From positions 4,402,001 to 4,466,000 of the forward strand of contig NZ_CP060497.1 in NCBI RefSeq assembly GCF_014334135.1: a DNA stretch of 64,000 bases, written 5' to 3'. Positions 1-64,000 of the stretch are shown here, piece after piece. The notes below the pieces were generated by a model. It had not been told where the DNA came from and ran no database searches. It saw only the letters and a program-made list of their open reading frames with translations. The position numbers and the translations under genes were made by a program. The DNA comes from Olivibacter sp. SDN3 (lineage in GTDB: Bacteria; Bacteroidota; Bacteroidia; Sphingobacteriales; Sphingobacteriaceae). Within the stretch, counting starts at the first letter, position 1; each line of letters begins with the position of its first letter.

Positions 1-385
1 TCTGTGGGTATTCGCCGAATTTAATGATGAGGTTGAATGGTAACTTGGCAATATGTTCTTCCAATGTGTACTGAAAAGTTTCAAAGCACATTCCTACGCT
101 GATCGTGGGCCGTTCCGATTGCGAACGCCGGTGAAAGTGCTGTTCGGCGTTTTCGAGCTTCTTGAGCGGCTCAAGGATGAAGTTGTATAAGATCTTTCCT
201 TTTTCTGTCGGTACCATGCGTCTGGCCGACCGGTCAAAGAGCTTGTAACCCGTGTACGCTTCCAATGAATTGAGATGTAGGCTCACCCCGGGTTGGGATA
301 TGTAAAGCGCCTGCGCGGCAGCAGATAAAGTGCCGGTTTCGTAAATCGCCCTGAACGTACGAAACCATTCCAAGTTACTTTGCAT
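1..385 (-). CDS. LysR-family transcriptional regulator (C-terminus beyond window)
   Basis: The first 128 residues are present and the gene runs off the left edge. They hold a winged helix-turn-helix of the LysR type: an N-terminal WFRTFRAIYETGTLSAAAQ segment, then the SQPGVSLHLNSLE recognition helix and a LFDRSARRMVPTEKG wing. After residue 90 the effector-binding domain begins (TISVGMCFE). The gene is divergent from the quinone-reductase gene, 95 bp away, the usual arrangement for a LysR protein that controls its neighbour. Effector and target are inferred from position only. Confidence 0.9.
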   Translation of the reverse strand, partial: MQSNLEWFRTFRAIYETGTLSAAAQALYISQPGVSLHLNSLEAYTGYKLFDRSARRMVPTEKGKILYNFILEPLKKLENAEQHFHRRSQSERPTISVGMCFETFQYTLEEHIAKLPFNLIIKFGEYPQ

Positions 386-437
386 TTCTATAATTTTTAT
401 GATACAAATATATAATTTAAATTATTTTTATTATAAA

Positions 438-445
438 TAACTTTG
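438..445 (+). promoter_or_regulatory. Bacteroidota -7 promoter box
   Basis: TAACTTTG matches the Bacteroidota consensus TAnnTTTG and lies 35 bp before the preferred quinone-reductase start codon, in the AT-rich gap shared with the divergent LysR gene. No clear -33 TTTG is visible. Confidence 0.45.
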
Positions 446-480
446 GAAGATCTTTGCTTCATAACAAAATGGGAATTTTT

Positions 481-1122
481 ATGGAAAAGATATTTGTCAT
501 CAATGGAGGGCAGCAATTCGCCCATTCAGGCGGAAAATTCAATAAAACATTAACTGAATTGGACAGGGAGTTTTTTACACCTGAAAACGGCTTTCAGTTA
601 CAAATAACCGATATCAACGATGAATACGATCTCATGGAGGAAGTGGAGAAATATGTATGGGCAGACGTGGTTATCTATCATTTCCCGATATGGTGGTTTT
701 CGGTACCTTTCAAACTGAAGAAATACATTGACGAAGTGTTTACAGCGGGCCATCGCAAGGGACTGTATTACAGCGACGGACGAAAAATCGATACTCCCCA
801 TCTCAATTATGGCAAGGGTGGCTCACTACATGGGCGAAAGTATATGGTCATCTCCACATGGAATGCACCGGAAACGGCGTTCACATTGCCGGGAGAATTT
901 TTTGGGCAGACCAGCGTGGATGACGGTGTGCTTTTTGGTTTCCATCACATGAACGCTTTCCTTTCACTGGAACGGCTACCCGGCATACATTTCCACGACC
1001 TCGAAAAGAATGTCACACAGGAGCAGGTGGACGACTATAAGCAAAGATACATGGAACATCTAAGGCAAACGTTCGTTTTCGAAAGATCACTTACGGATGG
1101 AGCACATTTATCAGCGAATTGA
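481..1122 (+). CDS. mdaB: NAD(P)H:quinone oxidoreductase, MdaB-like (flavodoxin fold)
   Basis: 213 residues from ATG 481; in-frame TTG 454 and ATG 469 would add weakly supported residues. The sequence has the flavodoxin-like NAD(P)H dehydrogenase layout: an N-terminal NGGQQFAHSGGKFN phosphate-binding loop, YHFPIWWFSVPFKLKKYID in the middle, and a downstream LPGEFFGQTSVDDGVLFGFH segment. MdaB enzymes use FAD and NAD(P)H for two-electron reduction of quinones, avoiding semiquinone and superoxide. The gene is followed by an epimerase-like reductase and a YgiN-like monooxygenase. In Escherichia coli mdaB and ygiN are neighbours in a quinone redox pair, which supports the call. Likely regulator: the divergent LysR protein. 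Confidence 0.85.
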   Translation: MEKIFVINGGQQFAHSGGKFNKTLTELDREFFTPENGFQLQITDINDEYDLMEEVEKYVWADVVIYHFPIWWFSVPFKLKKYIDEVFTAGHRKGLYYSDGRKIDTPHLNYGKGGSLHGRKYMVISTWNAPETAFTLPGEFFGQTSVDDGVLFGFHHMNAFLSLERLPGIHFHDLEKNVTQEQVDDYKQRYMEHLRQTFVFERSLTDGAHLSAN

Positions 1123-1178
1123 CAGACAAACAGATTTTTTTTCATATTCGGAAACAAGGACTATTTATTCAAATAAAA

Positions 1179-2072
1179 ATGAACATACATCATATATTCA
1201 TCACCGGAATCACAGGTTATATAGGCGGTACGGTTGCGGTTAAACTAAAGAAAAAAGGATACCGGGTCAGCGGCCTTGTGCGTAAAGAAGATGATCTGCG
1301 GCGACTGCGGGAATTGGGCATAACAGGTGTTCTGGGGAATATACATAACGAGGACTTGCTCAAAGATGCTATTCAAGATGTTGATGCTATTATCCATACG
1401 GCAGAATCAGCAGACGACGCGTATTCGGCAGATAGTCTTATCCGGTTACTGGAAGACACGCATAAAACCTTGATCGTGACTTCGGGATCGGCCATTTTGG
1501 GTGGAAAGGAAAACGGAGACGCCAACCCCTTCGTGTATACAGAAGATATTCCCCTACAGCCTCGATTGGAAATGGTTTCCCGTGTTTTGCTCAATCAATT
1601 CGTGCAACAGGCCGCACACAGAGGAGTCAGGAGTATCGTCATTGTCCCAACGATGGTCTATGGTGAGGGACTCGGTCTGAAAAAAGATAGCATACAGCTG
1701 CCTGCCCTCATCGATTTTTCCAAAGAAATGGGCTTCGGTATATATTTCGGTAAAGGGCTGAACCGTTGGTCTAACGTGCATATTGAAGACCTGGCCGATC
1801 TCTACGTGCTTGCCCTGGAAAAGGCTAAGCCGGGATCGTTGTACTATACCGAAAATGGTTCTTCGACGCTCAGGGAACTAGCCGAAAGCATCAGCGAAAG
1901 GCTTAATCTCAGCCCAGCCCGTTCGGTCAGTGTACAGGTGGCCCTTGACCGTTTCGGGCCCGCGGGAGGATATTTCGGTTTTGCTTCCAATAGCCTTTGC
2001 AATGCAGATAAAGCACGGAAGGAATTGGGTTGGAATCCATATCATTCTTCGATTATCCCATTCATCAACTAA
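1179..2072 (+). CDS. NAD(P)-dependent epimerase/dehydratase, extended SDR
   Basis: 297 residues from ATG 1179; the frame is open to about 1119, but the upstream stretch overlaps the end of the previous gene and shows no family similarity. The N-terminus carries the Rossmann motif TGITGYIGG of extended short-chain dehydrogenases, followed by a VDAIIHTAES strand and a VPTMVYGEGLG segment typical of NAD-dependent epimerases. The canonical YxxxK is not obvious, so catalytic activity is uncertain. It sits 56 bp after the quinone reductase and 12 bp before the monooxygenase, suggesting one transcript. Substrate unknown. Confidence 0.8.
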   Translation: MNIHHIFITGITGYIGGTVAVKLKKKGYRVSGLVRKEDDLRRLRELGITGVLGNIHNEDLLKDAIQDVDAIIHTAESADDAYSADSLIRLLEDTHKTLIVTSGSAILGGKENGDANPFVYTEDIPLQPRLEMVSRVLLNQFVQQAAHRGVRSIVIVPTMVYGEGLGLKKDSIQLPALIDFSKEMGFGIYFGKGLNRWSNVHIEDLADLYVLALEKAKPGSLYYTENGSSTLRELAESISERLNLSPARSVSVQVALDRFGPAGGYFGFASNSLCNADKARKELGWNPYHSSIIPFIN

Positions 2073-2084
2073 AAAAATATAACT

Positions 2085-2369
2085 ATGATCTATATCACCG
2101 CAATAGTCAAGAGCAAACCCAAATTTGTCGACGAAGTAAAATCCATACTAGACAACATGGTCATACAGTCCAGAAAGGAAGAAGCCTGTATCCGCTACGA
2201 CCTGCACCAAGGGATGGACAACGAAAGCCTGTTCGTCTTCTATGAAATATGGCAAAATCAGGCAGGGTTAGATCGACATAATGAACAACCTTATATAAAA
2301 GCGTTCGGAGCATCGGTCCCGGAGAAATTAGAGGAGGTCCCGACGATTTATTTAACCCGAAAACTGTAA
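2085..2369 (+). CDS. Antibiotic-biosynthesis-monooxygenase-fold protein (YgiN-like)
   Basis: A 94-residue single-domain protein of the ABM fold: an MIYITAIVKSKPKFVDEV first strand/helix, YDLHQGMDNESLFVFYEIW in the middle, and a C-terminal LEEVPTIYLTRKL strand. Family members form ferredoxin-like dimers. YgiN in E. coli oxidises quinols and is thought to cycle with MdaB. Presence two genes after an MdaB homologue argues for the same quinone cycle here, although this is an inference from synteny and fold. The gene is 12 bp after the preceding reductase, so it is probably the last cistron of the operon. Confidence 0.8.
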   Translation: MIYITAIVKSKPKFVDEVKSILDNMVIQSRKEEACIRYDLHQGMDNESLFVFYEIWQNQAGLDRHNEQPYIKAFGASVPEKLEEVPTIYLTRKL

Positions 2370-2420
2370 GTCACCTCACGATGTTCTATTTTTCAGCTTA
2401 GATTTATCTGGAAACAATAA

Positions 2421-2894
2421 TCATAGCCACATCCCGACCCGTTGGCGGTAGTGGGTGTATTCGGCACCGAAATCACGCATCAAACGGGGCTCTTCAAAAT
2501 ACCTTATGAAGATATTGAACAGGATAAAAATAATCAGTGTATAAGCCCATAACACGCCCGACCCGAAGAAAAAACCCTCACCGATCAACATCAGCATGAT
2601 ACCGACATACATCGGGTTTCGGGAGTATCTGTAAAGCCCCTGCACCACCAGCTTTTTCGTAGGGTCTGCAGGTGATAAAGTGCCTCGGCCGTAAATGGCG
2701 AAGCTTCCGATACAGACCAGCATGATGATGAATCCAAATACGAATACCGCCAATGCGGCAAAATGCCGTAAGTTAAAAGGTTCCCCAAGGGCTTGCGTAA
2801 TCCTGTTTCCAAGGATCAGGTAAGGCAACAATGCCGCTACAACACCCGGCTGTAAAATCGTGAAGAGCAGGTTTCTGAAAAACAATGATATCAT
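2421..2894 (-). CDS. Isoprenylcysteine carboxyl methyltransferase-family membrane protein
   Basis: 157 residues with four or five hydrophobic segments. The C-terminal half carries the signature of the ICMT/phospholipid methyltransferase family: QGLYRYSRNPMYVG followed by YFEEPRLMRDFGAEYTHYRQ, which binds S-adenosylmethionine at the membrane face. Bacterial homologues have mostly unknown substrates. It is convergent with the quinone operon and stands alone; a second, more distant member of the family lies in the metal island at 46122-46724. Confidence 0.8.
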   Translation of the reverse strand: MISLFFRNLLFTILQPGVVAALLPYLILGNRITQALGEPFNLRHFAALAVFVFGFIIMLVCIGSFAIYGRGTLSPADPTKKLVVQGLYRYSRNPMYVGIMLMLIGEGFFFGSGVLWAYTLIIFILFNIFIRYFEEPRLMRDFGAEYTHYRQRVGMWL

Positions 2895-3126
2895 AATCGT
2901 TTGCGGTTAAAGGTCAATGGTTCTCTTGCCATTACAAATATATGGCGAAAGGCGGTTAAAGTAAAACAGGTCAATACCGACTCATGACACAATGCCAGTG
3001 GGACATATGTGCTCTTCGAGCTTGTTCTCGACCATTTCCACGGATTCGTTGAGTGCAGTCGAAAAGGGTTCAGCTCATAAAATTAGGTCATGTGAGTCAA
3101 CGGGAAAAATTTTTATAAAAAATTGT

Positions 3127-3142
3127 GTAGTTAAATAACTAC
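3127..3142. promoter_or_regulatory. Palindromic operator candidate for the ArsR-family gene
   Basis: GTAGTTA-AA-TAACTAC is a perfect 7-bp inverted repeat with a 2-bp spacer, 30 bp before the ArsR-type start codon. ArsR proteins are dimeric winged-helix repressors that bind such palindromes and usually autoregulate. Assignment to this regulator is inferred from position. Confidence 0.5.
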
Positions 3143-3171
3143 ATTTATATTTATAGCCAAATGACTTCGTA

Positions 3172-3492
3172 ATGAATTTAAGACGAGATGTTTTCCAAGC
3201 CATTGCCGACCCTACAAGAAGAGCAATACTTCTGTTGGTTGCTTCGCAATCCATGACCGCAGGCACTATTGCTTCAAACTTTGGCACCGCCAGACCAACG
3301 GTTTCCAAACACCTGCAGATTTTGACCGAGTGTGAACTGTTAAAACCCGAACAAAACGGAAGGGAAATTTATTACCACCTCAACCCTCAAAAAATGAAAG
3401 AAATAGCTGAATTCATTGAACCGTTCCGCAAAATGTGGGATGACAGATTCAACAAACTGGAAGCTATAATGAAAAATTATAAAAATGACTAA
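3172..3492 (+). CDS. ArsR-family winged-helix transcriptional regulator (SdpR/YczG type)
   Basis: 106 residues. The N-terminus reads [20 protein letters not shown], followed by the recognition segment [13 protein letters not shown] and a wing with [16 protein letters not shown], typical of ArsR repressors. No cysteine metal-sensing pair is present, so this is the non-metal type that usually controls SRPBCC/AHSA1 and DoxX genes. It is directly followed by a fragment that looks like the start of an AHSA1 gene and by a YdeI-family gene, matching that habit. A palindrome 30 bp upstream is a likely autoregulatory site. Confidence 0.88.
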
Positions 3493-3494
3493 AT

Positions 3495-3585
3495 ATGGAA
3501 CAAAAAACAAAAATCAATGTCGAAGAAGGTAAACAGGAACTTACAATTACAGAAGAATCATTTTGGACAAAAATTAGACCTACTT
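3495..3585 (+). pseudogene. Possible 5' remnant of an AHSA1/SRPBCC gene
   Basis: An ATG 2 bp after the ArsR stop opens a frame beginning MEQKTKINVEEGKQELTIT, which resembles the start of AHSA1/SRPBCC-domain proteins that commonly follow this ArsR type. Similarity stops after about 19 residues, and the frame then runs into the next gene in a different phase and ends at 3674. A deletion that removed most of the AHSA1 gene would explain this. The identification rests on a short stretch and on synteny. Confidence 0.4.
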
Positions 3586-4167
3586 ATGAACACACAAGCA
3601 GAACGCTTTTTCGAGAAAGCCAAAAAATGGAAAGAAGAATTTCATTTGTTGCGGGAAATCATCCGCGAAAATAAATCGCTCAAAGAAGATTATAAATGGA
3701 TGCATCCCTGTTATACCTTCCAAGGTAAAAACATTGTACTTATTCACGGATTTAAGGAATATTGTGCATTGCTGTTTCACAAAGGCGCTTTGATAAAAGA
3801 CACAAAAGACGTTTTAATACAGCAAACAGAAAATGTGCAGTCAGCAAGGCAAATCAGATTTACCGATGTCGAACAAATCATAAAGCTGAAACCTGTTATC
3901 AGGGATTACATCAACGAAGCGGTTGAAATTGAAAAATCCGGGAAAAAGGTGGAAATGAAAAAAGTTGCCGACTATCCCATCCCTGAGGAATTTCAGCGAG
4001 CTTTAGACGAAGACAAAGCGTTGACTAAAGCGTTCCATTCATTAACATCGGGACGACAAAAAGGATATTTATTCTATTTCAACCAGGCCAAACAGTCCAA
4101 AACACGAGAAGCGAGAATTGAAAAATACTATCAGCACATTTTAGACGGGAAAGGAATTGATGATTAA
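3586..4167 (+). CDS. YdeI-family protein (DUF1801-like plus C-terminal OmdA-like region)
   Basis: 193 residues from ATG 3586; the frame opens at 3517 but upstream residues derive from the truncated preceding gene. Family features are the start MNTQAERFFEKAKKWKEE, a central YKWMHPCYTFQGKNIVLIHG motif of the DUF1801 fold, and a C-terminal PEEFQRALDEDKALTKAFHSL with TSGRQKGYLFYFNQAKQSKT, typical of YdeI/OmdA proteins. The biochemical role is not established; a Bacillus homologue has been linked to survival of antimicrobial peptides. It is probably co-transcribed with the ArsR gene. Confidence 0.75.
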   Translation: MNTQAERFFEKAKKWKEEFHLLREIIRENKSLKEDYKWMHPCYTFQGKNIVLIHGFKEYCALLFHKGALIKDTKDVLIQQTENVQSARQIRFTDVEQIIKLKPVIRDYINEAVEIEKSGKKVEMKKVADYPIPEEFQRALDEDKALTKAFHSLTSGRQKGYLFYFNQAKQSKTREARIEKYYQHILDGKGIDD

Positions 4168-4689
4168 ATAAACATCCAAAGAAAGCCAGTTAATATGGGA
4201 TTGAAGCCACTTACAAAAAAACAGAAAAGCCCGGCTTTTTGGGATTGCCGGACCTTTCAAATCAACCTAAACCTCAACAAAGATAACAAAGCATCAGCAG
4301 CCAGCCAAGGCGGTCCGGTCACATCTCCGTCAACAAAAGTGAAAATTACTTTTGCAATGCCAGATAGTTAGAATGGTAACGAGTTTGGCAGCAATTAGGT
4401 TATCCTTGAAAACATTAATCCAGCTATGGCACAATACTAATTACAATAAGAGCAGCTTTTTATGTTTACCGCCGCAAAGTACTGATTAACTGTTATTAAT
4501 TCAGGAACCCCCTGATCAGCTTCAAAACCTCATCGAATTCAAAAATTCCCAATCAAGCATCCATAATTCCGGACTGACCCTGGGTAATATTTCTTCGGGT
4601 AGTTCACCGAAGTATTGATTCTTTACACCTTCTTCACTCAAGAAACCAGCGGATCATATTTAACCGCGTTCAAAATGGTCTCATACGAC
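4168..4689. other. Gene-poor stretch with degraded DNA
   Basis: No convincing gene is present. On the minus strand a 38-codon open end (stop at 4522-4524, containing GELPEEILPRVSP) looks like the tail of an unrecognised protein. The rest is AT-rich and has stops in all frames. The stretch borders an rteC remnant, so it is probably a scar of rearrangement. Confidence 0.4.
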
Positions 4690-4802
4690 TATAGTATACG
4701 GCAGCATCTCGGTCGAGCAGTCCGCAAGGAAGGTTTCAATATCCAATTCGTTGATTGCCGTTTCCAACCTGTCCAGTGTTTCGTTGTGAAATTTTTCCAA
4801 TC
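4690..4802 (-). pseudogene. rteC: rteC 5' remnant
   Basis: Read on the minus strand this gives (L)EKFHNETLDRLETAINELDIE, which matches the start of the three full RteC proteins in the window, then diverges after about 30 residues. The start codon is TTG where the intact copies have ATG. It is the first of several rteC pieces that sit at module boundaries. Confidence 0.75.
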
Positions 4803-4852
4803 AGTTATTTTGGAATCCTAATGTATGGATGGTTAACAGAAGTGACTAGAGG

Positions 4853-5341
4853 TTATACTGATTTATTAATTTTCTTTTGCTTCCTAAATTGAGAAATAGA
4901 GCCTACAATAAATAGTACCAAAAGAGCAAGGAGCGTTTTGCCAATGACTGGATCACTAATATCCTTTGCCAAAGGATGTCCAATTGGAATACGGGTAAAT
5001 GTTTCATTAACTGTAGGAACTAACGATAAGAAAAAACTAAAGGAAAGAAGAAAGTTTTCAAAATAGCGGGCCTTAATGTGTCCCTTTCTTTTGGAATAGA
5101 GAAAATACGCTATTAGTATTAAAATTATGATAATTAAGGAAAAAGCATGTCCCGGGTTAAATCCGCCATGTTTAGATAATCCTAAAGCTGTTAGTGAAGT
5201 AACAAGTGTACCATAAAAATAGATCTTGCCAATAAGTTGGCTTAAGTCAATTCTACCACTTCTTATAAAAGCAATAACTGCAGCAACAATAGCAACAATA
5301 CCTATGACCGTATGAAAAATTCCTAAATTTGATAGTCCCAT
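4853..5341 (-). CDS. Four-helix integral membrane protein, unknown function
   Basis: 162 residues from ATG 5341; an upstream in-frame ATG at 5392 would add a charged leader and is less likely. Four hydrophobic segments are visible: FHTVIGIVAIVAAVIAFI, IYFYGTLVTSLTALGL, FSLIIIILILIAYFLY and GKTLLALLVLFIVGSI. The HPLAKDISDP loop precedes the last helix. I do not recognise the family beyond a general resemblance to small four-helix inner-membrane proteins. It is separated from the upstream AraC gene by a strong terminator, so it should have its own promoter. Confidence 0.65.
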   Translation of the reverse strand: MGLSNLGIFHTVIGIVAIVAAVIAFIRSGRIDLSQLIGKIYFYGTLVTSLTALGLSKHGGFNPGHAFSLIIIILILIAYFLYSKRKGHIKARYFENFLLSFSFFLSLVPTVNETFTRIPIGHPLAKDISDPVIGKTLLALLVLFIVGSISQFRKQKKINKSV

Positions 5342-5449
5342 TATTTTAATTTTTAAATTTGAATGTCTTTTATTGATATTGCAAAATTGCAATACAAAAA
5401 ACAGAATGGTTTTGTAGATTAGCTCAATTATTTGGCAATATGGTTCAAA

Positions 5450-5493
5450 AAAAAGGCATACCTAAAAAGTGCGAATTTTAGGTATGCCTTTTT
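5450..5493 (-). terminator. Rho-independent terminator of the AraC gene
   Basis: AAAAAGGCATACCTAAAA and its exact complement form a long stem around a short loop, followed on the minus strand by a run of eight T. It lies about 70 bp past the AraC stop codon. A T-run is also present on the + strand, so it may work in both directions. Confidence 0.8.
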
Positions 5494-5565
5494 ACCATGC
5501 TTTTAAGGCATATTTTTTTAAAAAATTTATAGCTAACTAATTCTACTAATCTATTGTATTCACCA

Positions 5566-6546
5566 TTACTTATTATTTAGTTTTAACCGGTAATTTGTAG
5601 GTGTAATGTCGTATTTATCACGAAAACTTTTAGTGAAATTAGCCAAATCGTTAAATCCGCAATCAAAGGCGATGTCTGTAATACGTTCATCAGAAATTAA
5701 AAGTAACTCGGCAGCCCTCTCCAATCTTTTAGTTTTAATATAATTGGCCGGCGAATCATTGTACAATTTTTTAAATTCCCTTTTAAACGAAGAAACACTT
5801 AAATTGGTTTGTTGTGCCAACTCCTCAATACCAATCTGTAAAAACAGATTTGCTTCTACAATTTGTTTGAAAGTATAGGTGATTGGCGAAAAAAGTTGAG
5901 ATAATATTACCTGTATGGTTTCGGCATTTCGTGTCTGCGATAATAAAAGGATGATTTCTTTCAATTTTAAAATCAAAATTTCATCACTTACCAAAGATGG
6001 ATTTTCAAAATAAAACAATAATCCCTCAATATATTTTTTGATTAGAAACTCATTATTTACTATTTCGCTTGACTGGTTGGTTACCTTATTCTGTGGTTGC
6101 TGAAAGAGAATAGGGAATTCTCTTTGATAAACCTTCTTTAATATATCCGAATGAAAAGTAACTATTACAATTTCCCCATTGCTGTTTAAATTTGATTCGT
6201 GTATTCGTCTTCCCGAGTGTATGCAGTTTAGCAATAATGAATAATTGGTAGGAATATTAATATGCTCATCATCAAATTGATATTGCATCTCACCTGCTAA
6301 CATATATAAAAAGCAAGCTTGTTCCGAAACAGGGAAAATAAATTCAAAAGGCGATTTTAAAACCACCTTTTGGATTAGAGTTTTCCCATACAAATCAATT
6401 TTTTTGTAGTCAGTAACCATTTGTTTTAAAATATTCTCCTTGTCCTCCCAGCCGTATTTATCAATCGATTTGCAGACCGTTGTTTTACAATGATAACCAA
6501 TGTTTATGTTTTGTCGATGGTGCAAGATTAGAAGCACAATGCTCAT
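5566..6546 (-). CDS. AraC-family transcriptional regulator
   Basis: 326 residues from the longest start; an internal ATG at 6420 would give 285 residues and is also plausible. The C-terminal hundred residues hold the two helix-turn-helix motifs of AraC/XylS proteins: IEELAQQTNLSVSSFKREFK and ITDIAFDCGFNDLANFTKSF, closing with YDITPTNYR. The N-terminal region has a cupin-like ligand-binding character (HSGRRIHESNLNSNGEIVIV). The ligand is unknown. It ends at a strong terminator and has no clear enzyme partner in the same transcript. Confidence 0.85.
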   Translation of the reverse strand: MSIVLLILHHRQNINIGYHCKTTVCKSIDKYGWEDKENILKQMVTDYKKIDLYGKTLIQKVVLKSPFEFIFPVSEQACFLYMLAGEMQYQFDDEHINIPTNYSLLLNCIHSGRRIHESNLNSNGEIVIVTFHSDILKKVYQREFPILFQQPQNKVTNQSSEIVNNEFLIKKYIEGLLFYFENPSLVSDEILILKLKEIILLLSQTRNAETIQVILSQLFSPITYTFKQIVEANLFLQIGIEELAQQTNLSVSSFKREFKKLYNDSPANYIKTKRLERAAELLLISDERITDIAFDCGFNDLANFTKSFRDKYDITPTNYRLKLNNK

Positions 6547-6743
6547 TCAACATTACGCTAAATTTAGCAAAATTTTTTGGACGAGCATTGCAAGCCTACT
6601 GTAGTGAAACAGCTGTTAATCCAACTGACCTCTCACCGTCGTCATGTAACAGACTTTCGGATTGTTCAGGTTCTTCATGAGACTGTTTCTGTAAGCTTTT
6701 TAAATTGTTCGATTGTGGCAATAATCTAAAATTTTATTGATTT

Positions 6744-6777
6744 TTTGCTTTTATTTGAAACAACATAAATATCTTTG
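6744..6777 (+). promoter_or_regulatory. Promoter of the marR-arr operon
   Basis: TTTG at 6744-6747 and TATCTTTG at 6770-6777 match the Bacteroidota -33 and -7 elements with 22 bp between them. The predicted start of transcription falls inside the palindrome at 6778-6796. Confidence 0.6.
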
Positions 6778-6796
6778 TAACTAAGACAATTAGTTA
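6778..6796. promoter_or_regulatory. Candidate MarR operator overlapping the transcription start
   Basis: TAACTAA-GACAA-TTAGTTA is a perfect 7-bp inverted repeat with a 5-bp spacer, directly downstream of the -7 box and 12 bp before the marR start codon. Size and position fit a MarR dimer site that would block the promoter. Binding by the adjacent gene product is inferred. Confidence 0.6.
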
Positions 6797-6807
6797 AAGA
6801 GGTAAAA

Positions 6808-7260
6808 ATGGGTAAGGATTTAATAATTGAAGTAAGAAAGCTAAGCCAGCTCTATGCTTATACATCTATTCAAATGCACGAAACCATTGCCAGACAAGCT
6901 GGCTTTTCAGGAACTGACCACAAATACCTGGGATTTTTTTTACAAAAGGGAAAGTTGACGGCAGGAGAACTTGCAGGTTTAACAGGATTGACCACAGGGG
7001 CAGTAACAGGCTTAATAGACAGATTTGAAAAAAAGAAATTGGTAACAAGGCAATATGATAAAAGTGACAGGCGAAAAGTCTTTATCGTTCCGGATACCAA
7101 AAAGATAACGGCACTTTTTGAACCCTTTTATAAAGCATTTCAAAAAGAAACGGAGGATTTGCTCGCTTCTTTTTCGGATACTGAAATCAATATCATTAAA
7201 TCGTACCTGCTAAAAAACACAGAATTAATGAGCGTAACAAAAAATAAGTTTAATAAATAA
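6808..7260 (+). CDS. MarR-family transcriptional regulator
   Basis: 150 residues with the MarR winged helix: a LTAGELAGLTGLTTGAVTGL helix-turn-helix, then RFEKKKLVTRQYDKSDRRK, the DxRR-type wing that contacts DNA, and flanking dimerisation helices. The gene stops 2 bp before the arr start, so the two are surely co-transcribed. MarR proteins often respond to phenolic or antibiotic ligands; the pairing with a rifamycin-inactivating enzyme suggests drug-inducible resistance, which is an inference. A palindrome at the predicted transcription start is a likely autoregulatory site. Confidence 0.88.
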   Translation: MGKDLIIEVRKLSQLYAYTSIQMHETIARQAGFSGTDHKYLGFFLQKGKLTAGELAGLTGLTTGAVTGLIDRFEKKKLVTRQYDKSDRRKVFIVPDTKKITALFEPFYKAFQKETEDLLASFSDTEINIIKSYLLKNTELMSVTKNKFNK

Positions 7261-7262
7261 TT

Positions 7263-7697
7263 ATGAACGACATCAAATCAAATACGCCTGCTCAAAGTCC
7301 GTTTTCGCAAACGTACTTCCACGGAACCAAAGCCGACCTTAAAATAGGCGACTATATCGAAACCGGAATTAACTCAAATTACGGGCAAAACAATAAAGCG
7401 AATTACATCTATCTGACTGCAACTTTAGACGCTGCTATCTGGGGGGCAGAGCTTGCCTTAGGTGAAGGCAGAGAAAGAATTTACTTGGTAGAGACGACCG
7501 GTTCATTAGAAGACGACCCCAATTTAACTGACAAAAAATTCAAAGGCAATCCGACGATGTCCTACCGCTCAAAGCATCCTTTTAAGGTTGTAGGAGAAAT
7601 TACCATTTGGCAAAGGCATCCGTCGGAACAGGTAAAAGCAATGAAAGAACATTTAGCGAAGCTCAAAGAACAGGGTATTGAGGCAATAGAAGATTAA
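7263..7697 (+). CDS. arr: Rifampin ADP-ribosyltransferase
   Basis: 144 residues, the usual Arr length. It transfers ADP-ribose from NAD+ to a hydroxyl of the rifamycin ansa chain, inactivating the drug in the cytoplasm. The family residues line up with those known for mycobacterial Arr (H19, Y49, D84) shifted by one: H20 in YFHGTKADLKIGD, Y50 in NYIYLTA, and D85 in LEDDPNLT. The GNPTMSYRSKHPFKVVG block is also characteristic. It follows a marR gene with a 2-bp gap. Arr genes travel on integrons and genomic islands, in keeping with this mobile region. Confidence 0.93.
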   Translation: MNDIKSNTPAQSPFSQTYFHGTKADLKIGDYIETGINSNYGQNNKANYIYLTATLDAAIWGAELALGEGRERIYLVETTGSLEDDPNLTDKKFKGNPTMSYRSKHPFKVVGEITIWQRHPSEQVKAMKEHLAKLKEQGIEAIED

Positions 7698-7719
7698 GAT
7701 TACTGCGATAACCAACATA

Positions 7720-8898
7720 ATGACTAAAATAATCCTATCATTTATTCTCATTCTCTTACTCATCAGTTGTAAATCATCAACCGAATCGAGCGATTATCTT
7801 GGGCAAACCTGTCCTGATTCTATTCCCGTGATTTTTGCACCAGGTATCGTTTCAATGAAAGACAGATTAGAACATGGTATTTCATTTACACCCAATACAC
7901 GGGAATTAACTTTTGGGATACTAAACAAGGATGACCTGAGTGGAAAAATACTTTATTCCAAGAAGATTAATGAAAAATGGACCGAACCGATGGTTTTCGA
8001 ACCATTAAAAAATGAATGTGTATATCTGCCCTATTTTTCACCTAATGGCAAATCTTTACTTTATGCTCAAAGTAAACCTGATACAGGCAACGTGTACACC
8101 GATATTTGGATGATTGAAAAGATTAATGATGATTGGGTTTCTCCAAAGGTGATACAAGCTCCATTAAGTTCGACAAGTAGGGAAGCCAACGCTTGTATGA
8201 CATATGATGGTACAATCTATTTTTCTTCTAATAGGAATTGTGACGGAAAGGAAAATTGCCACACCGCTGATTTGTTCTATTCAAAACTAACGGATAATGA
8301 GTATCAAAGCGTGGATATTATTTCTGAATTTATTTCATCGAATGATGAGGAAAGTGTTTTCATTTCCCCAAAGGAAGAATACATCATTTTTTGTAGATAT
8401 ACAGACGATGAAACAGGGATGGATTTATATATCAGTTATCGTGATATTAATAATAACTGGATTGAACCTCAAATAATTGATTCAACAATAAATTCAAAAG
8501 ATTGGGACAGAAGACCATTTGTAAGTATCGACAATAAATTTTTATTTTTTACCCGACTGCAAATCGGAGAAAAGGGGTTAACCGAATCAGATATATTTTG
8601 GGTTAATACTTCAAAACTGTTTAAACCATTTGTTTATCATTCACTTTCTGACACAATAGTTCAAGTTGGGGAAAAATTCGAACTATGCGTCCCTAAAGAT
8701 TACTTTAAAGATATAGATGATAAACAATTGACTTACAGCGTCAACCAACATCAATTTGACTGGCTGGATTTTGATAGTAAGCAGATGAAATTATCAGGGT
8801 TGCCTTCTGTAGAGGGCGATTTTGAACTGACTTTTACAGCAATTGATAAATCTTCGAATATGACAGATGATAAGATTATAATAACAGTAAAAAAATAA
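7720..8898 (+). CDS. PD40 beta-propeller lipoprotein with C-terminal Ig-like domain
   Basis: 392 residues. The N-terminus is a lipoprotein signal (ILLLISCKSS; lipidation at Cys17). The body contains several WD40-like PD40 repeats, recognisable by PYFSPNGKSLLYAQS, ACMTYDGTIYFSSNR and RPFVSIDNKFLFFTR. The last 90 residues (DDKQLTYSVNQ... LSGLPSVEGDFELTFTA) look like a cadherin/Ig-type putative domain. It is predicted to be anchored in the outer membrane or periplasm. Function is unknown. It starts 22 bp after arr and may be read from the same promoter, though a link to rifamycin resistance is not supported. Confidence 0.75.
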   Translation: MTKIILSFILILLLISCKSSTESSDYLGQTCPDSIPVIFAPGIVSMKDRLEHGISFTPNTRELTFGILNKDDLSGKILYSKKINEKWTEPMVFEPLKNECVYLPYFSPNGKSLLYAQSKPDTGNVYTDIWMIEKINDDWVSPKVIQAPLSSTSREANACMTYDGTIYFSSNRNCDGKENCHTADLFYSKLTDNEYQSVDIISEFISSNDEESVFISPKEEYIIFCRYTDDETGMDLYISYRDINNNWIEPQIIDSTINSKDWDRRPFVSIDNKFLFFTRLQIGEKGLTESDIFWVNTSKLFKPFVYHSLSDTIVQVGEKFELCVPKDYFKDIDDKQLTYSVNQHQFDWLDFDSKQMKLSGLPSVEGDFELTFTAIDKSSNMTDDKIIITVKK

Positions 8899-8917
8899 TT
8901 ACGGGGCAATTCCCTTT

Positions 8918-9237
8918 TCAACAAATAAAAACGATCTTTAGAACACAAATTTGGCGAATGCGTTTGGTGGACACGCTTTTCCCGCACAAAATATCGCCAG
9001 CCCAAAATATTCCCGCCAGTCCAGCCAGCGCTCCCCCAGTGAAGTCAATGGCACCTGAATTACTCCAAGGTGCCATTATAGCGATTCCCAACCCCGTCAA
9101 TAGCGCCCAGATAAAATCCACGTACTTTCTGGACGTTGAAATAGCCAAACCAACGGCCCGATAAATTCGATCGCCGTGCCCGTTTGGACAGAAACCATCC
9201 CCAAAATAACCATATAGATGGACGGCAGGTTATCCAT
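8918..9237 (-). pseudogene. EamA/RhtA-type transporter remnant (frameshifted)
   Basis: Two overlapping minus-strand frames together give an EamA-family drug/metabolite exporter segment: SVQTGTAIEFIGPL in one frame, continuing after a frameshift near 9150 as SRKYVDFIWALLTGLGIAI and GGALAGLAGIFWAG. The match to RhtA-type proteins (EFTGPL, then RRxVDF) shows that about 90 residues of a roughly 290-residue protein remain. Both ends are missing. Confidence 0.7.
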
Positions 9238-9335
9238 TTTATTTTTCATTTTATTATTTTCGTTTTTATCTGATTATTTCCATTTTTTGCTGACGATTTA
9301 TACTTCTAAAAAGAAAAAATTGTCAAATCTATACC

Positions 9336-10100
9336 CTATTTTTTCAGCCATTCACTCCATTTCAAACCATCTTGATTACGTTCATTCGTTGTCAGTACAC
9401 CGCTCTGAAGTGTTCTCCCCAACTTTCCCAGAAGGGAAATGGGCACATTCACAATGGGTTTGGACAAGGATTTATATTCCATGAAAACACGGGCAGCCTC
9501 TCCAAGATTCAGTACCTCCGGCCCTCCTATTTCCACGATACCATTGACAGGCTCTGCCAAGGAAATCTTTGCCAATTTTTTTGCGACAACTGAAATCTCT
9601 ATGGGCTGGTACAAGATGCCTGACGGCAAAAAAGCGATGGGGAAACGTAGGTATTTGATTATTTCCTGCTCAAAAAAGGGAAAAAACTGAGTTGACCGTA
9701 ATATGGTATAAGGTATGCCGGACTGTTGGATTTCGTGCTCCACTTGGTTTTTGATCCTAAAGTATCTGGTGGAAAAGCTATCAACGCCCACTATCGAGAT
9801 GAAAACAAAATGTTCTACCTTGTTTCTAAGTGCTTGTGCCAATAGATCTTTTGTTCCTTCCACATCGATTTTGAAGCTTTTCTTCTCGATACTGGATGCA
9901 AGGTGAACAATAGTTTTCACACCGTCCATCGAAATAGTTGTTGGGTTCTCCAGATCGAATCTTCTCCATTCCATACCATTGGCAGTATTATCTTCCTGCC
10001 GTCGAGCGCATAAAATCAGCGGGAGTTCTTTTCCCAACAGTTGAACTAGCTGTTGACCTAGTGTGCCATTGGCCCCTGTTATTAAAACTTTCCTATCCAT
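9336..10100 (-). CDS. NmrA/SDR-type NAD(P)-binding protein
   Basis: 254 residues beginning with the Rossmann motif ITGANGTLGQQLVQLL. A VKTIVHLASSIEKKSF strand and HFVFISIVGVDSF segment resemble atypical SDRs of the NmrA/NAD(P)H-azoreductase type. IPYTILRSTQFFPFFEQ is the characteristic substrate-side motif. No YxxxK active site is evident, so it may be a sensor or a reductase with an unusual mechanism. It begins right at the end of an alkylhydroperoxidase-like remnant on the same strand, suggesting an older redox operon of which only this gene is whole. Confidence 0.8.
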   Translation of the reverse strand: MDRKVLITGANGTLGQQLVQLLGKELPLILCARRQEDNTANGMEWRRFDLENPTTISMDGVKTIVHLASSIEKKSFKIDVEGTKDLLAQALRNKVEHFVFISIVGVDSFSTRYFRIKNQVEHEIQQSGIPYTILRSTQFFPFFEQEIIKYLRFPIAFLPSGILYQPIEISVVAKKLAKISLAEPVNGIVEIGGPEVLNLGEAARVFMEYKSLSKPIVNVPISLLGKLGRTLQSGVLTTNERNQDGLKWSEWLKK

Positions 10101-10206
10101 TTTCTATTTTTCTCTTGGTACTTACTATAATCCTGTTCCACGCATTTATGGTAACAACAGCCATGATGATCTGAGCAATCTGGTTGTCATCAAAGCGTTT
10201 TTCATT
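10093..10206 (-). pseudogene. 3' remnant of a carboxymuconolactone decarboxylase/AhpD-like gene
   Basis: On the minus strand, a 37-codon open end gives DDNQIAQIIMAVVTINAWNR, the C-terminal helix of AhpD-like carboxymuconolactone decarboxylases (typical ending INAWNRIAV), then a stop that overlaps the next start codon. The rest of the gene, including the CxxC site, is missing. Confidence 0.65.
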
Positions 10207-10314
10207 TCAATTTTATTTTATTTACTCTATTTCATTCGATCTCGAGGGTCTCTTAATCCAATATGGAAAAAGCCCCTAGCTATAAGTTCACGATATACAC
10301 CCACAAAGCTCACG

Positions 10315-11115
10315 TTAAGGATGGAACCTGTCAGGAACTTTTAATAGCATTTGATCGAAACATCCGGCAATTTTTTCTGCTGACAATTCCGCGACTTTGA
10401 TATTTTCCCTGATATGAAGCTTTTGAATTACGTGCCTGGCCTGATTCTTTCTAAATATTGTTTTCAGGATAGTTGATACATTTGAATTGGGTTTTCTAAA
10501 CATAAAAAAAAGATAGCTGAGGTACTTTTCCTTCATTTCCACCCCAATGTTCCAGTTTTTCTTTTTGGTAATCCGTAAAAGGGCAGATTTAACCTTTGGA
10601 GGAGGAAAGAAACTATCAGGGCCTATATCATATAGGATCTGGAAGTCGTAAAATGTGCGGTAAAACCATTTATAGGGGTCTGTGCCAGACTTCATTGTCA
10701 GTTTTTGAGCAGGTTCGAATTGCATTATAAGCGATGCAGACGTAAAATACTCCATATTAACATACATCAGGTACTTTAGAAGCGCTGATGTAAGGCAATA
10801 TGGAATATTGGCAACTACCTTAAAACTAGTTTTGGGAGCTACGAAATCTCGAAAATCCAGACTGATTATTTCAACGCTTTTGTTATCGTGAAATCGTTGT
10901 TTGAGTAACTTGGCCAAAGTGGGGTCGTTCTCAACGGCATACACCTTATCGCAATGTTTAGTCAAATGAGTAGTTATAAAGCCTTTTCCTGCCCCGATAT
11001 CTAAAACTGTATCATCTTGTTTTAGATTAACAAGATTAATGGCGTCGGCTATCAATACATTATCTATGGTAAAATGCTGACCAGTGAACCTAACGGGTCT
11101 TCTATATCTTTGCAT
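10315..11115 (-). CDS. erm: 23S rRNA adenine N6-methyltransferase, ErmF-like
   Basis: 266 residues, the same length as ErmF. It dimethylates A2058 of 23S rRNA using S-adenosylmethionine, conferring resistance to macrolides, lincosamides and streptogramin B. Visible motifs: VRFTGQHFTID at the N-terminus, SAM-binding VLDIGAGKGF, acidic AVENDPTL, catalytic NIPYCLTS, then FFPPPKVKSALLRI and the C-terminal VPDRFHP ending typical of ErmF. It differs from ErmF throughout, so it is a separate Erm class of the same group. The 5' region contains a possible leader peptide and competing stem arms, pointing to translational attenuation. Confidence 0.9.
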   Translation of the reverse strand: MQRYRRPVRFTGQHFTIDNVLIADAINLVNLKQDDTVLDIGAGKGFITTHLTKHCDKVYAVENDPTLAKLLKQRFHDNKSVEIISLDFRDFVAPKTSFKVVANIPYCLTSALLKYLMYVNMEYFTSASLIMQFEPAQKLTMKSGTDPYKWFYRTFYDFQILYDIGPDSFFPPPKVKSALLRITKKKNWNIGVEMKEKYLSYLFFMFRKPNSNVSTILKTIFRKNQARHVIQKLHIRENIKVAELSAEKIAGCFDQMLLKVPDRFHP

Positions 11116-11147
11116 GAAAATTTCTTAAGAATGAATACTAAAAATGG

Positions 11148-11201
11148 CATCACGGAATACGTGATGACGGCAGCATCCAACTCTAAGAAAATAGCGTGAT
11201 G
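11148..11201 (-). promoter_or_regulatory. Competing stem arms before the erm start
   Basis: In mRNA order the element CATCACG occurs twice (11201-11195 and 11166-11160), followed once by its complement CGTGATG (11154-11148), 33 bases before the erm start codon. Either copy of the first element can pair with the last, so two alternative stems are possible. This is the kind of arrangement used by erm attenuators. Function is inferred. Confidence 0.45.
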
Positions 11202-11273
11202 GGTATTAGGCGCCCAAAAGCATATTGCCGATATGGCAATAGTATTAACATCCAGTAATGAATTAACTACCGA

Positions 11274-11327
11274 TTACTGTGCAGTAGCCCAAGGTCTAAA
11301 GAAACCGAAAAATGACGTTATTAACAT
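11274..11327 (-). CDS. Candidate erm leader peptide (17 residues)
   Basis: An ATG-started reading frame of 17 codons and a TAA stop, encoding MLITSFFGFFRPWATAQ, lies 158 bases upstream of erm in the same transcript. It starts 26 bases after a -7 box. Known inducible erm genes have a short leader peptide on which drug-bound ribosomes stall. The peptide is not one that I recognise from the described IFVI or RLR classes, so drug-dependent stalling would need direct testing. The frame could be fortuitous at this length. Confidence 0.4.
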   Translation of the reverse strand: MLITSFFGFFRPWATAQ

Positions 11328-11352
11328 AATATACTTTTTTGCATTGATGCTG

Positions 11353-11360
11353 CAAATATA
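11353..11360 (-). promoter_or_regulatory. -7 box of the erm transcript
   Basis: On the minus strand TATATTTG matches TAnnTTTG. It lies about 240 bases before the erm start codon and 26 bases before the candidate leader peptide, which predicts a long 5' leader. Confidence 0.45.
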
Positions 11361-11685
11361 GGGTTATTAGATTTCTTTTAGAAATGCAGATCCATATTTT
11401 TATGATTTGGTCAGGAAAACCGGCCAAACGGAGCAAAGCGGAATGAGGCGGCTAAGGCCAGTGAGATAGTATCATTTTCGGAAGATATCCTTATCTTTAG
11501 AATCGAAGACGCACCTAGCTAGGCAAGATCAATCGTGATGTGGGCTTGCAAAAGACTGCGTATTCTGTATAACTTAAATTGGCCATCTTATAAGAAACAA
11601 GAATAGAGCCGATTATATCCATTCGCATGCGGATTTAATTACGCATACTAACGAGTTGTGTACAGCTTTTTAGAAACGACCGCTT
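11361..11685. other. Stretch without recognisable gene
   Basis: No frame gives a recognisable protein on either strand. The sequence contains in-frame stops throughout. Its end (ACTAACGAGTTGTG around 11648) may be the worn border of a cassette preceding the cupin gene, but no pairing partner is evident. Confidence 0.3.
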
Positions 11686-12039
11686 ATGACAAAAAAGATA
11701 ATTGACAAACAAACAGCAGAACATTATTTATGGGGCGACAATTGTGACAGTTGGATTTTAACTGATACAATTGGGCTTTCGGTTAAAGAAGAAAGTATGC
11801 CAAGTTTAACAAGAGAAAAGTTACATTTTCATACCAACGCTCAACAATTTTTCTATATTCTCAAAGGTTCTGCAACTTTTTATTTAGAGGAGACTAAAGT
11901 AATTGTAGCCGAACAAAAAGGAATATTAATTCAGCCGAAAACGAAACATTATATTGCAAATGAAACCACAGAGCAACTTGACTTTCTTGTAATTTCCCAA
12001 CCGACAACCAATAACGACAGAACTACAATAGAACAATGA
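11686..12039 (+). CDS. Cupin-domain protein
   Basis: 117 residues forming one small cupin barrel: the first metal-binding motif includes HFHTNAQQFFYILKGSATFYL and the second IQPKTKHYIANETTEQLDFLVI, with HxH and a distal His as likely metal ligands. Homologues are sugar isomerase-like or ligand-binding proteins of mostly unknown role. The gene is first of three same-strand genes, each followed by an attC-like palindrome, so it may be the cargo of a mobile gene cassette. Confidence 0.82.
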   Translation: MTKKIIDKQTAEHYLWGDNCDSWILTDTIGLSVKEESMPSLTREKLHFHTNAQQFFYILKGSATFYLEETKVIVAEQKGILIQPKTKHYIANETTEQLDFLVISQPTTNNDRTTIEQ

Positions 12040-12125
12040 TAAACTATAACGACAAAACAAGCTTCTGATGTTCAACTTTAATTAAAGAAGTACTGACAGA
12101 ACGAGCGGAAAAATAGAAACGAACC

Positions 12126-12260
12126 GCTAACATCAGTTTTGCAAGCATGGGTAGGGAAACGTCTTTGTATGAAACTTTTCGCTAAATTTGTATGCCCTTG
12201 CTTTACGAGAAAGTTGATGGTAAAAGCCCCACCCGGGGCATAGCCGCGAAATGTTAGGTA
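12126..12260. repeat. attC-like palindromic element 1
   Basis: GCTAACAT at 12126-12133 pairs with ATGTTAGG at 12251-12258 (six of eight positions plus flanks), enclosing imperfectly paired arms such as GCAAG and CTTGC. The TAAC/GTTAGG ends resemble integron cassette recombination sites (RYYYAAC and GTTRRRY). It follows the cupin gene. Confidence 0.45.
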
Positions 12261-12315
12261 CCAGTTAGATGAATACGTTCAGGGAGTTTTAGACAATGAT
12301 TAAAACAGAAACAAT

Positions 12316-13158
12316 ATGGAAATATTGGGTAAAATTCTGAGTATAAATCCGAATTATATTATAATCGGATTACTTGCAGTTTTCTTCACTTTGGAACAAG
12401 TTTCTGGAACTCCTTTTTCATTGAAAAAAAGGGGGAATCATCTATTTCAGAATATCCTTTTTCAAATCACATTGACAATACTAAATATATTTTTTGTATC
12501 TATACAAGTCTATTGCATTGAGTGGTTGAATTCTAATGAAATTGGACTGCTATATCTTGTAGAATTCCCATTCTGGACAAAGCTGTTTCTGAGTGTGGTG
12601 CTATATGACTTTACAACATATTGGATTCATAGAGCATCACATAAGAGTCCTCTTTTATGGAGACTACATAGAGTACATCATAGTGATACAACAATGGATT
12701 CGTCAACTACTTTTAGATTTCATCCATTAGAACTGATTTTGATCTACCAAACTGGAAATATTCTCACAGCAGGAATATTTGGAACAGATGTAACTTCGAT
12801 GGCCTTATATTATTTCATCATTTATATTTTCTTCTTTCTTGAACACTCAAGTCTGCATTATCCTAAATGGCTGAACAGCACATTAGGGTTAGTTTTTGTA
12901 ATGCCAGACCATCATAGAGTACATCATCATCAAGAGCAATTTTACACTGATTCCAATTTTGCAGATATTTTAATTATATGGGACAGAATTTTTGGTACAT
13001 TTAAGCTAATTCCTGCCGGAGAAATGAAACATGGATTAATAGAGTTTGAACAAGAAGAAAAACAAACATTCCTGTATCTTATGAAAAGTCCGTTTATAGA
13101 CATTAGAAGAAACAAATCTGACAATCTAAAATCAGACGAAAATAAAACCAGCACCTAA
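12316..13158 (+). CDS. Sterol desaturase/fatty-acid hydroxylase-family membrane protein
   Basis: 280 residues with about five hydrophobic segments in the N-terminal two thirds. The di-iron histidine clusters of the family are present in order: HRASHK, HRVHHSD, HSSLHY and HHRVHHHQE. These enzymes use O2 and a di-iron centre to hydroxylate or desaturate lipid chains at the cytoplasmic membrane. The substrate is unknown. The stop codon lies inside the left arm of the following attC-like element, as often seen in gene cassettes. The last 20 residues are polar and variable. Confidence 0.87.
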   Translation: MEILGKILSINPNYIIIGLLAVFFTLEQVSGTPFSLKKRGNHLFQNILFQITLTILNIFFVSIQVYCIEWLNSNEIGLLYLVEFPFWTKLFLSVVLYDFTTYWIHRASHKSPLLWRLHRVHHSDTTMDSSTTFRFHPLELILIYQTGNILTAGIFGTDVTSMALYYFIIYIFFFLEHSSLHYPKWLNSTLGLVFVMPDHHRVHHHQEQFYTDSNFADILIIWDRIFGTFKLIPAGEMKHGLIEFEQEEKQTFLYLMKSPFIDIRRNKSDNLKSDENKTST

Positions 13159-13283
13159 CAAGGTATTGCCAAAAGCGGGCTGACACAATATTACTGGGCT
13201 GAAGGAAGTAATTCAATATGTGTAATTCTATCGAGCAGTAGTGCCGATAATCTCCGTCTTCGACAATACCCGAACCGTTAGCG
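13155..13283. repeat. attC-like palindromic element 2
   Basis: TAAC (13156-13159) pairs with GTTA (13277-13280) and GGTATTG (13162-13168) pairs exactly with CAATACC (13264-13270). The left end overlaps the stop codon of the preceding gene. The right end CGTCTTCGACAATACC...CCGTTAGCGGTCA is nearly repeated at the right end of element 3. Confidence 0.55.
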
Positions 13284-13325
13284 GTCAACTTAAAAACGAC
13301 CCTACAACTAAAAACTGAATAACAA

Positions 13326-14090
13326 ATGGAAAAACCAACACAACTGACCACAGACAAATCCAACCCTACCCCTCCACCTTTGTCGTTTCTCCAATCAATT
13401 CCGTACTTCATGCTGCCCTCTTTATTTTTTGCAGTAATGAGTTGGTGGGCAGTAAGGGCATTGACTTCTGCTGGCGTTTCTATGATATGGAGTTTTACAG
13501 GGCTCTTCGTTGGCTGCCTTGCCACACTCGGTTGCCTGGGGATTATCCTTGCGAAAAAGGAGACAGAAAAGCCTTCAATATACAGGAGACTTTGGCTTAA
13601 ACCTTCCCGGGTCTCGGATGTTCTTATAGGTCTTGTTATTGGGCTTATCGGTCTGGCGACTTATAAAGAGTTGCAGGGTGTTACAGGTTGGTTATTAAGT
13701 ATTTGGCCTTTCGGCCTTCCCTCGTGGCAGTATCAAATTTTCGGAGACGGAATGTTTTTCGGCATCCCAGTCGAACAGAACAGTTGGTTAATTGCTGTTT
13801 TTCTAATCATTTACTTAGCAAATGTTATTGGTGAAGAAGTATGGTGGCGTGGGTATATACTCCCCAGACAGGTCAAAGGTATTGGCAGGAACGCGTGGGT
13901 GGCAAATGGGCTTTTGTGGGCCTTGTTCCATATGTTCCAGCCTTGGGATATCATATCCCTGATTCCTATTGCCCTTGGAATATCTTTCATGTCCCAGTAC
14001 CGTAAGAGTGCCTGGATTGGTATAGTTGCCCACGGTGTTCTGAATAGTATTGGATGGATACCTTTACTCAGGCTGGCAATACAATGCTAA
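13326..14090 (+). CDS. CPBP-family intramembrane glutamic protease
   Basis: 254 residues with multiple membrane segments. The CPBP (CAAX protease/bacteriocin-processing) motifs are all present: IGEEVWWRGYILP (motif 1, paired Glu and Arg), LLWALFHMFQ (motif 2, His), and IVAHGVLNSIG (motif 3, His and Asn). Family members cleave substrates within the membrane or confer self-immunity to bacteriocins. No peptide substrate gene is adjacent. The stop codon overlaps the left arm of the next attC-like palindrome, consistent with a captured cassette. Confidence 0.88.
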   Translation: MEKPTQLTTDKSNPTPPPLSFLQSIPYFMLPSLFFAVMSWWAVRALTSAGVSMIWSFTGLFVGCLATLGCLGIILAKKETEKPSIYRRLWLKPSRVSDVLIGLVIGLIGLATYKELQGVTGWLLSIWPFGLPSWQYQIFGDGMFFGIPVEQNSWLIAVFLIIYLANVIGEEVWWRGYILPRQVKGIGRNAWVANGLLWALFHMFQPWDIISLIPIALGISFMSQYRKSAWIGIVAHGVLNSIGWIPLLRLAIQC

Positions 14091-14275
14091 CTTTCATTCA
14101 AGCCAACGGTAAACTAAACAGACATCGCGAAAAAAATGAAGACAGAGAATTCAAAGCCGCTTGACAGACACATTCTGAAAATGCAAATGAACAACATTTA
14201 GTGCTCAACAGATACAGTTCTATTGAACTTTATTGCTAAAAATCCCCGTCTTCGACAATACCGGACCGTTAGCGG
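14086..14275. repeat. attC-like palindromic element 3
   Basis: GCTAAC (14086-14091) and GTTAGC (14268-14273) are exact complements and bound a 190-bp segment that begins at the stop codon of the CPBP gene. The right part (about 14240-14285) is almost the same as that of element 2. Confidence 0.5.
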
Positions 14276-14513
14276 TCAGCTTAAAAAAGCGGAATTCGTA
14301 TATAGGTAGCTCCACGAAAATAATAATACGGAAAGCGCAAGCATTTCAACAATCCGCCCAAAGTGGGATAACCTGATAAAACTTTCCTTCCTAATTGACG
14401 CCACATTCACCTTAAAAATAGCGAAAAGACAATTTTTGAGGCGTTTTGAGTTTTGGACTATACTCCTAGAAAAAAGTTTTGCCAGCTACCATTCCCAATA
14501 GTGCGTTGTGTAG
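14276..14513. other. Stretch without recognisable gene
   Basis: A plus-strand frame without a start codon runs from about 14309 to 14502 and ends in LLEKSFASYHSQ. I do not recognise it. Its only context is between the last attC-like element and a terminator/tRNA-end-like repeat. Confidence 0.3.
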
Positions 14514-14519
14514 ATGGGA

Positions 14520-14655
14520 TATGCCAGCTATAAGCAACAAAAGCCCCACATTTCTGTGAGGCTTTTTGTGATCCCATTGGTACAGAACTCGAACTTTTTA
14601 TTGGAAGATTTGAGACGATTGAACCAATTGAAAGACAGTACCTACCAGCCTGATT
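14520..14655. repeat. Dispersed terminator/tRNA-end-like block, copy 1
   Basis: Contains the hairpin AAGCCCCACATTTCTGTGAGGCTT followed by TGGTACAGAACTCGAAC and a GGAAGATTTGAGACGATT segment. Two further copies occur near 20740 and 32775. On the minus strand the second part reads GTTCGAGTTCTGTACCA, which resembles the 3' end of a tRNA with CCA, directly before a terminator. Confidence 0.6.
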
Positions 14656-14684
14656 TGAATGTAGAAAAGGTTAATCAACAAAAA

Positions 14685-14867
14685 AGGCCGAAACCAAAGC
14701 CTATAAGAAGATCCCACACATATTATCCTTCCGATGAAAACCACAACGATAATATGAAACAGGTAATTGAAGCCAATTACAGGCAGGTTAACGCGGATAT
14801 TGTACAGGTGGTGGAAAGCGAATTAGAACGTATCAAGAATGACCCCGATTTACAGCATTTGATGTAG
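14685..14867 (+). pseudogene. traG: traG 3' remnant, copy 1
   Basis: The frame encodes DNMKQVIEANYRQVNADIVQ followed by VESELERIKNDPDLQHLM and a stop. This matches the last 45 residues of the full TraG at 56900-58900. The longer open frame starting at 14514 is an artefact of reading through the repeat block. The piece is in plus orientation, opposite to the intact gene. Confidence 0.85.
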
Positions 14868-14984
14868 CAGGAGTGAATTGGCGGTTTAAATGAATAGGTT
14901 TTATATTTTTCTAATGCAAATACTTCCCAAACCCAAATGGGCCATTTGTTTCAGCCTTTCAAAATTTCTTCAAAATTGAAACGC

Positions 14985-14992
14985 TAAATTTG
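14985..14992 (+). promoter_or_regulatory. -7 box next to the response-regulator start
   Basis: TAAATTTG matches TAnnTTTG and ends 4 bp before the ATG at 14997. Transcription would start at or beside the start codon, so the mRNA may be leaderless. Confidence 0.5.
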
Positions 14993-14996
14993 TAAT

Positions 14997-15671
14997 ATGA
15001 AAATCCTGATAATAGAAGACGAACAAGACCTTGCACAAAGCATAGCCGAATATTTATCGGAAGAAAGCTATTTGTGTGAGTTTGCTTCTACTTATCATCA
15101 GGCATTGGATAAAATCGAAAACTATCATTACGACTGCATTCTTTTGGATATTATGTTGCCTGACGGCAACGGAATGAAAATTTTAAAAGAACTGAAACAG
15201 CAGGGCAAACAAGACGGTGTTATTATTATTTCTGCAAAAGATGCTTTGGACGATAAAATACAAGGTTTACAAATTGGTGCTGATGATTACCTGACCAAAC
15301 CCTTTCATCTTGCAGAATTAACGGCAAGAATATATTCCGTTATTCGTAGAAAACAGTTTGGGAACTCAAACACCGTTCAGCAAAACGAATTACAAATTGA
15401 TTTGTTGGCTAAAACTGTATCAGTAAACAACGCGTTGGTTTCATTGACTAAAAAAGAATTTAATTTGTTGCTTTACTTTATCGGCAATAAAAACAGGGTT
15501 ATTTCAAAAAGTACATTGGCAGAGCATCTTTCGGGAGATTTTGCCGATATGCTGGACAGCCATGATTTTGTGTACGCTCATGTTAAGAACTTGAAAAAGA
15601 AACTCAACGAGGCAGGATGTAGTAATTATTTGAAGACGGTTTATGGTACAGGCTATAAATGGGGAGTATGA
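14997..15671 (+). CDS. OmpR-family response regulator
   Basis: 224 residues. The receiver domain shows the acidic EDE at 7-9, the phosphorylation site D51 in LLDIMLPDGNG and K101 in YLTKPF. The C-terminal winged helix of OmpR/PhoB type contains ALVSLTKKEFNLLLYF, SKSTLAEHL, HVKNLKKKLNEAG and the closing YGTGYKWG. Its stop codon overlaps the kinase start (ATGA), so both are translated together. The stimulus is unknown; the outer-membrane protein gene directly downstream is the natural target. Confidence 0.95.
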   Translation: MKILIIEDEQDLAQSIAEYLSEESYLCEFASTYHQALDKIENYHYDCILLDIMLPDGNGMKILKELKQQGKQDGVIIISAKDALDDKIQGLQIGADDYLTKPFHLAELTARIYSVIRRKQFGNSNTVQQNELQIDLLAKTVSVNNALVSLTKKEFNLLLYFIGNKNRVISKSTLAEHLSGDFADMLDSHDFVYAHVKNLKKKLNEAGCSNYLKTVYGTGYKWGV

Positions 15672-16951
15672 AAAGCTTATTACAAAAATCGCTCAAACCA
15701 CTTACTATCTTTGCATCCATTGTTTTTGCATTGAGTATACCATCCTATTTTCTGTTAGTTGACTGGATTTGGCTAACAGAATTGGACGAAAACAATGAGC
15801 TGATTGTCCAACGTATCGAAAACGAATTTAACGACCAACAAATCAGTGATGAGAAATTAGAAGAAAGCATACAGTTTTGGAATGAAATACAATCCGTAGG
15901 AAGAATTGGGCCTACGCTAAAACCCTTGCAAAAAGACAGCGTTTATACCATTCGCCGACAAAACCCTTATTTGGAAAAGAAATCAATCGACCGTTTTCGA
16001 GGGTTGATAACGAATATTGAAATCAATAATAAGAACTTTACGGTTACCATTGAAACCAATGTGGAAGAAAGCGAAGAAACTATGGCTTATATCGCTGTTG
16101 TTACGCTTTTGTTTTTTCTCATTATGGTTGTCGGGTTTTGGATTTTGAATAGACGGTTATCAGCCAAATTATGGAAACCTTTCAGAAGTACGTTGTCCAA
16201 ACTAAAAACATTCAACCTGAACAGTCAAACACCAATCGAATTTGAGCGATCCAATACCCTTGAATTTGAAGAACTGAACGAAGCATTACGGAAGCTGATA
16301 GCACACAATATTTCTGTTTACAGAACCCAAAAAGAGTTTACCGAAAATGCCTCACACGAGTTGCAAACACCCTTGGCAATCATCAAAAACAAATTGGATT
16401 TACTACTGCAAAAAGAAACAGTAACAGACCGCCAATACCAAATCATTGAAGAAATAAACAGGGCATTGACACGCAGCACACGCATCAACAAAAACTTGCT
16501 GTTGCTTGCCAAAATAGAAAATCATCAGTTTGATGATAACGAAACGATTAATATCAGTCAATTAACCCAAAAATGTTTAGAACAATTTAAAGAACACGCT
16601 AACAATAAAAATATTATTATTCAACCCGACATAGAACCTAATATCATTATTGAGGGAAACAAAACACTGATTGAAATCCTATTGAACAACTTAGTGTTAA
16701 ATGCTATTCGCCACAACCTGCAAAACGGCACAATTACTATTGTGCTTAATAAAAAGGAATTGGGGATTGCTAATTCAGGAAATACAGCATTAAGCTCATC
16801 AGCTATTTTTAAACGCTTCGCAAAAGTATCAAACGACAGCGCAGGAAGCGGATTAGGATTGGCAATAATCAAACAAATCTGCAATCGCCATAATTGGACT
16901 ATCAACTATCAGTTTATGGATAACACACAGTTTTTTTCTATCCGATTGTAA
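15668..16951 (+). CDS. Sensor histidine kinase
   Basis: 427 residues from the ATG overlapping the regulator stop. Two membrane helices flank a periplasmic domain of about 110 residues (the first in the initial 30 residues, the second VVTLLFFLIMVVGFWIL). The DHp helix carries the phospho-acceptor in NASHELQTPLAII. The ATPase domain has the N box NNLVLNAIRHN and G2 box SGLGLAII; the usual DxGxG G1 box is reduced to IANSG, as in other Bacteroidota kinases. It should phosphorylate the adjacent OmpR-type regulator. Confidence 0.92.
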   Translation: MKSLLQKSLKPLTIFASIVFALSIPSYFLLVDWIWLTELDENNELIVQRIENEFNDQQISDEKLEESIQFWNEIQSVGRIGPTLKPLQKDSVYTIRRQNPYLEKKSIDRFRGLITNIEINNKNFTVTIETNVEESEETMAYIAVVTLLFFLIMVVGFWILNRRLSAKLWKPFRSTLSKLKTFNLNSQTPIEFERSNTLEFEELNEALRKLIAHNISVYRTQKEFTENASHELQTPLAIIKNKLDLLLQKETVTDRQYQIIEEINRALTRSTRINKNLLLLAKIENHQFDDNETINISQLTQKCLEQFKEHANNKNIIIQPDIEPNIIIEGNKTLIEILLNNLVLNAIRHNLQNGTITIVLNKKELGIANSGNTALSSSAIFKRFAKVSNDSAGSGLGLAIIKQICNRHNWTINYQFMDNTQFFSIRL

Positions 16952-17064
16952 AGTTACTCACAGTTTTTTCATTCATATATGGTGTTCGTGATTGCTTCGC
17001 AATTCAAAATTTCTTCTAAATCGCTTGGGAGCTTTGCAGGGTAAAATAAAAATTTATCCGAAAA

Positions 17065-18453
17065 ATGAAGCATTTATTAGTAAGCCTGATTTTATCATCA
17101 ATTGTACATTATTCATCTGCACAGACTACCGACAGCCTTTCGTTTATTAAATCAAAACGAATGTCTGATGCAGATTTGGCAAAAAAGAAAGAGGGAACAT
17201 TTATTACGGGTATTCCCGATTTATCTTCAGACCCTGTGACGGGATTTGGTTTTGGAGTAAGAACCAACATCCATTGGAACGGTACACGAAATGACAGTTT
17301 GTTTGCCTACACGCCGTATCTGATGCGTTTGAGGGCCAACGCAGCTTATTACAGTTCCAATGCAAGAGAATTAGTGTTATCGCTTGACGTTCCCTATTAC
17401 AAAGGCACACGTTGGCGGTTTAAGATTGATTTTAAAGCACAGCAAAACCCCGCAAACCTGTATTTCGGACTTACTGAAAATACATTAGGTGCGTTGCATC
17501 TTCCGTCTGATGCGAACACTACTTTCGCAACCTACGGAGCATTTGACAGCGCAAGAAAAACATTGCGTGCGGGTGGAATTGGCGAAGATGATTTTGTAAC
17601 CGATGCTTTGTCTAACCGTTTTAGGGAAACCGAATTTATGCTTAACCTGAAAGCTGATTACGCATTGGGAAATGGCAAATGGCGTATTATGGGCGGTTAT
17701 GAAATCCAGCATTTAAGTTACAGGACATTTGAGGGAATGGAAGCCGATGCCATAGACCCCGTAACAGGCAACAACATCAAAGCACCAAATGGAACCCCAC
17801 TATTAAGGCGGGATTTTGAACAGGGTTTGATTTCAGGACTGAATGGCGGTTGGGTTTCCATTATTCAAAACGCTATCATTTATGATACAAGGGATTTTGA
17901 ACCCGACCCCACTAAAGGTGCTTACTTCGAGATTGCCAATGAATACTCGAGTAAATATATAGGTTCTCAATTCGATTTTGATAAGTTATTCATACAGGGA
18001 CGCTATTATCAGCAATTGCCTTTTGGTTCGAGAACGGTTTTGGCAGGACGTGTTGGAGTAGGGAATATTTTTGGGAGCAATGCCCCATTTTTTGAATATC
18101 AAGATCAATGGAGTCCCGAGGGAAGCATTAATGCCATGGGCGGTAGACATTCACTACGGGGATACAGGGCAAACAGGTATTTAGCAAGGTCTATGTGGTT
18201 TACCAATATTGAATTACGTGCAAGAGTGGCTGAAACCCAATTGGGTAAACAACATTTTGCCTTTGGAGTAGCCCCGTTTTTTGACGCAGGAACGGTACGT
18301 GACCGTTGGCAAGACCTGAACTTTAAAAGCATCAAGTATTCGTATGGTGGAGGGCTGCGGATTGCATGGAACCAATCAACTGTTATCTCATTTGATTATG
18401 GAATGTCTAAAGAGGATAGGCTGTTTTTCTTTGGAATAGGGCAGGCATTTTAA
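17065..18453 (+). CDS. BamA/TamA-family outer-membrane barrel protein
   Basis: 462 residues with a signal peptide (MKHLLVSLILSSIVHYSSA). It lacks POTRA repeats and consists of a predicted 16-strand barrel. Typical Omp85 surface-antigen features are NAIIYDTRDFEPDPTKGAYFEI and the C-terminal MGGRHSLRGYRANRYL loop (the conserved lid-lock RGYR element), with a terminal aromatic strand ending in GIGQAF. Such POTRA-less proteins are common in Bacteroidota and are of unknown substrate. It follows the two-component system by 113 bp and is probably its target. Confidence 0.85.
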   Translation: MKHLLVSLILSSIVHYSSAQTTDSLSFIKSKRMSDADLAKKKEGTFITGIPDLSSDPVTGFGFGVRTNIHWNGTRNDSLFAYTPYLMRLRANAAYYSSNARELVLSLDVPYYKGTRWRFKIDFKAQQNPANLYFGLTENTLGALHLPSDANTTFATYGAFDSARKTLRAGGIGEDDFVTDALSNRFRETEFMLNLKADYALGNGKWRIMGGYEIQHLSYRTFEGMEADAIDPVTGNNIKAPNGTPLLRRDFEQGLISGLNGGWVSIIQNAIIYDTRDFEPDPTKGAYFEIANEYSSKYIGSQFDFDKLFIQGRYYQQLPFGSRTVLAGRVGVGNIFGSNAPFFEYQDQWSPEGSINAMGGRHSLRGYRANRYLARSMWFTNIELRARVAETQLGKQHFAFGVAPFFDAGTVRDRWQDLNFKSIKYSYGGGLRIAWNQSTVISFDYGMSKEDRLFFFGIGQAF

Positions 18454-18461
18454 CTTTGTAG

Positions 18462-18735
18462 TAAAAGGTTTTACGCAGTATTATCAGCTTTGTTTGACTC
18501 ATTGACTGCGATATTTGCCAAGTTAGGTATCGCAAATGTCAATTCAAACCTTGCAACAGGCATTCGGACAATCGTGATACTGATAATGATTTGGAATATT
18601 GTTGTCGCAAGAGGCGAAGTAACAAGAATTAGCACCTTATCAAAGCAGAATATCGTTTTTCTTATCATTTCGGGAATGGTAACAAGCTTATCGTGGCTGT
18701 TTTATTTCAAAGCACTACAATTAGTAGGAAATTGA
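18462..18735 (+). pseudogene. EamA-family transporter fragment
   Basis: The plus-strand frame begins without a start codon and gives YAVLSALFDSLTAIFAKLG, then VARGEVTRISTLSKQNIVFL and SGMVTSLSWLFYFKALQL, which is the N-terminal third of a short EamA-type exporter. The frame then stops at 18735, where an rteC fragment begins. The gene was cut on both sides during rearrangement. Confidence 0.75.
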
Positions 18736-18780
18736 AGCCAATTGCTCGGTGTAACGGATTGAAGCCGTTATACACTAATT

Positions 18781-18960
18781 GTAGAATGCCTGTCCGGAGT
18801 AAAGGAATGTGTGTTAAAAAGAAGATTTAAGAACACCGATGAAGAAATCCGTTTTTTCAAATATCAGAAACCTGTCATTATAGCCAAACTCATTTACTAC
18901 AATGCGATTTACAAAATCGAGACAAAAAAACCTATGGAGCAAAACCCATTAGGAAATACT
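18781..18960 (+). pseudogene. rteC: Internal rteC fragment (plus strand)
   Basis: The frame gives VECLSGVKECVLKRRFKN and then EEIRFFKYQKP...AKLIYYNAIYKIETKKP, an exact equivalent of residues 40 to 95 of the intact RteC copies. A frameshift after the last lysines then ends it. Both gene ends are absent. Orientation is opposite to that of the three full copies. Confidence 0.85.
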
Positions 18961-18965
18961 AATAA

Positions 18966-20386
<1,421 letters not shown>

Positions 20387-20489
20387 CTACTTGATCATGC
20401 AAATTTCCGAACCTTATCGTAGTGTTGATTTATACAGATTACTGATTTTCATACCATTATTACGGATTTGTGTATTCAGATGGCAAACC

Positions 20490-20683
20490 GTTGACGGATT
20501 TCTGTCGTCATTGGTTTACCAAGCTGCTCACCACCTCAAAAAACAAATAAGCCTTTGTTTTTGACATCGACAAATCCATTGGTAAAATTGCCTATGAACT
20601 GGGTTTTAAGTATCCGCAACATTTTACGCGATTATTTAAGCAAAAAGCAGGGGTAACACCGAATGAGCATCGAAGCTTAAATT
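20490..20683 (+). pseudogene. AraC-family regulator, 3' part of a broken gene
   Basis: From 20560 the frame encodes FDIDKSIGKIAYELGFKY and PQHFTRLFKQKAGVTPNEHR, the second helix-turn-helix of an AraC protein, then a stop. The preceding 70 bp (LVYQAAHHLKKQI in another frame) probably belong to the same gene. It is in the same orientation as the 5' part at 18969 and was separated from it by the aldo-keto reductase segment. Confidence 0.75.
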
Positions 20684-20730
20684 AAACGAGGGTCTCTGAA
20701 AAGCCGATAGGCCTAATTTTGTTGACCTCC

Positions 20731-20850
20731 TTCTGTTCTCATCCCAGCTATAAACAACAAAAGCCCCACATTTCTGTGAGGCTTTTTGTGATCCTATTGG
20801 TACGGAACTCGAACCCTTTTTTGGAAGATTTAAGGTGATAAAAATCGTAC
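20731..20850. repeat. Dispersed terminator/tRNA-end-like block, copy 2
   Basis: CTTCTGTTCTCATCCCAGC, the AAGCCCCACATTTCTGTGAGGCTT hairpin and TGGTACGGAACTCGAACC occur in the same order as in copies 1 and 3. On the minus strand the end reads GGTTCGAGTTCCGTACCA. Confidence 0.6.
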
Positions 20851-20928
20851 ATTATTAAGATTGTAGAAAGCGAAATGGAGTGTATCAAAAATGACCCCGA
20901 TTTACAGCATTTGTTGCAACAAAAATAG
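20840..20928 (+). pseudogene. traG: traG 3' remnant, copy 2
   Basis: From 20860 the frame encodes IVESEMECIKNDPDLQHLLQ followed by QK and a stop, matching the last 20 residues of TraG. A frameshift separates it from an upstream IVH that belongs to the same helix. Confidence 0.8.
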
Positions 20929-21229
20929 AACCTGAAAAGAAGAACCGTCAGAATGAAATTTGAAACGAGCAAAATCGCTGTTTTCCGATAATTTTTTCGG
21001 TGCTTTTTATTCCAAAAAAAGGAGAGACAAATGGATAAAAAAGAGCCGGGTAGAAAAACTAAATGATTTGTTCCTATTTGAGAATAGCGTCAAACACAGA
21101 CCTTACACATTATACTTCAATCCTCATTTCTGTTACACAATACCGCAATTCTGTTATTTATTTTCTTTCCCGGCGCCGCAATTTTGCATCAACAAAGTAT
21201 AATAAACAAAACAGCCAAACTTTAAAAAA

Positions 21230-21967
21230 ATGAAAAAAGCATTAATAACCGGAGCCAATAAAGGAGTTGGTTTCGAGACAGCAAAACAGCTTTTGCAAAA
21301 CGGATATTACGTTTTCATCGGAAGCCGAAATTTAGACAATGGTATTGCTTCGGTAGAACAATTGAAAAGCGAGGGTTTTGAAAATGTAGAAGCCATACAG
21401 TTAGACGTGACAGATGCTACTTCAGTACAAGCTGCCTGTCAGGAAATTGATAATAAAATAGCGGTACTCGATGTACTTGTTAATAATGCAGGCATCAACG
21501 GAGGGTTTCCACAGGCAGCATTGGAATCAAGTGTCGATGCTTTTCAGCAAGTAATGGACACCAATTTATATGGAGTGATAAGGGTAACGCAGGCATTCAT
21601 TGGTTTGTTAAGAAGATCGGAGCAACCAAGAATTGTCAATGTATCATCAAGCGGATGCTCACTTACACTACATTGCGACCCGAACTGGAAATATTATACG
21701 CATAAAGCCGCCCTATATGGTGCTTCAAAAGCAGCAATGAACATGTACACGATTAATCTCGCTTATGAGTTAAGGGATACACCTTTTAAAGTAAACGCAG
21801 TATGTCCGGGATTTGTGGCTACCGATTTCAATGGTCACAGGGGAACTGGAACCGTTCAGGAAGGTGGTATTCGTATTGCCAAATATGCAATGATTGGAGA
21901 AAACGAACCAACTGGAAAATTCATCAGTGAAGAATATAATCCTGAAACCGGAGAAACCCCGTGGTAA
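21230..21967 (+). CDS. Short-chain dehydrogenase/reductase
   Basis: 245 residues with the complete classical SDR set: cofactor loop TGANKGVGFE, LDVTDATSV, NNAGINGG, catalytic Ser in IVNVSSSGCS, and YGASKAAMNMYT providing Tyr and Lys, then VNAVCPGFVATDF. It reduces or oxidises a small carbonyl substrate with NADP(H); the substrate is not evident. The AraC gene starts 20 bp after its stop, so both are likely one transcript. Confidence 0.9.
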   Translation: MKKALITGANKGVGFETAKQLLQNGYYVFIGSRNLDNGIASVEQLKSEGFENVEAIQLDVTDATSVQAACQEIDNKIAVLDVLVNNAGINGGFPQAALESSVDAFQQVMDTNLYGVIRVTQAFIGLLRRSEQPRIVNVSSSGCSLTLHCDPNWKYYTHKAALYGASKAAMNMYTINLAYELRDTPFKVNAVCPGFVATDFNGHRGTGTVQEGGIRIAKYAMIGENEPTGKFISEEYNPETGETPW

Positions 21968-21987
21968 TAATTCAGTAATTTAGTGAG

Positions 21988-22899
21988 ATGAAAAGTAAGG
22001 GGAATAAGCTACATAAGTTTCAGTCGTTATCAGACTTCCATCAGGTGTTCGGGTTATCAAAACCCGTGCATCCTTCGGTAAGTCTTATCCGCATTGAAGA
22101 CATGAAAATACCGCCCGGGGAATTAGCGGACCAATTGGTTTTGGACTTTTACAAGATTGCCTACAAAGACAATCTCGGAAAGGCGAAATACGGACAGCAT
22201 CATTATGACTTTGGAGAGGGCGGCTTAGTGTTTACTTCACCCGGTCAATTATTTGAGAAACCGCGCAATAGTATCCATAAAGGATATATTTTGCTTGTCC
22301 ATCCTGATTTTTTGTTATCTTATCCCTTAGCAAAAAAAATAAGGCAGTATGGTTTCTTTTCCTATAATACAAACGAAGCACTGCATCTATCTGAAAAGGA
22401 AAAAGAAACCATTTTCTCTGTCTTTAATATCATCGAAGATGAACTGAACAGCAGGATCGATGATTTCAGTCAGGATGTTATTATTTCGCAGATCGAGTTG
22501 CTGCTCAATTACAGCACCAGGTTTTACAAACGCCAGTTCATTACACGCAAAACGATTGGCAACAATTTATTGCAACAGTTTGAAGACATTTTGGAAGATT
22601 ATTTCAATAGTGGAAAAACATTGGACAATGGTATTCCGACTGTGCAATATTTGGCTGAACAACTCAATTTATCAGCCACGTATTTAAGCGATATGCTACG
22701 TTCGTTAACAGGGCAAAATACGCAACAGTACATTCACAACAAACTAATTGAGCAAGCGAAAAAAATACTGTCAACCTCTGATTTATCCGTAGCTGAAATA
22801 GCATACCAATTAGGATTTGAGCATCCGCAGTCATTTAGCCGATTGTTCAAGACAAAAACAAACCTATCTCCCTTGGAATTTAGACAATCCTTTAATTAA
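21988..22899 (+). CDS. AraC-family transcriptional regulator
   Basis: 303 residues. The N-terminal part resembles the AraC-type effector domain seen in many Bacteroidota regulators (FGEGGLVFTSPGQLFEKPR). The C-terminus has YLAEQLNLSATYLSDMLRSL and VAEIAYQLGFEHPQSFSRLF followed by TNLSPLEFRQS, the two AraC helix-turn-helix motifs. It is directly downstream of the SDR gene and followed by a strong terminator, suggesting a compact regulator-enzyme module. Confidence 0.9.
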   Translation: MKSKGNKLHKFQSLSDFHQVFGLSKPVHPSVSLIRIEDMKIPPGELADQLVLDFYKIAYKDNLGKAKYGQHHYDFGEGGLVFTSPGQLFEKPRNSIHKGYILLVHPDFLLSYPLAKKIRQYGFFSYNTNEALHLSEKEKETIFSVFNIIEDELNSRIDDFSQDVIISQIELLLNYSTRFYKRQFITRKTIGNNLLQQFEDILEDYFNSGKTLDNGIPTVQYLAEQLNLSATYLSDMLRSLTGQNTQQYIHNKLIEQAKKILSTSDLSVAEIAYQLGFEHPQSFSRLFKTKTNLSPLEFRQSFN

Positions 22900-22950
22900 A
22901 GAATTAGGAAGAGAGACACAGAAAATTAGGGTTTAAAAGAAAACAGGATA

Positions 22951-22982
22951 ATGCCTAAATATTATGATTTAGGCATTTTTTT
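22951..22982 (+). terminator. Rho-independent terminator of the SDR-AraC module
   Basis: ATGCCTAAAT-ATTATG-ATTTAGGCAT is a perfect 10-bp stem with a 6-base loop followed by seven T, 50 bp after the AraC stop. A related stem (ATGCCTAAA/TTTAGGCAT) occurs at 23624-23650 on the other side of the truncated rteC. Confidence 0.85.
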
Positions 22983-23118
22983 CAATACCCGGAATATCAG
23001 GCCTACTATCGCCAAGTCATTTAATCGCTTCTCTAATTTCTCAATCTTCCCTCTGGTCAATTTCTTCACTTCTTGGGAATCATCGTCTGCTATTTCTCCA
23101 TCGTTGTTTTGAATACAA
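22962..23118 (-). pseudogene. C-terminal fragment of an unrecognised protein fused behind rteC
   Basis: On the minus strand, open without a start, the frame encodes SQEVKKLTRGKIEKLEKRLN and then DLAIVGLIFRVLKKMPKS and a stop within the terminator stem. It is charged and helical. It joins the broken end of the truncated rteC out of frame, so it comes from another sequence. I do not recognise the family. Confidence 0.4.
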
Positions 23119-23593
23119 CAACCAGTGAGGTGGAAAAGGACTGGTCAGACTGGAAATAATAAGTGTCCAACCATAGCTTAATATCGTGGTTGCCCCGTAA
23201 AAACATTTTCTCGTCAAGGAACGAGTTATTGCTACGGTAGTACTTGTAAAAATCGAGGTTGTTGTCAAAGAACCTCTTTAGCTTTTTCAGTTCTTTTTTG
23301 AGGTATTTCCTTATGGGCTTTGCTCTGTAGGGCTTCTTTGTCTCGATTTTATAAATGGCGTTGTAGTAAATGAGTTTTGCTAAAATAGCAGGTTTCTGAT
23401 ATTTGAAAAAACGGATTTCTTCATTCACATTCTTAAACCCTCTTTTCAAGACATATTCCTTTACTTCGGACAAGCATTGTACAATTACGTGTATAACAGC
23501 CTCTATTCGTTGTACAGAGCAATCAGCATCTATTCCAGTTTCGGTGATTGAGGTTTCCAGTTTAGAAAGTGTTTCATTGTAAAATTTATCCAT
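23090..23593 (-). pseudogene. rteC: 3'-truncated rteC
   Basis: The first 155 residues match the intact RteC copies (start MDKFYNETLSKLETSITE, then FLDEKMFLRGNHDIKLWLD and YYFQSDQSFSTS). At the point where the others continue HDYKVAKIIANDLIQ, this copy switches to an unrelated tail and stops. The C-terminal half, including the part that resembles a DNA-binding region, is missing, so it is probably not functional. Confidence 0.88.
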
Positions 23594-23730
23594 CCAATTA
23601 TTTTAATTGCTATTTTATTAGAAATGCCTAAATCTGTTGTGTTTAGGCATTATCCAATTCCTCGTTTATAATTTTAGAGAGATGACAGGGCTACCCATCA
23701 TCTACACGCTATTTTTTTAATAAAGAATAG

Positions 23731-24978
23731 CTAAACACTGCCTTTCTGCAATTCAAAGATGGTGATTTCTGGAAGTATACCCACACGACCGGGATATCCA
23801 AGAAATCCAAAACCAGCATTAACATATAGCTGCTTGTTTCCCTCCGAATAAAGCCCTGCCCATTCTTTGTAAATGTATTGCACAGGACTCCATTGGAAGT
23901 GTTCGCTCCGCACACCAAACTGCATTCCATGTGTATGTCCGGCAAACATTGCATCAACATCCGTATCTAATACCTGTTCACGCCAATGCGATGGGTCGTG
24001 TGACAGGAGTAGTTTTACTGCTTCTTCCTCGGTTCCGAGCAATGCCTTTTGAATATTCCCTCTATTCGAAAAGTTCCTCGTACCCCAGTTTTCTACTCCC
24101 ACGATGGAAATAGTTTCGTTATCCACTTTGACCTTGCGGTTCTCGTTGCGAAGCAAATCCCATCCCATGACCTTATGTGTGCCAACGAGGTTTTTGAGGT
24201 TTCGGTGCTTTTCGGGAGAATCCCCGTAACCGAAATGGTAATCGCCATAGTCATGGTTTCCGAGTACCGAAAATACCCCTAAATCGGCTTTCAACTTGGA
24301 AAACAAATCTTGATAGTCCCACATCTCCGAAGCAAGGTGATTGACCAAGTCGCCCGTAAAAAAAATCATATCCGGTTTTTCCCCCATCAATAACTCTATC
24401 CCACCTGATACCGCTTTTTTATTGTAAAACGAACCCGAATGCACATCCGAAATCTGTGCAATGGTCATACCATGAAAGGTTTGTGGAAGATTAGGCAGGT
24501 ACAGCTTTTGCCGACGAATCCTATAATCGTATGCACCCGAAATTACACCCCACGATAGCCCAAAGAACGGCAACGAAGCCACGACCAATCCCGACTTGAG
24601 CAAAAAATCGGAACGTGTGATTACATGCCTCTGCTTGTCTCCGATAAGTTGGGGAGAGGGAGTTTCTTTTTCTTTTTTTGGAAAGAGAAAACGGGAAATC
24701 CACACGCCTCCACGCCTAATGTCGCCAGTAACCAAGACCAGTCCATAGCTAAATTTACACATGGTCGTAATGATAAATGTAATCACAATACCGGAACGGT
24801 AAGCAAACGGAAAATCGGAGCGAAGCGCTGTGAATAACCCGATTAGGAGCATGATGCTATACCCCCACCACAGCCATCCAAACCATATTTTCTTCGCAAA
24901 GGGGATGCTCGACCCACGCAATGCGAAGAAAACATAAAAGTCCAAAGCGACAATAAGTATGGCATAGAAAAGAAGCAT
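23731..24978 (-). CDS. Membrane-anchored calcineurin-like metallophosphoesterase
   Basis: 415 residues. Three or four hydrophobic helices occupy the first 110 residues, then a linker and a further hydrophobic segment (SGLVVASLPFFGLSWGVI). The metallophosphoesterase domain carries the metal-ligand motifs ISDVHSGSF, FTGDLVNH, LGNHDYGDY, LLSHDPSHW and AGHTHGMQFG in order. These proteins (YaeI/YkuE type) act at the membrane on phosphate esters such as lipid pyrophosphates. It begins 9 bp after the aldo-keto reductase on the same strand, forming an operon with it. Confidence 0.9.
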   Translation of the reverse strand: MLLFYAILIVALDFYVFFALRGSSIPFAKKIWFGWLWWGYSIMLLIGLFTALRSDFPFAYRSGIVITFIITTMCKFSYGLVLVTGDIRRGGVWISRFLFPKKEKETPSPQLIGDKQRHVITRSDFLLKSGLVVASLPFFGLSWGVISGAYDYRIRRQKLYLPNLPQTFHGMTIAQISDVHSGSFYNKKAVSGGIELLMGEKPDMIFFTGDLVNHLASEMWDYQDLFSKLKADLGVFSVLGNHDYGDYHFGYGDSPEKHRNLKNLVGTHKVMGWDLLRNENRKVKVDNETISIVGVENWGTRNFSNRGNIQKALLGTEEEAVKLLLSHDPSHWREQVLDTDVDAMFAGHTHGMQFGVRSEHFQWSPVQYIYKEWAGLYSEGNKQLYVNAGFGFLGYPGRVGILPEITIFELQKGSV

Positions 24979-24987
24979 ACGGTATAT

Positions 24988-25980
<993 letters not shown>

Positions 25981-26015
25981 TTAGTACAAAATTGGCTCAA
26001 TAAAAAATGAAACCA

Positions 26016-26031
26016 TTTGCCATTTGGCAAA
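26016..26031. promoter_or_regulatory. Candidate Crp-type operator of the aldo-keto reductase gene
   Basis: TTTGCC-ATTT-GGCAAA is a perfect palindrome whose centre is 36.5 bp from the last base of the presumed -7 box. A nearly identical 16-bp site with exactly the same spacing lies before the Crp-like gene. Binding is inferred. Confidence 0.6.
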
Positions 26032-26039
26032 AAGTGATT

Positions 26040-26609
26040 TTAGCGGATATTCTTTCTTATTCTGCTTAAAGATGATTGCGTAATGCCCAAATAGGAAGCG
26101 ATGTATGACAAAGGCACACGATTTACCAATGTTGGAAACTTCTCGATAAAGTCAAGGTAGCGTTCTGTTCCGTCCTGCGAAACCAATTCGCTTCTTCTTG
26201 CAATTTTTTCGCCGTGATGTTTAGTGATTATTTTTTGAATAATGCTATCCCAACCAATAATCGTTGCGGAAAGGTCTTTCCAATTTTGTTTTGAAAAAAC
26301 AACCAATTTGCAATCGGTAATGGCAGACAGATATTCGGAAGGCGTAAAAACTTCATCAACTGTGTTTCCCGATAAAATCAAATGGTTTTCCTCAATAAAA
26401 TAGCGTGTAATTTCTTCACCTTTGTTGTTGTAATAAAAAACACGAATAACACCGTCCGTAAGAAACCCAACCTGTCTAACTGTTTTTCCCGCTTCCCAAT
26501 AATATTCGTCTTTTTTGAGTTCTATTTCTGTCGCCTTTCTTGTAATCAAGTCTATCTGCTGTTTGTTCAAATTACCGAACTGCAACAGGTAATTTATAAA
26601 TTCTTCCAT
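26040..26609 (-). CDS. Crp/Fnr-family transcriptional regulator
   Basis: 189 residues. The N-terminal cyclic-nucleotide-type barrel (EYYWEAGKTVRQVGFLTDGV, then FIEENHLILSG) lacks the full cAMP-binding arginine motif. The C-terminal helix-turn-helix is YIASYLGITQSSLSRIRKN. In Bacteroidota such proteins often regulate redox enzymes. The gene is upstream of the aldo-keto reductase on the same strand (80-bp gap), and both have matched palindromes at a spacing typical of class II activation. The -7 box ends 4 bp from the start codon, so its own message may be leaderless. Confidence 0.9.
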   Translation of the reverse strand: MEEFINYLLQFGNLNKQQIDLITRKATEIELKKDEYYWEAGKTVRQVGFLTDGVIRVFYYNNKGEEITRYFIEENHLILSGNTVDEVFTPSEYLSAITDCKLVVFSKQNWKDLSATIIGWDSIIQKIITKHHGEKIARRSELVSQDGTERYLDFIEKFPTLVNRVPLSYIASYLGITQSSLSRIRKNIR

Positions 26610-26613
26610 AGTA

Positions 26614-26621
26614 CAAAATTA
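26614..26621 (-). promoter_or_regulatory. -7 box of the Crp-like gene
   Basis: On the minus strand TAATTTTG matches TAnnTTTG and ends 4 bp before the start codon. Transcription would begin at or very near the ATG. Confidence 0.5.
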
Positions 26622-26642
26622 TTAAATGGTTTGGTATGACGA

Positions 26643-26658
26643 TTTGCCAAATGACAAA
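26643..26658. promoter_or_regulatory. Candidate Crp-type operator of the Crp-like gene
   Basis: TTTGCCAAATGACAAA is an imperfect version of the perfect palindrome at 26016-26031. Its centre is also 36.5 bp from the last base of the -7 box. Confidence 0.55.
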
Positions 26659-26719
26659 ATGCAATATTATTTCTGTGTTTCCTAAGGTAACTATCGTTTA
26701 GTCACTTATTCTTATACCC

Positions 26720-26906
26720 TTACTCCTGCTGTATCAAATGCTGTAAATCGGGGTCGTTCTTAATCCGCTCCATTTCGCTTTCGACAATCTGCATAACGTC
26801 CGTTTTAACCTGCCTGTAATTGGCTTCAATGACCTGCTTCATATTGTCGTTGCCGTGTTCATCGGTAAAGGATAATATCTTTGGTATCTTTTTGTAGGCT
26901 TTGGTT
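26720..26906 (-). pseudogene. traG: traG 3' remnant, copy 3
   Basis: About 60 codons in TraG frame remain (TKAYKKIPKILSFTDEHGND, then IVESEMERIKNDPDLQHLIQ and a stop), differing from the intact TraG at several positions. It lies 17 bp beyond the stop of an rteC gene on the same strand. This is the longest traG remnant in the window. Confidence 0.9.
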
Positions 26907-26922
26907 TAGGCAATGAAGTTAT

Positions 26923-27750
26923 TTACTTTTCATCCCGCTCATCCATTCTCCGTATTAGTTCCTCCCGAAGTGTATCAAGGAATTTAGTACGGTTCATCTT
27001 CCGGTTTCTCAATTCCAAATAGGTCTGGTAGAAATTGCCCAAATCAATGCCAAAGGCACTTTCAAAATATTGGGCTACTTCCCTTATATCGTTGTTCCCG
27101 TTGTCAAACACATTTTGATAATGCAGGGCATAAATCAATTCTATCAATGCCACTTTGCTACCTGTCCATTTCAGATTTTTCGGTGCTTTCGATTTGTCTT
27201 TTTGGAATTTGTTATACAACTGGTCTTCGATGTAAACCTGTATCAAATCGTTGGCTATTATCTTGGCGACCTTGTAATCATGTGATGTAGAAAAATTGTG
27301 GTCTGACTGGAAATAATAAGTGTCCAACCATAGCTTTATATCGTGGTTACCCCTTAAAAACATTTTCTCGTCGAGGAACGAGTTATTGCTACGGTAGTAC
27401 TTGTAAAAATCGAGGTTGTTGTCAAAGAACCTTTTTAGCTTTGTCAGTTCTTTGTTAAGGTATTTCCTTATGGGCTTTGTTCCATAAGGCTTTTTTGTTT
27501 CGATTTTGTAGATGGCATTGTAGTAAATGAGCTTGGCAACAATGGCAGGTTTCTGATATTTGAAAAAACGGATTTCTTCATCGATGTTTTTAAAACCTCT
27601 TTTCAGAACGTATGCTTTCAGTTCGGACAGGCATCCGAGGATAAGGTGGATCACCGCTTCTATCCGCTGAATAGAACAGTCTGCTTCAATCTCCATTGTG
27701 TCGATTGCCGTTTCGAGTTTAGATATTATTCCATTGTAAAAATTGTCCAT
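26923..27750 (-). CDS. rteC: RteC-type conjugative-element regulator, copy 1
   Basis: 275 residues, the usual RteC-domain length. In CTnDOT-type elements RteC is the DNA-binding activator needed for expression of excision genes. The sequence runs in the family order: YVLKRGFKNIDEEIRFFKYQ, AKLIYYNAIYKIETKKP, RFFDNNLDFYKYYRSNNSF, LRGNHDIKLWLDTYYFQSD, HDYKVAKIIANDLIQVYI and a C-terminal NGNNDIREVAQYFESAFGID. It shares most residues with copies at 45148 and 54086, yet with many silent differences, so the copies come from related but different elements. A traG 3' remnant follows immediately. Confidence 0.93.
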   Translation of the reverse strand: MDNFYNGIISKLETAIDTMEIEADCSIQRIEAVIHLILGCLSELKAYVLKRGFKNIDEEIRFFKYQKPAIVAKLIYYNAIYKIETKKPYGTKPIRKYLNKELTKLKRFFDNNLDFYKYYRSNNSFLDEKMFLRGNHDIKLWLDTYYFQSDHNFSTSHDYKVAKIIANDLIQVYIEDQLYNKFQKDKSKAPKNLKWTGSKVALIELIYALHYQNVFDNGNNDIREVAQYFESAFGIDLGNFYQTYLELRNRKMNRTKFLDTLREELIRRMDERDEK

Positions 27751-27783
27751 TCAGTGGTTTATGCATTAATTCGTTATCAAAAG

Positions 27784-27808
27784 CTATTCTATCCTTTCAC
27801 AACGGTAT
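27784..27808 (-). pseudogene. 3' end of the heavy-metal-domain-like gene, beyond the IS
   Basis: Read on the minus strand after the target duplication GTAT, the sequence gives RCERIE and a TAG stop. Joining it to the piece at 29037-29240 without the insertion restores a 74-codon gene ending VVGLGYRCERIE. Confidence 0.75.
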
Positions 27809-27876
27809 TGTAGCCTTCCCCGGAAATAGGACAGTTATTTATCCAAAAAATGTTATTTTAGAACTTAACTGTTATC

Positions 27877-28143
27877 ATGAGAAAACACACATTCAGCGAG
27901 AGCCAGATCGTCAAGGCATTAAAGGAGAACGAAGGAGGCCGCAGTGTCGGGGATATATCCCGGGAACTGGGCATAGACAAGAGCACGTTTTATTACTGGC
28001 GAAAAAAATACGGAGGCATGGAGAGCGGGGAACTGAAACGCCTGAAGGAACTTGAACAGGAAAACCAGCGTTTAAAGCAGATGTATGCGGATGTGAGTCT
28101 GGACAATAAAATGCTGAAAGACCTGTTGTCAAAAAAGTTCTAA
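27877..28143 (+). CDS. IS3-family OrfA (helix-turn-helix)
   Basis: 88 residues with a helix-turn-helix (VGDISRELGIDKSTFYYWRK) and a C-terminal leucine-rich coiled coil (LKRLKELEQENQRLKQMY), the standard OrfA layout that binds the element ends. It ends LSKKF over the slippery A AAA AAG sequence. A -1 shift there joins it to OrfB to make the OrfAB transposase. Confidence 0.93.
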   Translation: MRKHTFSESQIVKALKENEGGRSVGDISRELGIDKSTFYYWRKKYGGMESGELKRLKELEQENQRLKQMYADVSLDNKMLKDLLSKKF

Positions 28144-28169
28144 AGCCCTCCGGCAAACGGCAGTGCGCC

Positions 28170-28985
28170 ATGTATCTGATGAATTCATATAAAATCGGGA
28201 TAAAGCGTGCGTGCGCAGTTGCGGGACTTACCAGATCCATGTGGTACTACAGCAGTAAGCGGGATGATAGTGAGTTGATCGGAAAACTTTCCCAGCTTGC
28301 GGTCGCATACCCCACCCGGGGTTTCGATGAATATTATTACAGGATCCGCCGTGAGGGCTTGAAATGGAACAGGAAACGGGTTCTGCGCGTATACCGCCAG
28401 ATGAAACTGAAATTGAGGAGAAAACATAAAAAGCGCCTGCCCGGAAGGGAGAAATGCCCATTGGAGGTTCCCCTGGAACTAAATGAATGCTGGAGCATGG
28501 ATTTCATGAGCGATTCGCTTACCGATGGCAGAAGGATACGGGTATTCAACGTGATCGATGACTGCAACCGGGAGGCACTGGCTTCCGATATTGGATTGTC
28601 TTTTCCGGCACGTACAGTTATTGAAACTCTGGAGAACTTAAGGGATGAGATCGGTACACCGAAATATATCAGGTGCGATAACGGGCCGGAATTTCTTTCG
28701 AAGCTTTTCATAAACTGGTGCCAGCGGCATCACATAGAGATCAGATATACGCAGCCCGGAAAACCAATGCAGAACGGATATGTGGAGCGTTTCAACCGTT
28801 TTTTCAGAGAGGATATACTGGACGCCTATTATTTCAACGATATATACCAGATGAGAGAAAAGGTATGGGAATGGACTGAGGACTACAACAATAACCATCC
28901 CCATAGTTCATTGGGCAATAAATCACCGAGGGAATTTAAACCCCGATTCAGCAAAGAATTAAAATTCTTCGCTGAATCGGGTTAA
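28170..28985 (+). CDS. IS3-family OrfB transposase (DDE catalytic domain)
   Basis: 271 residues from ATG 28170, but the frame is open back to the slippery site at 28131, so the main product is probably OrfAB. The rve integrase core shows the first Asp in WSMDFMSD, the second Asp in IRCDNGPEF and Glu in NGYVERFNRFFRED, the DDE triad of IS3 transposases. The helical HTH_21-type N-terminus (YPTRGFDEYYYRIRREG) is also present. Confidence 0.94.
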   Translation: MYLMNSYKIGIKRACAVAGLTRSMWYYSSKRDDSELIGKLSQLAVAYPTRGFDEYYYRIRREGLKWNRKRVLRVYRQMKLKLRRKHKKRLPGREKCPLEVPLELNECWSMDFMSDSLTDGRRIRVFNVIDDCNREALASDIGLSFPARTVIETLENLRDEIGTPKYIRCDNGPEFLSKLFINWCQRHHIEIRYTQPGKPMQNGYVERFNRFFREDILDAYYFNDIYQMREKVWEWTEDYNNNHPHSSLGNKSPREFKPRFSKELKFFAESG

Positions 28986-29036
28986 TTAATTATTTTTTTC
29001 TGAATTTTATGCTGTCCTAAATTTGGTAAGCCTACA

Positions 29037-29240
29037 GTATCCCAAACCAACCACAGTTTGTATAATATCTCTTATTTTAATTTCAGTGCGGTTAGCTTCA
29101 ACTCTAAGAATATTATCTTCGTCTTCAAGGTCGAAGTTAATTTTGTAGACAGTTTTGTATTGTACTAAAAGGAATTTTATAATTTCACAGGCGTTTTTTT
29201 CATCCCGTACATCTGTTTTAAAAATTTCTACTGTTTTCAT
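29037..29240 (-). pseudogene. Heavy-metal-domain-like small protein, 3' end cut off by an IS
   Basis: The frame from ATG 29240 gives MKTVEIFKTDVRDEKNACEI then YKINFDLEDEDNILRVEA and IIQTVVGLGY, resembling the small HMA-like ferredoxin-fold proteins that are widespread in Bacteroidota. The IS407-like element then intervenes, so the present frame continues into the IS terminal repeat (CRLTKFRTA). The original last six codons lie at 27784-27804. Removing the IS and one target duplication gives 74 residues in frame. Confidence 0.8.
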
Positions 29241-29347
29241 GTTTCTGTTTATCAGACCGGGGTTTCGAAACAACTTCAATAGCAACTTATTTATCTCAAG
29301 GGTGAATGACAAAATAGAAGTTACAAACAGCGCCCCTGTATGCAAAT

Positions 29348-29878
29348 TCATGTAGCTTTTTCGTCTAAATTCAGTGCCATTACAAAAAAGTCGAATTTCT
29401 GAGAACCAATGTTTTGTGAATACTGACTTATTATCTGATAGCCCTTTTTGTGATAAAAATTTATTGCCTTTTGATTCTCTTTTAATACAGAGAGCCAAAT
29501 ACGCTGATATTTTAAAGCAATTATTTCTTGCATTAAAATTTTATGCAGTTCTTTACCGATTTCTTTGCTTATAAATTTTTTTACGACATAAATCTTATCA
29601 AGATAGCACGTATTTGGTGGGATTATCAATTGGCTTGTGAAGTCCAGTTTAACTTTCGCATAACCAACAGGAATGCTATCGTAGAAAGCAATCCAATAAA
29701 TGGATTTCGCTTTTAGTATACTGTCGTGAATCCTTTTTTCCGAAAAAATGTCTTCCAAGTAATCCAACAGGTCGTTCTTGTCGTTGAAAAAAGACTCAAA
29801 CGTATCTGAAAATGTTATACGTCCCAATTTTGAAATAGTTATCACGTCATCTATGTCGGCTTTTCTAATATTTATCAT
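29348..29878 (-). CDS. GNAT-family N-acetyltransferase
   Basis: 176 residues. GNAT motifs: an N-terminal INIRKADIDDVITISKL, then VGYAKVKL, YLDKIYVVKKFISKEIGKEL (motif A, acetyl-CoA pyrophosphate loop, with a slightly altered Q/RxxGxG/A) and WLSVLKENQKAINFYHKKGY (motif B). It transfers acetyl from acetyl-CoA to an unknown amine. An adjacent peptide deformylase gene raises a possible link with protein N-terminus processing, but GNAT substrates cannot be predicted from this. Confidence 0.88.
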   Translation of the reverse strand: MINIRKADIDDVITISKLGRITFSDTFESFFNDKNDLLDYLEDIFSEKRIHDSILKAKSIYWIAFYDSIPVGYAKVKLDFTSQLIIPPNTCYLDKIYVVKKFISKEIGKELHKILMQEIIALKYQRIWLSVLKENQKAINFYHKKGYQIISQYSQNIGSQKFDFFVMALNLDEKAT

Positions 29879-29993
29879 AAGTAAGTATGTTTAAGATGGC
29901 TGTGTAACCCTCCCCATTTTCGGACTGGCGTCGGGACGATTATCCAAATGTAAAAATAGTTGTTGTTATTAGGTCAATCTTTTTAAAGTTGAC

Positions 29994-30797
29994 CTAATAA
30001 CAACATGCCGCCGGCAGGGCACGGTATTCCATTGGCGTCTTTCCCCCAAGTGCTTCATGGGGTCTACTGTAATTATAGTCCTGCATCCATTCCTCTGCAA
30101 GAATCTGAACCTGAGTGATATTATCAAACAGATAGGCGTCTAATATATTTTCCCTGAATGTGCGGTTGAACCGCTCAATATACCCATTCTGCATCGGTCT
30201 GCCCGGTTGGATGAACTGTATACCGATTCCTTTATTGGCACACCATTCCCGAAATTCCCTGCTGATAAACTCCGGCCCATTATCTGTACGGAAACGTAAG
30301 GGCTTTCCATGCTCTTTGATGATCCGTTCCAATAATCCGGTCACTGTGGTTGCTGGCATACTGTGGGCGACTTCTATGGCGATCGCCTGCCTATTATGAT
30401 CATCGATCACGTTCAATGTCCTGAACTTCCGCTTGTTGGTCAATACATCACCCATAAAATCCAATGACCACGTTTTAAGGGGCGCCTCCGGTATCACCAG
30501 CGGCTCCTGCACCCGGGCAGGGACGCGCTTGCGCACTTTTCTCCGGCGGTTCATGCCTAAGAGCAAATAGACCCTGCGGACACGTTTATAATTCCATTTC
30601 AGACCTTCACGCCGGATACGTGAATAATAAAGATCCTGACCCTCGGTGGGATGCTTTTCGGCTAGCTCCCGGAGTTTGTCAATGGTTTCGCTGTCGTCTT
30701 TTTTCTTCGTATAATAATACATGGACTTGGGTAGGCAAACCACCCTGCAAGCCCTGCTGATGCTGGTATGATGAGTGGAAATCACATAAGCAGCCAT
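29994..30797 (-). CDS. IS3-family OrfB transposase (copy 2)
   Basis: 267 residues. DDE triad: WSLDFMGDV, FRTDNGPEFIS and NGYIERFNRTFREN, with the YYYSRIRREG-type region ahead (written LYYSRIRREG). The frame extends upstream to the slippery A AAA AAG at the end of orfA, so it is likely to be expressed as OrfAB. Confidence 0.94.
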   Translation of the reverse strand: MAAYVISTHHTSISRACRVVCLPKSMYYYTKKKDDSETIDKLRELAEKHPTEGQDLYYSRIRREGLKWNYKRVRRVYLLLGMNRRRKVRKRVPARVQEPLVIPEAPLKTWSLDFMGDVLTNKRKFRTLNVIDDHNRQAIAIEVAHSMPATTVTGLLERIIKEHGKPLRFRTDNGPEFISREFREWCANKGIGIQFIQPGRPMQNGYIERFNRTFRENILDAYLFDNITQVQILAEEWMQDYNYSRPHEALGGKTPMEYRALPAACCY

Positions 30798-30817
30798 GTC
30801 TTTGCGCTGGCAGGGCT

Positions 30818-31084
30818 TTAGAACTTTTTTGACAGTACGTCTTTTAGGATCTTATGGTCAAGGGCCAGATCTGCATACATCTGCTTTAAACGGCGGTTCT
30901 CCTCCTCCAGTTCTTTCATCCGGCGGAGTTCCTGGCTGTCCATCCCTGAGTACTTCTTTTTCCAGTTATAAAAAGTGGCTTGGTGCACCCCCAGTTCCCG
31001 GCAGATATCCGACGTGGATTTACCTGACTCATGTTCTTTGATCGCTGAAACGATCTGGTTCTCACTGATTCTTGACTTTTTCAT
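30818..31084 (-). CDS. IS3-family OrfA (copy 2)
   Basis: 88 residues with a helix-turn-helix (TSDICRELGVHQATFYNWKK) and a leucine-rich helix (RRMKELEEENRRLKQMYADL), ending LSKKF at the A AAA AAG frameshift site. Same organisation as at 27877-28143, roughly half of the residues shared. Confidence 0.93.
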   Translation of the reverse strand: MKKSRISENQIVSAIKEHESGKSTSDICRELGVHQATFYNWKKKYSGMDSQELRRMKELEEENRRLKQMYADLALDHKILKDVLSKKF

Positions 31085-31158
31085 CGTTCTGTTGTTAAAG
31101 TTACGAATTTTCGTGCTTCAACCAGTCCGATTTTTAGGAAGGGTTACAGCTGCTTTTT

Positions 31159-31743
31159 CTATCGTATAAAGTTCATGGGATAGGTCGGTACAATTTGACC
31201 TTTTAGGATTTTTTGAAGTTTGGAAGCCATAAGCCTTTTTGTCAAAGGCTTGAGATAATCGAGATAGAGAACTCCCTCGGTATGGTCGTATTCGTGCTGT
31301 ATCATTCGCGCGGTCGTTCCACTGAATGTACGGATTTGCTTTTTAAAATTCCGATTATAATATTCAATCGTTATCGCCCAATTCCGCTTTACTTTGTAGA
31401 ATAAATTTGGAATACTTAAACAGCCCTCTTCGTCTTCCCAAAGTTCTTCAGACCGTTGGATGATTTTGGCATTGATGAAAGTTTCCATTATGCCTTTATC
31501 ATCTTGGGGGAAATAAAACTTTCTCTCTTCTTCTCCGAGGTTATCAAAAGTTGATTTACTGTCCACGATAAACAATCTAACCGGAAGTCCTATCTGTGGT
31601 GATGCCAATCCGCAACCATTGGCATTTTCCATAGTTTCCCACATATCGGCAATTAATTTATCCAGTTCAGGATAATCCTTTTCGATGTCGTTGCATTTCT
31701 GTTTTAAGATATGGTGTCCGTATGCTAAGATAGATCGTTTCAT
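31159..31743 (-). CDS. def: Peptide deformylase
   Basis: 194 residues. It removes the formyl group from the initiator methionine. All three family motifs are present: GCGLASPQIG (motif 1), EEGCLSIP (motif 2, metal-binding Cys) and QHEYDHTEGVL (motif 3, HExxH variant HEYDH with both His and Glu). An internal DKGIMETFINAKII stretch departs from the housekeeping form, and the genomic setting suggests an additional copy. Second deformylases can reduce sensitivity to deformylase inhibitors such as actinonin; that role here is inferred. An inverted repeat just before the start may form a leader hairpin. Confidence 0.92.
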   Translation of the reverse strand: MKRSILAYGHHILKQKCNDIEKDYPELDKLIADMWETMENANGCGLASPQIGLPVRLFIVDSKSTFDNLGEEERKFYFPQDDKGIMETFINAKIIQRSEELWEDEEGCLSIPNLFYKVKRNWAITIEYYNRNFKKQIRTFSGTTARMIQHEYDHTEGVLYLDYLKPLTKRLMASKLQKILKGQIVPTYPMNFIR

Positions 31744-31744
31744 T

Positions 31745-31778
31745 ATTCTTTGGATTTTTCAACAAATTTCCAAAGAAT
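31745..31778. promoter_or_regulatory. Inverted repeat at the deformylase start
   Basis: ATTCTTTGGA and its exact complement TCCAAAGAAT flank a 14-base loop, starting 2 bp upstream of the deformylase start codon. It could be an operator or a 5' leader hairpin that masks the start. Function unknown. Confidence 0.35.
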
Positions 31779-31853
31779 AAACATGGTAGGCAATGAACCT
31801 ATGTTAAGTATTTGCGCACGGATTCCGTTGATTTTCAACGATGTTTGTGATTG

Positions 31854-32420
31854 CTATGCAATTTGTCTGCGTATCCGGCTCAAAGCCTGTGGTGTTATCC
31901 CGATATAGGAAGCAACGTATTTTAACGGAATGAATTTTAAAATATCAGGTTGCTCATTGAACAGGTTTAGATACCGTTCTTTGGCTGTATGTTTTAAAAG
32001 CGACAATTCTCTTTTGCTTTTTTGCAAAAACAGTTTCTCCGACACAAAACGCCCTAAATAGTTTCCTGCTTTGGTCTCTGCATATACTTTTTGCAAATCA
32101 TCATAAGATATTTGCCAAACCACGGTTTCCGTCAATGCCTGCAATTCGTATTCAGATGGTGTCTGGGTCAGGAATGAATTGTAAGCACAGGTAAATTCTT
32201 TATCAAAACAGAAATTAAAAGTCAGTTCGTTTTCATCATCTGGAATATAAAATCGAACGATGCCTGTTTCTACAAAGGAAAGGTATTTTTCTGTTTCGCC
32301 CTGTCGTGTGATGGTTTCGTTTTTGGCAAAAAACCTCCTGTCAAAGTGGGAAGCTATAAATTCCCATTCTGTTTCCTGTAATTTTAGTATCCGCTCGTAG
32401 TATTCTCTGATGTGCCCCAT
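31854..32420 (-). CDS. Crp/Fnr-family transcriptional regulator
   Basis: 188 residues with the cyclic-nucleotide-type barrel (TITRQGETEKYLSFVETGIV, then FNFCFDKEFTCAYNSF) and a C-terminal helix-turn-helix (YVASYIGITPQALSRIRRQ). It is a paralogue of the regulator at 26040-26609. The deformylase follows 110 bp downstream on the same strand. A minus-strand -7 box TAAATTTG lies at 32470-32463, giving a leader of about 40 bases. Confidence 0.9.
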   Translation of the reverse strand: MGHIREYYERILKLQETEWEFIASHFDRRFFAKNETITRQGETEKYLSFVETGIVRFYIPDDENELTFNFCFDKEFTCAYNSFLTQTPSEYELQALTETVVWQISYDDLQKVYAETKAGNYLGRFVSEKLFLQKSKRELSLLKHTAKERYLNLFNEQPDILKFIPLKYVASYIGITPQALSRIRRQIA

Positions 32421-32527
32421 AAAAATATTCTCTTTTTAGTCTGTCTTTAAAGAAAGGAGATACAAATTTAGCATTTTTATAATAAACGCTATGAAAACGG
32501 CGATATTGAGGAAAAAAGGCTTATAGT

Positions 32528-32580
32528 GAGTTCGATGTTCCCCGAATTTTTGGAATTTGACGGAACACAACATCGAACTC
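32528..32580. repeat. Perfect 12-bp inverted repeat, 29-base loop
   Basis: GAGTTCGATGTT (32528-32539) and AACATCGAACTC (32569-32580) are exact complements. There is no T-run after the stem, so it is unlikely to be a terminator. It may be an operator pair or a recombination site. Confidence 0.5.
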
Positions 32581-32644
32581 CGAGGCTAAATTCTGCGATT
32601 GCTCTTATCTATCAGAATAACAACAAGTTACAAGGCAAAAAAAA

Positions 32645-32677
32645 TGGGACAAGTCTTTCTTTTTTAGACTTGTCCCA
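32645..32677. terminator. Perfect 12-bp hairpin
   Basis: TGGGACAAGTCT and AGACTTGTCCCA pair fully around a 9-base T-rich loop. An A-run precedes the stem on the + strand, so on the minus strand it is followed by eight T, as in an intrinsic terminator for a minus-strand transcript. Confidence 0.6.
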
Positions 32678-32774
32678 AGAGGTGATCCCGCTGGGATTGT
32701 TGGCGTCCCGCTTTTCCCGCACTGTCGGCCGCCAAGAGCAAGTTCGAACCCGGCCACCCCTTCTGTTCTCATCC

Positions 32775-32895
32775 CAGCTATAAACTACAAAAGCCCCACA
32801 TTTCTGTGAGGCTTTTTGTGAACTTACTGGTACGTCAGCCGAACCAATTTTTGGAAGATTTAAGACGGTTAAACCAATTGAAAGACAGTCCATAT
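32775..32895. repeat. Dispersed terminator/tRNA-end-like block, copy 3
   Basis: Same order of parts as copies 1 and 2: CTTCTGTTCTCATCCCAGC (just upstream), AAGCCCCACATTTCTGTGAGGCTT hairpin, TGGTACGTCAGCCGAACC, then GGAAGATTTAAGACGGTTAA. The tRNA-end-like part diverges more here. Confidence 0.6.
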
Positions 32896-32961
32896 CATGA
32901 TGGTTTAGATGAAAAATCGGTTGATAAATGTAAATTTGAAAAAGGGAAATTAAAATTATGA

Positions 32962-33346
32962 CTATTCATCGGGATGCCACCCCCAATCTCTAAAAGATGC
33001 CCGATAATATACTATTCTATATTCTATTTCTTCCTTTGGGTCTTTCCTTGAAATACGTATCGGCAGGGAATTATCCATTTGCGAGGCTACTATTCCATAA
33101 TTATCATTAATGACATCCAATAGTTTATGATAGAGAGTATACAGGGCTAATGTTTCATGAAATCTCTCTGTCCATTCTTCAAAAGATTGTTTACGCAATT
33201 GGCTGTAAGGGTCATTTTTGACATAATTATTCAATAAAATGCTTCTTCCCAATATTGAGTATTGAGAGTGGGCGATTGAATTTCTGATTTGAAAATTATA
33301 AGTATTTTTAAACGCATCATATAATCTTGGGATTGATTGCTTGAAT
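32962..33346 (-). pseudogene. HEPN-type protein gene, 3' part (split by IS256-like element)
   Basis: The frame is open from the IS to the stop at 32962 and encodes SIPRLYDAFKNTYNFQIRNS followed by IAHSQYSILGRSILLNNY and the C-terminus. RNSIAH fits the Rx4H signature of HEPN ribonucleases. It continues in frame the 5' part at 34706-35258 once the IS and one 8-bp duplication are removed. An ATG at 33252 is only an internal methionine. Confidence 0.75.
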
Positions 33347-34705
33347 GGGAGTGTAAAACAAACTGTGTCAATGGCTGAATTACCGCCCCGCGGGGCGGTA
33401 ATTCAGCCATTTTGCTTATTGCAAATCTAACACCATTCTTCCCGGAAACCAAATGGCTAATTTCTGTGCTGTTGTTCCCCAATTGGCCAGTGGCATCGTC
33501 CATTTCTTCTTAATGTTTTTATGGGCTAGATAGATCAGTTTCAATAACGCCATATCTGAAGTGAAGGCACCTTTAGTTTTAGTGACCTTACGGACCTGGC
33601 GATGGAATCCCTCGATCGTATTGGTGGTGTAGATCAATTTTCGGATGGATTTATCGTATCGGAAATAGGTGGTCAGACGATCCCAGTTACGCCGCCAGGA
33701 GTCGATGACCACCGGATACTTTTCACCCCATTTATCCTGAAGTTCATCCATCCGCAATCCGGCAAGATCCAATGTGTCAGCCCGGTAGACAGGCTTTAGA
33801 TCGCTCATAAACTCCTTTTGGTCCTTACTGGCCACATACTTTAAGCTATTCCGGATCTGGTGCACGATACAGGTCTGTACTTCGGTATCGGGAAAAACAC
33901 CCTGTATTGCTTCTGAAAACCCTTTTAGGTTATCGATACAGGCAATTAAGATATCCTCTACACCTCGGTTCTGTAAGTCCGTCAGTACGCTCAGCCAAAA
34001 GTTAGCCCCCTCACTCTCCGAAACATACATCCCTAATAAATGCTTATGTCCGTTTCGGTCAACGCCAAGGATATTGTATACAGCCCGAGAAACAAAACGA
34101 TGGTCTTCTTTCACCTTGTAGTGCATGGCATCCATCCAAACAATCGTATAAAGAGAATCCAGGCTTCGTGATTGCCATTCCCTGACCTGGGGAATAATCT
34201 TATCGGTAATCGAAGAAAGTGTACTGTGGCTGATATCCGTATCGTACATCTCCTTGATGTGGTTGGAAATATCCCGAAAACTCATACCCAAGCCATACAT
34301 GCCTAAAATCTTCTTCTCTAGGCTCTCAGCTAAAATCGTCTCCCGTTTCTTAACGAGTTGGGGCTCGAAATTGGATCGACGATCACGGGGAGTATCGATA
34401 TCGATCGTACCCTCAGAAGTCCGAATCTGCTTACTGGACTTGCCGTTACGCCGATTACCACCGGAGCGTTGGGCTTCGTCCATATGGCTCTCCATTTCAG
34501 CTTCCAACGCGGCTTCTAAAAATTTCTTCATTAAAGGAGCAAAAGCTCCGTTCTTGCCATAAAGTGATTCTCCGCTGCGTAACTGTTCCAGAGCTTTATC
34601 CTTCATGGACTCAAAATCAAAATCGCTTTCTTTAATACTCATAATTACTATGTCAAAAATAATACTTCTATTTATTATCCTTGACACAGTCTATTTTACA
34701 GTCTC
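33347..34705 (-). mobile_element. IS256-family insertion sequence
   Basis: 1359 bp. The inverted ends read GGGAGTGTAAAACAAACTG (left) and, inward from the right, GAGACTGTAAAATAGACTG, both followed by TGTCAA. The 8-bp target duplication GCTTGAAT (33339-33346 and 34706-34713) is perfect, as expected for IS256. It carries one transposase gene and interrupts a HEPN-type gene in phase, so removal restores the frame. Confidence 0.95.
33416..34642 (-). CDS. IS256-family transposase
   Basis: 408 residues from ATG 34642; an upstream ATG at 34687 lies in the terminal repeat. It belongs to the Mutator/MULE-type transposases: TIVWMDAMHYKVKED (first Asp), ILIACIDNLKGFSEAIQGVFP (second Asp, DNLKGF signature), VQTCIVHQIRNSLKYV (the family C/D(2)H box) and TTNTIEGFHRQVRKVTK (Glu). 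Complete and probably active. Confidence 0.95.
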   Translation of the reverse strand: MSIKESDFDFESMKDKALEQLRSGESLYGKNGAFAPLMKKFLEAALEAEMESHMDEAQRSGGNRRNGKSSKQIRTSEGTIDIDTPRDRRSNFEPQLVKKRETILAESLEKKILGMYGLGMSFRDISNHIKEMYDTDISHSTLSSITDKIIPQVREWQSRSLDSLYTIVWMDAMHYKVKEDHRFVSRAVYNILGVDRNGHKHLLGMYVSESEGANFWLSVLTDLQNRGVEDILIACIDNLKGFSEAIQGVFPDTEVQTCIVHQIRNSLKYVASKDQKEFMSDLKPVYRADTLDLAGLRMDELQDKWGEKYPVVIDSWRRNWDRLTTYFRYDKSIRKLIYTTNTIEGFHRQVRKVTKTKGAFTSDMALLKLIYLAHKNIKKKWTMPLANWGTTAQKLAIWFPGRMVLDLQ

Positions 34706-35258
34706 GCTTGAATCGGTCTCGAATTTTAGTCCGTATAATTACGTCTCTGGTTCCAGTTGCACCTTTTTCTCTACTTGTTGTTTGAAGTTTGTAATGCCAA
34801 TCATAAGCGAACCCCAAAGAAAGATTTGCGAGTTGAAAAAACTTCTTAATAAAAGTATCTGACTCCCAAATTTTCAAATAAATCAACATTTCCGTTTGGA
34901 TGGATATTGCTTCATCAAAGTTTATTTGGTCAATTTCTTTCCTTTTTTCTTCGGAATACACTAAGTTTTTTAAGTGGTTTTCTAACGTTTCTGATGAGGT
35001 ATTATGTTTAATGTATTGGCCTATAAAGGAATGATGAGTATTCTCGGAGTGACCTTCGTGATTAGGGCCAAACATGTAAGGACTCATTTTTTGCTCAGTA
35101 TTATTCCAATTATGTACATCAGGATTGTAAAATGCATTTAAATGCACCAACAACAAATCACTGTCATGCGTTTGATTTTTGACAATGAGTTCATGTAACT
35201 TATCGAACTCTATTATTAGCTCTCCATATTTCTTGTTTAATAGTTCTTCAAATAACAT
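34706..35258 (-). pseudogene. HEPN-type protein gene, 5' part (split by IS256-like element)
   Basis: 184 codons from ATG 35258 (MLFEELLNKKYGELIIEFDK), running into the IS. In the present sequence the frame continues a few codons into the terminal repeat and stops near 34668. Joined to 32962-33338 it gives a 309-residue, largely helical protein with RNSIAH near residue 203. It starts 56 bp after the stop of the nuclease-like gene, on the same strand, suggesting a two-gene operon. I do not recognise a named family. Confidence 0.75.
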
Positions 35259-35314
35259 ATTTTATACAATAATCATTAATTAAAGATACTAATCAACTTG
35301 CTTACCAGCAAACA

Positions 35315-37024
35315 CTAAGATTTCGACTGAGATGGTGAAAAATCAAGCCCTGACAGCTCTGTTGCAAAATTCTCTGAAAATGGTTTAAAAAGGTTGCCAA
35401 TAGTCTCATCTTTCAGTTTTTTTTGCAGATAACTATCGAAAGATATTGATGATGCTAAGTAACTGTATATATCATTTTTATTTGAATTATATTGTTTTTT
35501 TTGTCTGTCAATCTCCTTGAAATAGCTTTTAATTAAGTTTGTGAAGTTATTTTTATCACGGTTGAGGTAGCCAAAATATTTTATTAATGTATTTACATTT
35601 AGAACAAGAACAGGTTTAACGGTTTGGTATTTCTCTCTTATCTCGTCAAAATCGGCTGAACATTTTTCATTAATAAAAGCATTTATACCAAACACATTAT
35701 AATTTGTATCTGATGTCAGCAAGATGGGGTAAATATTCAACCTTTTAATCTTTTTAATTTTGAAAATGTCTGATACTTCATCGTGATTTGCATTGTCAGA
35801 AATTTGCTTTAGTTGATGTAATATCTGATAAACACCCTTGTTTTTACCACTTGCTTCTTTCTTGCTTAGAAAATTATCCTCTATCTCTTTTCTAAAGGCG
35901 TCAAAGTCAATATTCTCCATTGCCTTTACATGCACGTTTGTCATTTTGGTTTCTATGACAAGGAGATTGTCTGATGACGTCTTTATGAGAAAATCTTGAT
36001 ATTTATCATCACTATGAACTACTTGTCGGTTATGTGAGAAAATTTTCTGAAGTAGAATTTTACAGAGGTAACCCTCAAAATATTCTTTACCAATGAAAGA
36101 TAAAAAATTATTCAAATTGCTCAACTTACTTCTGGATGGCTCAATAGTTTTTTTGAAAATCTTAAAGAAAAAACCTTGGTCTATCGTGTATTGAAAAAAA
36201 TTGAAATCAAGTATTATGAACTCGTCATTATCACAATCAAATAATGGTCTTGGTATAATATCAAAATTCAAAGTTACTTCCTGTTTTTTATCTATATATT
36301 CTCTTCCTATTGTCCAATCTTTGAGAAAGTCAGTTGGAACGTCCGTTTTCTTCAAAACGAATTTTACGTTACTCTTGTCATTATCTGTATATAGTCCTAT
36401 CAAAAATTTGGCAATGTTCCATGGAGAGGCTATACCATAGTCTTGACAAAAACTTATTGTCGGATTTCTTAGCTGTACATTATCACTTAGAAATTTGCAC
36501 ATGAATGCAAATTTTAAAAGGTATATTATCGGTGTTGTATCACGTATATAATATTGTTGTAATGCATCTAACGCAAAAACATCTCTGAAACTGGTCAAAT
36601 TGCTGGTAGCATCTAATTTGTCGTTATATTTTTCGTTATAAATGAGTATAGTTTTGAAAAGGTCGATTGCAAATTCAGTATATGGCAAATCCTCCGGCTG
36701 ACTTTCATTATAGTTATTTAAAGCATCTTTTATGAGTTCAGATAAATTGGCAGAGGCAAAAAAGCTACCATTACTTGTTTTATAATCAAGATGAGCTACT
36801 AACTTTCTTACGACAGATATTTCTCCAAAAAGAACTTCCTCAAAAATTCTTCTGTCATGTTCTTCTTCTTTTACGTGATATATTATGGCGTTTATATAAG
36901 CAATCTTAATTAGGATATTTTTTGTGGAGTATTTTCGCAACAGTGAAAATGTATCGCTCGGCAGTGATGCATTAAAAACATCCTGATAACCATATACCAC
37001 CTTTAAACTTTTTATTCCCTCCAT
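35315..37024 (-). CDS. Large protein with a PD-(D/E)XK-like nuclease core, unknown family
   Basis: 569 residues from ATG 37024; an upstream ATG at 37066 is possible. The first 300 residues are mostly helical with no motif that I recognise. Between 317 and 360 the order E317 (KEYFEGYL), D344 (KYQDFLIKTS) and E358-x-K360 (LLVIETKMTN) after a hydrophobic strand fits a PD-(D/E)XK nuclease core. The C-terminal third is charged. The neighbour on the same transcript is a HEPN-type protein. Position in an ICE cargo slot suggests a defence role, which remains a hypothesis. Confidence 0.6.
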   Translation of the reverse strand: MEGIKSLKVVYGYQDVFNASLPSDTFSLLRKYSTKNILIKIAYINAIIYHVKEEEHDRRIFEEVLFGEISVVRKLVAHLDYKTSNGSFFASANLSELIKDALNNYNESQPEDLPYTEFAIDLFKTILIYNEKYNDKLDATSNLTSFRDVFALDALQQYYIRDTTPIIYLLKFAFMCKFLSDNVQLRNPTISFCQDYGIASPWNIAKFLIGLYTDNDKSNVKFVLKKTDVPTDFLKDWTIGREYIDKKQEVTLNFDIIPRPLFDCDNDEFIILDFNFFQYTIDQGFFFKIFKKTIEPSRSKLSNLNNFLSFIGKEYFEGYLCKILLQKIFSHNRQVVHSDDKYQDFLIKTSSDNLLVIETKMTNVHVKAMENIDFDAFRKEIEDNFLSKKEASGKNKGVYQILHQLKQISDNANHDEVSDIFKIKKIKRLNIYPILLTSDTNYNVFGINAFINEKCSADFDEIREKYQTVKPVLVLNVNTLIKYFGYLNRDKNNFTNLIKSYFKEIDRQKKQYNSNKNDIYSYLASSISFDSYLQKKLKDETIGNLFKPFSENFATELSGLDFSPSQSKS

Positions 37025-37187
37025 ATTGATTTTAAATTTACTGAAATTCCCGTTGCTACCGACCAAAAATCTTGATGAACGAGAAAACCAATAAAAAAAA
37101 TCTTTCCCTACTTCGACCTGTGTCCTGTACCAAACTCATTGTAAAGGATAATATTTGTGTTTAGATAGTGATAGTGTACCTATTAAA

Positions 37188-38578
37188 CCTTAATTATGCA
37201 TTAGACTTTTCAAAAATCGTGTAAGTGTTTATTTTTGAGTAGTTTTATTAGCTTTACCCAATCACCCATATGGTTAACTTACCTATAGCATATTCAGACA
37301 AGCCAGTTACCGCCTTTGGGGGTATGAGTTTGTTGAAACGTATGATAGATAAATTAGGTGTTATAGATGCGCTTTCGTCCTTGAATTTACCAATGCCTGG
37401 TTCAAATAGAGGTTACTCTCCCAAAGATTTGGTTTTATCTTTTTGGTTAGGAATTTGGACAGGAGCCTCTCGATACATCCACTGTGATTGGTTGCGTTAT
37501 GACAAGGTGTTGCAGGATATTTTCGGTCTGGATCAGATGCCCTCTCAGAGCACCTATAGTCGGTATTTTGGAAAATTCAATCAATCGGTAAATACGGAAG
37601 TTTTTCCTGCTCTTCAAGACTGGTTTATGCAACAATTTGATATCGGGAGCATCACAGTCGATTTTGATAGTACAGTAATTACCCGTTATGGAGACCAAGA
37701 GGGAAGTGCTAAAGGTTATAACCCGAATAAGCGGGGCCGTAATTCTCACCATCCTTTGCTGGCATTTATAAGTCAGACCCGTATGGTGGCCAATGCCTGG
37801 CTTCGTCCAGGGGACACGGCAGCCAGTTCATCCTGTATAGCATTCATGCAGGAAACATTTGACCGCTGTTTGTCCAGCAAGAATGTGGGGTTGGTAAGGG
37901 CAGATAGCGGCTTTTATACGGAGGATATTTTAGGTTATCTGGAAGAATCACATAAAAACTATGTGATTGCTGTTAGGATGTATCCCAATATCAAAGCGGA
38001 AGTTTTGGGAGAACGCAATTGGATCTCGTTAAGCAAGGGAATAGAATTATCCGAAATGACATTCGGACATCTTAATGGAAAGCAACGTCGTTACATTATC
38101 GTCAAAAAGCGAGTAGATGACCGCCCTAACAGCGGCGGAAAACTTTTTGATGAGATGCCCGGCTACAGGTATAGCTGTTATGTGACCAATATGGACATGC
38201 CATTGGATCAAATCTGGAATATCTATAACAGTAGAGCCGATTGTGAAAATAGAATCAAGGAACTTAAGCAGGATTTCGGACTGGAAAATTTCTGCTTACA
38301 GAACTTTTGGGCAACAGAAGCCTCTTTCAGATTCATTATGGTAGCTTATAATTTGATTAGTTTATTCCGTCATTTTGCATTAAATGAACACAATAAAGCT
38401 ATGCACAACACACTCAAATCCTATTGCTTTGCATTAGGAGCCTGGACCGTAAATCACGCCAACAGAAAGGTGCTGAAAATAGCATTACCTGTAAAAAGAA
38501 GAGCTTGGATGGACGGAATTTTCTCTAAAATCGAAAATCTACCGCCTAAACTCAAATATTCTTAATGCATAATCCGGG
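37188..38578 (+). mobile_element. IS1380-family insertion sequence
   Basis: 1391 bp. The ends are CCTTAATTATGCATTAGA at left and, read inward, CCCGGATTATGCATTAAG at right, sharing ATTATGCATTA. The duplication TTAAA flanks it (37183-37187 and 38579-38583). One transposase gene fills the element. It inserted just upstream of the divergent rteC gene, 16 bp from its start codon, so it has probably replaced or altered that promoter. Confidence 0.9.
37270..38565 (+). CDS. IS1380-family transposase
   Basis: 431 residues of the DDE (IS4-like) fold: SITVDFDSTVITRYG has the first Asp, LVRADSGFYTEDIL the second, and YNSRADCENRIKELKQDFGL the Glu-containing Y-(2)-R-(3)-E signature, all in the IS1380 order. 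Full length for the family. Confidence 0.94.
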   Translation: MVNLPIAYSDKPVTAFGGMSLLKRMIDKLGVIDALSSLNLPMPGSNRGYSPKDLVLSFWLGIWTGASRYIHCDWLRYDKVLQDIFGLDQMPSQSTYSRYFGKFNQSVNTEVFPALQDWFMQQFDIGSITVDFDSTVITRYGDQEGSAKGYNPNKRGRNSHHPLLAFISQTRMVANAWLRPGDTAASSSCIAFMQETFDRCLSSKNVGLVRADSGFYTEDILGYLEESHKNYVIAVRMYPNIKAEVLGERNWISLSKGIELSEMTFGHLNGKQRRYIIVKKRVDDRPNSGGKLFDEMPGYRYSCYVTNMDMPLDQIWNIYNSRADCENRIKELKQDFGLENFCLQNFWATEASFRFIMVAYNLISLFRHFALNEHNKAMHNTLKSYCFALGAWTVNHANRKVLKIALPVKRRAWMDGIFSKIENLPPKLKYS

Positions 38579-38593
38579 TTAAAAACTTTAGCT

Positions 38594-39442
38594 ATGAGAC
38601 ATCCTTTGAACAACATTGTGGCTGACATCCAAAAGCAAGAAAGAAAGCTGTCAGCCGAAACATCCAGTTTCATTGACGAGGCGTATAAAATGACGATTTA
38701 CCTCCAAGAGTTGTTGCATACCTTAAAGGATGACGTAATAAAAGAGGGCTTTTCCAGTAAGGACGAGGAAATACATTTTTTCAAACAGGTAAAGCCAAAC
38801 ATCCTCGGAAAACTTATCTATTACAATAAGGTGTACCGGATTGAGACAGCCTGCCCCGTAGATAACGGCAATTTGTACCAAAGTTATTTTGCTATCAAAT
38901 TACAGGGTTTGAAACAGGAATACAGAGAGCATATATGCAATTCGGCTTTTTACAGATACTACCGTTCCGGCAGAAACGATAAAGACGAGGAATATTTCAC
39001 GTTGGGAAACATTAATTATTATGATGGGCTGAACAGTTATGTATTTGAAATCGACCCCAAATTTTCGACCTACTTTGATTACAAAGTAGCGAAAATCATA
39101 GCCAACGAATTAATCTATAATTATCTGACGACAAAACTAAGCCCCGAACAAAATCCCGATGTATTACTACAACAGGAGGAAACAAAAGACTTCTTTTGGA
39201 CACAGACAAAAAATGCCCTTATCGAATTGATTTATGCACTCTATGCCTGTGATGCCATTTCACATGGGAAAATCGGCATCCGCAAAATCAGCATGGTATT
39301 CCAAATCCTGTTCCGTGTGTCGCTGAACGACATCCATAACAGCTTCCATCGAATGAAAACCCGTGCAGGCTCACGGACATTGTTTTTAGACCAACTCAAA
39401 TACAGTTTAGAGGAATATATGGACAGGGAAGACAACCAATAA
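38594..39442 (+). CDS. RteC-domain protein, divergent type
   Basis: 282 residues. It shares the RteC pattern with the other copies (IHFFKQVKPNILGKLIYYNK, YRYYRSGRNDKDEEYFTLG, DYKVAKIIANELIYNYLT, ALIELIYALYAC) but only about a third of the residues, and it is on the opposite strand. It is followed by a terminator and the helix-turn-helix/DUF4099/topB module, the arrangement common to Bacteroidota conjugative transposons. It is therefore the RteC-like gene that belongs to this core segment. The IS1380 element ends 16 bp before its start. Confidence 0.85.
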   Translation: MRHPLNNIVADIQKQERKLSAETSSFIDEAYKMTIYLQELLHTLKDDVIKEGFSSKDEEIHFFKQVKPNILGKLIYYNKVYRIETACPVDNGNLYQSYFAIKLQGLKQEYREHICNSAFYRYYRSGRNDKDEEYFTLGNINYYDGLNSYVFEIDPKFSTYFDYKVAKIIANELIYNYLTTKLSPEQNPDVLLQQEETKDFFWTQTKNALIELIYALYACDAISHGKIGIRKISMVFQILFRVSLNDIHNSFHRMKTRAGSRTLFLDQLKYSLEEYMDREDNQ

Positions 39443-39468
39443 TTTTGTCTTCTCTTTCCATCAAAAAG

Positions 39469-39498
39469 GACAGCATCAATCGGTGCTGTCTTTTTTTT
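39469..39498 (+). terminator. Rho-independent terminator after the divergent rteC
   Basis: GACAGCA and TGCTGTC enclose an 8-base loop, followed by eight T. It lies 27 bp past the stop codon. Confidence 0.88.
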
Positions 39499-39706
39499 GC
39501 CCGTTTGCCTATATGTGTCTATCGGCAAACCCATTGATTTGGATGCCGACCGATTGACCAAAAGTGCGAAAAGCCCCTAAAAACAGCACTTTACACGAAT
39601 TGTAAAAAAATGAAAAAAGTGCCTTTTTGATAGACACGTATCGGAAGACAGCCTGCGCCAATCGCTCCAATTTTGTGGTGTTAGAAATCATTAAAAAGAA
39701 ATTATT

Positions 39707-40015
39707 ATGAACATCGACAGAATGGAATTTATCGCATGGATGGAACGTATCATGGAGCGTTTCGATATTTTGAAAGAGTACGTGCTAAACATCAAGAAAG
39801 AACGGCACAGCATAGACGGCGAGGAATTACTGGACAACCAAGACCTGCTCCTAATGCTGAAAATCAGCCACCGCTCTTTGCAACGATACCGCTCCACGGG
39901 CAAGCTACCGTATTACACCATCAGCGGAAAGCTGTACTACAAACTATCGGATGTACACCAGTTCATTAGGGAAAGTTTCAAAGCGCCCCTACGGCGTACA
40001 AAAGAAAACAGATGA
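39707..40015 (+). CDS. Helix-turn-helix (excisionase-like) protein
   Basis: 102 residues. After an N-terminal helix (WMERIMERFDILKEYVLNIK), the MerR/excisionase-type fold reads LLDNQDLLLMLKISHRSLQR, YRSTGKLPYYTISGKLYYKL and DVHQFIRE. Such small proteins are standard in the regulatory modules of CTnDOT-like elements and take part in excision control or in transcription of adjacent genes. It is followed, 87 bp on, by the DUF4099/DUF3945 gene on the same strand. Confidence 0.88.
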   Translation: MNIDRMEFIAWMERIMERFDILKEYVLNIKKERHSIDGEELLDNQDLLLMLKISHRSLQRYRSTGKLPYYTISGKLYYKLSDVHQFIRESFKAPLRRTKENR

Positions 40016-40102
40016 CAAACCCTACCACGAAAAGACGGGTACGGCTATGCCGTACCTGCTTCACTTACTTTCGGACAATGTAAACATTAAAAAATCAATA
40101 TC

Positions 40103-41545
40103 ATGAGCGAACAGACAAATGAAAATCCACAGCAATATCCCGAACAGCTTTCGGATGTGCTGTTGGTGATGGACAAGGAAAAAAAGAAAATCCAAGCCGT
40201 TACGGGTGTTGACGAAAACGGCAATCTGAAAACCGTTGATGCCACCAAGAAAAACCAAAGCCAATTTATGCGAGTGGACAGAGCCGGAGATTTGTTTACA
40301 AATTTCTTCTCCAACTTTTGGCGACAGCTTAAAGACCCGACCCATTTCTCATTCTTCAAAGTGCCTGCAAAGGAAGCGGTCGAAACCGCCAAAGAAATGC
40401 AGAAACAGGTCAATGCCCCCACCAAAGAGGGCGAGGCTGTCATGGCAAAGCATGAGGTCAAAGAGCCAAAGGAGCAACAACAGGAAACCAAAAAGGATGT
40501 GGAAGCACCACAGGCGACACCGGAAACACAGCAAGCACAGGAGAAAAACGAATACCGCTATAAGGCGGAAGATGTGGACTGGAATTATTTAGCGCAATTT
40601 GGGATAAACAAAGAGAGGCTTGAAAAAGACGGGCAATTGGATGTATTGTTAAAAGGCTATAAGACCAATAAGGTATATCCCACAAGTGTCAATTTCGGTG
40701 CGGTCATCATGCGCTCGGAAGCAAGGCTCGGTTTCCAAGACGGTGAAGACGGAAAACCTGTACTTATGATGTATGGTGTACGCCACGAACCCAACCTCAA
40801 AGCCCCTTTCTTTGGTCACGAGTTTACCAAAGAAGACAGGGAAAACCTGCTCAAAACCGGAAACATGGGGCGTGTGGTGGAATTGACCAACCGCAAAACA
40901 GGCGAAAAGATACCGTCTATTATCAGTATCGACCATCTCACGAACGAGGTCATTGCATTTAGGCATGAAAGAATAAAAATACCCGATGAGATTAAGGGCG
41001 TAAAGTTGACCGAAGACCAAAAACGGGATTTGAAAGATGGTAAAGCCATTTATTTAGAGGGATTGGACTTTAAAAACAGCGCAAACAAAAATGCCCATGT
41101 ACAGTTCAACGCCGACAAAAAATATACGGAGTTTCTTTTTGGCGATAAAGCACCCAAACAGGTACAGGAAAACGACCCGAAAATGTTCCGCAACAAAGTG
41201 TTTTCGGATGAACAGTACAAGCAACTCACCGAGGGCAAGACGATTTACGTTTCGGATTTCAAGGACGGAAAAGGAAACCCGTATAAAGGATATGTCATGC
41301 TGAACAAAGAAACGGGAAATTATGATTTCAGCTTTAAAAACCCCAATGCGCTGAAAAATAAGGCACAACCTGCCGAAGCGCACAAAACACAGGTTGACGT
41401 AAACTCCAACGGGAAAACCAACGAAGCAACCAAGCACATCAACGAGCCTCTGAAACCGGAGCAACAAACGCCGAAAAACAAAACTCAACAGCAACGGCAG
41501 AATGACCCCAACCGTCCGGCTAAATCCAGAGGGGTAAGAAGATAA
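40103..41545 (+). CDS. DUF4099/DUF3945-domain conjugative-element protein
   Basis: 480 residues. The middle contains DUF4099 (VDWNYLAQFGINKERLEKDG, then LLKGYKTNKVYPTSVNFGAV), followed by two DUF3945 repeats whose hallmark is the LTEDQKRDLKDGKAIYLEGL and FSDEQYKQLTEGKTIYVSDF pair. The first 150 residues and the last 70 are low-complexity, Glu/Gln/Lys-rich and probably disordered. Members almost always precede topB in Bacteroidota ICEs; the molecular role is unknown. Confidence 0.9.
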   Translation: MSEQTNENPQQYPEQLSDVLLVMDKEKKKIQAVTGVDENGNLKTVDATKKNQSQFMRVDRAGDLFTNFFSNFWRQLKDPTHFSFFKVPAKEAVETAKEMQKQVNAPTKEGEAVMAKHEVKEPKEQQQETKKDVEAPQATPETQQAQEKNEYRYKAEDVDWNYLAQFGINKERLEKDGQLDVLLKGYKTNKVYPTSVNFGAVIMRSEARLGFQDGEDGKPVLMMYGVRHEPNLKAPFFGHEFTKEDRENLLKTGNMGRVVELTNRKTGEKIPSIISIDHLTNEVIAFRHERIKIPDEIKGVKLTEDQKRDLKDGKAIYLEGLDFKNSANKNAHVQFNADKKYTEFLFGDKAPKQVQENDPKMFRNKVFSDEQYKQLTEGKTIYVSDFKDGKGNPYKGYVMLNKETGNYDFSFKNPNALKNKAQPAEAHKTQVDVNSNGKTNEATKHINEPLKPEQQTPKNKTQQQRQNDPNRPAKSRGVRR

Positions 41546-41556
41546 TACCATCAAAA

Positions 41557-41618
41557 AACATTTTTCTTTGGAAATCCCCTTTCACAGAATACGAAGGGGG
41601 TTCTCAAAGAGAAATGTT
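41557..41618. promoter_or_regulatory. Extended hairpin between DUF4099 gene and topB
   Basis: AACATTTTTCTTTG (41557-41570) pairs with CAAAGAGAAATGTT (41605-41618) with one mismatch, and the inside TCCCCTT/AAGGGGG adds a second stem. There is no T-run after it, so it may be a processing or regulatory structure of the topB mRNA leader, ending 31 bases before its start. Confidence 0.45.
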
Positions 41619-41649
41619 CACCATTTAATCCATTAAAAGAGACAGCATT

Positions 41650-43457
41650 ATGAAAGCAATCATTGCAGAAAAGCCAAGTGTGGCGAGAGAAATAGCTACC
41701 CTGTTGGGAGCGACCGAAAAACGGGATGGCTACCTCACAGGAAACGGCTACGAAGTTACGTGGGCATTGGGGCATTTGGTCGGACTGGCGATGCCCGAAG
41801 ATTACGGGGTATCGGGCTTCCAAAGGGAAGCCTTGCCCATATTGCCCGACCCTTTTTTATTGACGGTACGCAAGATAAAAAAGGACAAAAGTTATGTTCC
41901 CGATAACGGGGCATTAAAACAGTTGAAGATTATCGAACAGGTCATCGGTAGATGCGATAGTATTATCGTGGCCACCGATGCCGGACGTGAGGGTGAACTC
42001 ATCTTTAGGTATATCTATGAATACCTAAAATGCCGGAAACCCTTTGAACGTCTATGGATAAGCTCGCTCACGGAAAAGGCGATTAAACAGGGTTTTGACA
42101 ACCTAAAAGCCGGAAGCGATTTTGACGGGCTATACAGAGCCGGACAAGGACGGAGCAAAGCCGATTGGCTTGTGGGTATCAATGCCTCGCAGGCGTTGAG
42201 CATTTCGGCAGGACGTGGCGTTTACTCGCTTGGTAGAGTACAAACGCCAACGCTTGCCCTCATCTGCAAGCGGTATTTGGAAAACAAGGATTTTGCCGTC
42301 AAAAAATACTTCCAAATCCAGTTGGAACACCGCAAGGAATTTACAGACTTTAAGAGCCTGTCAAAGACCAAATGGGATGACAGGAAACTTGCTGACGATA
42401 CGCTGAAATCCATTCAGCGTAACGGAACAGCGACCGTTACGGCAGTGGAAACCAAAACAGCTACGGAGCAACCGCCATTGCTGTTCGACCTAACGGGATT
42501 GCAGAAAGAAGCCAATAAAAGAGCATCCTATACTGCCGAGGAAACATTGAACATTGCCCAAAGCCTGTATGAAAAGAAGTTTATCACCTACCCCCGTACA
42601 GGAAGCAAGTACATCCCCGAAGATATGTGGTCGGAAATCCCTGCACTGGTAAGAAATTTGGAAGCACGGGCTTCCTGCAAAAAAGCGGTCGGAAAAGTGA
42701 AATGGGGGCGTTTCAACAAACGCATCGTGAATGACGTAAAGGTCACAGACCACCACGGTCTGCTGATTACCGAAAAAATCCCGTCCGAATTAACGGCACA
42801 CGAAAATGTTATTTATGATATGATTGCGCACCGCCTACTGGAAGCCCTTTCGCCTGCCTGTACCAAAGAAATAACCGACATCGGATTGCAGGCTCTGCAC
42901 TATGACTTCACATTGAAAGGGTGTAAAATCCTCGAAGCCGGTTGGCGTGGCATCAAAGAAAAATTTACAGATGAGGACAGCGAGCCTGTGCAGGAACTGC
43001 CGGAATTAAAGGTCGGTGATGAGCTGAAAATCAAAGAGGCATCCGTACTGGAAAAGAAAACCAAACCGCCTGTGCTTTACACCGAGGCAGGTCTGTTGTC
43101 CGCAATGGAAAATGCCGGAAAAGAGATTGACAACGAGGACGAACGGAAAGCCCTAAAAGACATCGGCATCGGCACACCTGCCACAAGAGCCTCTATTATA
43201 GAAACGCTTTTTAAGAGGGATTACATTCGGCGTGAAAAGAAATCCCTAATCCCTACCCATAAGGGATTGCAGGTTTACGGGGCAGTAAAGGACAAAAAGA
43301 TTGCCGATTTAGCCATGACCGCCGAATGGGAAATGGCATTGCAGAAAATCGAAAACAACGAGGCGGATGCAGGTGCTTTTCAGCGTGAAATGGAAACCTA
43401 TGCCACTTCAATTACACGGGAACTTTTGGACACGGGCATTGCCCATGAAAAGCAACC
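41650..43457 (+). pseudogene. topB: DNA topoisomerase III, 5' part (split by IS150-like element)
   Basis: 602 codons before the IS. The Toprim domain has the N-terminal MKAIIAEKPSVAREIA and ATDAGREGELIFRY, and the active-site region reads YEKKFITYPRTGSKYIPED with the catalytic tyrosine. Type IA topoisomerases of this kind resolve DNA during transfer or replication of ICEs. The present frame ends in the IS with GIAT and a stop at 43471-43473. Joined to 44711-44987 in frame, the original was 694 residues with a C-terminal zinc-finger-like region, a normal family length. Confidence 0.9.
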
Positions 43458-43487
43458 TGGAATTGCAACTTAAAATAGGAGACTTTT

Positions 43488-44318
43488 TTATGCTGCCATT
43501 TTCTCTTTTTCCAATAGCATCTCTTCGATCTGCTTAGGGGTTTTATATCCCAGGGCAGAATGTGTTCTTTTGGTATTATAAAAACCTTCAATATATCCAA
43601 AGATCTCCAATTTAGCCGATTGCTGATCGATGAATTTTCTATGGTAGATCATTTCAGCCTTTAGTGTCTTGAAAAAGCTCTCAGCTACTGCATTGTCCCA
43701 GCAATTGGCCTTCCTACTCATGCTTTGAAGTATCTTGTTTTTTACAATTACCCTCCTGAATTCATCGCAGGCATATTGGATCCCTCTATCCGAATGGAAG
43801 ATAAGACCATCTTTGATACCTCGGTTTCTAATAGCCATTTTGATGGCTTGTACAGAAGTGTTTTTAGTCGTCATATCGGTGCTTAAAGACCATCCAATGA
43901 CTTTTCTGTCCGCCAGATCGATAACCGTTGTTAGATAAAGCCACCCTTTGCCGGTATGGATGTAAGTAATGTCGCTAACCCATTTTTGCGATAGGGAATC
44001 CGCTGAAAAATCTCTTTGGAGGAGATTTTCAGCTATCCTATAACTATGGCTCGAATCTGTGGTCACCCTATATTTTTTCTTAACCTTACTTCGTATCCCA
44101 TGTTTCTTCATCAATCTTGCTACGTAGCTTCTTGATACCATTTCACCTTTTTTGTGCAGCTCTGCGGTTATCCGTGGGCTGCCATAGATATACTTACTGT
44201 CACTGTGTACCTGCTGTATTTTATCCACAAGTGCTTTACTGCGTTGTTCCCTGGGGGATTCGGGCCAAACCAGCCAACGGTAAAAACAACTGCTGCTAAC
44301 GTTCAATACTTCGCACAT
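43488..44318 (-). CDS. IS3-family OrfB transposase (IS150-like, copy A)
   Basis: 276 residues. DDE triad: WVSDITYIHTGKGWLYLTTV (first Asp), IFHSDRGIQYACDEF (second) and NAVAESFFKTLKAEM (Glu). YGSPRITAELHKKGEMVS is the HTH_21-like region. It is probably made as OrfAB by -1 frameshifting on A AAA AAG in orfA (44405-44399). Confidence 0.95.
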   Translation of the reverse strand: MCEVLNVSSSCFYRWLVWPESPREQRSKALVDKIQQVHSDSKYIYGSPRITAELHKKGEMVSRSYVARLMKKHGIRSKVKKKYRVTTDSSHSYRIAENLLQRDFSADSLSQKWVSDITYIHTGKGWLYLTTVIDLADRKVIGWSLSTDMTTKNTSVQAIKMAIRNRGIKDGLIFHSDRGIQYACDEFRRVIVKNKILQSMSRKANCWDNAVAESFFKTLKAEMIYHRKFIDQQSAKLEIFGYIEGFYNTKRTHSALGYKTPKQIEEMLLEKEKMAA

Positions 44319-44350
44319 CTTCTCTACGGAATATACTTCTCGGTTCTCCT

Positions 44351-44650
44351 TTATGAACCGGTATATGGACCGTCTCCCCTGGAGAAGATGGCTATGGCCT
44401 TTTTTAAGATATCGCGTTCTAATTCTGTATCTCTTAATTTCTTGCGTAAAATCCTTAACTCCTGCTCCTCCGGACTGATCTTGGGATTGTCAGGTAAAAC
44501 CTTATTCCCATTATAACGTGGATTTCTACGCCATTTACTCAGTAAACTGGGGTCTATGTCTAATTCCTTAGCTACATCGGCTACAGATCCCTTAACAACG
44601 CTCAAATCGACCGCCATTATCTTAAACGAATCATCAAATTTTCTATGCAT
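44351..44650 (-). CDS. IS3-family OrfA (IS150-like, copy A)
   Basis: 99 residues with a helix-turn-helix (VADVAKELDIDPSLLSKWRR) and a leucine-zipper-type helix (ELRILRKKLRDTELERDILK). The slippery A AAA AAG falls in the codons for DILKK. Same sequence as the copy at 62472-62771. Confidence 0.94.
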   Translation of the reverse strand: MHRKFDDSFKIMAVDLSVVKGSVADVAKELDIDPSLLSKWRRNPRYNGNKVLPDNPKISPEEQELRILRKKLRDTELERDILKKAIAIFSRGDGPYTGS

Positions 44651-44707
44651 TTCTACAAATTTAAAATTACTGTCTAAATCTGTCTCGCTTTAAAGGTAGC
44701 AACTCCA

Positions 44708-44987
44708 ACCCGAACTGACCTGCCCCAAATGCAAGAGCCGTCAGCTATTGGTTTGGAACAAGGTTGTAAAATGCCCCGATGAGGCTTGCAACTGGCTTCA
44801 ATTCCGTACCGTGTGCGGAGTGCCGTTGAGCGTTGCCGATATAGAAAACCTCGTGACCAAAGGAAAGACCAACCTTATCAAAGGCATGAAAAGCAATTCG
44901 GGCAATAAATTCAATGCCTATATCGTCATGAACGATAAAGCCGAAACCTCCTTTGAGTTTGACAACAGGAAACCAAAAAGGAAATAA
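44708..44987 (+). pseudogene. topB: DNA topoisomerase III, 3' part
   Basis: After one copy of the duplication the frame continues from the 5' part with PELTCPKCKSRQLLVWNKVV then KCPDEACNWLQFRTVCG, a four-cysteine zinc-ribbon-like module, and ends KPKRK. No start codon or ribosome site suggests independent translation. Confidence 0.88.
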
Positions 44988-45084
44988 ATGTTTTGTTTTT
45001 TGGACGGCATACAGCGTGAGGGATAGAAGCGACATCCTTTTGCGGTCCTCGCAGATCCGCAAAAGATATAGCGGATAGCCCGAC

Positions 45085-45132
45085 CCGTCTGCATTTTTCG
45101 ATAGCCTGGGCATGGGGATAAAATGCAGACGG
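45085..45132. repeat. Perfect 13-bp inverted repeat between topB and rteC
   Basis: CCGTCTGCATTTT (45085-45097) and AAAATGCAGACGG (45120-45132) are exact complements with a 22-base spacer. It sits between two convergent genes (topB end and rteC end). No T-run follows the stem on either strand, so termination is uncertain. Confidence 0.5.
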
Positions 45133-45147
45133 TGGCACGCCCAAATC

Positions 45148-45975
45148 CTACTTTTCGTCCTGCTCGTCCATTCTCCGTAGAAGTTCTTCCCGAAGCGCAT
45201 CAAGGAATTTTGTACGGTTCATCTTCCGGTTTCTCAACTCCAAATAGGTTTGATAAAAATTGCCTAAATCAATGTCAAAGGCACTTTCAAAATATTGGGC
45301 GACTTCTCTTATGTCGTTGTTCCCGTTGTCAAACACACCTTGATAGTGTAGGGAATAAATCAATTCTATCAAGGCTACTTTACTACCTGTCCATTTCAGC
45401 TTCTTTTGGGTTTTCGATTTGTCTTTTTGGAATTTGTTATACAACAGGTCTTCGATGTAGACCTGTATCAAATCGTTGGCTATTATCTTGGCGACCTTGT
45501 AATCATGCGAGGTAGAAAAAGTATGGTCGGACTGAAAATAATAAGTGTCCAACCACAGCTTTATATCATGCTTGCCCCGAACAAAAAAACTTTCGTCAAG
45601 AAAAGAATTATTGCTACGGTAATACTTATAAAAATCGAGGTTGTTGTCAAAGAACCTTTTTAGTTTTTTCAGTTCTTTGTTGAGGTATTTCCTTATAGGC
45701 TTTGCTCCATAGGGTTTCTTTGTCTCGATTTTGTATATGGTATTGTAGTAAATGAGTTTGGCAACAATGGTGGGTTTCTGATATTTGAAAAAGCGGATTT
45801 CTTCATCAGCATTCTTAAACCCTCGTTTCAGAACATACTCTTTTACATCGGACAGGCATTCGAGAATAAGGTGTATAACAGCTTCTATCCGTTGTATGGA
45901 GCAATCGGCTCCAATCTCCAATTCGTTGATTGCTGTTTCGAGTTCATACAGCGTTTTCTTATAAAATTTATCCAT
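45148..45975 (-). CDS. rteC: RteC-type conjugative-element regulator, copy 2
   Basis: 275 residues. It differs from copies 1 and 3 by scattered substitutions (for example NADEEIRFFKYQKPTIVAKL and SFFVRGKHDIKLW in place of KMFLRGNHDIKLW). This copy is not followed by a traG remnant but by the inverted repeat and the topB end, which looks like the original ICE setting of rteC. It is the likeliest native rteC of the element whose topB is at 41650. Confidence 0.93.
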   Translation of the reverse strand: MDKFYKKTLYELETAINELEIGADCSIQRIEAVIHLILECLSDVKEYVLKRGFKNADEEIRFFKYQKPTIVAKLIYYNTIYKIETKKPYGAKPIRKYLNKELKKLKRFFDNNLDFYKYYRSNNSFLDESFFVRGKHDIKLWLDTYYFQSDHTFSTSHDYKVAKIIANDLIQVYIEDLLYNKFQKDKSKTQKKLKWTGSKVALIELIYSLHYQGVFDNGNNDIREVAQYFESAFDIDLGNFYQTYLELRNRKMNRTKFLDALREELLRRMDEQDEK

Positions 45976-46121
45976 ACAGTAAGTCTATTTTATCTCCGCT
46001 CTCGAAGACACACTATCCGTAATAAAATATCAAACATTGAATTTTGAAATTATTAAAGGACAATCGTTAGTTTATAATAGCAAGCAAAGACACACACGCT
46101 TGCGAGTACGGGTGTTTTTGC

Positions 46122-46724
46122 TCATATCAATCGTCTTACTTTCTGTTTGTAATCAATATACTTTTGTCCGTGTTCTTTGGTTAAAAATTCTTCTTCAAGT
46201 CGGATTTGGATTTGAATAAGAACGTACCCTAAAATCAAAAACACGACTGTCAATGCGTTTGGAGTTGTCAAAAACAGCCCGACTAAACTTAAAATCATTC
46301 CGAAGAATATTGGATTTCGTGAGATTGAAAAAAGCCCGTTTGTTACCAATTCTGTTTTTGTATTCGTGTCAATACCAATACGCCACGAATTTTTCATATT
46401 CCCTTGTGCGATAACAGCCCAAACCAATGAAATTAATAAAAGGGTAAGCCCAACATACTTTATTGTAGGGATGTCAAGTTGCGTAATTGGTAAATAATAC
46501 TCGTACCAATTCGGAAATAAAGCATAAATGACAACATAAAGAAACATTGCCATCAACGTCAGCTTGAAGTAAAACCCAATCAGTCCGTAGGCACTGTCGT
46601 CATTGGGCAATACAAGCGGATTTCGCCCTATTCGTTTTGCAACTATAACCGATTTCAAAACAAAAGCAACTCCGAAGTATATGATAAAGTATGTCGGCAA
46701 TACTATTCTCAAAAAATCTACCAT
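46122..46724 (-). CDS. Isoprenylcysteine carboxyl methyltransferase-family membrane protein
   Basis: 200 residues with five or six hydrophobic segments. The C-terminus has the ICMT-like motif (LVTNGLFSISRNPIFFG then LEEEFLTKEHGQKYIDYKQ) that binds S-adenosylmethionine. It lies 18 bp after the P-type ATPase on the same strand, and methyltransferases of this type often accompany heavy-metal ATPase genes in Bacteroidota. The substrate is unknown. It is a paralogue of 2421-2894. Confidence 0.82.
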   Translation of the reverse strand: MVDFLRIVLPTYFIIYFGVAFVLKSVIVAKRIGRNPLVLPNDDSAYGLIGFYFKLTLMAMFLYVVIYALFPNWYEYYLPITQLDIPTIKYVGLTLLLISLVWAVIAQGNMKNSWRIGIDTNTKTELVTNGLFSISRNPIFFGMILSLVGLFLTTPNALTVVFLILGYVLIQIQIRLEEEFLTKEHGQKYIDYKQKVRRLI

Positions 46725-46741
46725 ATCGTGATTTATTTTTG

Positions 46742-48775
46742 TTAGTTAAATTTCATACGTTGTATTCTTACTGCATTCAGTATAGCCAATAATGCCACAC
46801 CTACATCGGCAAATACGGCTTCCCACATTGTGGCTAATCCACCTGCACCAAGTATCAATACAACGGCTTTCACTCCAAATGCTAAAGCTATGTTTTGCCA
46901 AACTATTTTCTTTGTCTGTTTACCGATATTGATTGCCATTGGTATTTTACTCGGCTTATCATCCTGTATTACCACATCGGCAGTTTCAATAGTAGCATCG
47001 CTTCCTAAACCGCCCATTGCTATACCTACATCACTTAATGCCACAACAGGTGCATCATTCACACCGTCTCCTACAAATGCAACGTTTTCGTTTTTAGCTT
47101 TTATCTCTTTGACTTTATTTACTTTGTCTTCGGGCAGTAAATCGCCAAACGCATAATTGATGCCCAATTTTTCTGCAACAAATTTTACTACGGTTGATTT
47201 GTCGCCACTTAACATGGTAGTTTTTACATGGAGAGATTTTAGTTTGTCAATCGTAGTTTGTGCATCCTCCTTTATAGTGTCTGCAATAGTGATATAGCCT
47301 ACAAATTTGTTATCGTAAGCCACGGTAATTACGGTGTAAACAATGCTATTCGGGTCAATGTCATAAGTGATAGAAAACTTATCCATCAACTTAAAATTTC
47401 CTACCAATAATTCTTTCCCGTTTACATTGGCTTTTAATCCGTGTCCTGCTATTTCTTCTACATTTTGTAATGGGATATTGTTATTTACAGCACCAACATA
47501 TTGCTGAATGGCAGTTGCTACGGGGTGTGTGCTGTGGCTTTCCAAAGCATTTACCATTTGGAGGATTTCCGCTTGATTAAATTCTTTATCAAAAACAACT
47601 TCCTGCACATTAAAAACACCCTCTGTCATTGTGCCTGTCTTATCCATCACCACATTTTGGATATTGGCAAGTGCATCTAAAAAATTACTTCCCTTAAACA
47701 GTATTCCGTTTTTGCTTGCTCCGCCAATTCCGCCAAAGTAACCCAAAGGAATACTTATCACTAATGCACAAGGACACGATATAACTAAGAATACCAATGC
47801 CCTGTACAGCCAATCTGAAAACTGATAATCTGTTACGAAAAAATAAGGCAGTAAGCAAATGGCTACTGCTAACACCACAACAACAGGCGTATATATTTTT
47901 GCAAACTTTCTGATGAATAACTCTGTCGGTGCTTTTTGAGAAGTAGCATTTTGTACCAATTCCAAAATCTTGCTTAACTTGCTATCTGTATATGCTGTGG
48001 TCACTTTTACCTGTGAAACGGTGTTTAGGTTTATCATTCCTGCCAATACGGTTTCTCCTTTTGATTTGGTGTCTGGTTTACTCTCTCCTGTGAGTGCAGA
48101 TGTGTTGAACGATGCTTTTTCAGATAACAATTCTCCGTCCAATCCTAATTTTTCGCCCGACTTTAATTGTATAATCTCACCAATAGCAACCGTTTCCGCT
48201 TTTACAACTTTTGGCTGATTATCTTGTAAAATTGTAACTTCATCAGGTCGTTGGTCAAGCAAAGATTTAATGTTTGTTTTGGCTCTTTTTACCGCTAATG
48301 TCTGAAACACTTCGCCAACAGAATAGAATAGCATTACGGCAACACCCTCGGGATATTCGCCGATGGTAAATGCTCCAATGGTGGCAATACCCATTAAAAA
48401 AAACTCCGAAAAAATCTCGCCTTTACGGATACTTTCAACTGCTTCTTTTAGTACGGGAAAGCCAACAGGGGCATAAGCAACCACATACCAAATAATCCTT
48501 ACCCAATCTGTAAACCATTCGGGTTTTAGCACATTATCAAAGTAAATGGCGACAAGTAATAATACCAATGAAATAATGCTCGGCAAGAACATTTTAATAA
48601 TACTGCTTCTACCAACTTCCTCCCTTTGTGTGTTGCCCTTTTGATTGGCTTCTCCATCCGTTGAGCAACAAGTATCATCTACAATTTGCCCTGCACCTGC
48701 TTGGGTATATATTTTCTCTTCTTGTGTGCAACAAAGCTGTTTGCCTTGTGCGTCATAAATATGTTTATGTTTCAT
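46742..48775 (-). CDS. Heavy-metal-transporting P1B-type ATPase (Zn/Cd/Co type)
   Basis: 677 residues. Catalytic core: CPC motif in SCPCALVISIP (metal site in membrane), SALTGESKPD, phosphorylation DKTGTMTEG, ATP-binding HP in SHSTHPVATA and hinge GDGVNDAPVVALS. The CPC with LGYFGGIGGASKNGI and no HMA domain fits the ZntA/CadA group of exporters. The N-terminus instead has cysteine pairs (QLCCTQEEK, DDTCCSTDG) that could bind metal. It exports soft divalent cations from the cytoplasm; the exact ion is not certain. It follows the TonB receptor in the same orientation. Confidence 0.92.
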   Translation of the reverse strand: MKHKHIYDAQGKQLCCTQEEKIYTQAGAGQIVDDTCCSTDGEANQKGNTQREEVGRSSIIKMFLPSIISLVLLLVAIYFDNVLKPEWFTDWVRIIWYVVAYAPVGFPVLKEAVESIRKGEIFSEFFLMGIATIGAFTIGEYPEGVAVMLFYSVGEVFQTLAVKRAKTNIKSLLDQRPDEVTILQDNQPKVVKAETVAIGEIIQLKSGEKLGLDGELLSEKASFNTSALTGESKPDTKSKGETVLAGMINLNTVSQVKVTTAYTDSKLSKILELVQNATSQKAPTELFIRKFAKIYTPVVVVLAVAICLLPYFFVTDYQFSDWLYRALVFLVISCPCALVISIPLGYFGGIGGASKNGILFKGSNFLDALANIQNVVMDKTGTMTEGVFNVQEVVFDKEFNQAEILQMVNALESHSTHPVATAIQQYVGAVNNNIPLQNVEEIAGHGLKANVNGKELLVGNFKLMDKFSITYDIDPNSIVYTVITVAYDNKFVGYITIADTIKEDAQTTIDKLKSLHVKTTMLSGDKSTVVKFVAEKLGINYAFGDLLPEDKVNKVKEIKAKNENVAFVGDGVNDAPVVALSDVGIAMGGLGSDATIETADVVIQDDKPSKIPMAINIGKQTKKIVWQNIALAFGVKAVVLILGAGGLATMWEAVFADVGVALLAILNAVRIQRMKFN

Positions 48776-48810
48776 TATTAATCTATTTGAGGGTTAATGT
48801 TTTCATTACT

Positions 48811-50982
48811 TTATAACCTAAATTTTATTCCACCATTAATTACAAATCCGTCCAATGGTGCATAGATGTCTCTAAAGACAGGGTTGGTTATCGTGCCTGT
48901 ATAGATGTTGTCAAAGCGTGTCTGCCTTGTATCAAGGAAGTTTTCAAAGTTGATATACAAAGAGAAACGTTCCCAAATCTTTTCAGCCATAAAGCCACAC
49001 ATCCAATAGTCCTTTCCAGTTGTACCGTCATTCAGCTTTTGGGGGCTGAAATAATAGGCTTCCAAACCAATCTTCCATTTATCCTCTATTTCGTACATCA
49101 GTACGGAATTAATACGGTGTTTTGGGGTCAATGGATTTTCGGTATTTGTTCCGTTTTCAAGCAATCGGGTATCGGTAAAGGTGTAGCCCAAAAACAGTTT
49201 CAAATCATCATAGCCGATTTTCACATTGGTTTCTGTGCCTTTGGTATGGATGTAACCCGATGAATTAATGAACTGATAAGTATTTGTTGCCATATTTTGA
49301 AGCAACAATGGATTGTCCAAATAGGTGTAAAAGAATAAATGGTTGATGCTGAACGTCCAATCATCACCCATATTAGTACGGTAATTTATGTCTGCGTTTG
49401 CTCCGTAGCTCTTTTCCAATTTATTGGTATTATCATCAATGGGCATAACGTTTTGATATTGTATGCGTTCGCTTTCTTCAGTAAAAATGGTGGGTGTTTT
49501 ATACCCAAATCCACCCCCGATGCGTGAAGTCAATCCGTTTGCAATATGAAATAATGCCGATACTCTTGGCAGAAAAACAGCCCCGTAATCCACCACGTAA
49601 TCCGTTCTCAAACCTGTTTCCAATTGAAACCATTCCGTAGCCTTAAAAGAATTTTGAACAAAAGCCCCTAATGTGGTTTGGTTGTAATCCCTTAACGGAA
49701 ATGCGGTAATCTGTTTTTCTTTGAAATTGTCCGTCCAAATATTAACACCTGTTATCCATTCCGATTTTTCTTTGCTGTGGGTATAGCTTGCTTCCGTAAA
49801 AGTGGCTGTTTGCGTTCCCTCAAACTCGTAATTAGGAATAGCTGTATTGCGGTTAAAATAACTTACGCTGTTTTTGACTTGAACAAAACTGTTTTCATTT
49901 ACTGTATGGTCAAAAACAAATTGGGTGGAATAACGCTGTGTTTTGTTTTCCTCAAAAAATTGGTGCGTGTTGTCCGCTTTTCCTTTTATATAAAGCATGT
50001 CGCCACCCAAACGGTTTTCAATGGTGGTGTTGATGCCAAAGTTCATTTTAGTTTTATCATTGAAGTAAACAAATAACCTTGGGTTCAGCACATACCGTTC
50101 AAATTGGGGAATGGCAGAAAGTCCGATTTGTGCAGGGTCGTAAGCTCCGTTGCGGTTGTGTGAAGCGAATATTGTTGTTCCGATTTTCTTAAACTTCTGT
50201 CCGTAAAAACCGTTGATGTCCAACCCTCTGCCCGATGTGCCGTTTAAATGAAAACGTAAATCCCTTTCTTCCGTTGGTGTCTTGGAAATTAGATTTACCA
50301 AACCTGCTATTGCTCCACCACCATACAGCGTAGAGGTTGAACCCTTAATAACTTCAACCTGCTTTAAGTCAAGCGGTGGAATTTGCAACAAGCCCAATCC
50401 GCTTGAAGCACCGGAATAAATCGGGAAACCGTCTTTTAAAATTTGCGTATATCGCCCGTCAAGTCCTTGAATACGAATACTTGCATTGGCACTTGTGGGT
50501 GATGTAGTTTGTACATGAATACCTGTACTCTCACTCAAAAGCATACGAATATCCCCTGCTTTCATATTTCCTTTTTCGTCCAATTCTTCACCTCCGATAA
50601 ATTCAATACGGGTGGGAATATTTTGTATGCTTCTCGTACTTCTGGTAGAGGATATAACAATTTCGTCTAATTCCTCTGAACTTTCTTTGAGTAGGATTTC
50701 AATAACACTGGTGTCCTTTAACGGAAATTCTAATGTATCAATACGTTCATTGAAGCCTATATAACTAAAATGTATTTCCTGTAATCCATTAGGAATATTG
50801 ATTAACGTAATTTGTCCGTTCTCGTTAGATGTTGCTCCAATTGAAGTACCTTTTATAGATGCCGTTACGCCAATTAAAGGTTCTTTTGTTCCACTGCTTT
50901 TTACAACAGCGTTTAACGTGTTTTGTGCATGTACACAAAGGTTTAGTGCCATGAAAAATGACACAATGAGTATTTTTTTCAT
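48811..50982 (-). CDS. TonB-dependent outer-membrane receptor
   Basis: 723 residues with a signal peptide (MKKILIVSFFMALNLCVHA). A carboxypeptidase-like regulatory domain comes first (LNAVVKSSGTKEPLIGVTAS), then the plug (NIPTRIEFIGGEELDEKGNM, with VEVIKGSTSTLYGGGAIAGL) and the 22-strand barrel ending in a terminal aromatic strand (GGIKFRL). It sits within the metal island between a Cys-rich protein and a P-type ATPase, so a metal chelate is the probable ligand; uptake of a metal next to export genes is odd and not resolved by sequence. Confidence 0.92.
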   Translation of the reverse strand: MKKILIVSFFMALNLCVHAQNTLNAVVKSSGTKEPLIGVTASIKGTSIGATSNENGQITLINIPNGLQEIHFSYIGFNERIDTLEFPLKDTSVIEILLKESSEELDEIVISSTRSTRSIQNIPTRIEFIGGEELDEKGNMKAGDIRMLLSESTGIHVQTTSPTSANASIRIQGLDGRYTQILKDGFPIYSGASSGLGLLQIPPLDLKQVEVIKGSTSTLYGGGAIAGLVNLISKTPTEERDLRFHLNGTSGRGLDINGFYGQKFKKIGTTIFASHNRNGAYDPAQIGLSAIPQFERYVLNPRLFVYFNDKTKMNFGINTTIENRLGGDMLYIKGKADNTHQFFEENKTQRYSTQFVFDHTVNENSFVQVKNSVSYFNRNTAIPNYEFEGTQTATFTEASYTHSKEKSEWITGVNIWTDNFKEKQITAFPLRDYNQTTLGAFVQNSFKATEWFQLETGLRTDYVVDYGAVFLPRVSALFHIANGLTSRIGGGFGYKTPTIFTEESERIQYQNVMPIDDNTNKLEKSYGANADINYRTNMGDDWTFSINHLFFYTYLDNPLLLQNMATNTYQFINSSGYIHTKGTETNVKIGYDDLKLFLGYTFTDTRLLENGTNTENPLTPKHRINSVLMYEIEDKWKIGLEAYYFSPQKLNDGTTGKDYWMCGFMAEKIWERFSLYINFENFLDTRQTRFDNIYTGTITNPVFRDIYAPLDGFVINGGIKFRL

Positions 50983-51067
50983 TGTAAAATGATACTTAAT
51001 GTGAATAAATAAACGATGACGATGCAGAGCATCGTTACTAATTAATTTGTGCTGAAAGCACTACACA

Positions 51068-51379
51068 TTAAGCGATTTGTGGGGGATGCCAAATAGAATA
51101 GGGAAAGTCTGAAACAGGTGACGTAGTTATTGCTCCTAATTTCTTTTCAGGTAGTTGTACAGAGTTTGCTGTTGAAAAATAAAATGAGGTTATTACAAAC
51201 CCCGTACAAGTATTACATTTAGAAAAAGGGGAGCAACAATCCATACCGCAATCATCATTGTCTTGTTCTTGACTGTCTGTTATTTGTTGTGCGAGGTCAA
51301 GGCATTTATCTTCCACAAAGCAAGGTGCTGTTGATAACACCAACACCATTAAAGCTAATATGAATGATAAATATTTCAT
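51068..51379 (-). CDS. Small exported cysteine-rich protein (DUF6660-like)
   Basis: 103 residues from ATG 51379; the upstream ATG at 51409 would put the signal at residue 11. A signal peptide (MKYLSFILALMVLVLSTAPC) precedes a Cys-rich region (DDCGMDCCSPFSKCNTC, five to six Cys in 17 residues). Proteins of this shape appear next to metal-related TonB receptors in Bacteroidota and may bind metal in the periplasm. That function is inferred from composition and context. Confidence 0.7.
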   Translation of the reverse strand: MKYLSFILALMVLVLSTAPCFVEDKCLDLAQQITDSQEQDNDDCGMDCCSPFSKCNTCTGFVITSFYFSTANSVQLPEKKLGAITTSPVSDFPYSIWHPPQIA

Positions 51380-51447
51380 TATGCAAAGGTAAAAAAAATT
51401 AGTTTTCAAATCTCTACTCTTATTTCATCCCTTAAAAAAAACCTTTT

Positions 51448-52479
51448 CTATGTGTAATACTTTCCCTTTAACCACAAACTTGCTCTTACCAATAATATCA
51501 ATACCGGAACTTCCACAAGTGGGCCGATAACGCCCACAAATGCCTGTGGTGAATGAATGCCAAAGACAGCTATTGCTACGGCTATTGCCAATTCAAAATT
51601 ATTTCCTGTGGCTGTAAATGCGATGGATGCGTTTTTGTCGTAAGGAACATTTAAGAATTTGCTGATAAAGAAGCTCACGAAAAACATCAGTACAAAATAG
51701 ATGATAAGCGGTATAGCTACTTTTACTACATCCATTGGCAACTCCAATATTTTATCACCTTTCAGACTGAACATCAATACTATGGTAAACAATAAAGCAT
51801 ATAATGTAACGGGTGATATTTTGGGAACGAATTTGCGGTTATACCAGTCTATACCTTTTGATTTTACAAGTGCATAACGGCTTATAAAACCTGCGAAAAA
51901 TGGAATACCCAAATATATCAGCACGCTTTCGGTTACATCTTTCATGGATACGGTTACGTTGAAATCGGCTAAGCCTAATTTGTTGGGCAGAACATTGATG
52001 AACAGCCAAACAAAGAAGCTGTACGTCAATATCTGAAAGATACTGTTCAATGCTACCAATAATGCCGTATATTCCCTATTGCCCTTTGCCAAGTCACTCC
52101 ATACGATGACCATTGCGATACACCTTGCCAAGCCAATCAGTATCAGACCTGTCATATAATCCGGTTCGTTCCGTAAGAACAGAACGGCTAAACCGAACAT
52201 CAATAGTGTGCCGATAAGCCAATTCAGCAATAAAGATATGCCGATTACTTTGGTGTCTTTAAGGGCTTTGGGCAACAATGAATAATCCACCTTAGCCAAC
52301 GGGGGGTACATCATCAATATAAGCCCTATCGCCAAAGGGATATTGGTCGTGCCTACGGATAGGGCATCGGTAGCATTGGAAATGTTCGGAAAGAAATATC
52401 CCAAGCCTACGCCTGTCGCCATCGCAAGGAATATCCATAAGGTAAGATAGCGGTCAAGAAATTTTAGTTTGGGTTGCAT
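51448..52479 (-). CDS. acr3: Arsenite efflux transporter, ACR3 family
   Basis: 343 residues with ten hydrophobic segments. ACR3 features are the opening [39 protein letters not shown], the conserved cysteine in [20 protein letters not shown] that is essential in studied members, and [16 protein letters not shown]. It exports As(III) from the cytoplasm using the proton gradient. It starts 3 bp after arsC on the same strand, so translation is likely coupled. Confidence 0.94.
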
Positions 52480-52482
52480 CGG

Positions 52483-53097
52483 CTAACTCTTAATCATTGA
52501 AAAAACATAGCACATTTCTGTTGCTATCTGTAAACTTCTTTCTGCATATACCTTTGATTGCTCCGGTGTCCCGTCTGAAATCTTGGGGTCTTCAAATGTG
52601 ATAGGTATTCTCTTTTCCGCTCCGGCAATAAACGGACATCCGCCGTCTGCCTGCGAACAGGTCATAATGGCGACAAATGCCGATGCAGGGTTGAAAGAGC
52701 TGTCGTATTGCTTGGAAAATCCAATGATTGGCAAATCATTATCCCCATATTTTATGGCATATACAGGATTATCGGTTTCCGCAATCTTGAAAATAGTAAA
52801 ACCTTGATTGGTCAATGTTTCCGCCACTTTCGGGAATAGTGCCGTTTCTTCCGTACCGCCCGAATAAGAATGTACATTCGGGATATTGAAATACGCACCT
52901 GCGACCTGCGCCCATATCTGTGCGAAGTGGCTTCTGCGTGAATTATGGGTGCAGATGAAATTGAGGTTTATGTCCGCTCCGCTGTTTGCTTTCTGCCGTA
53001 CATAATCTATCAGCGGTTGCAGTATCGCTTTGCGTTCCTCGCTTACGTTTTGGTTGTCAATAACTCCCCTTATGGTTTCGGCTAAATTCTTGTACAT
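52483..53097 (-). CDS. arsC: Arsenate reductase, LMW-PTP-like
   Basis: 204 residues. The phosphatase P-loop is C49-THNSRRS, with SYSGGTEETALFPKV and MTCSQADGGCPFIAGAEKRI downstream holding the resolving cysteines of the LMW-PTP/thioredoxin-type ArsC. It reduces As(V) to As(III) for export by Acr3. An N-terminal extension of about 40 residues relative to the shortest members is also seen in other Bacteroidota. Part of the arsR-DUF6428-arsC-acr3 operon. Confidence 0.93.
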   Translation of the reverse strand: MYKNLAETIRGVIDNQNVSEERKAILQPLIDYVRQKANSGADINLNFICTHNSRRSHFAQIWAQVAGAYFNIPNVHSYSGGTEETALFPKVAETLTNQGFTIFKIAETDNPVYAIKYGDNDLPIIGFSKQYDSSFNPASAFVAIMTCSQADGGCPFIAGAEKRIPITFEDPKISDGTPEQSKVYAERSLQIATEMCYVFSMIKS

Positions 53098-53116
53098 TAT
53101 GATTTGTCTTTAGTGT

Positions 53117-53581
53117 TTAGCAACATCCCGAATTAGGTGTACAGCACGTGCTGTTCAGCTCCGATAATTTTACTTTTTGTTTTTCCGCAGGAATACCGCA
53201 GGCATCATTTGCCAAACAAGCCGTCTGTTTGTTCTTTAGGATGAAACGCTGACCGTCAAAGTCCAAGTCAAACTTGCCAATCGTTTCGGTTTGGTATTCT
53301 ACTTCGATTTCGGCCTCTTCCATTCCCAATTTTTCTTCTGACAGCTTGATGATGTTCAATAGTTTGGTAGGTTTTATCCTGTGTTCATAGTCGTTGGCAT
53401 CCCACAGTTGGAAGTTTACTGCTTTCTCCGTGCGGACTACACCACCACAGTCAATAAAATGTTTGGTAATCTGTCCTACTTCCGTCACGTGGAAATGTTC
53501 GGGAACAAAAGTTCCGTTCTCTAATTGAAATTCAACATTGTCCAATGTTGGCAGGATTTCTTTGATTTTTGATAGTTTCAT
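53117..53581 (-). CDS. DUF6428-family protein of ars operons
   Basis: 154 residues from ATG 53581; upstream in-frame ATG 53611 would overlap the palindrome. The sequence (LDNVEFQLENGTFVPEHFHV, then GVVRTEKAVNFQLWDANDYE) is that of a small protein found next to arsR/arsC in Bacteroidota. The C-terminus is Cys-rich (STCCTPNSGCC), as if to bind arsenite or another thiophilic ion. Biochemical role is unknown. Confidence 0.75.
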   Translation of the reverse strand: MKLSKIKEILPTLDNVEFQLENGTFVPEHFHVTEVGQITKHFIDCGGVVRTEKAVNFQLWDANDYEHRIKPTKLLNIIKLSEEKLGMEEAEIEVEYQTETIGKFDLDFDGQRFILKNKQTACLANDACGIPAEKQKVKLSELNSTCCTPNSGCC

Positions 53582-53616
53582 AATAACTGAACTTAAAAAA
53601 TGAAAAAACAAACTAT

Positions 53617-53630
53617 ATATTGCAATATAA
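53617..53630. promoter_or_regulatory. ArsR operator candidate 2
   Basis: TATATTGCAATATA is a perfect 14-bp palindrome between arsR and the DUF6428 gene. GCAATATAACGATTAT in it resembles GCAATATTACGATGTA in the operator before arsR, so both are likely to bind the same repressor. Confidence 0.55.
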
Positions 53631-53653
53631 CGATTATATGTGCTAAAAAAACA

Positions 53654-53986
53654 CTACGTACAGCACTTCATTACTTGTACTTCTTGATTAAAAAACGTAT
53701 TCAATTCGGCTTGAATTTCTTTCCATATATTTTCATCAATACAATAACAAACGGATTTCCCCTCAATAGTTCCCTGTATGATACCGATGCTTTTTAGCTC
53801 TTTTAAGTGCTGTGAAATGGTTGCCTGTGCCAATCCCAATTCATCGACCAAATCGTTACAGATACAGGTTTTCTGATTGATGATATATTGGAGAATGGCA
53901 ACCCTTGCAGGATGCCCTAAAACTTTAAACAAAGAAGCCAATTTGTTCTGTTCGTCCGTAAATATTTCTGTTTTAGTAAGCCCCAT
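53654..53986 (-). CDS. arsR: ArsR arsenic-responsive repressor
   Basis: 110 residues. The winged helix reads LFKVLGHPARVAILQYI, DLVDELGLAQATISQHLKEL and GIIQGTIEGKSVCYCIDEN. The KTCICNDL cysteine pair in the DNA-recognition region is the As(III)-binding site of ArsR-type sensors. It is the first gene of the ars operon and should repress it until arsenite binds. Candidate operators lie before its start codon and before the next gene. Confidence 0.93.
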   Translation of the reverse strand: MGLTKTEIFTDEQNKLASLFKVLGHPARVAILQYIINQKTCICNDLVDELGLAQATISQHLKELKSIGIIQGTIEGKSVCYCIDENIWKEIQAELNTFFNQEVQVMKCCT

Positions 53987-53996
53987 AACGTTTTAT

Positions 53997-54012
53997 TAAT
54001 ATCGCAATATTA
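53997..54012. promoter_or_regulatory. ArsR operator candidate 1
   Basis: TAATAT-CGCA-ATATTA is a perfect 6-bp inverted repeat 10 bp before the arsR start codon. It shares GCAATATNACGAT with the second site. Confidence 0.6.
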
Positions 54013-54054
54013 CGATGTATTTTTTAATCACACAAGAAATTTATAAAAATATTA

Positions 54055-54085
54055 CCCCTGCTGTATCAAATGCTGTAAATCGAGG
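54055..54085 (-). pseudogene. traG: traG 3' remnant, copy 4
   Basis: After the rteC stop the frame of TraG reads NDLDLQHLIQQG and a stop, overlapping the rteC stop codon by a few bases. Only about ten codons remain. Confidence 0.7.
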
Positions 54086-54913
54086 TCATTTCTCGTCCTG
54101 TTCGTCCATTCTCCGTATAAGTTCTTCCCGAAGCGCATCAAGGAATTTTGTACGGTTCATCTTCCGGTTTCTCAACTCCAAATAGGTCTGATAAAAATTG
54201 CCCAAATCAATATCAAATGTGCTTTCAAAGTATTGGGCTACTTCCCTTATGTCATTGTTCCCGTTGTCAAATACATTTTGATAGTGCAGGGCATAAATCA
54301 GTTCTATCAATGCCACTTTGCTACCTGTCCATTTCAGCTTTTTTTGGGTTTTCGATTTGTCTTTTTGGAATTTGTTATACAACTGGTCTTCGATGTAAAC
54401 CTGTATCAAATCATTGGCTATTATCTTGGCGACCTTGTAATCATGTGAAGTGGAAAAGGACTGGTCGGACTGAAAATAATAGGTGTCCAACCATAGCTTT
54501 ATATCATGCTTGCCACGAACAAAAAAACTCTCGTCAAGGAACGAGTTATTGCTCCGGTAGTACTTGTAAAAATCGAGGTTGTTGTCAAAGAACCTTTTTA
54601 ATTTTTTCAGTTCTTTGTTGAGGTATTTCCTAATGGGCTTTGCACCATACGGCTTCTTTGTTTCGATTTTATAAATGGCGTTGTAGTAAATGAGTTTTGC
54701 TACAATGGCAGGTTTCTGATGTTTGAAAAATCGGATTTCTTCATCCGTGTTCTTAAACCCTCTTTTCAGCACATACGCTTTCAGTTCGGACAGGCATTCG
54801 AGAATATGGTATATAACGGCTTCTATCCGTTGCACGGAGCAATCGGCTTCAATCTCCAACTCGTTGATTGCTGTTTCCAGTTTATATAATGTTTCATCGT
54901 GAAATTTATCCAT
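54086..54913 (-). CDS. rteC: RteC-type conjugative-element regulator, copy 3
   Basis: 275 residues, like copies 1 and 2; start MDKFHDETLYKLETAINELE. A traG 3' remnant is fused directly to its end. It lies between the arsenic island and the MBL/AraC pair, so rteC here separates two cargo modules rather than sitting beside the topB core. Confidence 0.93.
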   Translation of the reverse strand: MDKFHDETLYKLETAINELEIEADCSVQRIEAVIYHILECLSELKAYVLKRGFKNTDEEIRFFKHQKPAIVAKLIYYNAIYKIETKKPYGAKPIRKYLNKELKKLKRFFDNNLDFYKYYRSNNSFLDESFFVRGKHDIKLWLDTYYFQSDQSFSTSHDYKVAKIIANDLIQVYIEDQLYNKFQKDKSKTQKKLKWTGSKVALIELIYALHYQNVFDNGNNDIREVAQYFESTFDIDLGNFYQTYLELRNRKMNRTKFLDALREELIRRMDEQDEK

Positions 54914-54997
54914 TCAGCTATTTTGAAATCTTAATATTTATGTTCATTTGTTTGGAAATAGGGTGATTGTCTCTATAAAATATCTCCTCTATTAGTA

Positions 54998-55031
54998 GCA
55001 AAAGCTGACGTTTCTTTACGTCAGCTTTTGC
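54998..55031 (-). terminator. Rho-independent terminator of the MBL gene
   Basis: GCAAAAGCTGACGT and ACGTCAGCTTTTGC are a perfect 14-bp pair around TTCTTT. It lies 42 bp beyond the stop of the metallo-beta-lactamase gene on the same strand. Confidence 0.8.
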
Positions 55032-55072
55032 TGTCTCCTTATCTTATATTTTTAAAGTTTGTGTTATGCTTG

Positions 55073-55825
55073 CTAAGGATTGTAATCTTCAACATCGTGA
55101 TAGCCAAATACCGTAATTTCCGGATGTTTGTTTACAAGGTCACGGATTTTGTTAAGTGAGATTATCCGCAGTTCATCATTATCCGCTCTTATTTTAACCA
55201 ATTCATTTACAGGGTGATTATTATCATTTAATTCAGCCCTCAAATAATAGGCATCAGCAACATAAAAAAGCCATCTATTGTTAACTTTTATCGCTACGCC
55301 ACAATGACCGTTAGTATGACCAAATAAGGGGATAAGAAAAAAGTCTACATCTATATCAATATCAATCTTCCTCGCTTCAAATCCATACCATTCATTTTCT
55401 GACTGTCCATAAGTTATGATTTTAGGATTGTGCGACAACGGTACTTTTAGGTATCTCGGGTTATCTGATTTAAAGTTTTCATATTCTTCCATTCCAACGT
55501 GTACGACTGCATCGGGAAAATCTGAAAGTCCGCCGATATGGTCGTTGTCCAAATGTGAAATGATGCAATCAGTTACGGAATTGGGGGTTAGACCAAGCTG
55601 TTCAATTTGCCTTATTGCTGTCCATTCTTCGTTAAAACGGAAGCCAACCATATCGATTAAATCCTGCCCAATTCTTGTTGCTGGCTGTTGGGTGTCTAAA
55701 AGACCAATTCCTGTATCTACAAGAACAAGCCGTTGTTCAGCTTCCAATAACAGACAATGCCCTATCCCTCTGCTCCCTATCGGCGACTGAATTTCGACAC
55801 AATTAAGGTGATGTATTTTTGTCAT
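55073..55825 (-). CDS. MBL-fold metallohydrolase
   Basis: 250 residues. The MBL metal site is written HLDNDHIGG (variant of HxHxDH with Asp at the second His position), followed by a distal Asp/His in FGHTNGHCG. The N-terminal RLVLVDTGIGL and C-terminal FGYHDVEDYNP fit the family. The Asp variant is seen in some lactonase-like and hydrolase subgroups, but the substrate is not clear. The AraC regulator lies upstream on the same strand and may control it. Confidence 0.85.
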   Translation of the reverse strand: MTKIHHLNCVEIQSPIGSRGIGHCLLLEAEQRLVLVDTGIGLLDTQQPATRIGQDLIDMVGFRFNEEWTAIRQIEQLGLTPNSVTDCIISHLDNDHIGGLSDFPDAVVHVGMEEYENFKSDNPRYLKVPLSHNPKIITYGQSENEWYGFEARKIDIDIDVDFFLIPLFGHTNGHCGVAIKVNNRWLFYVADAYYLRAELNDNNHPVNELVKIRADNDELRIISLNKIRDLVNKHPEITVFGYHDVEDYNP

Positions 55826-55904
55826 AGCTTCAACTATTAGATTTCAATACGCTAAATAAAGAAAGGGCGTTGTCAAAAAATAGAACGGAAGCGACAATTT
55901 TAAA

Positions 55905-56744
55905 TTAATTGCTGAATATTCGCATAGTTTCAAACGGGTGGGTCTCGTTAATTAAAAAAGACTGTTGCAAATTGTTTTTATGTAAGAACTCTTTTGGTGT
56001 ACAACCGGAAAACAGCTTAAATTCTCTTCCAAAATGCGACTGGTCTGCGTAGTTAAGCGAAAAACCGATGTCACTTAGCTTTTTATATTGCCTTGTTCTT
56101 AGCAAATAAATAGATTTTTGAAACTTTATAATTCGCAGATAAGTTTCGGGGCAGACACCTACGTATTCTTTAAATTTACGCTGAAACTGTCTTCGGGAAA
56201 TATGGAAACGGGATGACAGGTCATGGGAATTAATACCGTCAGCATCATCAAACATCAACTTTATACTATGGTCGATTATATTATCCTGCTTGGATTTCAA
56301 TAATTTTCGATAAAGCTGTCCGCTAAATAACTGGATTATTTGTTCGGGGGAAGAGGTGTGCAACAACTCATCGGTGAATTGCTTTGAAAAAAGATATTCA
56401 CTGTCTATAAGCGTATTTGTAAGTTCGGAAGTGTCTATGGAAAACAACTTTTTAAAGGCTGTTGGTTGAAGATTTACTCCAAAAATAAACGGGTTGCCTT
56501 GAAAGGAATTTATGCACGGGCTATCGTTTTTTTGACCGTAGACAAAAGATATTGGAAGTTGATGCCCATCAGCATTGAGTAAAGAGGATTGTCCGTTAAA
56601 ATGTTGGAATATGATACCCAAAGCTCCATCCGCCAAAATTTTGTACGTTTTATTCTGGTGGTTAGCATTTTGGATGTTAGCCCACCAGAACTTTTTTACA
56701 ATCTCTTTAAGGTTGTTATGTGGTTCTATCGTCACAATATCCAT
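55905..56744 (-). CDS. AraC-family transcriptional regulator (DUF6597-like N-terminus)
   Basis: 279 residues from ATG 56744, the better-supported start because the family usually opens with a short strand such as MDIVTIEPHNNLKE; ATG 56789 would give 294. HTH motifs: SHDLSSRFHISRRQFQRKFK and LSDIGFSLNYADQSHFGREF, then SGCTPKEFL. A minus-strand -7 box TATATTTG lies at 56827-56820. It is upstream of the MBL gene with an 80-bp gap. Confidence 0.88.
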   Translation of the reverse strand: MDIVTIEPHNNLKEIVKKFWWANIQNANHQNKTYKILADGALGIIFQHFNGQSSLLNADGHQLPISFVYGQKNDSPCINSFQGNPFIFGVNLQPTAFKKLFSIDTSELTNTLIDSEYLFSKQFTDELLHTSSPEQIIQLFSGQLYRKLLKSKQDNIIDHSIKLMFDDADGINSHDLSSRFHISRRQFQRKFKEYVGVCPETYLRIIKFQKSIYLLRTRQYKKLSDIGFSLNYADQSHFGREFKLFSGCTPKEFLHKNNLQQSFLINETHPFETMRIFSN

Positions 56745-56819
56745 GTTCCTTAGAATTAAATCGTTCTCAATTTGCCCATTCCTACCCATTTTGACTTTGG
56801 GTATTCTTTAGACGTATTA

Positions 56820-56827
56820 CAAATATA
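56820..56827 (-). promoter_or_regulatory. -7 box of the AraC gene
   Basis: On the minus strand TATATTTG matches TAnnTTTG. Transcription is predicted to start near 56813. Confidence 0.5.
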
Positions 56828-56899
56828 TCTAAAATTAAAAAGCTAAAGTGGATGCGCTTATTTTAATATTGGAATGAACTGAGAAAAATATATCGTGAT

Positions 56900-58900
56900 T
56901 TATGTAGCTTGTATCAGATGCTGTAAATCGGGGTCGTTCTTGATACGCTCCATTTCGCTTTCCACAATATGCACAATGTCCGCTTTGACCTGCCTATAAT
57001 TGGCTTCAATGACCTGCTTCATATTATCGTTGCCGTGTTCATCGTTAAAGGATAATATTTGCGGTATCTGCTTATACGCTTTTGTTTCGGCAGAAACTTT
57101 TTCGTTATCCACCACAATTTCAGCGTGAAATATTTTCTGTTCGATGCGCTCATCAAAGTTGTCCGATACTGCTCCGACAAACATTCCCTGTGTCAAGGTA
57201 GATATTTTGGAAGCCGGAATAAGGCTGTCCAATTGGGTGGATATAGAAGTGGATTTGTCATTACGGTTGATGGTCATACTCTGCCTTTTCTGCAAGACCT
57301 TGCCGAAACGCTCGCTTAGGTTCTTGGCTGTTTCGCCCACTACCTGACCGGAGAAAATATTACCCACCGTATTTTGGATGACCTTGCTTTCCTTGTCGCC
57401 ATAATCCCTTATCAATTGTGAATAGTCTTGAAAACCCAAGCATACTGCCACCTTATTGCTACGTGCCGTTGCGATAAGATTATCCAGTCCTCGGAAATAT
57501 ATCGTAGGCAACTCGTCTATGATGACGGAACTCTTTAACTTATCTTTCTTATTGATGAGTTTTACAATCCTCGAATTATATAATCCCAAAGCGGACGAAT
57601 AGATATTTTGACGGTCGGGATTATTGCCCACGCACAAGATTTTCGGCTCTTGGGGGTTGTTGATGTCCAGTGAAAAATCATCCCCCGTCATGACCCAATA
57701 AAGCTGTGGTGAAATCATCCGTGACAATGGGATTTTTGCCGATGCTATCTGCCCCTGCAACTGGTCTTGCGCTCCGCCCTGCCACGCATCCATGAAAGCC
57801 GATAGATAGTTTTCAAGTTCGGGATATGAGGTCAGTATCGTAAAAACGTCTGCATATTTTTTATTCAGCAATTCAATAGCATGGGGAAACGTGCAGTACT
57901 TTCCGTCTTCATAGATTTTCAGAAACCAAATGATTGAGGCAAGCAATATAATTGGGCTTTCCACGAAAAAATCCCCTTGCTTCAAAATCCACGACCTGTT
58001 GAGGTTCAGCATGATGGTGTAAGAGGCTTCGTAAGCATCGGAAATGTTCGTCATAAAGGCAGGGCTTAGCGGATTGCATCGGTGGCTACGGCGTGGGTCG
58101 TCAAAATTGATAACGTAAAATTTCGGCTTCACCTTATATTTATCGGAATGTTTCAGCAAATGGTTGTAGGCAATCGTGGAAAGGTCGTCAAACTTAAAAT
58201 CGTAGATATACATCGCAAAGCCCTTTTCGATATGTTGCTTGATGTAGTTGTTTACGATGGCGTAGGATTTTCCCGAGCCGGGAGTACCAAGTACAATCGA
58301 AGCTCGAAAAGGGTTGACGATATTAATCCATCCATTGTTCCACTTGCCCTTGTAAAAAAACTTTGTCGGAAGATTGACCGAGTATTCATTTTCTATCAGA
58401 CGGGTTTCCTGTTGGAAGCTCTCGTTTTCGTTATTGAAAACATCGTCCATCAGGTTGTTGCGGAGTAGTCGGCTCATCCATACCCCTGCCATGAGCAAGG
58501 CTATATATCCCAAACTCGTTGTAAGGATGTAAAGCGATGTGGCAACCCCTGCTGACAGCTTTAACAATGGCGTGTTCAGAAAGAACAGCGCAAAGCCGAT
58601 AACTAAGGCGGTGTAAATCTTAGCCCATGTTATCTTTTCATTCTTTACGCCTTTAGTACCAAGACAGCTTAACGCCAACAAAAGCATTGCAAAAATCTTG
58701 GTGTAAAGTGTGTGGGCAAACAGCCCTGCGGTACGGTTGAAATTGGTCAGTATCTTGCCGATAATTTCCAGTGTCCACCCACGTTCGGCAAAGAACCCGT
58801 AACAGAACCAATAAAAGTGCATCAGTACCAAAAGAATACTTACGGCACGCATAAAAGCCATGATTTTGGCTAATCCTCTCAAATCGTCTTCTCCCTGCAT
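56900..58900 (-). CDS. traG: TraG/MobC conjugative coupling protein (VirD4-like ATPase)
   Basis: 666 residues. Three or four membrane helices in the first 145 residues are followed by the ATPase: Walker A GTPGSGKS at 205-212, Walker B VIIDELPTIYF, and GFQDYSQLIRDYGDKE. It brings the relaxase-DNA complex to the secretion channel at the inner membrane. It is the only full traG here; its last 45 residues (DEHGNDNMKQVIEANYRQ and on) recur as four remnants elsewhere. In the CTnDOT-type order it follows mobB, with an abortive-infection gene between. Confidence 0.95.
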   Translation of the reverse strand: MQGEDDLRGLAKIMAFMRAVSILLVLMHFYWFCYGFFAERGWTLEIIGKILTNFNRTAGLFAHTLYTKIFAMLLLALSCLGTKGVKNEKITWAKIYTALVIGFALFFLNTPLLKLSAGVATSLYILTTSLGYIALLMAGVWMSRLLRNNLMDDVFNNENESFQQETRLIENEYSVNLPTKFFYKGKWNNGWINIVNPFRASIVLGTPGSGKSYAIVNNYIKQHIEKGFAMYIYDFKFDDLSTIAYNHLLKHSDKYKVKPKFYVINFDDPRRSHRCNPLSPAFMTNISDAYEASYTIMLNLNRSWILKQGDFFVESPIILLASIIWFLKIYEDGKYCTFPHAIELLNKKYADVFTILTSYPELENYLSAFMDAWQGGAQDQLQGQIASAKIPLSRMISPQLYWVMTGDDFSLDINNPQEPKILCVGNNPDRQNIYSSALGLYNSRIVKLINKKDKLKSSVIIDELPTIYFRGLDNLIATARSNKVAVCLGFQDYSQLIRDYGDKESKVIQNTVGNIFSGQVVGETAKNLSERFGKVLQKRQSMTINRNDKSTSISTQLDSLIPASKISTLTQGMFVGAVSDNFDERIEQKIFHAEIVVDNEKVSAETKAYKQIPQILSFNDEHGNDNMKQVIEANYRQVKADIVHIVESEMERIKNDPDLQHLIQAT

Positions 58901-59041
58901 AACAAAAAATTTTAGTGATGCAGGGAATTTAGAGGCTATTTAAAAGCACTTATACAAAGGGGGGGCGGATGGCTTTTGGTGGCTTAGTTTGACATACTTT
59001 AAAGGTTACAATACGGTGATTCGAGATTTTTAGCGTTTTTT

Positions 59042-59899
59042 TTAAAATTCTAAGTCCTTCCAATCAGTATTATGAACTTCTTTATTATTGTCAACCCGAT
59101 TTTCAATAGCCTCAATAAACTTAATTGTACTTGAAGTGTTATTGAATATCAATACGCTCTCCTCGTAGTTCAATATGGGGTTGTCATGGGCAAAACTTCT
59201 GTTGTTCCTAATATCGTTGAATGAGTCAAGATTACTAATGGACGTTCTTAATATTCTTTTGGACATTTCAGATTCAATATGATTATTTGCGATTAAAAAT
59301 TTCACATATTTACCAAATAAGCTATGTAATGCTTCATCTTGCAAATATGTAATATTGTGTTTTTTACATAGTTCTCTAATATATTTCATTACGAAAGTAT
59401 GTAATCTGTCAAGTGCAATTTCTGGCAAATTTTTATCGATGCTATCTTTTATAGACTCTGATAGTTTTTTGAAATCTAAATCCTCAACGTTTGGTTTGAT
59501 AGCATTAATATCATTTACAATATTACCCTTTAATCGCTCTGCTATTTTTTGACATTCCTTATGAAGTTCTTCTTTCAGGTCAAATTCATCATTCTCAATA
59601 TTAAACCAAGAGCCTGCTTTTCTATCTTTTAAATGTTCTAAATGATGGGTGAGAAGTTCAGATAACAGTTTTCCTACAGTATAATCTTCTTCGACTTTAA
59701 TAAATTGTCTTAGTCGATTAGCTTTAGAGTTGGAGGCGTAGTGATACTTTTCATCATCAATATCTAAATCAACAGCATCTGATATGAATTCTCTAAACGT
59801 TCTGTCACTAAAATTTGAAACATAACCTGAGCTCATATCGAGAAATTTTTCAATCTTATTTTTCTCTTGAAGTTTTAAATCTGCCATATTTTTTTGCAA
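59042..59899 (-). CDS. Abortive-infection family protein (C-terminal HEPN-like Abi domain)
   Basis: 285 residues, mostly helical. The C-terminal 100 residues match the Abi C-terminal domain found in phage-defence proteins, with DSFNDIRNNRSFAHDNPILN, where R and H at a 6-residue spacing fit the HEPN ribonuclease motif. The N-terminal part (FSDRTFREFISDAVDLDIDD) is the usual AbiJ-like companion region. It is a single-gene insertion between mobB and traG, a spot that interrupts an otherwise standard gene order. Predicted to act as a cytoplasmic toxin on phage entry. Confidence 0.8.
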   Translation of the reverse strand: MQKNMADLKLQEKNKIEKFLDMSSGYVSNFSDRTFREFISDAVDLDIDDEKYHYASNSKANRLRQFIKVEEDYTVGKLLSELLTHHLEHLKDRKAGSWFNIENDEFDLKEELHKECQKIAERLKGNIVNDINAIKPNVEDLDFKKLSESIKDSIDKNLPEIALDRLHTFVMKYIRELCKKHNITYLQDEALHSLFGKYVKFLIANNHIESEMSKRILRTSISNLDSFNDIRNNRSFAHDNPILNYEESVLIFNNTSSTIKFIEAIENRVDNNKEVHNTDWKDLEF

Positions 59900-60037
59900 T
59901 CGATATCAACTAACTTTTCAATAAATGAACTCAATTTTTATTGTCAGCACTGAGTTTTTTTTCATAGGTACGAATTTAACGAATTAAAAATTAGTTTAGT
60001 AAAAATCCATCGCCAATCATTTAATAGTTAGAGGCCG

Positions 60038-61327
60038 TCAATTCGCTCTGAACTGGCGACCTTTGCGTTTCTTCTTTTTCTTCATACGGTTGGCAAATGC
60101 CTGTTCCTCGTAGTCTTCGCCCTGTGCCTCCGGCAATAGCCCACCCAATCCGTCTATCAACAAATCATCGGTCGGCTGTTCTTTATTAAGGAAGTTAAAA
60201 AGTGCATGCGCTTCTTCTTTCTCTGCGGTCGATGGCGTATTTTGTGCGGTTGCTTTTTCAGTTTCTTGGCGTTGCCCGACCGCTTGCTCATTCCACCAAT
60301 CATTAAAGACATTTGCCGATAGGTTTTTGCCCAAAGCTGAACCGTTCCAAACGGTACGGCTTTCATGGTCAATAAAAGTCATACCGTAGATACGCCCCTC
60401 ATCGTTGCGCCGTACCACGGTATTGATGCCCTGCTCCAACAGTTGCTTTTTAAAATCGGCTTCATTAGTGGCGGTGTGCATCGCCACTTCAATGGTGCTT
60501 TTGAGTACGGCTCTTACAGGGTCGGCTTTCATTTTCTCCTTAGCCTGTGCGAATTGGTTTTTCAGTTCGTCCAGTCCTGCCTGTTTACCGAAAAGCGATG
60601 CTTTAAAAGGATTGCTCGCTTTTTCTCCCTGTTCGTTCAATGCAAAATAGATAAGCCCATTTTTGGGCTGTCCTTGCAATTCCCCTTTGACTTCCTCTGC
60701 CGTGATGTTGAAAAGCGAAAGCAAGGCGTTGTATGCTCCGAGGCTTGCGTACCCGTAATACTTCGGCAGGTGTCTCACCACCGATGCCATTTGGCTCTTA
60801 ACGTCTCCGGCTCTGTAATCCACCGGACGGAATACCTGCTCGTTTCCGGTGCGCTGTTTTTCCGTGGCAGGTATAAGATTGTACGTTTGTTCCAAATCCC
60901 GACAGATTGCCATCGAACGTGGATGGTCGTAACTGTCCGGTAGCTTCTTTCCGTCCAAACCCACACAGACCGTTACGATGTGGATATGGGTGCGTTCAAT
61001 ATCGGTATGCTTAAAAACGATATAAGGTTGCTTGCCATACCCCATGCGCTCCATATATTCCTGCGCCATTTTTACGAACTGCCCATCGCTGACCCTATCC
61101 GCAGGATCAGGGTTCAGCGATATGTGGCGCACTGGCTTTTCAGTTTTGATATTTGTGGATAGATACGGCTCAAAACACTGGTGCAGGTAACTTGTCGAAT
61201 AGGTATTATCCAACGTTTCGGGTATTCTGTTCAATAACAGAACCTGCCCGTTTTCACTATCAATCTTCTTTTGGTTATAGGAAATTGCACCGTACAAATT
61301 CTCACCCTTGCCAATCTTTGCTATCAT
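60038..61327 (-). CDS. mobB: MobB relaxase
   Basis: 429 residues from ATG 61327 (MIAKIGKGENLYGAISYNQK), the start usual for the family and just past the mobA stop; ATG 61360 would overlap mobA. The relaxase domain has the histidine triad HTDIERTHIHIV (about residues 107-118) for metal binding and an N-terminal Tyr as candidate nucleophile in LYGAISYNQK. It nicks at oriT and pilots DNA to the recipient via TraG. The C-terminus ends in a basic KKKKRKGRQ cluster. Confidence 0.95.
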   Translation of the reverse strand: MIAKIGKGENLYGAISYNQKKIDSENGQVLLLNRIPETLDNTYSTSYLHQCFEPYLSTNIKTEKPVRHISLNPDPADRVSDGQFVKMAQEYMERMGYGKQPYIVFKHTDIERTHIHIVTVCVGLDGKKLPDSYDHPRSMAICRDLEQTYNLIPATEKQRTGNEQVFRPVDYRAGDVKSQMASVVRHLPKYYGYASLGAYNALLSLFNITAEEVKGELQGQPKNGLIYFALNEQGEKASNPFKASLFGKQAGLDELKNQFAQAKEKMKADPVRAVLKSTIEVAMHTATNEADFKKQLLEQGINTVVRRNDEGRIYGMTFIDHESRTVWNGSALGKNLSANVFNDWWNEQAVGQRQETEKATAQNTPSTAEKEEAHALFNFLNKEQPTDDLLIDGLGGLLPEAQGEDYEEQAFANRMKKKKKRKGRQFRAN

Positions 61328-61328
61328 A

Positions 61329-61778
61329 TTACTTGTGCTTTTGTAGGTGTTCTTTTTCAAATTCCTGTGTTAGCTCAATCACTTTCCGGCATAAGTCCGC
61401 CATTTCTGCTGTCTGCTTTTCCAGTTTAAAGAGATAAGCCGATGCCTTTTTCTCCGAGAAATTGCGGTAAAGTATCTTCACGATTTGGTTGTAATTCACG
61501 CCAACCACTCTGAACTGGCTGTAAAAATTGGTCAACCTCGTATGAAAATCGACTGCATCCATGTCAATTTTTACGGTTTTGACTGGCTTCTGAAAGATGC
61601 AGGCTGTAATAAAATGTGCCATTACTTTCATTCCCGATTGCTCGAACAACGTAAGGAACTGTGCGTTTTCCATGTCGTTGAGACTAATCGAATAACGGTG
61701 GATGGCAGGGTCTTTCTTAGGCTTGCGACCAACTTTGTTTGTTCGATTTCTTCTGTTGTCTTCCATATCTAAATCCAT
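61329..61778 (-). CDS. mobA: MobA mobilisation accessory protein (relaxosome)
   Basis: 149 residues. A basic N-terminus (RNRTNKVGRKPKKDPAIHRY) precedes a ribbon-helix-helix-like region and the helical SEKKASAYLFKLEKQTAEMA part, as in Bacteroides MobA proteins that bind oriT beside the relaxase. It is first of the minus-strand mob operon, and its start lies 53 bp from a large inverted repeat proposed as oriT. Confidence 0.92.
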   Translation of the reverse strand: MDLDMEDNRRNRTNKVGRKPKKDPAIHRYSISLNDMENAQFLTLFEQSGMKVMAHFITACIFQKPVKTVKIDMDAVDFHTRLTNFYSQFRVVGVNYNQIVKILYRNFSEKKASAYLFKLEKQTAEMADLCRKVIELTQEFEKEHLQKHK

Positions 61779-61830
61779 TAATAATTACTATAAACTGCGA
61801 CTTCGGAGCGGTTTTCAGCCCCCTGCAAGG

Positions 61831-61884
61831 GCAAGTGGTTTTGAGGTGCGGAATTTATTTCGAGCATCTCAAAACATAACTTGC
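61831..61884. other. Candidate oriT inverted repeat
   Basis: GCAAGT-G-GTTTTGAGGTGC (61831-61849) pairs with GCATCTCAAAAC-ATA-ACTTGC (61864-61884), with one mismatch and a small bulge around a 14-base loop. Position right before mobA fits an oriT; the nick site is not defined. Confidence 0.5.
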
Positions 61885-62197
61885 TCTGTTCGGGTGAACA
61901 GAAAATCCGCCCTACGGGTCGGATTGGGTAAAGCGGAAAAAAACGGCTTTGCGCCGTTCCGCCCATAACATCCATTCTCCAATGATTTTTCCATTCACCC
62001 TTTGCATTTAAGCCCTTACAAAGTAAGGGTAGCTTTTTCAAAGCATTGCCCTATCCGCCACGACCAAACATTGCCAAAAAATGCCGTGGATTACCGCTTT
62101 AAATCAATGGAACGGAATAACCTGCTTCTTTGCGCTATCAGTCACGCAAGCCTGTTTGCAGGCATCCGCTCCCGATGGCAGTTGTGAAAGACGGAGC

Positions 62198-62364
62198 GCA
62201 GGAATGCCGGAACACATGACGGCGTTCCGCTCGGCAGGCAGGAATGCCGGACGGCATGAAAGCTATCCGGTAGCCATTCCATCGGGCAGGACGACTGGCA
62301 AGCCATCGGTCTTGCCCGTGCGAGAGCCGGAATGACGGCACGGCTGACTGAACGAATGACGGCA
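62198..62364. repeat. Short direct repeats upstream of the tra side
   Basis: GCAGGAATGCCGGA occurs at 62198 and 62238, and GAATGACGGCA at 62330 and 62354. Related GCCGGA/GACGGC words fill the interval, suggestive of binding-site iterons. Confidence 0.45.
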
Positions 62365-62471
62365 AGCCCGACAGACGGGATTGTATCAAGACTGCCGGAG
62401 AGTGTGCAGGGATGTGGAGTTGCTACCTTTAAAGCGAGACAGATTTAGACAGTAATTTTAAATTTGTAGAA

Positions 62472-62771
62472 ATGCATAGAAAATTTGATGATTCGTTTAA
62501 GATAATGGCGGTCGATTTGAGCGTTGTTAAGGGATCTGTAGCCGATGTAGCTAAGGAATTAGACATAGACCCCAGTTTACTGAGTAAATGGCGTAGAAAT
62601 CCACGTTATAATGGGAATAAGGTTTTACCTGACAATCCCAAGATCAGTCCGGAGGAGCAGGAGTTAAGGATTTTACGCAAGAAATTAAGAGATACAGAAT
62701 TAGAACGCGATATCTTAAAAAAGGCCATAGCCATCTTCTCCAGGGGAGACGGTCCATATACCGGTTCATAA
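62472..62771 (+). CDS. IS3-family OrfA (IS150-like, copy B)
   Basis: 99 residues identical to copy A. The slippery A AAA AAG at 62717-62723 is in frame with DILKK and gives OrfAB by a -1 shift. Confidence 0.94.
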   Translation: MHRKFDDSFKIMAVDLSVVKGSVADVAKELDIDPSLLSKWRRNPRYNGNKVLPDNPKISPEEQELRILRKKLRDTELERDILKKAIAIFSRGDGPYTGS

Positions 62772-62803
62772 AGGAGAACCGAGAAGTATATTCCGTAGAG
62801 AAG

Positions 62804-63634
62804 ATGTGCGAAGTATTGAACGTTAGCAGCAGTTGTTTTTACCGTTGGCTGGTTTGGCCCGAATCCCCCAGGGAACAACGCAGTAAAGCACTTGTGGATA
62901 AAATACAGCAGGTACACAGTGACAGTAAGTATATCTATGGCAGCCCACGGATAACCGCAGAGCTGCACAAAAAAGGTGAAATGGTATCAAGAAGCTACGT
63001 AGCAAGATTGATGAAGAAACATGGGATACGAAGTAAGGTTAAGAAAAAATATAGGGTGACCACAGATTCGAGCCATAGTTATAGGATAGCTGAAAATCTC
63101 CTCCAAAGAGATTTTTCAGCGGATTCCCTATCGCAAAAATGGGTTAGCGACATTACTTACATCCATACCGGCAAAGGGTGGCTTTATCTAACAACGGTTA
63201 TCGATCTGGCGGACAGAAAAGTCATTGGATGGTCTTTAAGCACCGATATGACGACTAAAAACACTTCTGTACAAGCCATCAAAATGGCTATTAGAAACCG
63301 AGGTATCAAAGATGGTCTTATCTTCCATTCGGATAGAGGGATCCAATATGCCTGCGATGAATTCAGGAGGGTAATTGTAAAAAACAAGATACTTCAAAGC
63401 ATGAGTAGGAAGGCCAATTGCTGGGACAATGCAGTAGCTGAGAGCTTTTTCAAGACACTAAAGGCTGAAATGATCTACCATAGAAAATTCATCGATCAGC
63501 AATCGGCTAAATTGGAGATCTTTGGATATATTGAAGGTTTTTATAATACCAAAAGAACACATTCTGCCCTGGGATATAAAACCCCTAAGCAGATCGAAGA
63601 GATGCTATTGGAAAAAGAGAAAATGGCAGCATAA
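62804..63634 (+). CDS. IS3-family OrfB transposase (IS150-like, copy B)
   Basis: 276 residues identical to copy A, with Asp in WVSDITYIHTG, Asp in IFHSDRGIQY and Glu in NAVAESFFKTL. The frame is open upstream to the slippery site, supporting a fused product. Confidence 0.95.
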   Translation: MCEVLNVSSSCFYRWLVWPESPREQRSKALVDKIQQVHSDSKYIYGSPRITAELHKKGEMVSRSYVARLMKKHGIRSKVKKKYRVTTDSSHSYRIAENLLQRDFSADSLSQKWVSDITYIHTGKGWLYLTTVIDLADRKVIGWSLSTDMTTKNTSVQAIKMAIRNRGIKDGLIFHSDRGIQYACDEFRRVIVKNKILQSMSRKANCWDNAVAESFFKTLKAEMIYHRKFIDQQSAKLEIFGYIEGFYNTKRTHSALGYKTPKQIEEMLLEKEKMAA

Positions 63635-63664
63635 AAAAGTCTCCTATTTTAAGTTGCAATTCCA

Positions 63665-64000
63665 GTGCGGAGTACACCCATCAGTTTTCCGGTTACAGGG
63701 ATGTACAGATACCGCTCGAAACCTACACGGGCGAGGTGGGTTACAGTCTTCAGCTATTGGGCGATGCGAGAAAGACCGTCACGCTGAATGCAGGGCTTAC
63801 AGCCGTGGCAGGTTACGAAACCATCAACCGGAGCGAAGCCATGTTACCGGATGGCTCGACCATCCTCGACAAAGACAATTTTGTCTATGGTACGGGCGGA
63901 CGGCTCACGCTCGAAACGTACCTGTCCGACCGCTTTGTCCTGCTCCTGCAAGGTCGGACAAAAGTATTATGGGGTACGGATTTGAAACAGTTCCGTCCAT
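63665..64000 (+). pseudogene. traO: traO 3' part, truncated by the IS (continues beyond window)
   Basis: Frame from 63667 is open to the window edge and encodes AEYTHQFSGYRDVQIPLETY, then GEVGYSLQLLGDARKTVTLN, LTAVAGYETINRSEAMLPDG and RLTLETYLSDRFVLLLQGRT, the C-terminal two thirds of TraO, an outer-membrane-associated conjugation protein of CTnDOT-type elements. Roughly the first 70 residues, including the signal peptide, are lost at the IS. Confidence 0.88.

What the first reader, a model, noticed from the sequence alone, without database searches (positions are those of the whole stretch)
32962..37024. Candidate two-gene defence system: PD-(D/E)XK-like protein plus HEPN-type protein
Seen: a 569-residue protein with E317, D344 and ExK at 358-360 in nuclease-core order, followed after 56 bp on the same strand by a gene that, once an IS is removed, encodes 309 residues with RNSIAH (Rx4H). 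Known: HEPN ribonucleases and PD-(D/E)XK nucleases are common effectors in phage defence, and ICE cargo slots are enriched in such systems. Neither protein belongs to a family that I can name. Inference: a toxin/effector pair aimed at nucleic acids, possibly an undescribed defence system.
Basis: partly seen in the sequence, partly recalled or inferred. Interest (0 to 1): 0.8.

Follow-up and report, generated by a model that had tools for sequence, protein, structure and literature searches.

The report
Two solo defence-type nucleases, not pair
Two neighbouring genes on a mobile element of a Pedobacter-related bacterium look like separate, unnamed phage-defence enzymes (one DNA-nuclease-like, one RNase-like and broken by a jumping gene) that only occasionally sit together, so each is worth testing on its own rather than as a fixed pair.

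Summary
Observation confirmed. Protein A (35315-37024, minus, 569 aa) is intact; its PD-(D/E)XK residues are kept in 31 to 33 of 33 relatives. Protein B starts 56 bp downstream and is split by an IS256-type element with an 8-bp target duplication; its RNSIAH motif lies in the far piece, and R, N and H are invariant in 48 of 48 relatives. No Pfam, NCBIfam or PADLOC model fits either (NCBIfam with window sequences only). The model of A has one PDB match under E 0.001, the defence protein Upx (5.7e-4). B has a confident model but no fold match, so 'HEPN' rests on the motif. Pairing is weak: 3 of 52 B-family loci have an A in flanks of up to 8 kb; 1 of 35 loci found through A has a B-family gene, 10 kb away; A genes with a B nearby are not one clade. 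Many more PADLOC models match around both genes than in control regions. Best reading: two independent solo defence genes, A a compact Upx-like nuclease, B a HEPN-like RNase inactivated here.

The parts
35315..37024 (-). Protein A, 569 aa: mostly helical N-terminal part (about residues 1-300), PD-(D/E)XK core (E317, D344, E358-x-K360, Q400), helical C-terminus
   Evidence: AlphaFold2 model pLDDT 82.9, pTM 0.85; Foldseek to Upx 9wuf E 5.7e-4, probability 1.00
34714..35258 (-). Protein B, upstream piece (profile positions 1-185 of 307); its open frame runs on to 34668 inside the insertion
33347..34705 (-). Insertion sequence with Mutator/IS256-type transposase (frame 33416-34687 as listed), splitting gene B
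33339..33346 (.). 8-bp target-site duplication, left copy
34706..34713 (.). 8-bp target-site duplication, right copy
32962..33338 (-). Protein B, downstream piece (profile positions 181-306 of 307) with the R-N-S-I-A-H motif

Best explanation
The locus holds two separate single-gene defence modules that happen to be neighbours in the cargo of a conjugative element. A is a stand-alone, metal-dependent PD-(D/E)XK nuclease whose helical N-terminal half, shared in fold with the much longer defence protein Upx, probably senses a sign of infection and releases nuclease activity against phage or cell DNA. B belongs to a second stand-alone family, a HEPN-like ribonuclease that would cut RNA and stop growth on infection; in this genome it should be inactive, because an IS256-type insertion, probably recent, separates its catalytic motif from the N-terminal part. 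Shown: residues, conservation, insertion, mostly solo distribution, defence-rich neighbourhoods, fold match of A to Upx. Inferred: nuclease and RNase activity, sensing, defence, target.
For: A: catalytic set in 31 to 33 of 33 rows; secondary structure of the model in PD-(D/E)XK order (helix 304-330 with E317, strand 345-348 after D344, strand 353-360 with E358 and K360, helix 398-410 with Q400, strand 430-437); the only Foldseek PDB hit under E 0.001 is Upx, over 516 alignment columns. Mostly solo: in 22 of 299 other genomes of the order (one of these is a fragment, one has a stop inside) and 15 of 344 others of the phylum (one a fragment), with varied neighbours. Neighbourhood: 132 neighbour proteins of 34 A loci matched 340 PADLOC models at E 1e-10, against 31 models for 126 proteins of 32 control regions; A neighbours include Septu PtuA and PtuB, HEC-06, type I methylase and PDC-S01 models. 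B: 108 neighbour proteins of 54 loci matched 296 models, among them DRT, AbiLi and AriA. B's motif is 48 of 48 with N after R, as described for HEPN RNases (PMC3710099, passages). A is intact while B is broken.
Against: The Upx match has TM 0.27 (by query length) and rmsd 13.7, so it is not a rigid match; the next hits are non-significant and mostly unrelated (collagenases at E 0.24 to 0.42, bromodomains), with PD-(D/E)XK enzymes (Hjc, tRNA splicing endonuclease, a Cas4-family protein; superfamily recalled) only at E 2.9 to 5.9. No PDB chain was found by sequence below E 0.25, and none named Upx. No fold hit for B; profile comparisons with HEPN-type sequences gave probabilities of 0.3 to 6.5 percent, against 0.2 to 0.8 for three non-HEPN controls. 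PADLOC counts are models, not proteins (one protein can match dozens; the commonest model was hit by 3 of 132), and the control regions matched some too (mad2, methylases). The closeness of A and B in L113, L119 and L123 is more than random placement on a chromosome would give (my estimate 0.015 for 52 loci; two or more then p 1.1e-4) and could mean function.
Confidence: 0.66

Rival explanations
1. A and B form a loose two-effector defence module: A cuts DNA and B cuts RNA as a backup triggered by the same infection, assembled in several lineages.
For: Same strand, 56 bp apart; A and B families within about 0.8 kb on one strand in L113, L119 and L123; A rows with a B nearby lie at three positions on the tree; random expectation for 52 loci about 0.015 by my estimate.
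Against: 49 of 52 B loci have no A in the fetched flanks, some of them cut by contig ends; 34 of 35 loci found through A have no B-family gene; co-occurrence per genome 2 of 299, expected 0.96, p 0.25; gene order and intervening genes differ (SEC-C protein in L113 and L119, protein with a sub-threshold HEPN_RiboL-PSP match in L123); three label changes may also be one gain and two losses, and L123 sits on a very long branch; clustering of defence genes in islands would explain the excess.
Confidence: 0.14
2. B is not a HEPN RNase but another helical protein with an RNxxxH motif, for example a nucleic-acid or nucleotide binding protein.
For: Confident model (pLDDT 94.3) with no PDB or viral fold match under E 0.001; no HEPN model in Pfam reaches the window pieces or 7 intact relatives.
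Against: R, N and H are 48 of 48 together with an upstream E; mostly helical model with the motif on a short helix before a long one; HEPN families are poorly conserved outside the motifs (PMC3710099, passages).
Confidence: 0.15
3. A is a genome-maintenance or mobile-element nuclease (for example helping the conjugative element) rather than a defence protein.
For: Carried on an element with relaxase, coupling protein and topoisomerase; some relatives lie beside serine recombinase-like genes (L052, L059; by eye) or conjugation genes on a plasmid.
Against: Neighbours of A relatives match many defence models (against 64); patchy presence, 22 of 299; fold match to Upx.
Confidence: 0.1

Closest known systems
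Upx (single-gene anti-phage system of Gao et al. 2020, recalled; PDB 9wuf)
   Same: Foldseek match over 516 alignment columns of A, E 5.7e-4, probability 1.00; single gene (recalled for Upx); Upx is listed under nucleic acid degradation in PMC10855318 (table passage)
   Different: A is 569 aa against 1212; no sequence-level match to any PDB chain named Upx; no PADLOC model matched the window protein at E up to 10; TM 0.27, so domains are placed differently or only part is shared
Shedu (SduA, DUF4263) and other solo PD-(D/E)XK defence nucleases (recalled)
   Same: single-gene PD-(D/E)XK nuclease with an extra N-terminal domain
   Different: no DUF4263 or Shedu model matched; one member touches NERD at E 0.057 and one L_protein_N at E 2.7e-4, each 1 of 21
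HEPN superfamily (Anantharaman et al. 2013, PMC3710099)
   Same: R-N-x-x-x-H with polar residue after R in 48 of 48; upstream invariant acidic residue; mostly helical model
   Different: no family model, no fold hit; the upstream residue stands in E-x3-Y rather than E-x3-K/R; strands after the motif and at the C-terminus

Membership tests
PD-(D/E)XK superfamily (protein A) | Conserved E ... D ... (D/E/Q)-x-K plus Q in order | tested here: met
   31 to 33 of 33 rows per position; 21 of 21 in the first alignment
PD-(D/E)XK superfamily (protein A) | alpha-beta-beta-beta-alpha-beta core | tested here: met
   order of elements in DSSP of the model. Coordinates were not at hand, so site geometry was not measured; Foldseek hits to PD-(D/E)XK enzymes were not significant (E 2.9 to 5.9)
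PD-(D/E)XK superfamily (protein A) | Metal-dependent nuclease activity | not testable with these tools
   needs biochemistry
Upx (protein A) | Fold similarity to solved Upx | tested here: met
   9wuf E 5.7e-4, probability 1.00, 516 columns; but TM 0.27, rmsd 13.7
Upx (protein A) | Sequence-level homology | tested here: not met
   no PDB chain below E 0.25 by profile or single-sequence search; no PADLOC model for the window protein; that PADLOC holds an Upx model is recalled
Upx (protein A) | Length about 1200 aa | tested here: not met
   569 aa here; unbroken relatives have open frames of about 480 to 630 aa; Upx chain 1212
HEPN (protein B) | Rx4-6H with polar residue after R | tested here: met
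   R203, N204, H208 in 48 of 48; present in the window's downstream piece
HEPN (protein B) | Upstream acidic residue, typically Ex3[KR] | tested here: inconclusive
   E123 is 48 of 48 but followed by Y at +4
HEPN (protein B) | HEPN helical bundle | tested here: inconclusive
   mostly helical, pLDDT 94.3, but no Foldseek hit under 0.001 in PDB or viral library
HEPN (protein B) | Profile similarity to a known HEPN family | tested here: not met
   no Pfam HEPN hit; hhalign probabilities 0.3 to 6.5 percent
Two-gene A+B defence system | Homologues recur as adjacent pair | tested here: not met
   A in the flanks of 3 of 52 B loci; B in 1 of 35 A-found loci, 10 kb apart. A was not searched in the named genome collection
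Anti-phage defence gene (A and B) | Neighbourhood enriched in known defence genes | tested here: met
   340 and 296 PADLOC models against 31 in control regions; counts of models, control not matched for B
Anti-phage defence gene (A and B) | Protection against phage | not testable with these tools
   needs plaque assays

The most novel reading that the evidence does not exclude
Both families are undescribed single-gene immune effectors: A is a compact version of the Upx fold that shows Upx to be one branch of a wider class of sensor-nuclease proteins, and B is a new HEPN-like class; their juxtaposition in several lineages marks a modular DNA-plus-RNA double strike that is assembled again and again.
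Probability: 0.15. Interest if true: 0.75.

Novelty: new variant of a known kind. Interest (0 to 1): 0.5.

Why it matters
If right, two families without a model in Pfam or PADLOC join the list of likely defence genes, and one gives a compact (about 570 aa) version of the Upx fold that should be easier to study than the 1212 aa protein. B was found mainly in Bacteroidota (48 of the 52 record titles, by my reading of the names); A was searched by profile in Bacteroidota only. It also warns that two nuclease genes lying side by side in island cargo need not be one system.

Tried and rejected
Obligate pair: rejected. Known family: no match over a curated cut-off for A (window protein in Pfam, NCBIfam, PADLOC; 21 members in PADLOC and Pfam) or B (two window pieces in all three; 7 intact relatives in Pfam; 9 in PADLOC); PADLOC gives no cut-off, there I looked for any match. 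Weak single-member matches: CARF8 E 0.026, L_protein_N 2.7e-4 and zf-C2H2_8 0.0023 for A; Cas13a 0.0084 for B; I did not pursue them. Phage or viral origin: no A match in 50,697 phage records, no confirmed relative of A or B in viral contigs; one plasmid record held a distant A relative. HEPN link by profile: tried with DUF4145, MAE_28990, RiboL-PSP-like and one further HEPN-like sequence; mostly only the motif aligned, 72 columns for the RiboL-PSP-like one at probability 3.3 percent; a search for pEK499_p136 gave only a broken fragment. Papers: eight searches, seen as listings, showed none whose title or abstract start describes A or B; the terms were general or aimed at Upx. Conserved third partner: none stood out among first neighbours of A or B.
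Full report
What is there. The window lies in a 6.12-Mb single-contig genome. The surroundings carry conjugation genes (relaxase 60038-61360, TraG/YWFCY coupling protein 56900-58900, topoisomerase 41650-43473), two RteC-family genes on either side of the locus and several IS. Genes A and B are AT-rich (31 and 33-34 percent GC against 40 percent for the window), as foreign cargo often is.

Protein A. It is 569 aa and intact. A search of 300 genomes of the order found relatives in 23 including the own, and a profile search of 345 genomes of the phylum in 16 including the own; a few hits are fragments or carry a stop. Alignments of 21 and 33 members keep P260, D344, K360, Q400 and P433 in 33 of 33, E317 in 31 of 33 and E358 in 32 of 33; the exceptions are D (L113, L119) and Q (L123), which this superfamily tolerates (recalled). 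The AlphaFold2 model is good (pLDDT 82.9, pTM 0.85) and places these residues on helix, strands and helix in the expected order. Foldseek against the PDB gives one match under E 0.001: 9wuf, 'Cryo-EM structure of Upx', E 5.7e-4, probability 1.00, 516 columns, TM 0.27 by query length, rmsd 13.7. The other hits (97 in all up to E 10, the best 50 shown) are not significant and mostly unrelated. Upx is, as I recall, a single-gene system of Gao et al. 2020; in the library I saw it only in passages of PMC12629846 and PMC10855318, the latter listing it under nucleic acid degradation. By sequence no PDB chain came below E 0.25. I therefore call A Upx-like in fold, not an Upx.

Protein B. The gene is split by an IS256-type insertion. 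I worked with intact relatives: hits in 14 of 300 order genomes including the own (some are fragments or weak), in 4 of 345 phylum genomes including the own, and at 52 loci of the named genome collection. Of these 52, 43 entered the 48-row alignment; nine were left out as duplicates of other rows, cut at contig ends, split, fused or longer, or weak (L086, L087, L093, L117, L122, L125, L126, L129, L137). E123, Y127, W131, Y152, R203, N204 and H208 are 48 of 48. This is the HEPN motif as described in PMC3710099 (passages): Rx4-6H, N, D or H after R, often an upstream acidic residue. A model of the L032 relative is very confident (pLDDT 94.3, pTM 0.91), yet Foldseek finds nothing under 0.001 in the PDB or among viral proteins, and comparisons with other HEPN-type sequences stay at 0.3 to 6.5 percent probability, three non-HEPN controls at 0.2 to 0.8. 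HEPN membership is thus a motif-level inference. In the window the motif lies beyond the insertion, so B should be inactive here.

Are they a pair? Of 52 B loci, three have an A-family gene in the fetched flanks (up to 8 kb a side, some cut by contig ends): L113 (Bacteroidetes bacterium 46-16) and L119 (Taibaiella soli), nearly the same genes, in the order B, SEC-C protein, A; and L123 (Algoriphagus algorifonticola), in the order A, 144-aa protein with a sub-threshold HEPN_RiboL-PSP match, B, next to a type III restriction-like gene (by eye). Of 35 loci found through A and fetched with wide flanks (two fragment hits were not; some loci are near-copies of others), one (L052, G062) has a B-family gene, 10 kb away. 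Per genome in the order sample, excluding the own, A is in 22, B in 13 and both in 2 of 299 (expected 0.96; p 0.25); in the phylum sample A is in 15, B in 3 and both in 0 of 344 others. On the A tree the four rows with a B nearby need three changes of the label, which supported branches force, so they are not one clade; three changes may be one gain and two losses, 47 of 500 label shuffles do as well, and L123 sits on a very long branch. Different order and different intervening genes speak for separate assembly (inference). Random placement would give about 0.015 cases for 52 loci (my estimate from about 0.08 A per 5 Mb); clustering of defence genes in islands can explain the excess, a functional link is not excluded.

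Defence context. At E 1e-10, 132 neighbour proteins from 34 A loci matched 340 PADLOC models, 108 neighbours from 54 B loci matched 296, and 126 proteins from 32 control regions of A-bearing genomes matched 31. These are counts of models, not of proteins; no single model was hit by more than 3 of 132 (A) or 4 of 108 (B); the control regions matched mad2 and methylase models among others and are not matched to the B genomes. Names among A neighbours: HEC-06, Septu PtuA and PtuB, type I methylase, PDC-S01; among B neighbours: DRT reverse transcriptases, AbiLi, AriA, HEC-01A. A distant A relative on a Hymenobacter plasmid, annotated hypothetical protein, lies beside an AbiEii-type gene.

Mechanism. 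Shown: conserved catalytic residues, fold of A, insertion in B, mostly solo habit, defence-rich neighbourhoods. Inferred: A senses infection through its helical half and cuts DNA; B cuts RNA. That A stays intact while B is broken, and that most of A's relatives live without B nearby, argues that A does not need B as partner or antidote.

Novelty. No family model in the libraries used, and no paper in eight listings whose title or abstract start describes either family; the library lacks most subscription papers and the terms were general, so this is not proof. As kinds, solo PD-(D/E)XK nucleases and HEPN RNases in defence are well known, hence new variant of a known kind.

Noticed in passing
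window 23090-23593, 26923-27750, 38594-39442, 45148-45975, 54086-54913: RteC-type regulator genes recur between cargo blocks; Pfam confirms RteC for 26923-27750 and 38594-39442, the other three only by look-alike N-termini.
   Followed up: partly
window 33347-34705; genome 2363975-2365328 and 4713511-4714869: Three near-identical copies of the IS256-type element in the genome, suggesting recent activity.
   Followed up: partly
L040 (G016, same genus as the window): A 41-aa fragment of the B family lies near a frame that looks like another IS256-type transposase (by eye).
   Followed up: no
L023 (G071:C2:142746-142898): A 51-aa relic 71 percent identical to A's C-terminus, closer than the intact relatives (up to 36 percent), with a stop inside.
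   Followed up: no
L123:5383-9462: A-family gene followed by three smaller genes that each carry an RNxxxH motif (the second is the B relative), next to a type III restriction-like gene (by eye).
   Followed up: partly
L113:8852-9490 and L119:8849-9487: SEC-C motif protein (212 aa; Pfam for L113) 4 bp upstream of an A-family gene, a possible partner in that branch.
   Followed up: no
L126:7680-9347: A 555-aa frame with the B family in it, longer than usual; possible fusion.
   Followed up: no
L052, L059, L060, L061: Related A genes beside a HEC-06/GmrSD-type gene (L052; L060 and L061 by likeness) or a serine recombinase-like gene (L052, L059; by eye), which suggests shared integration islands.
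   Followed up: partly
window 46742-53986: P-type metal ATPase and genes that look like arsenic resistance (by eye) in the same element.
   Followed up: no
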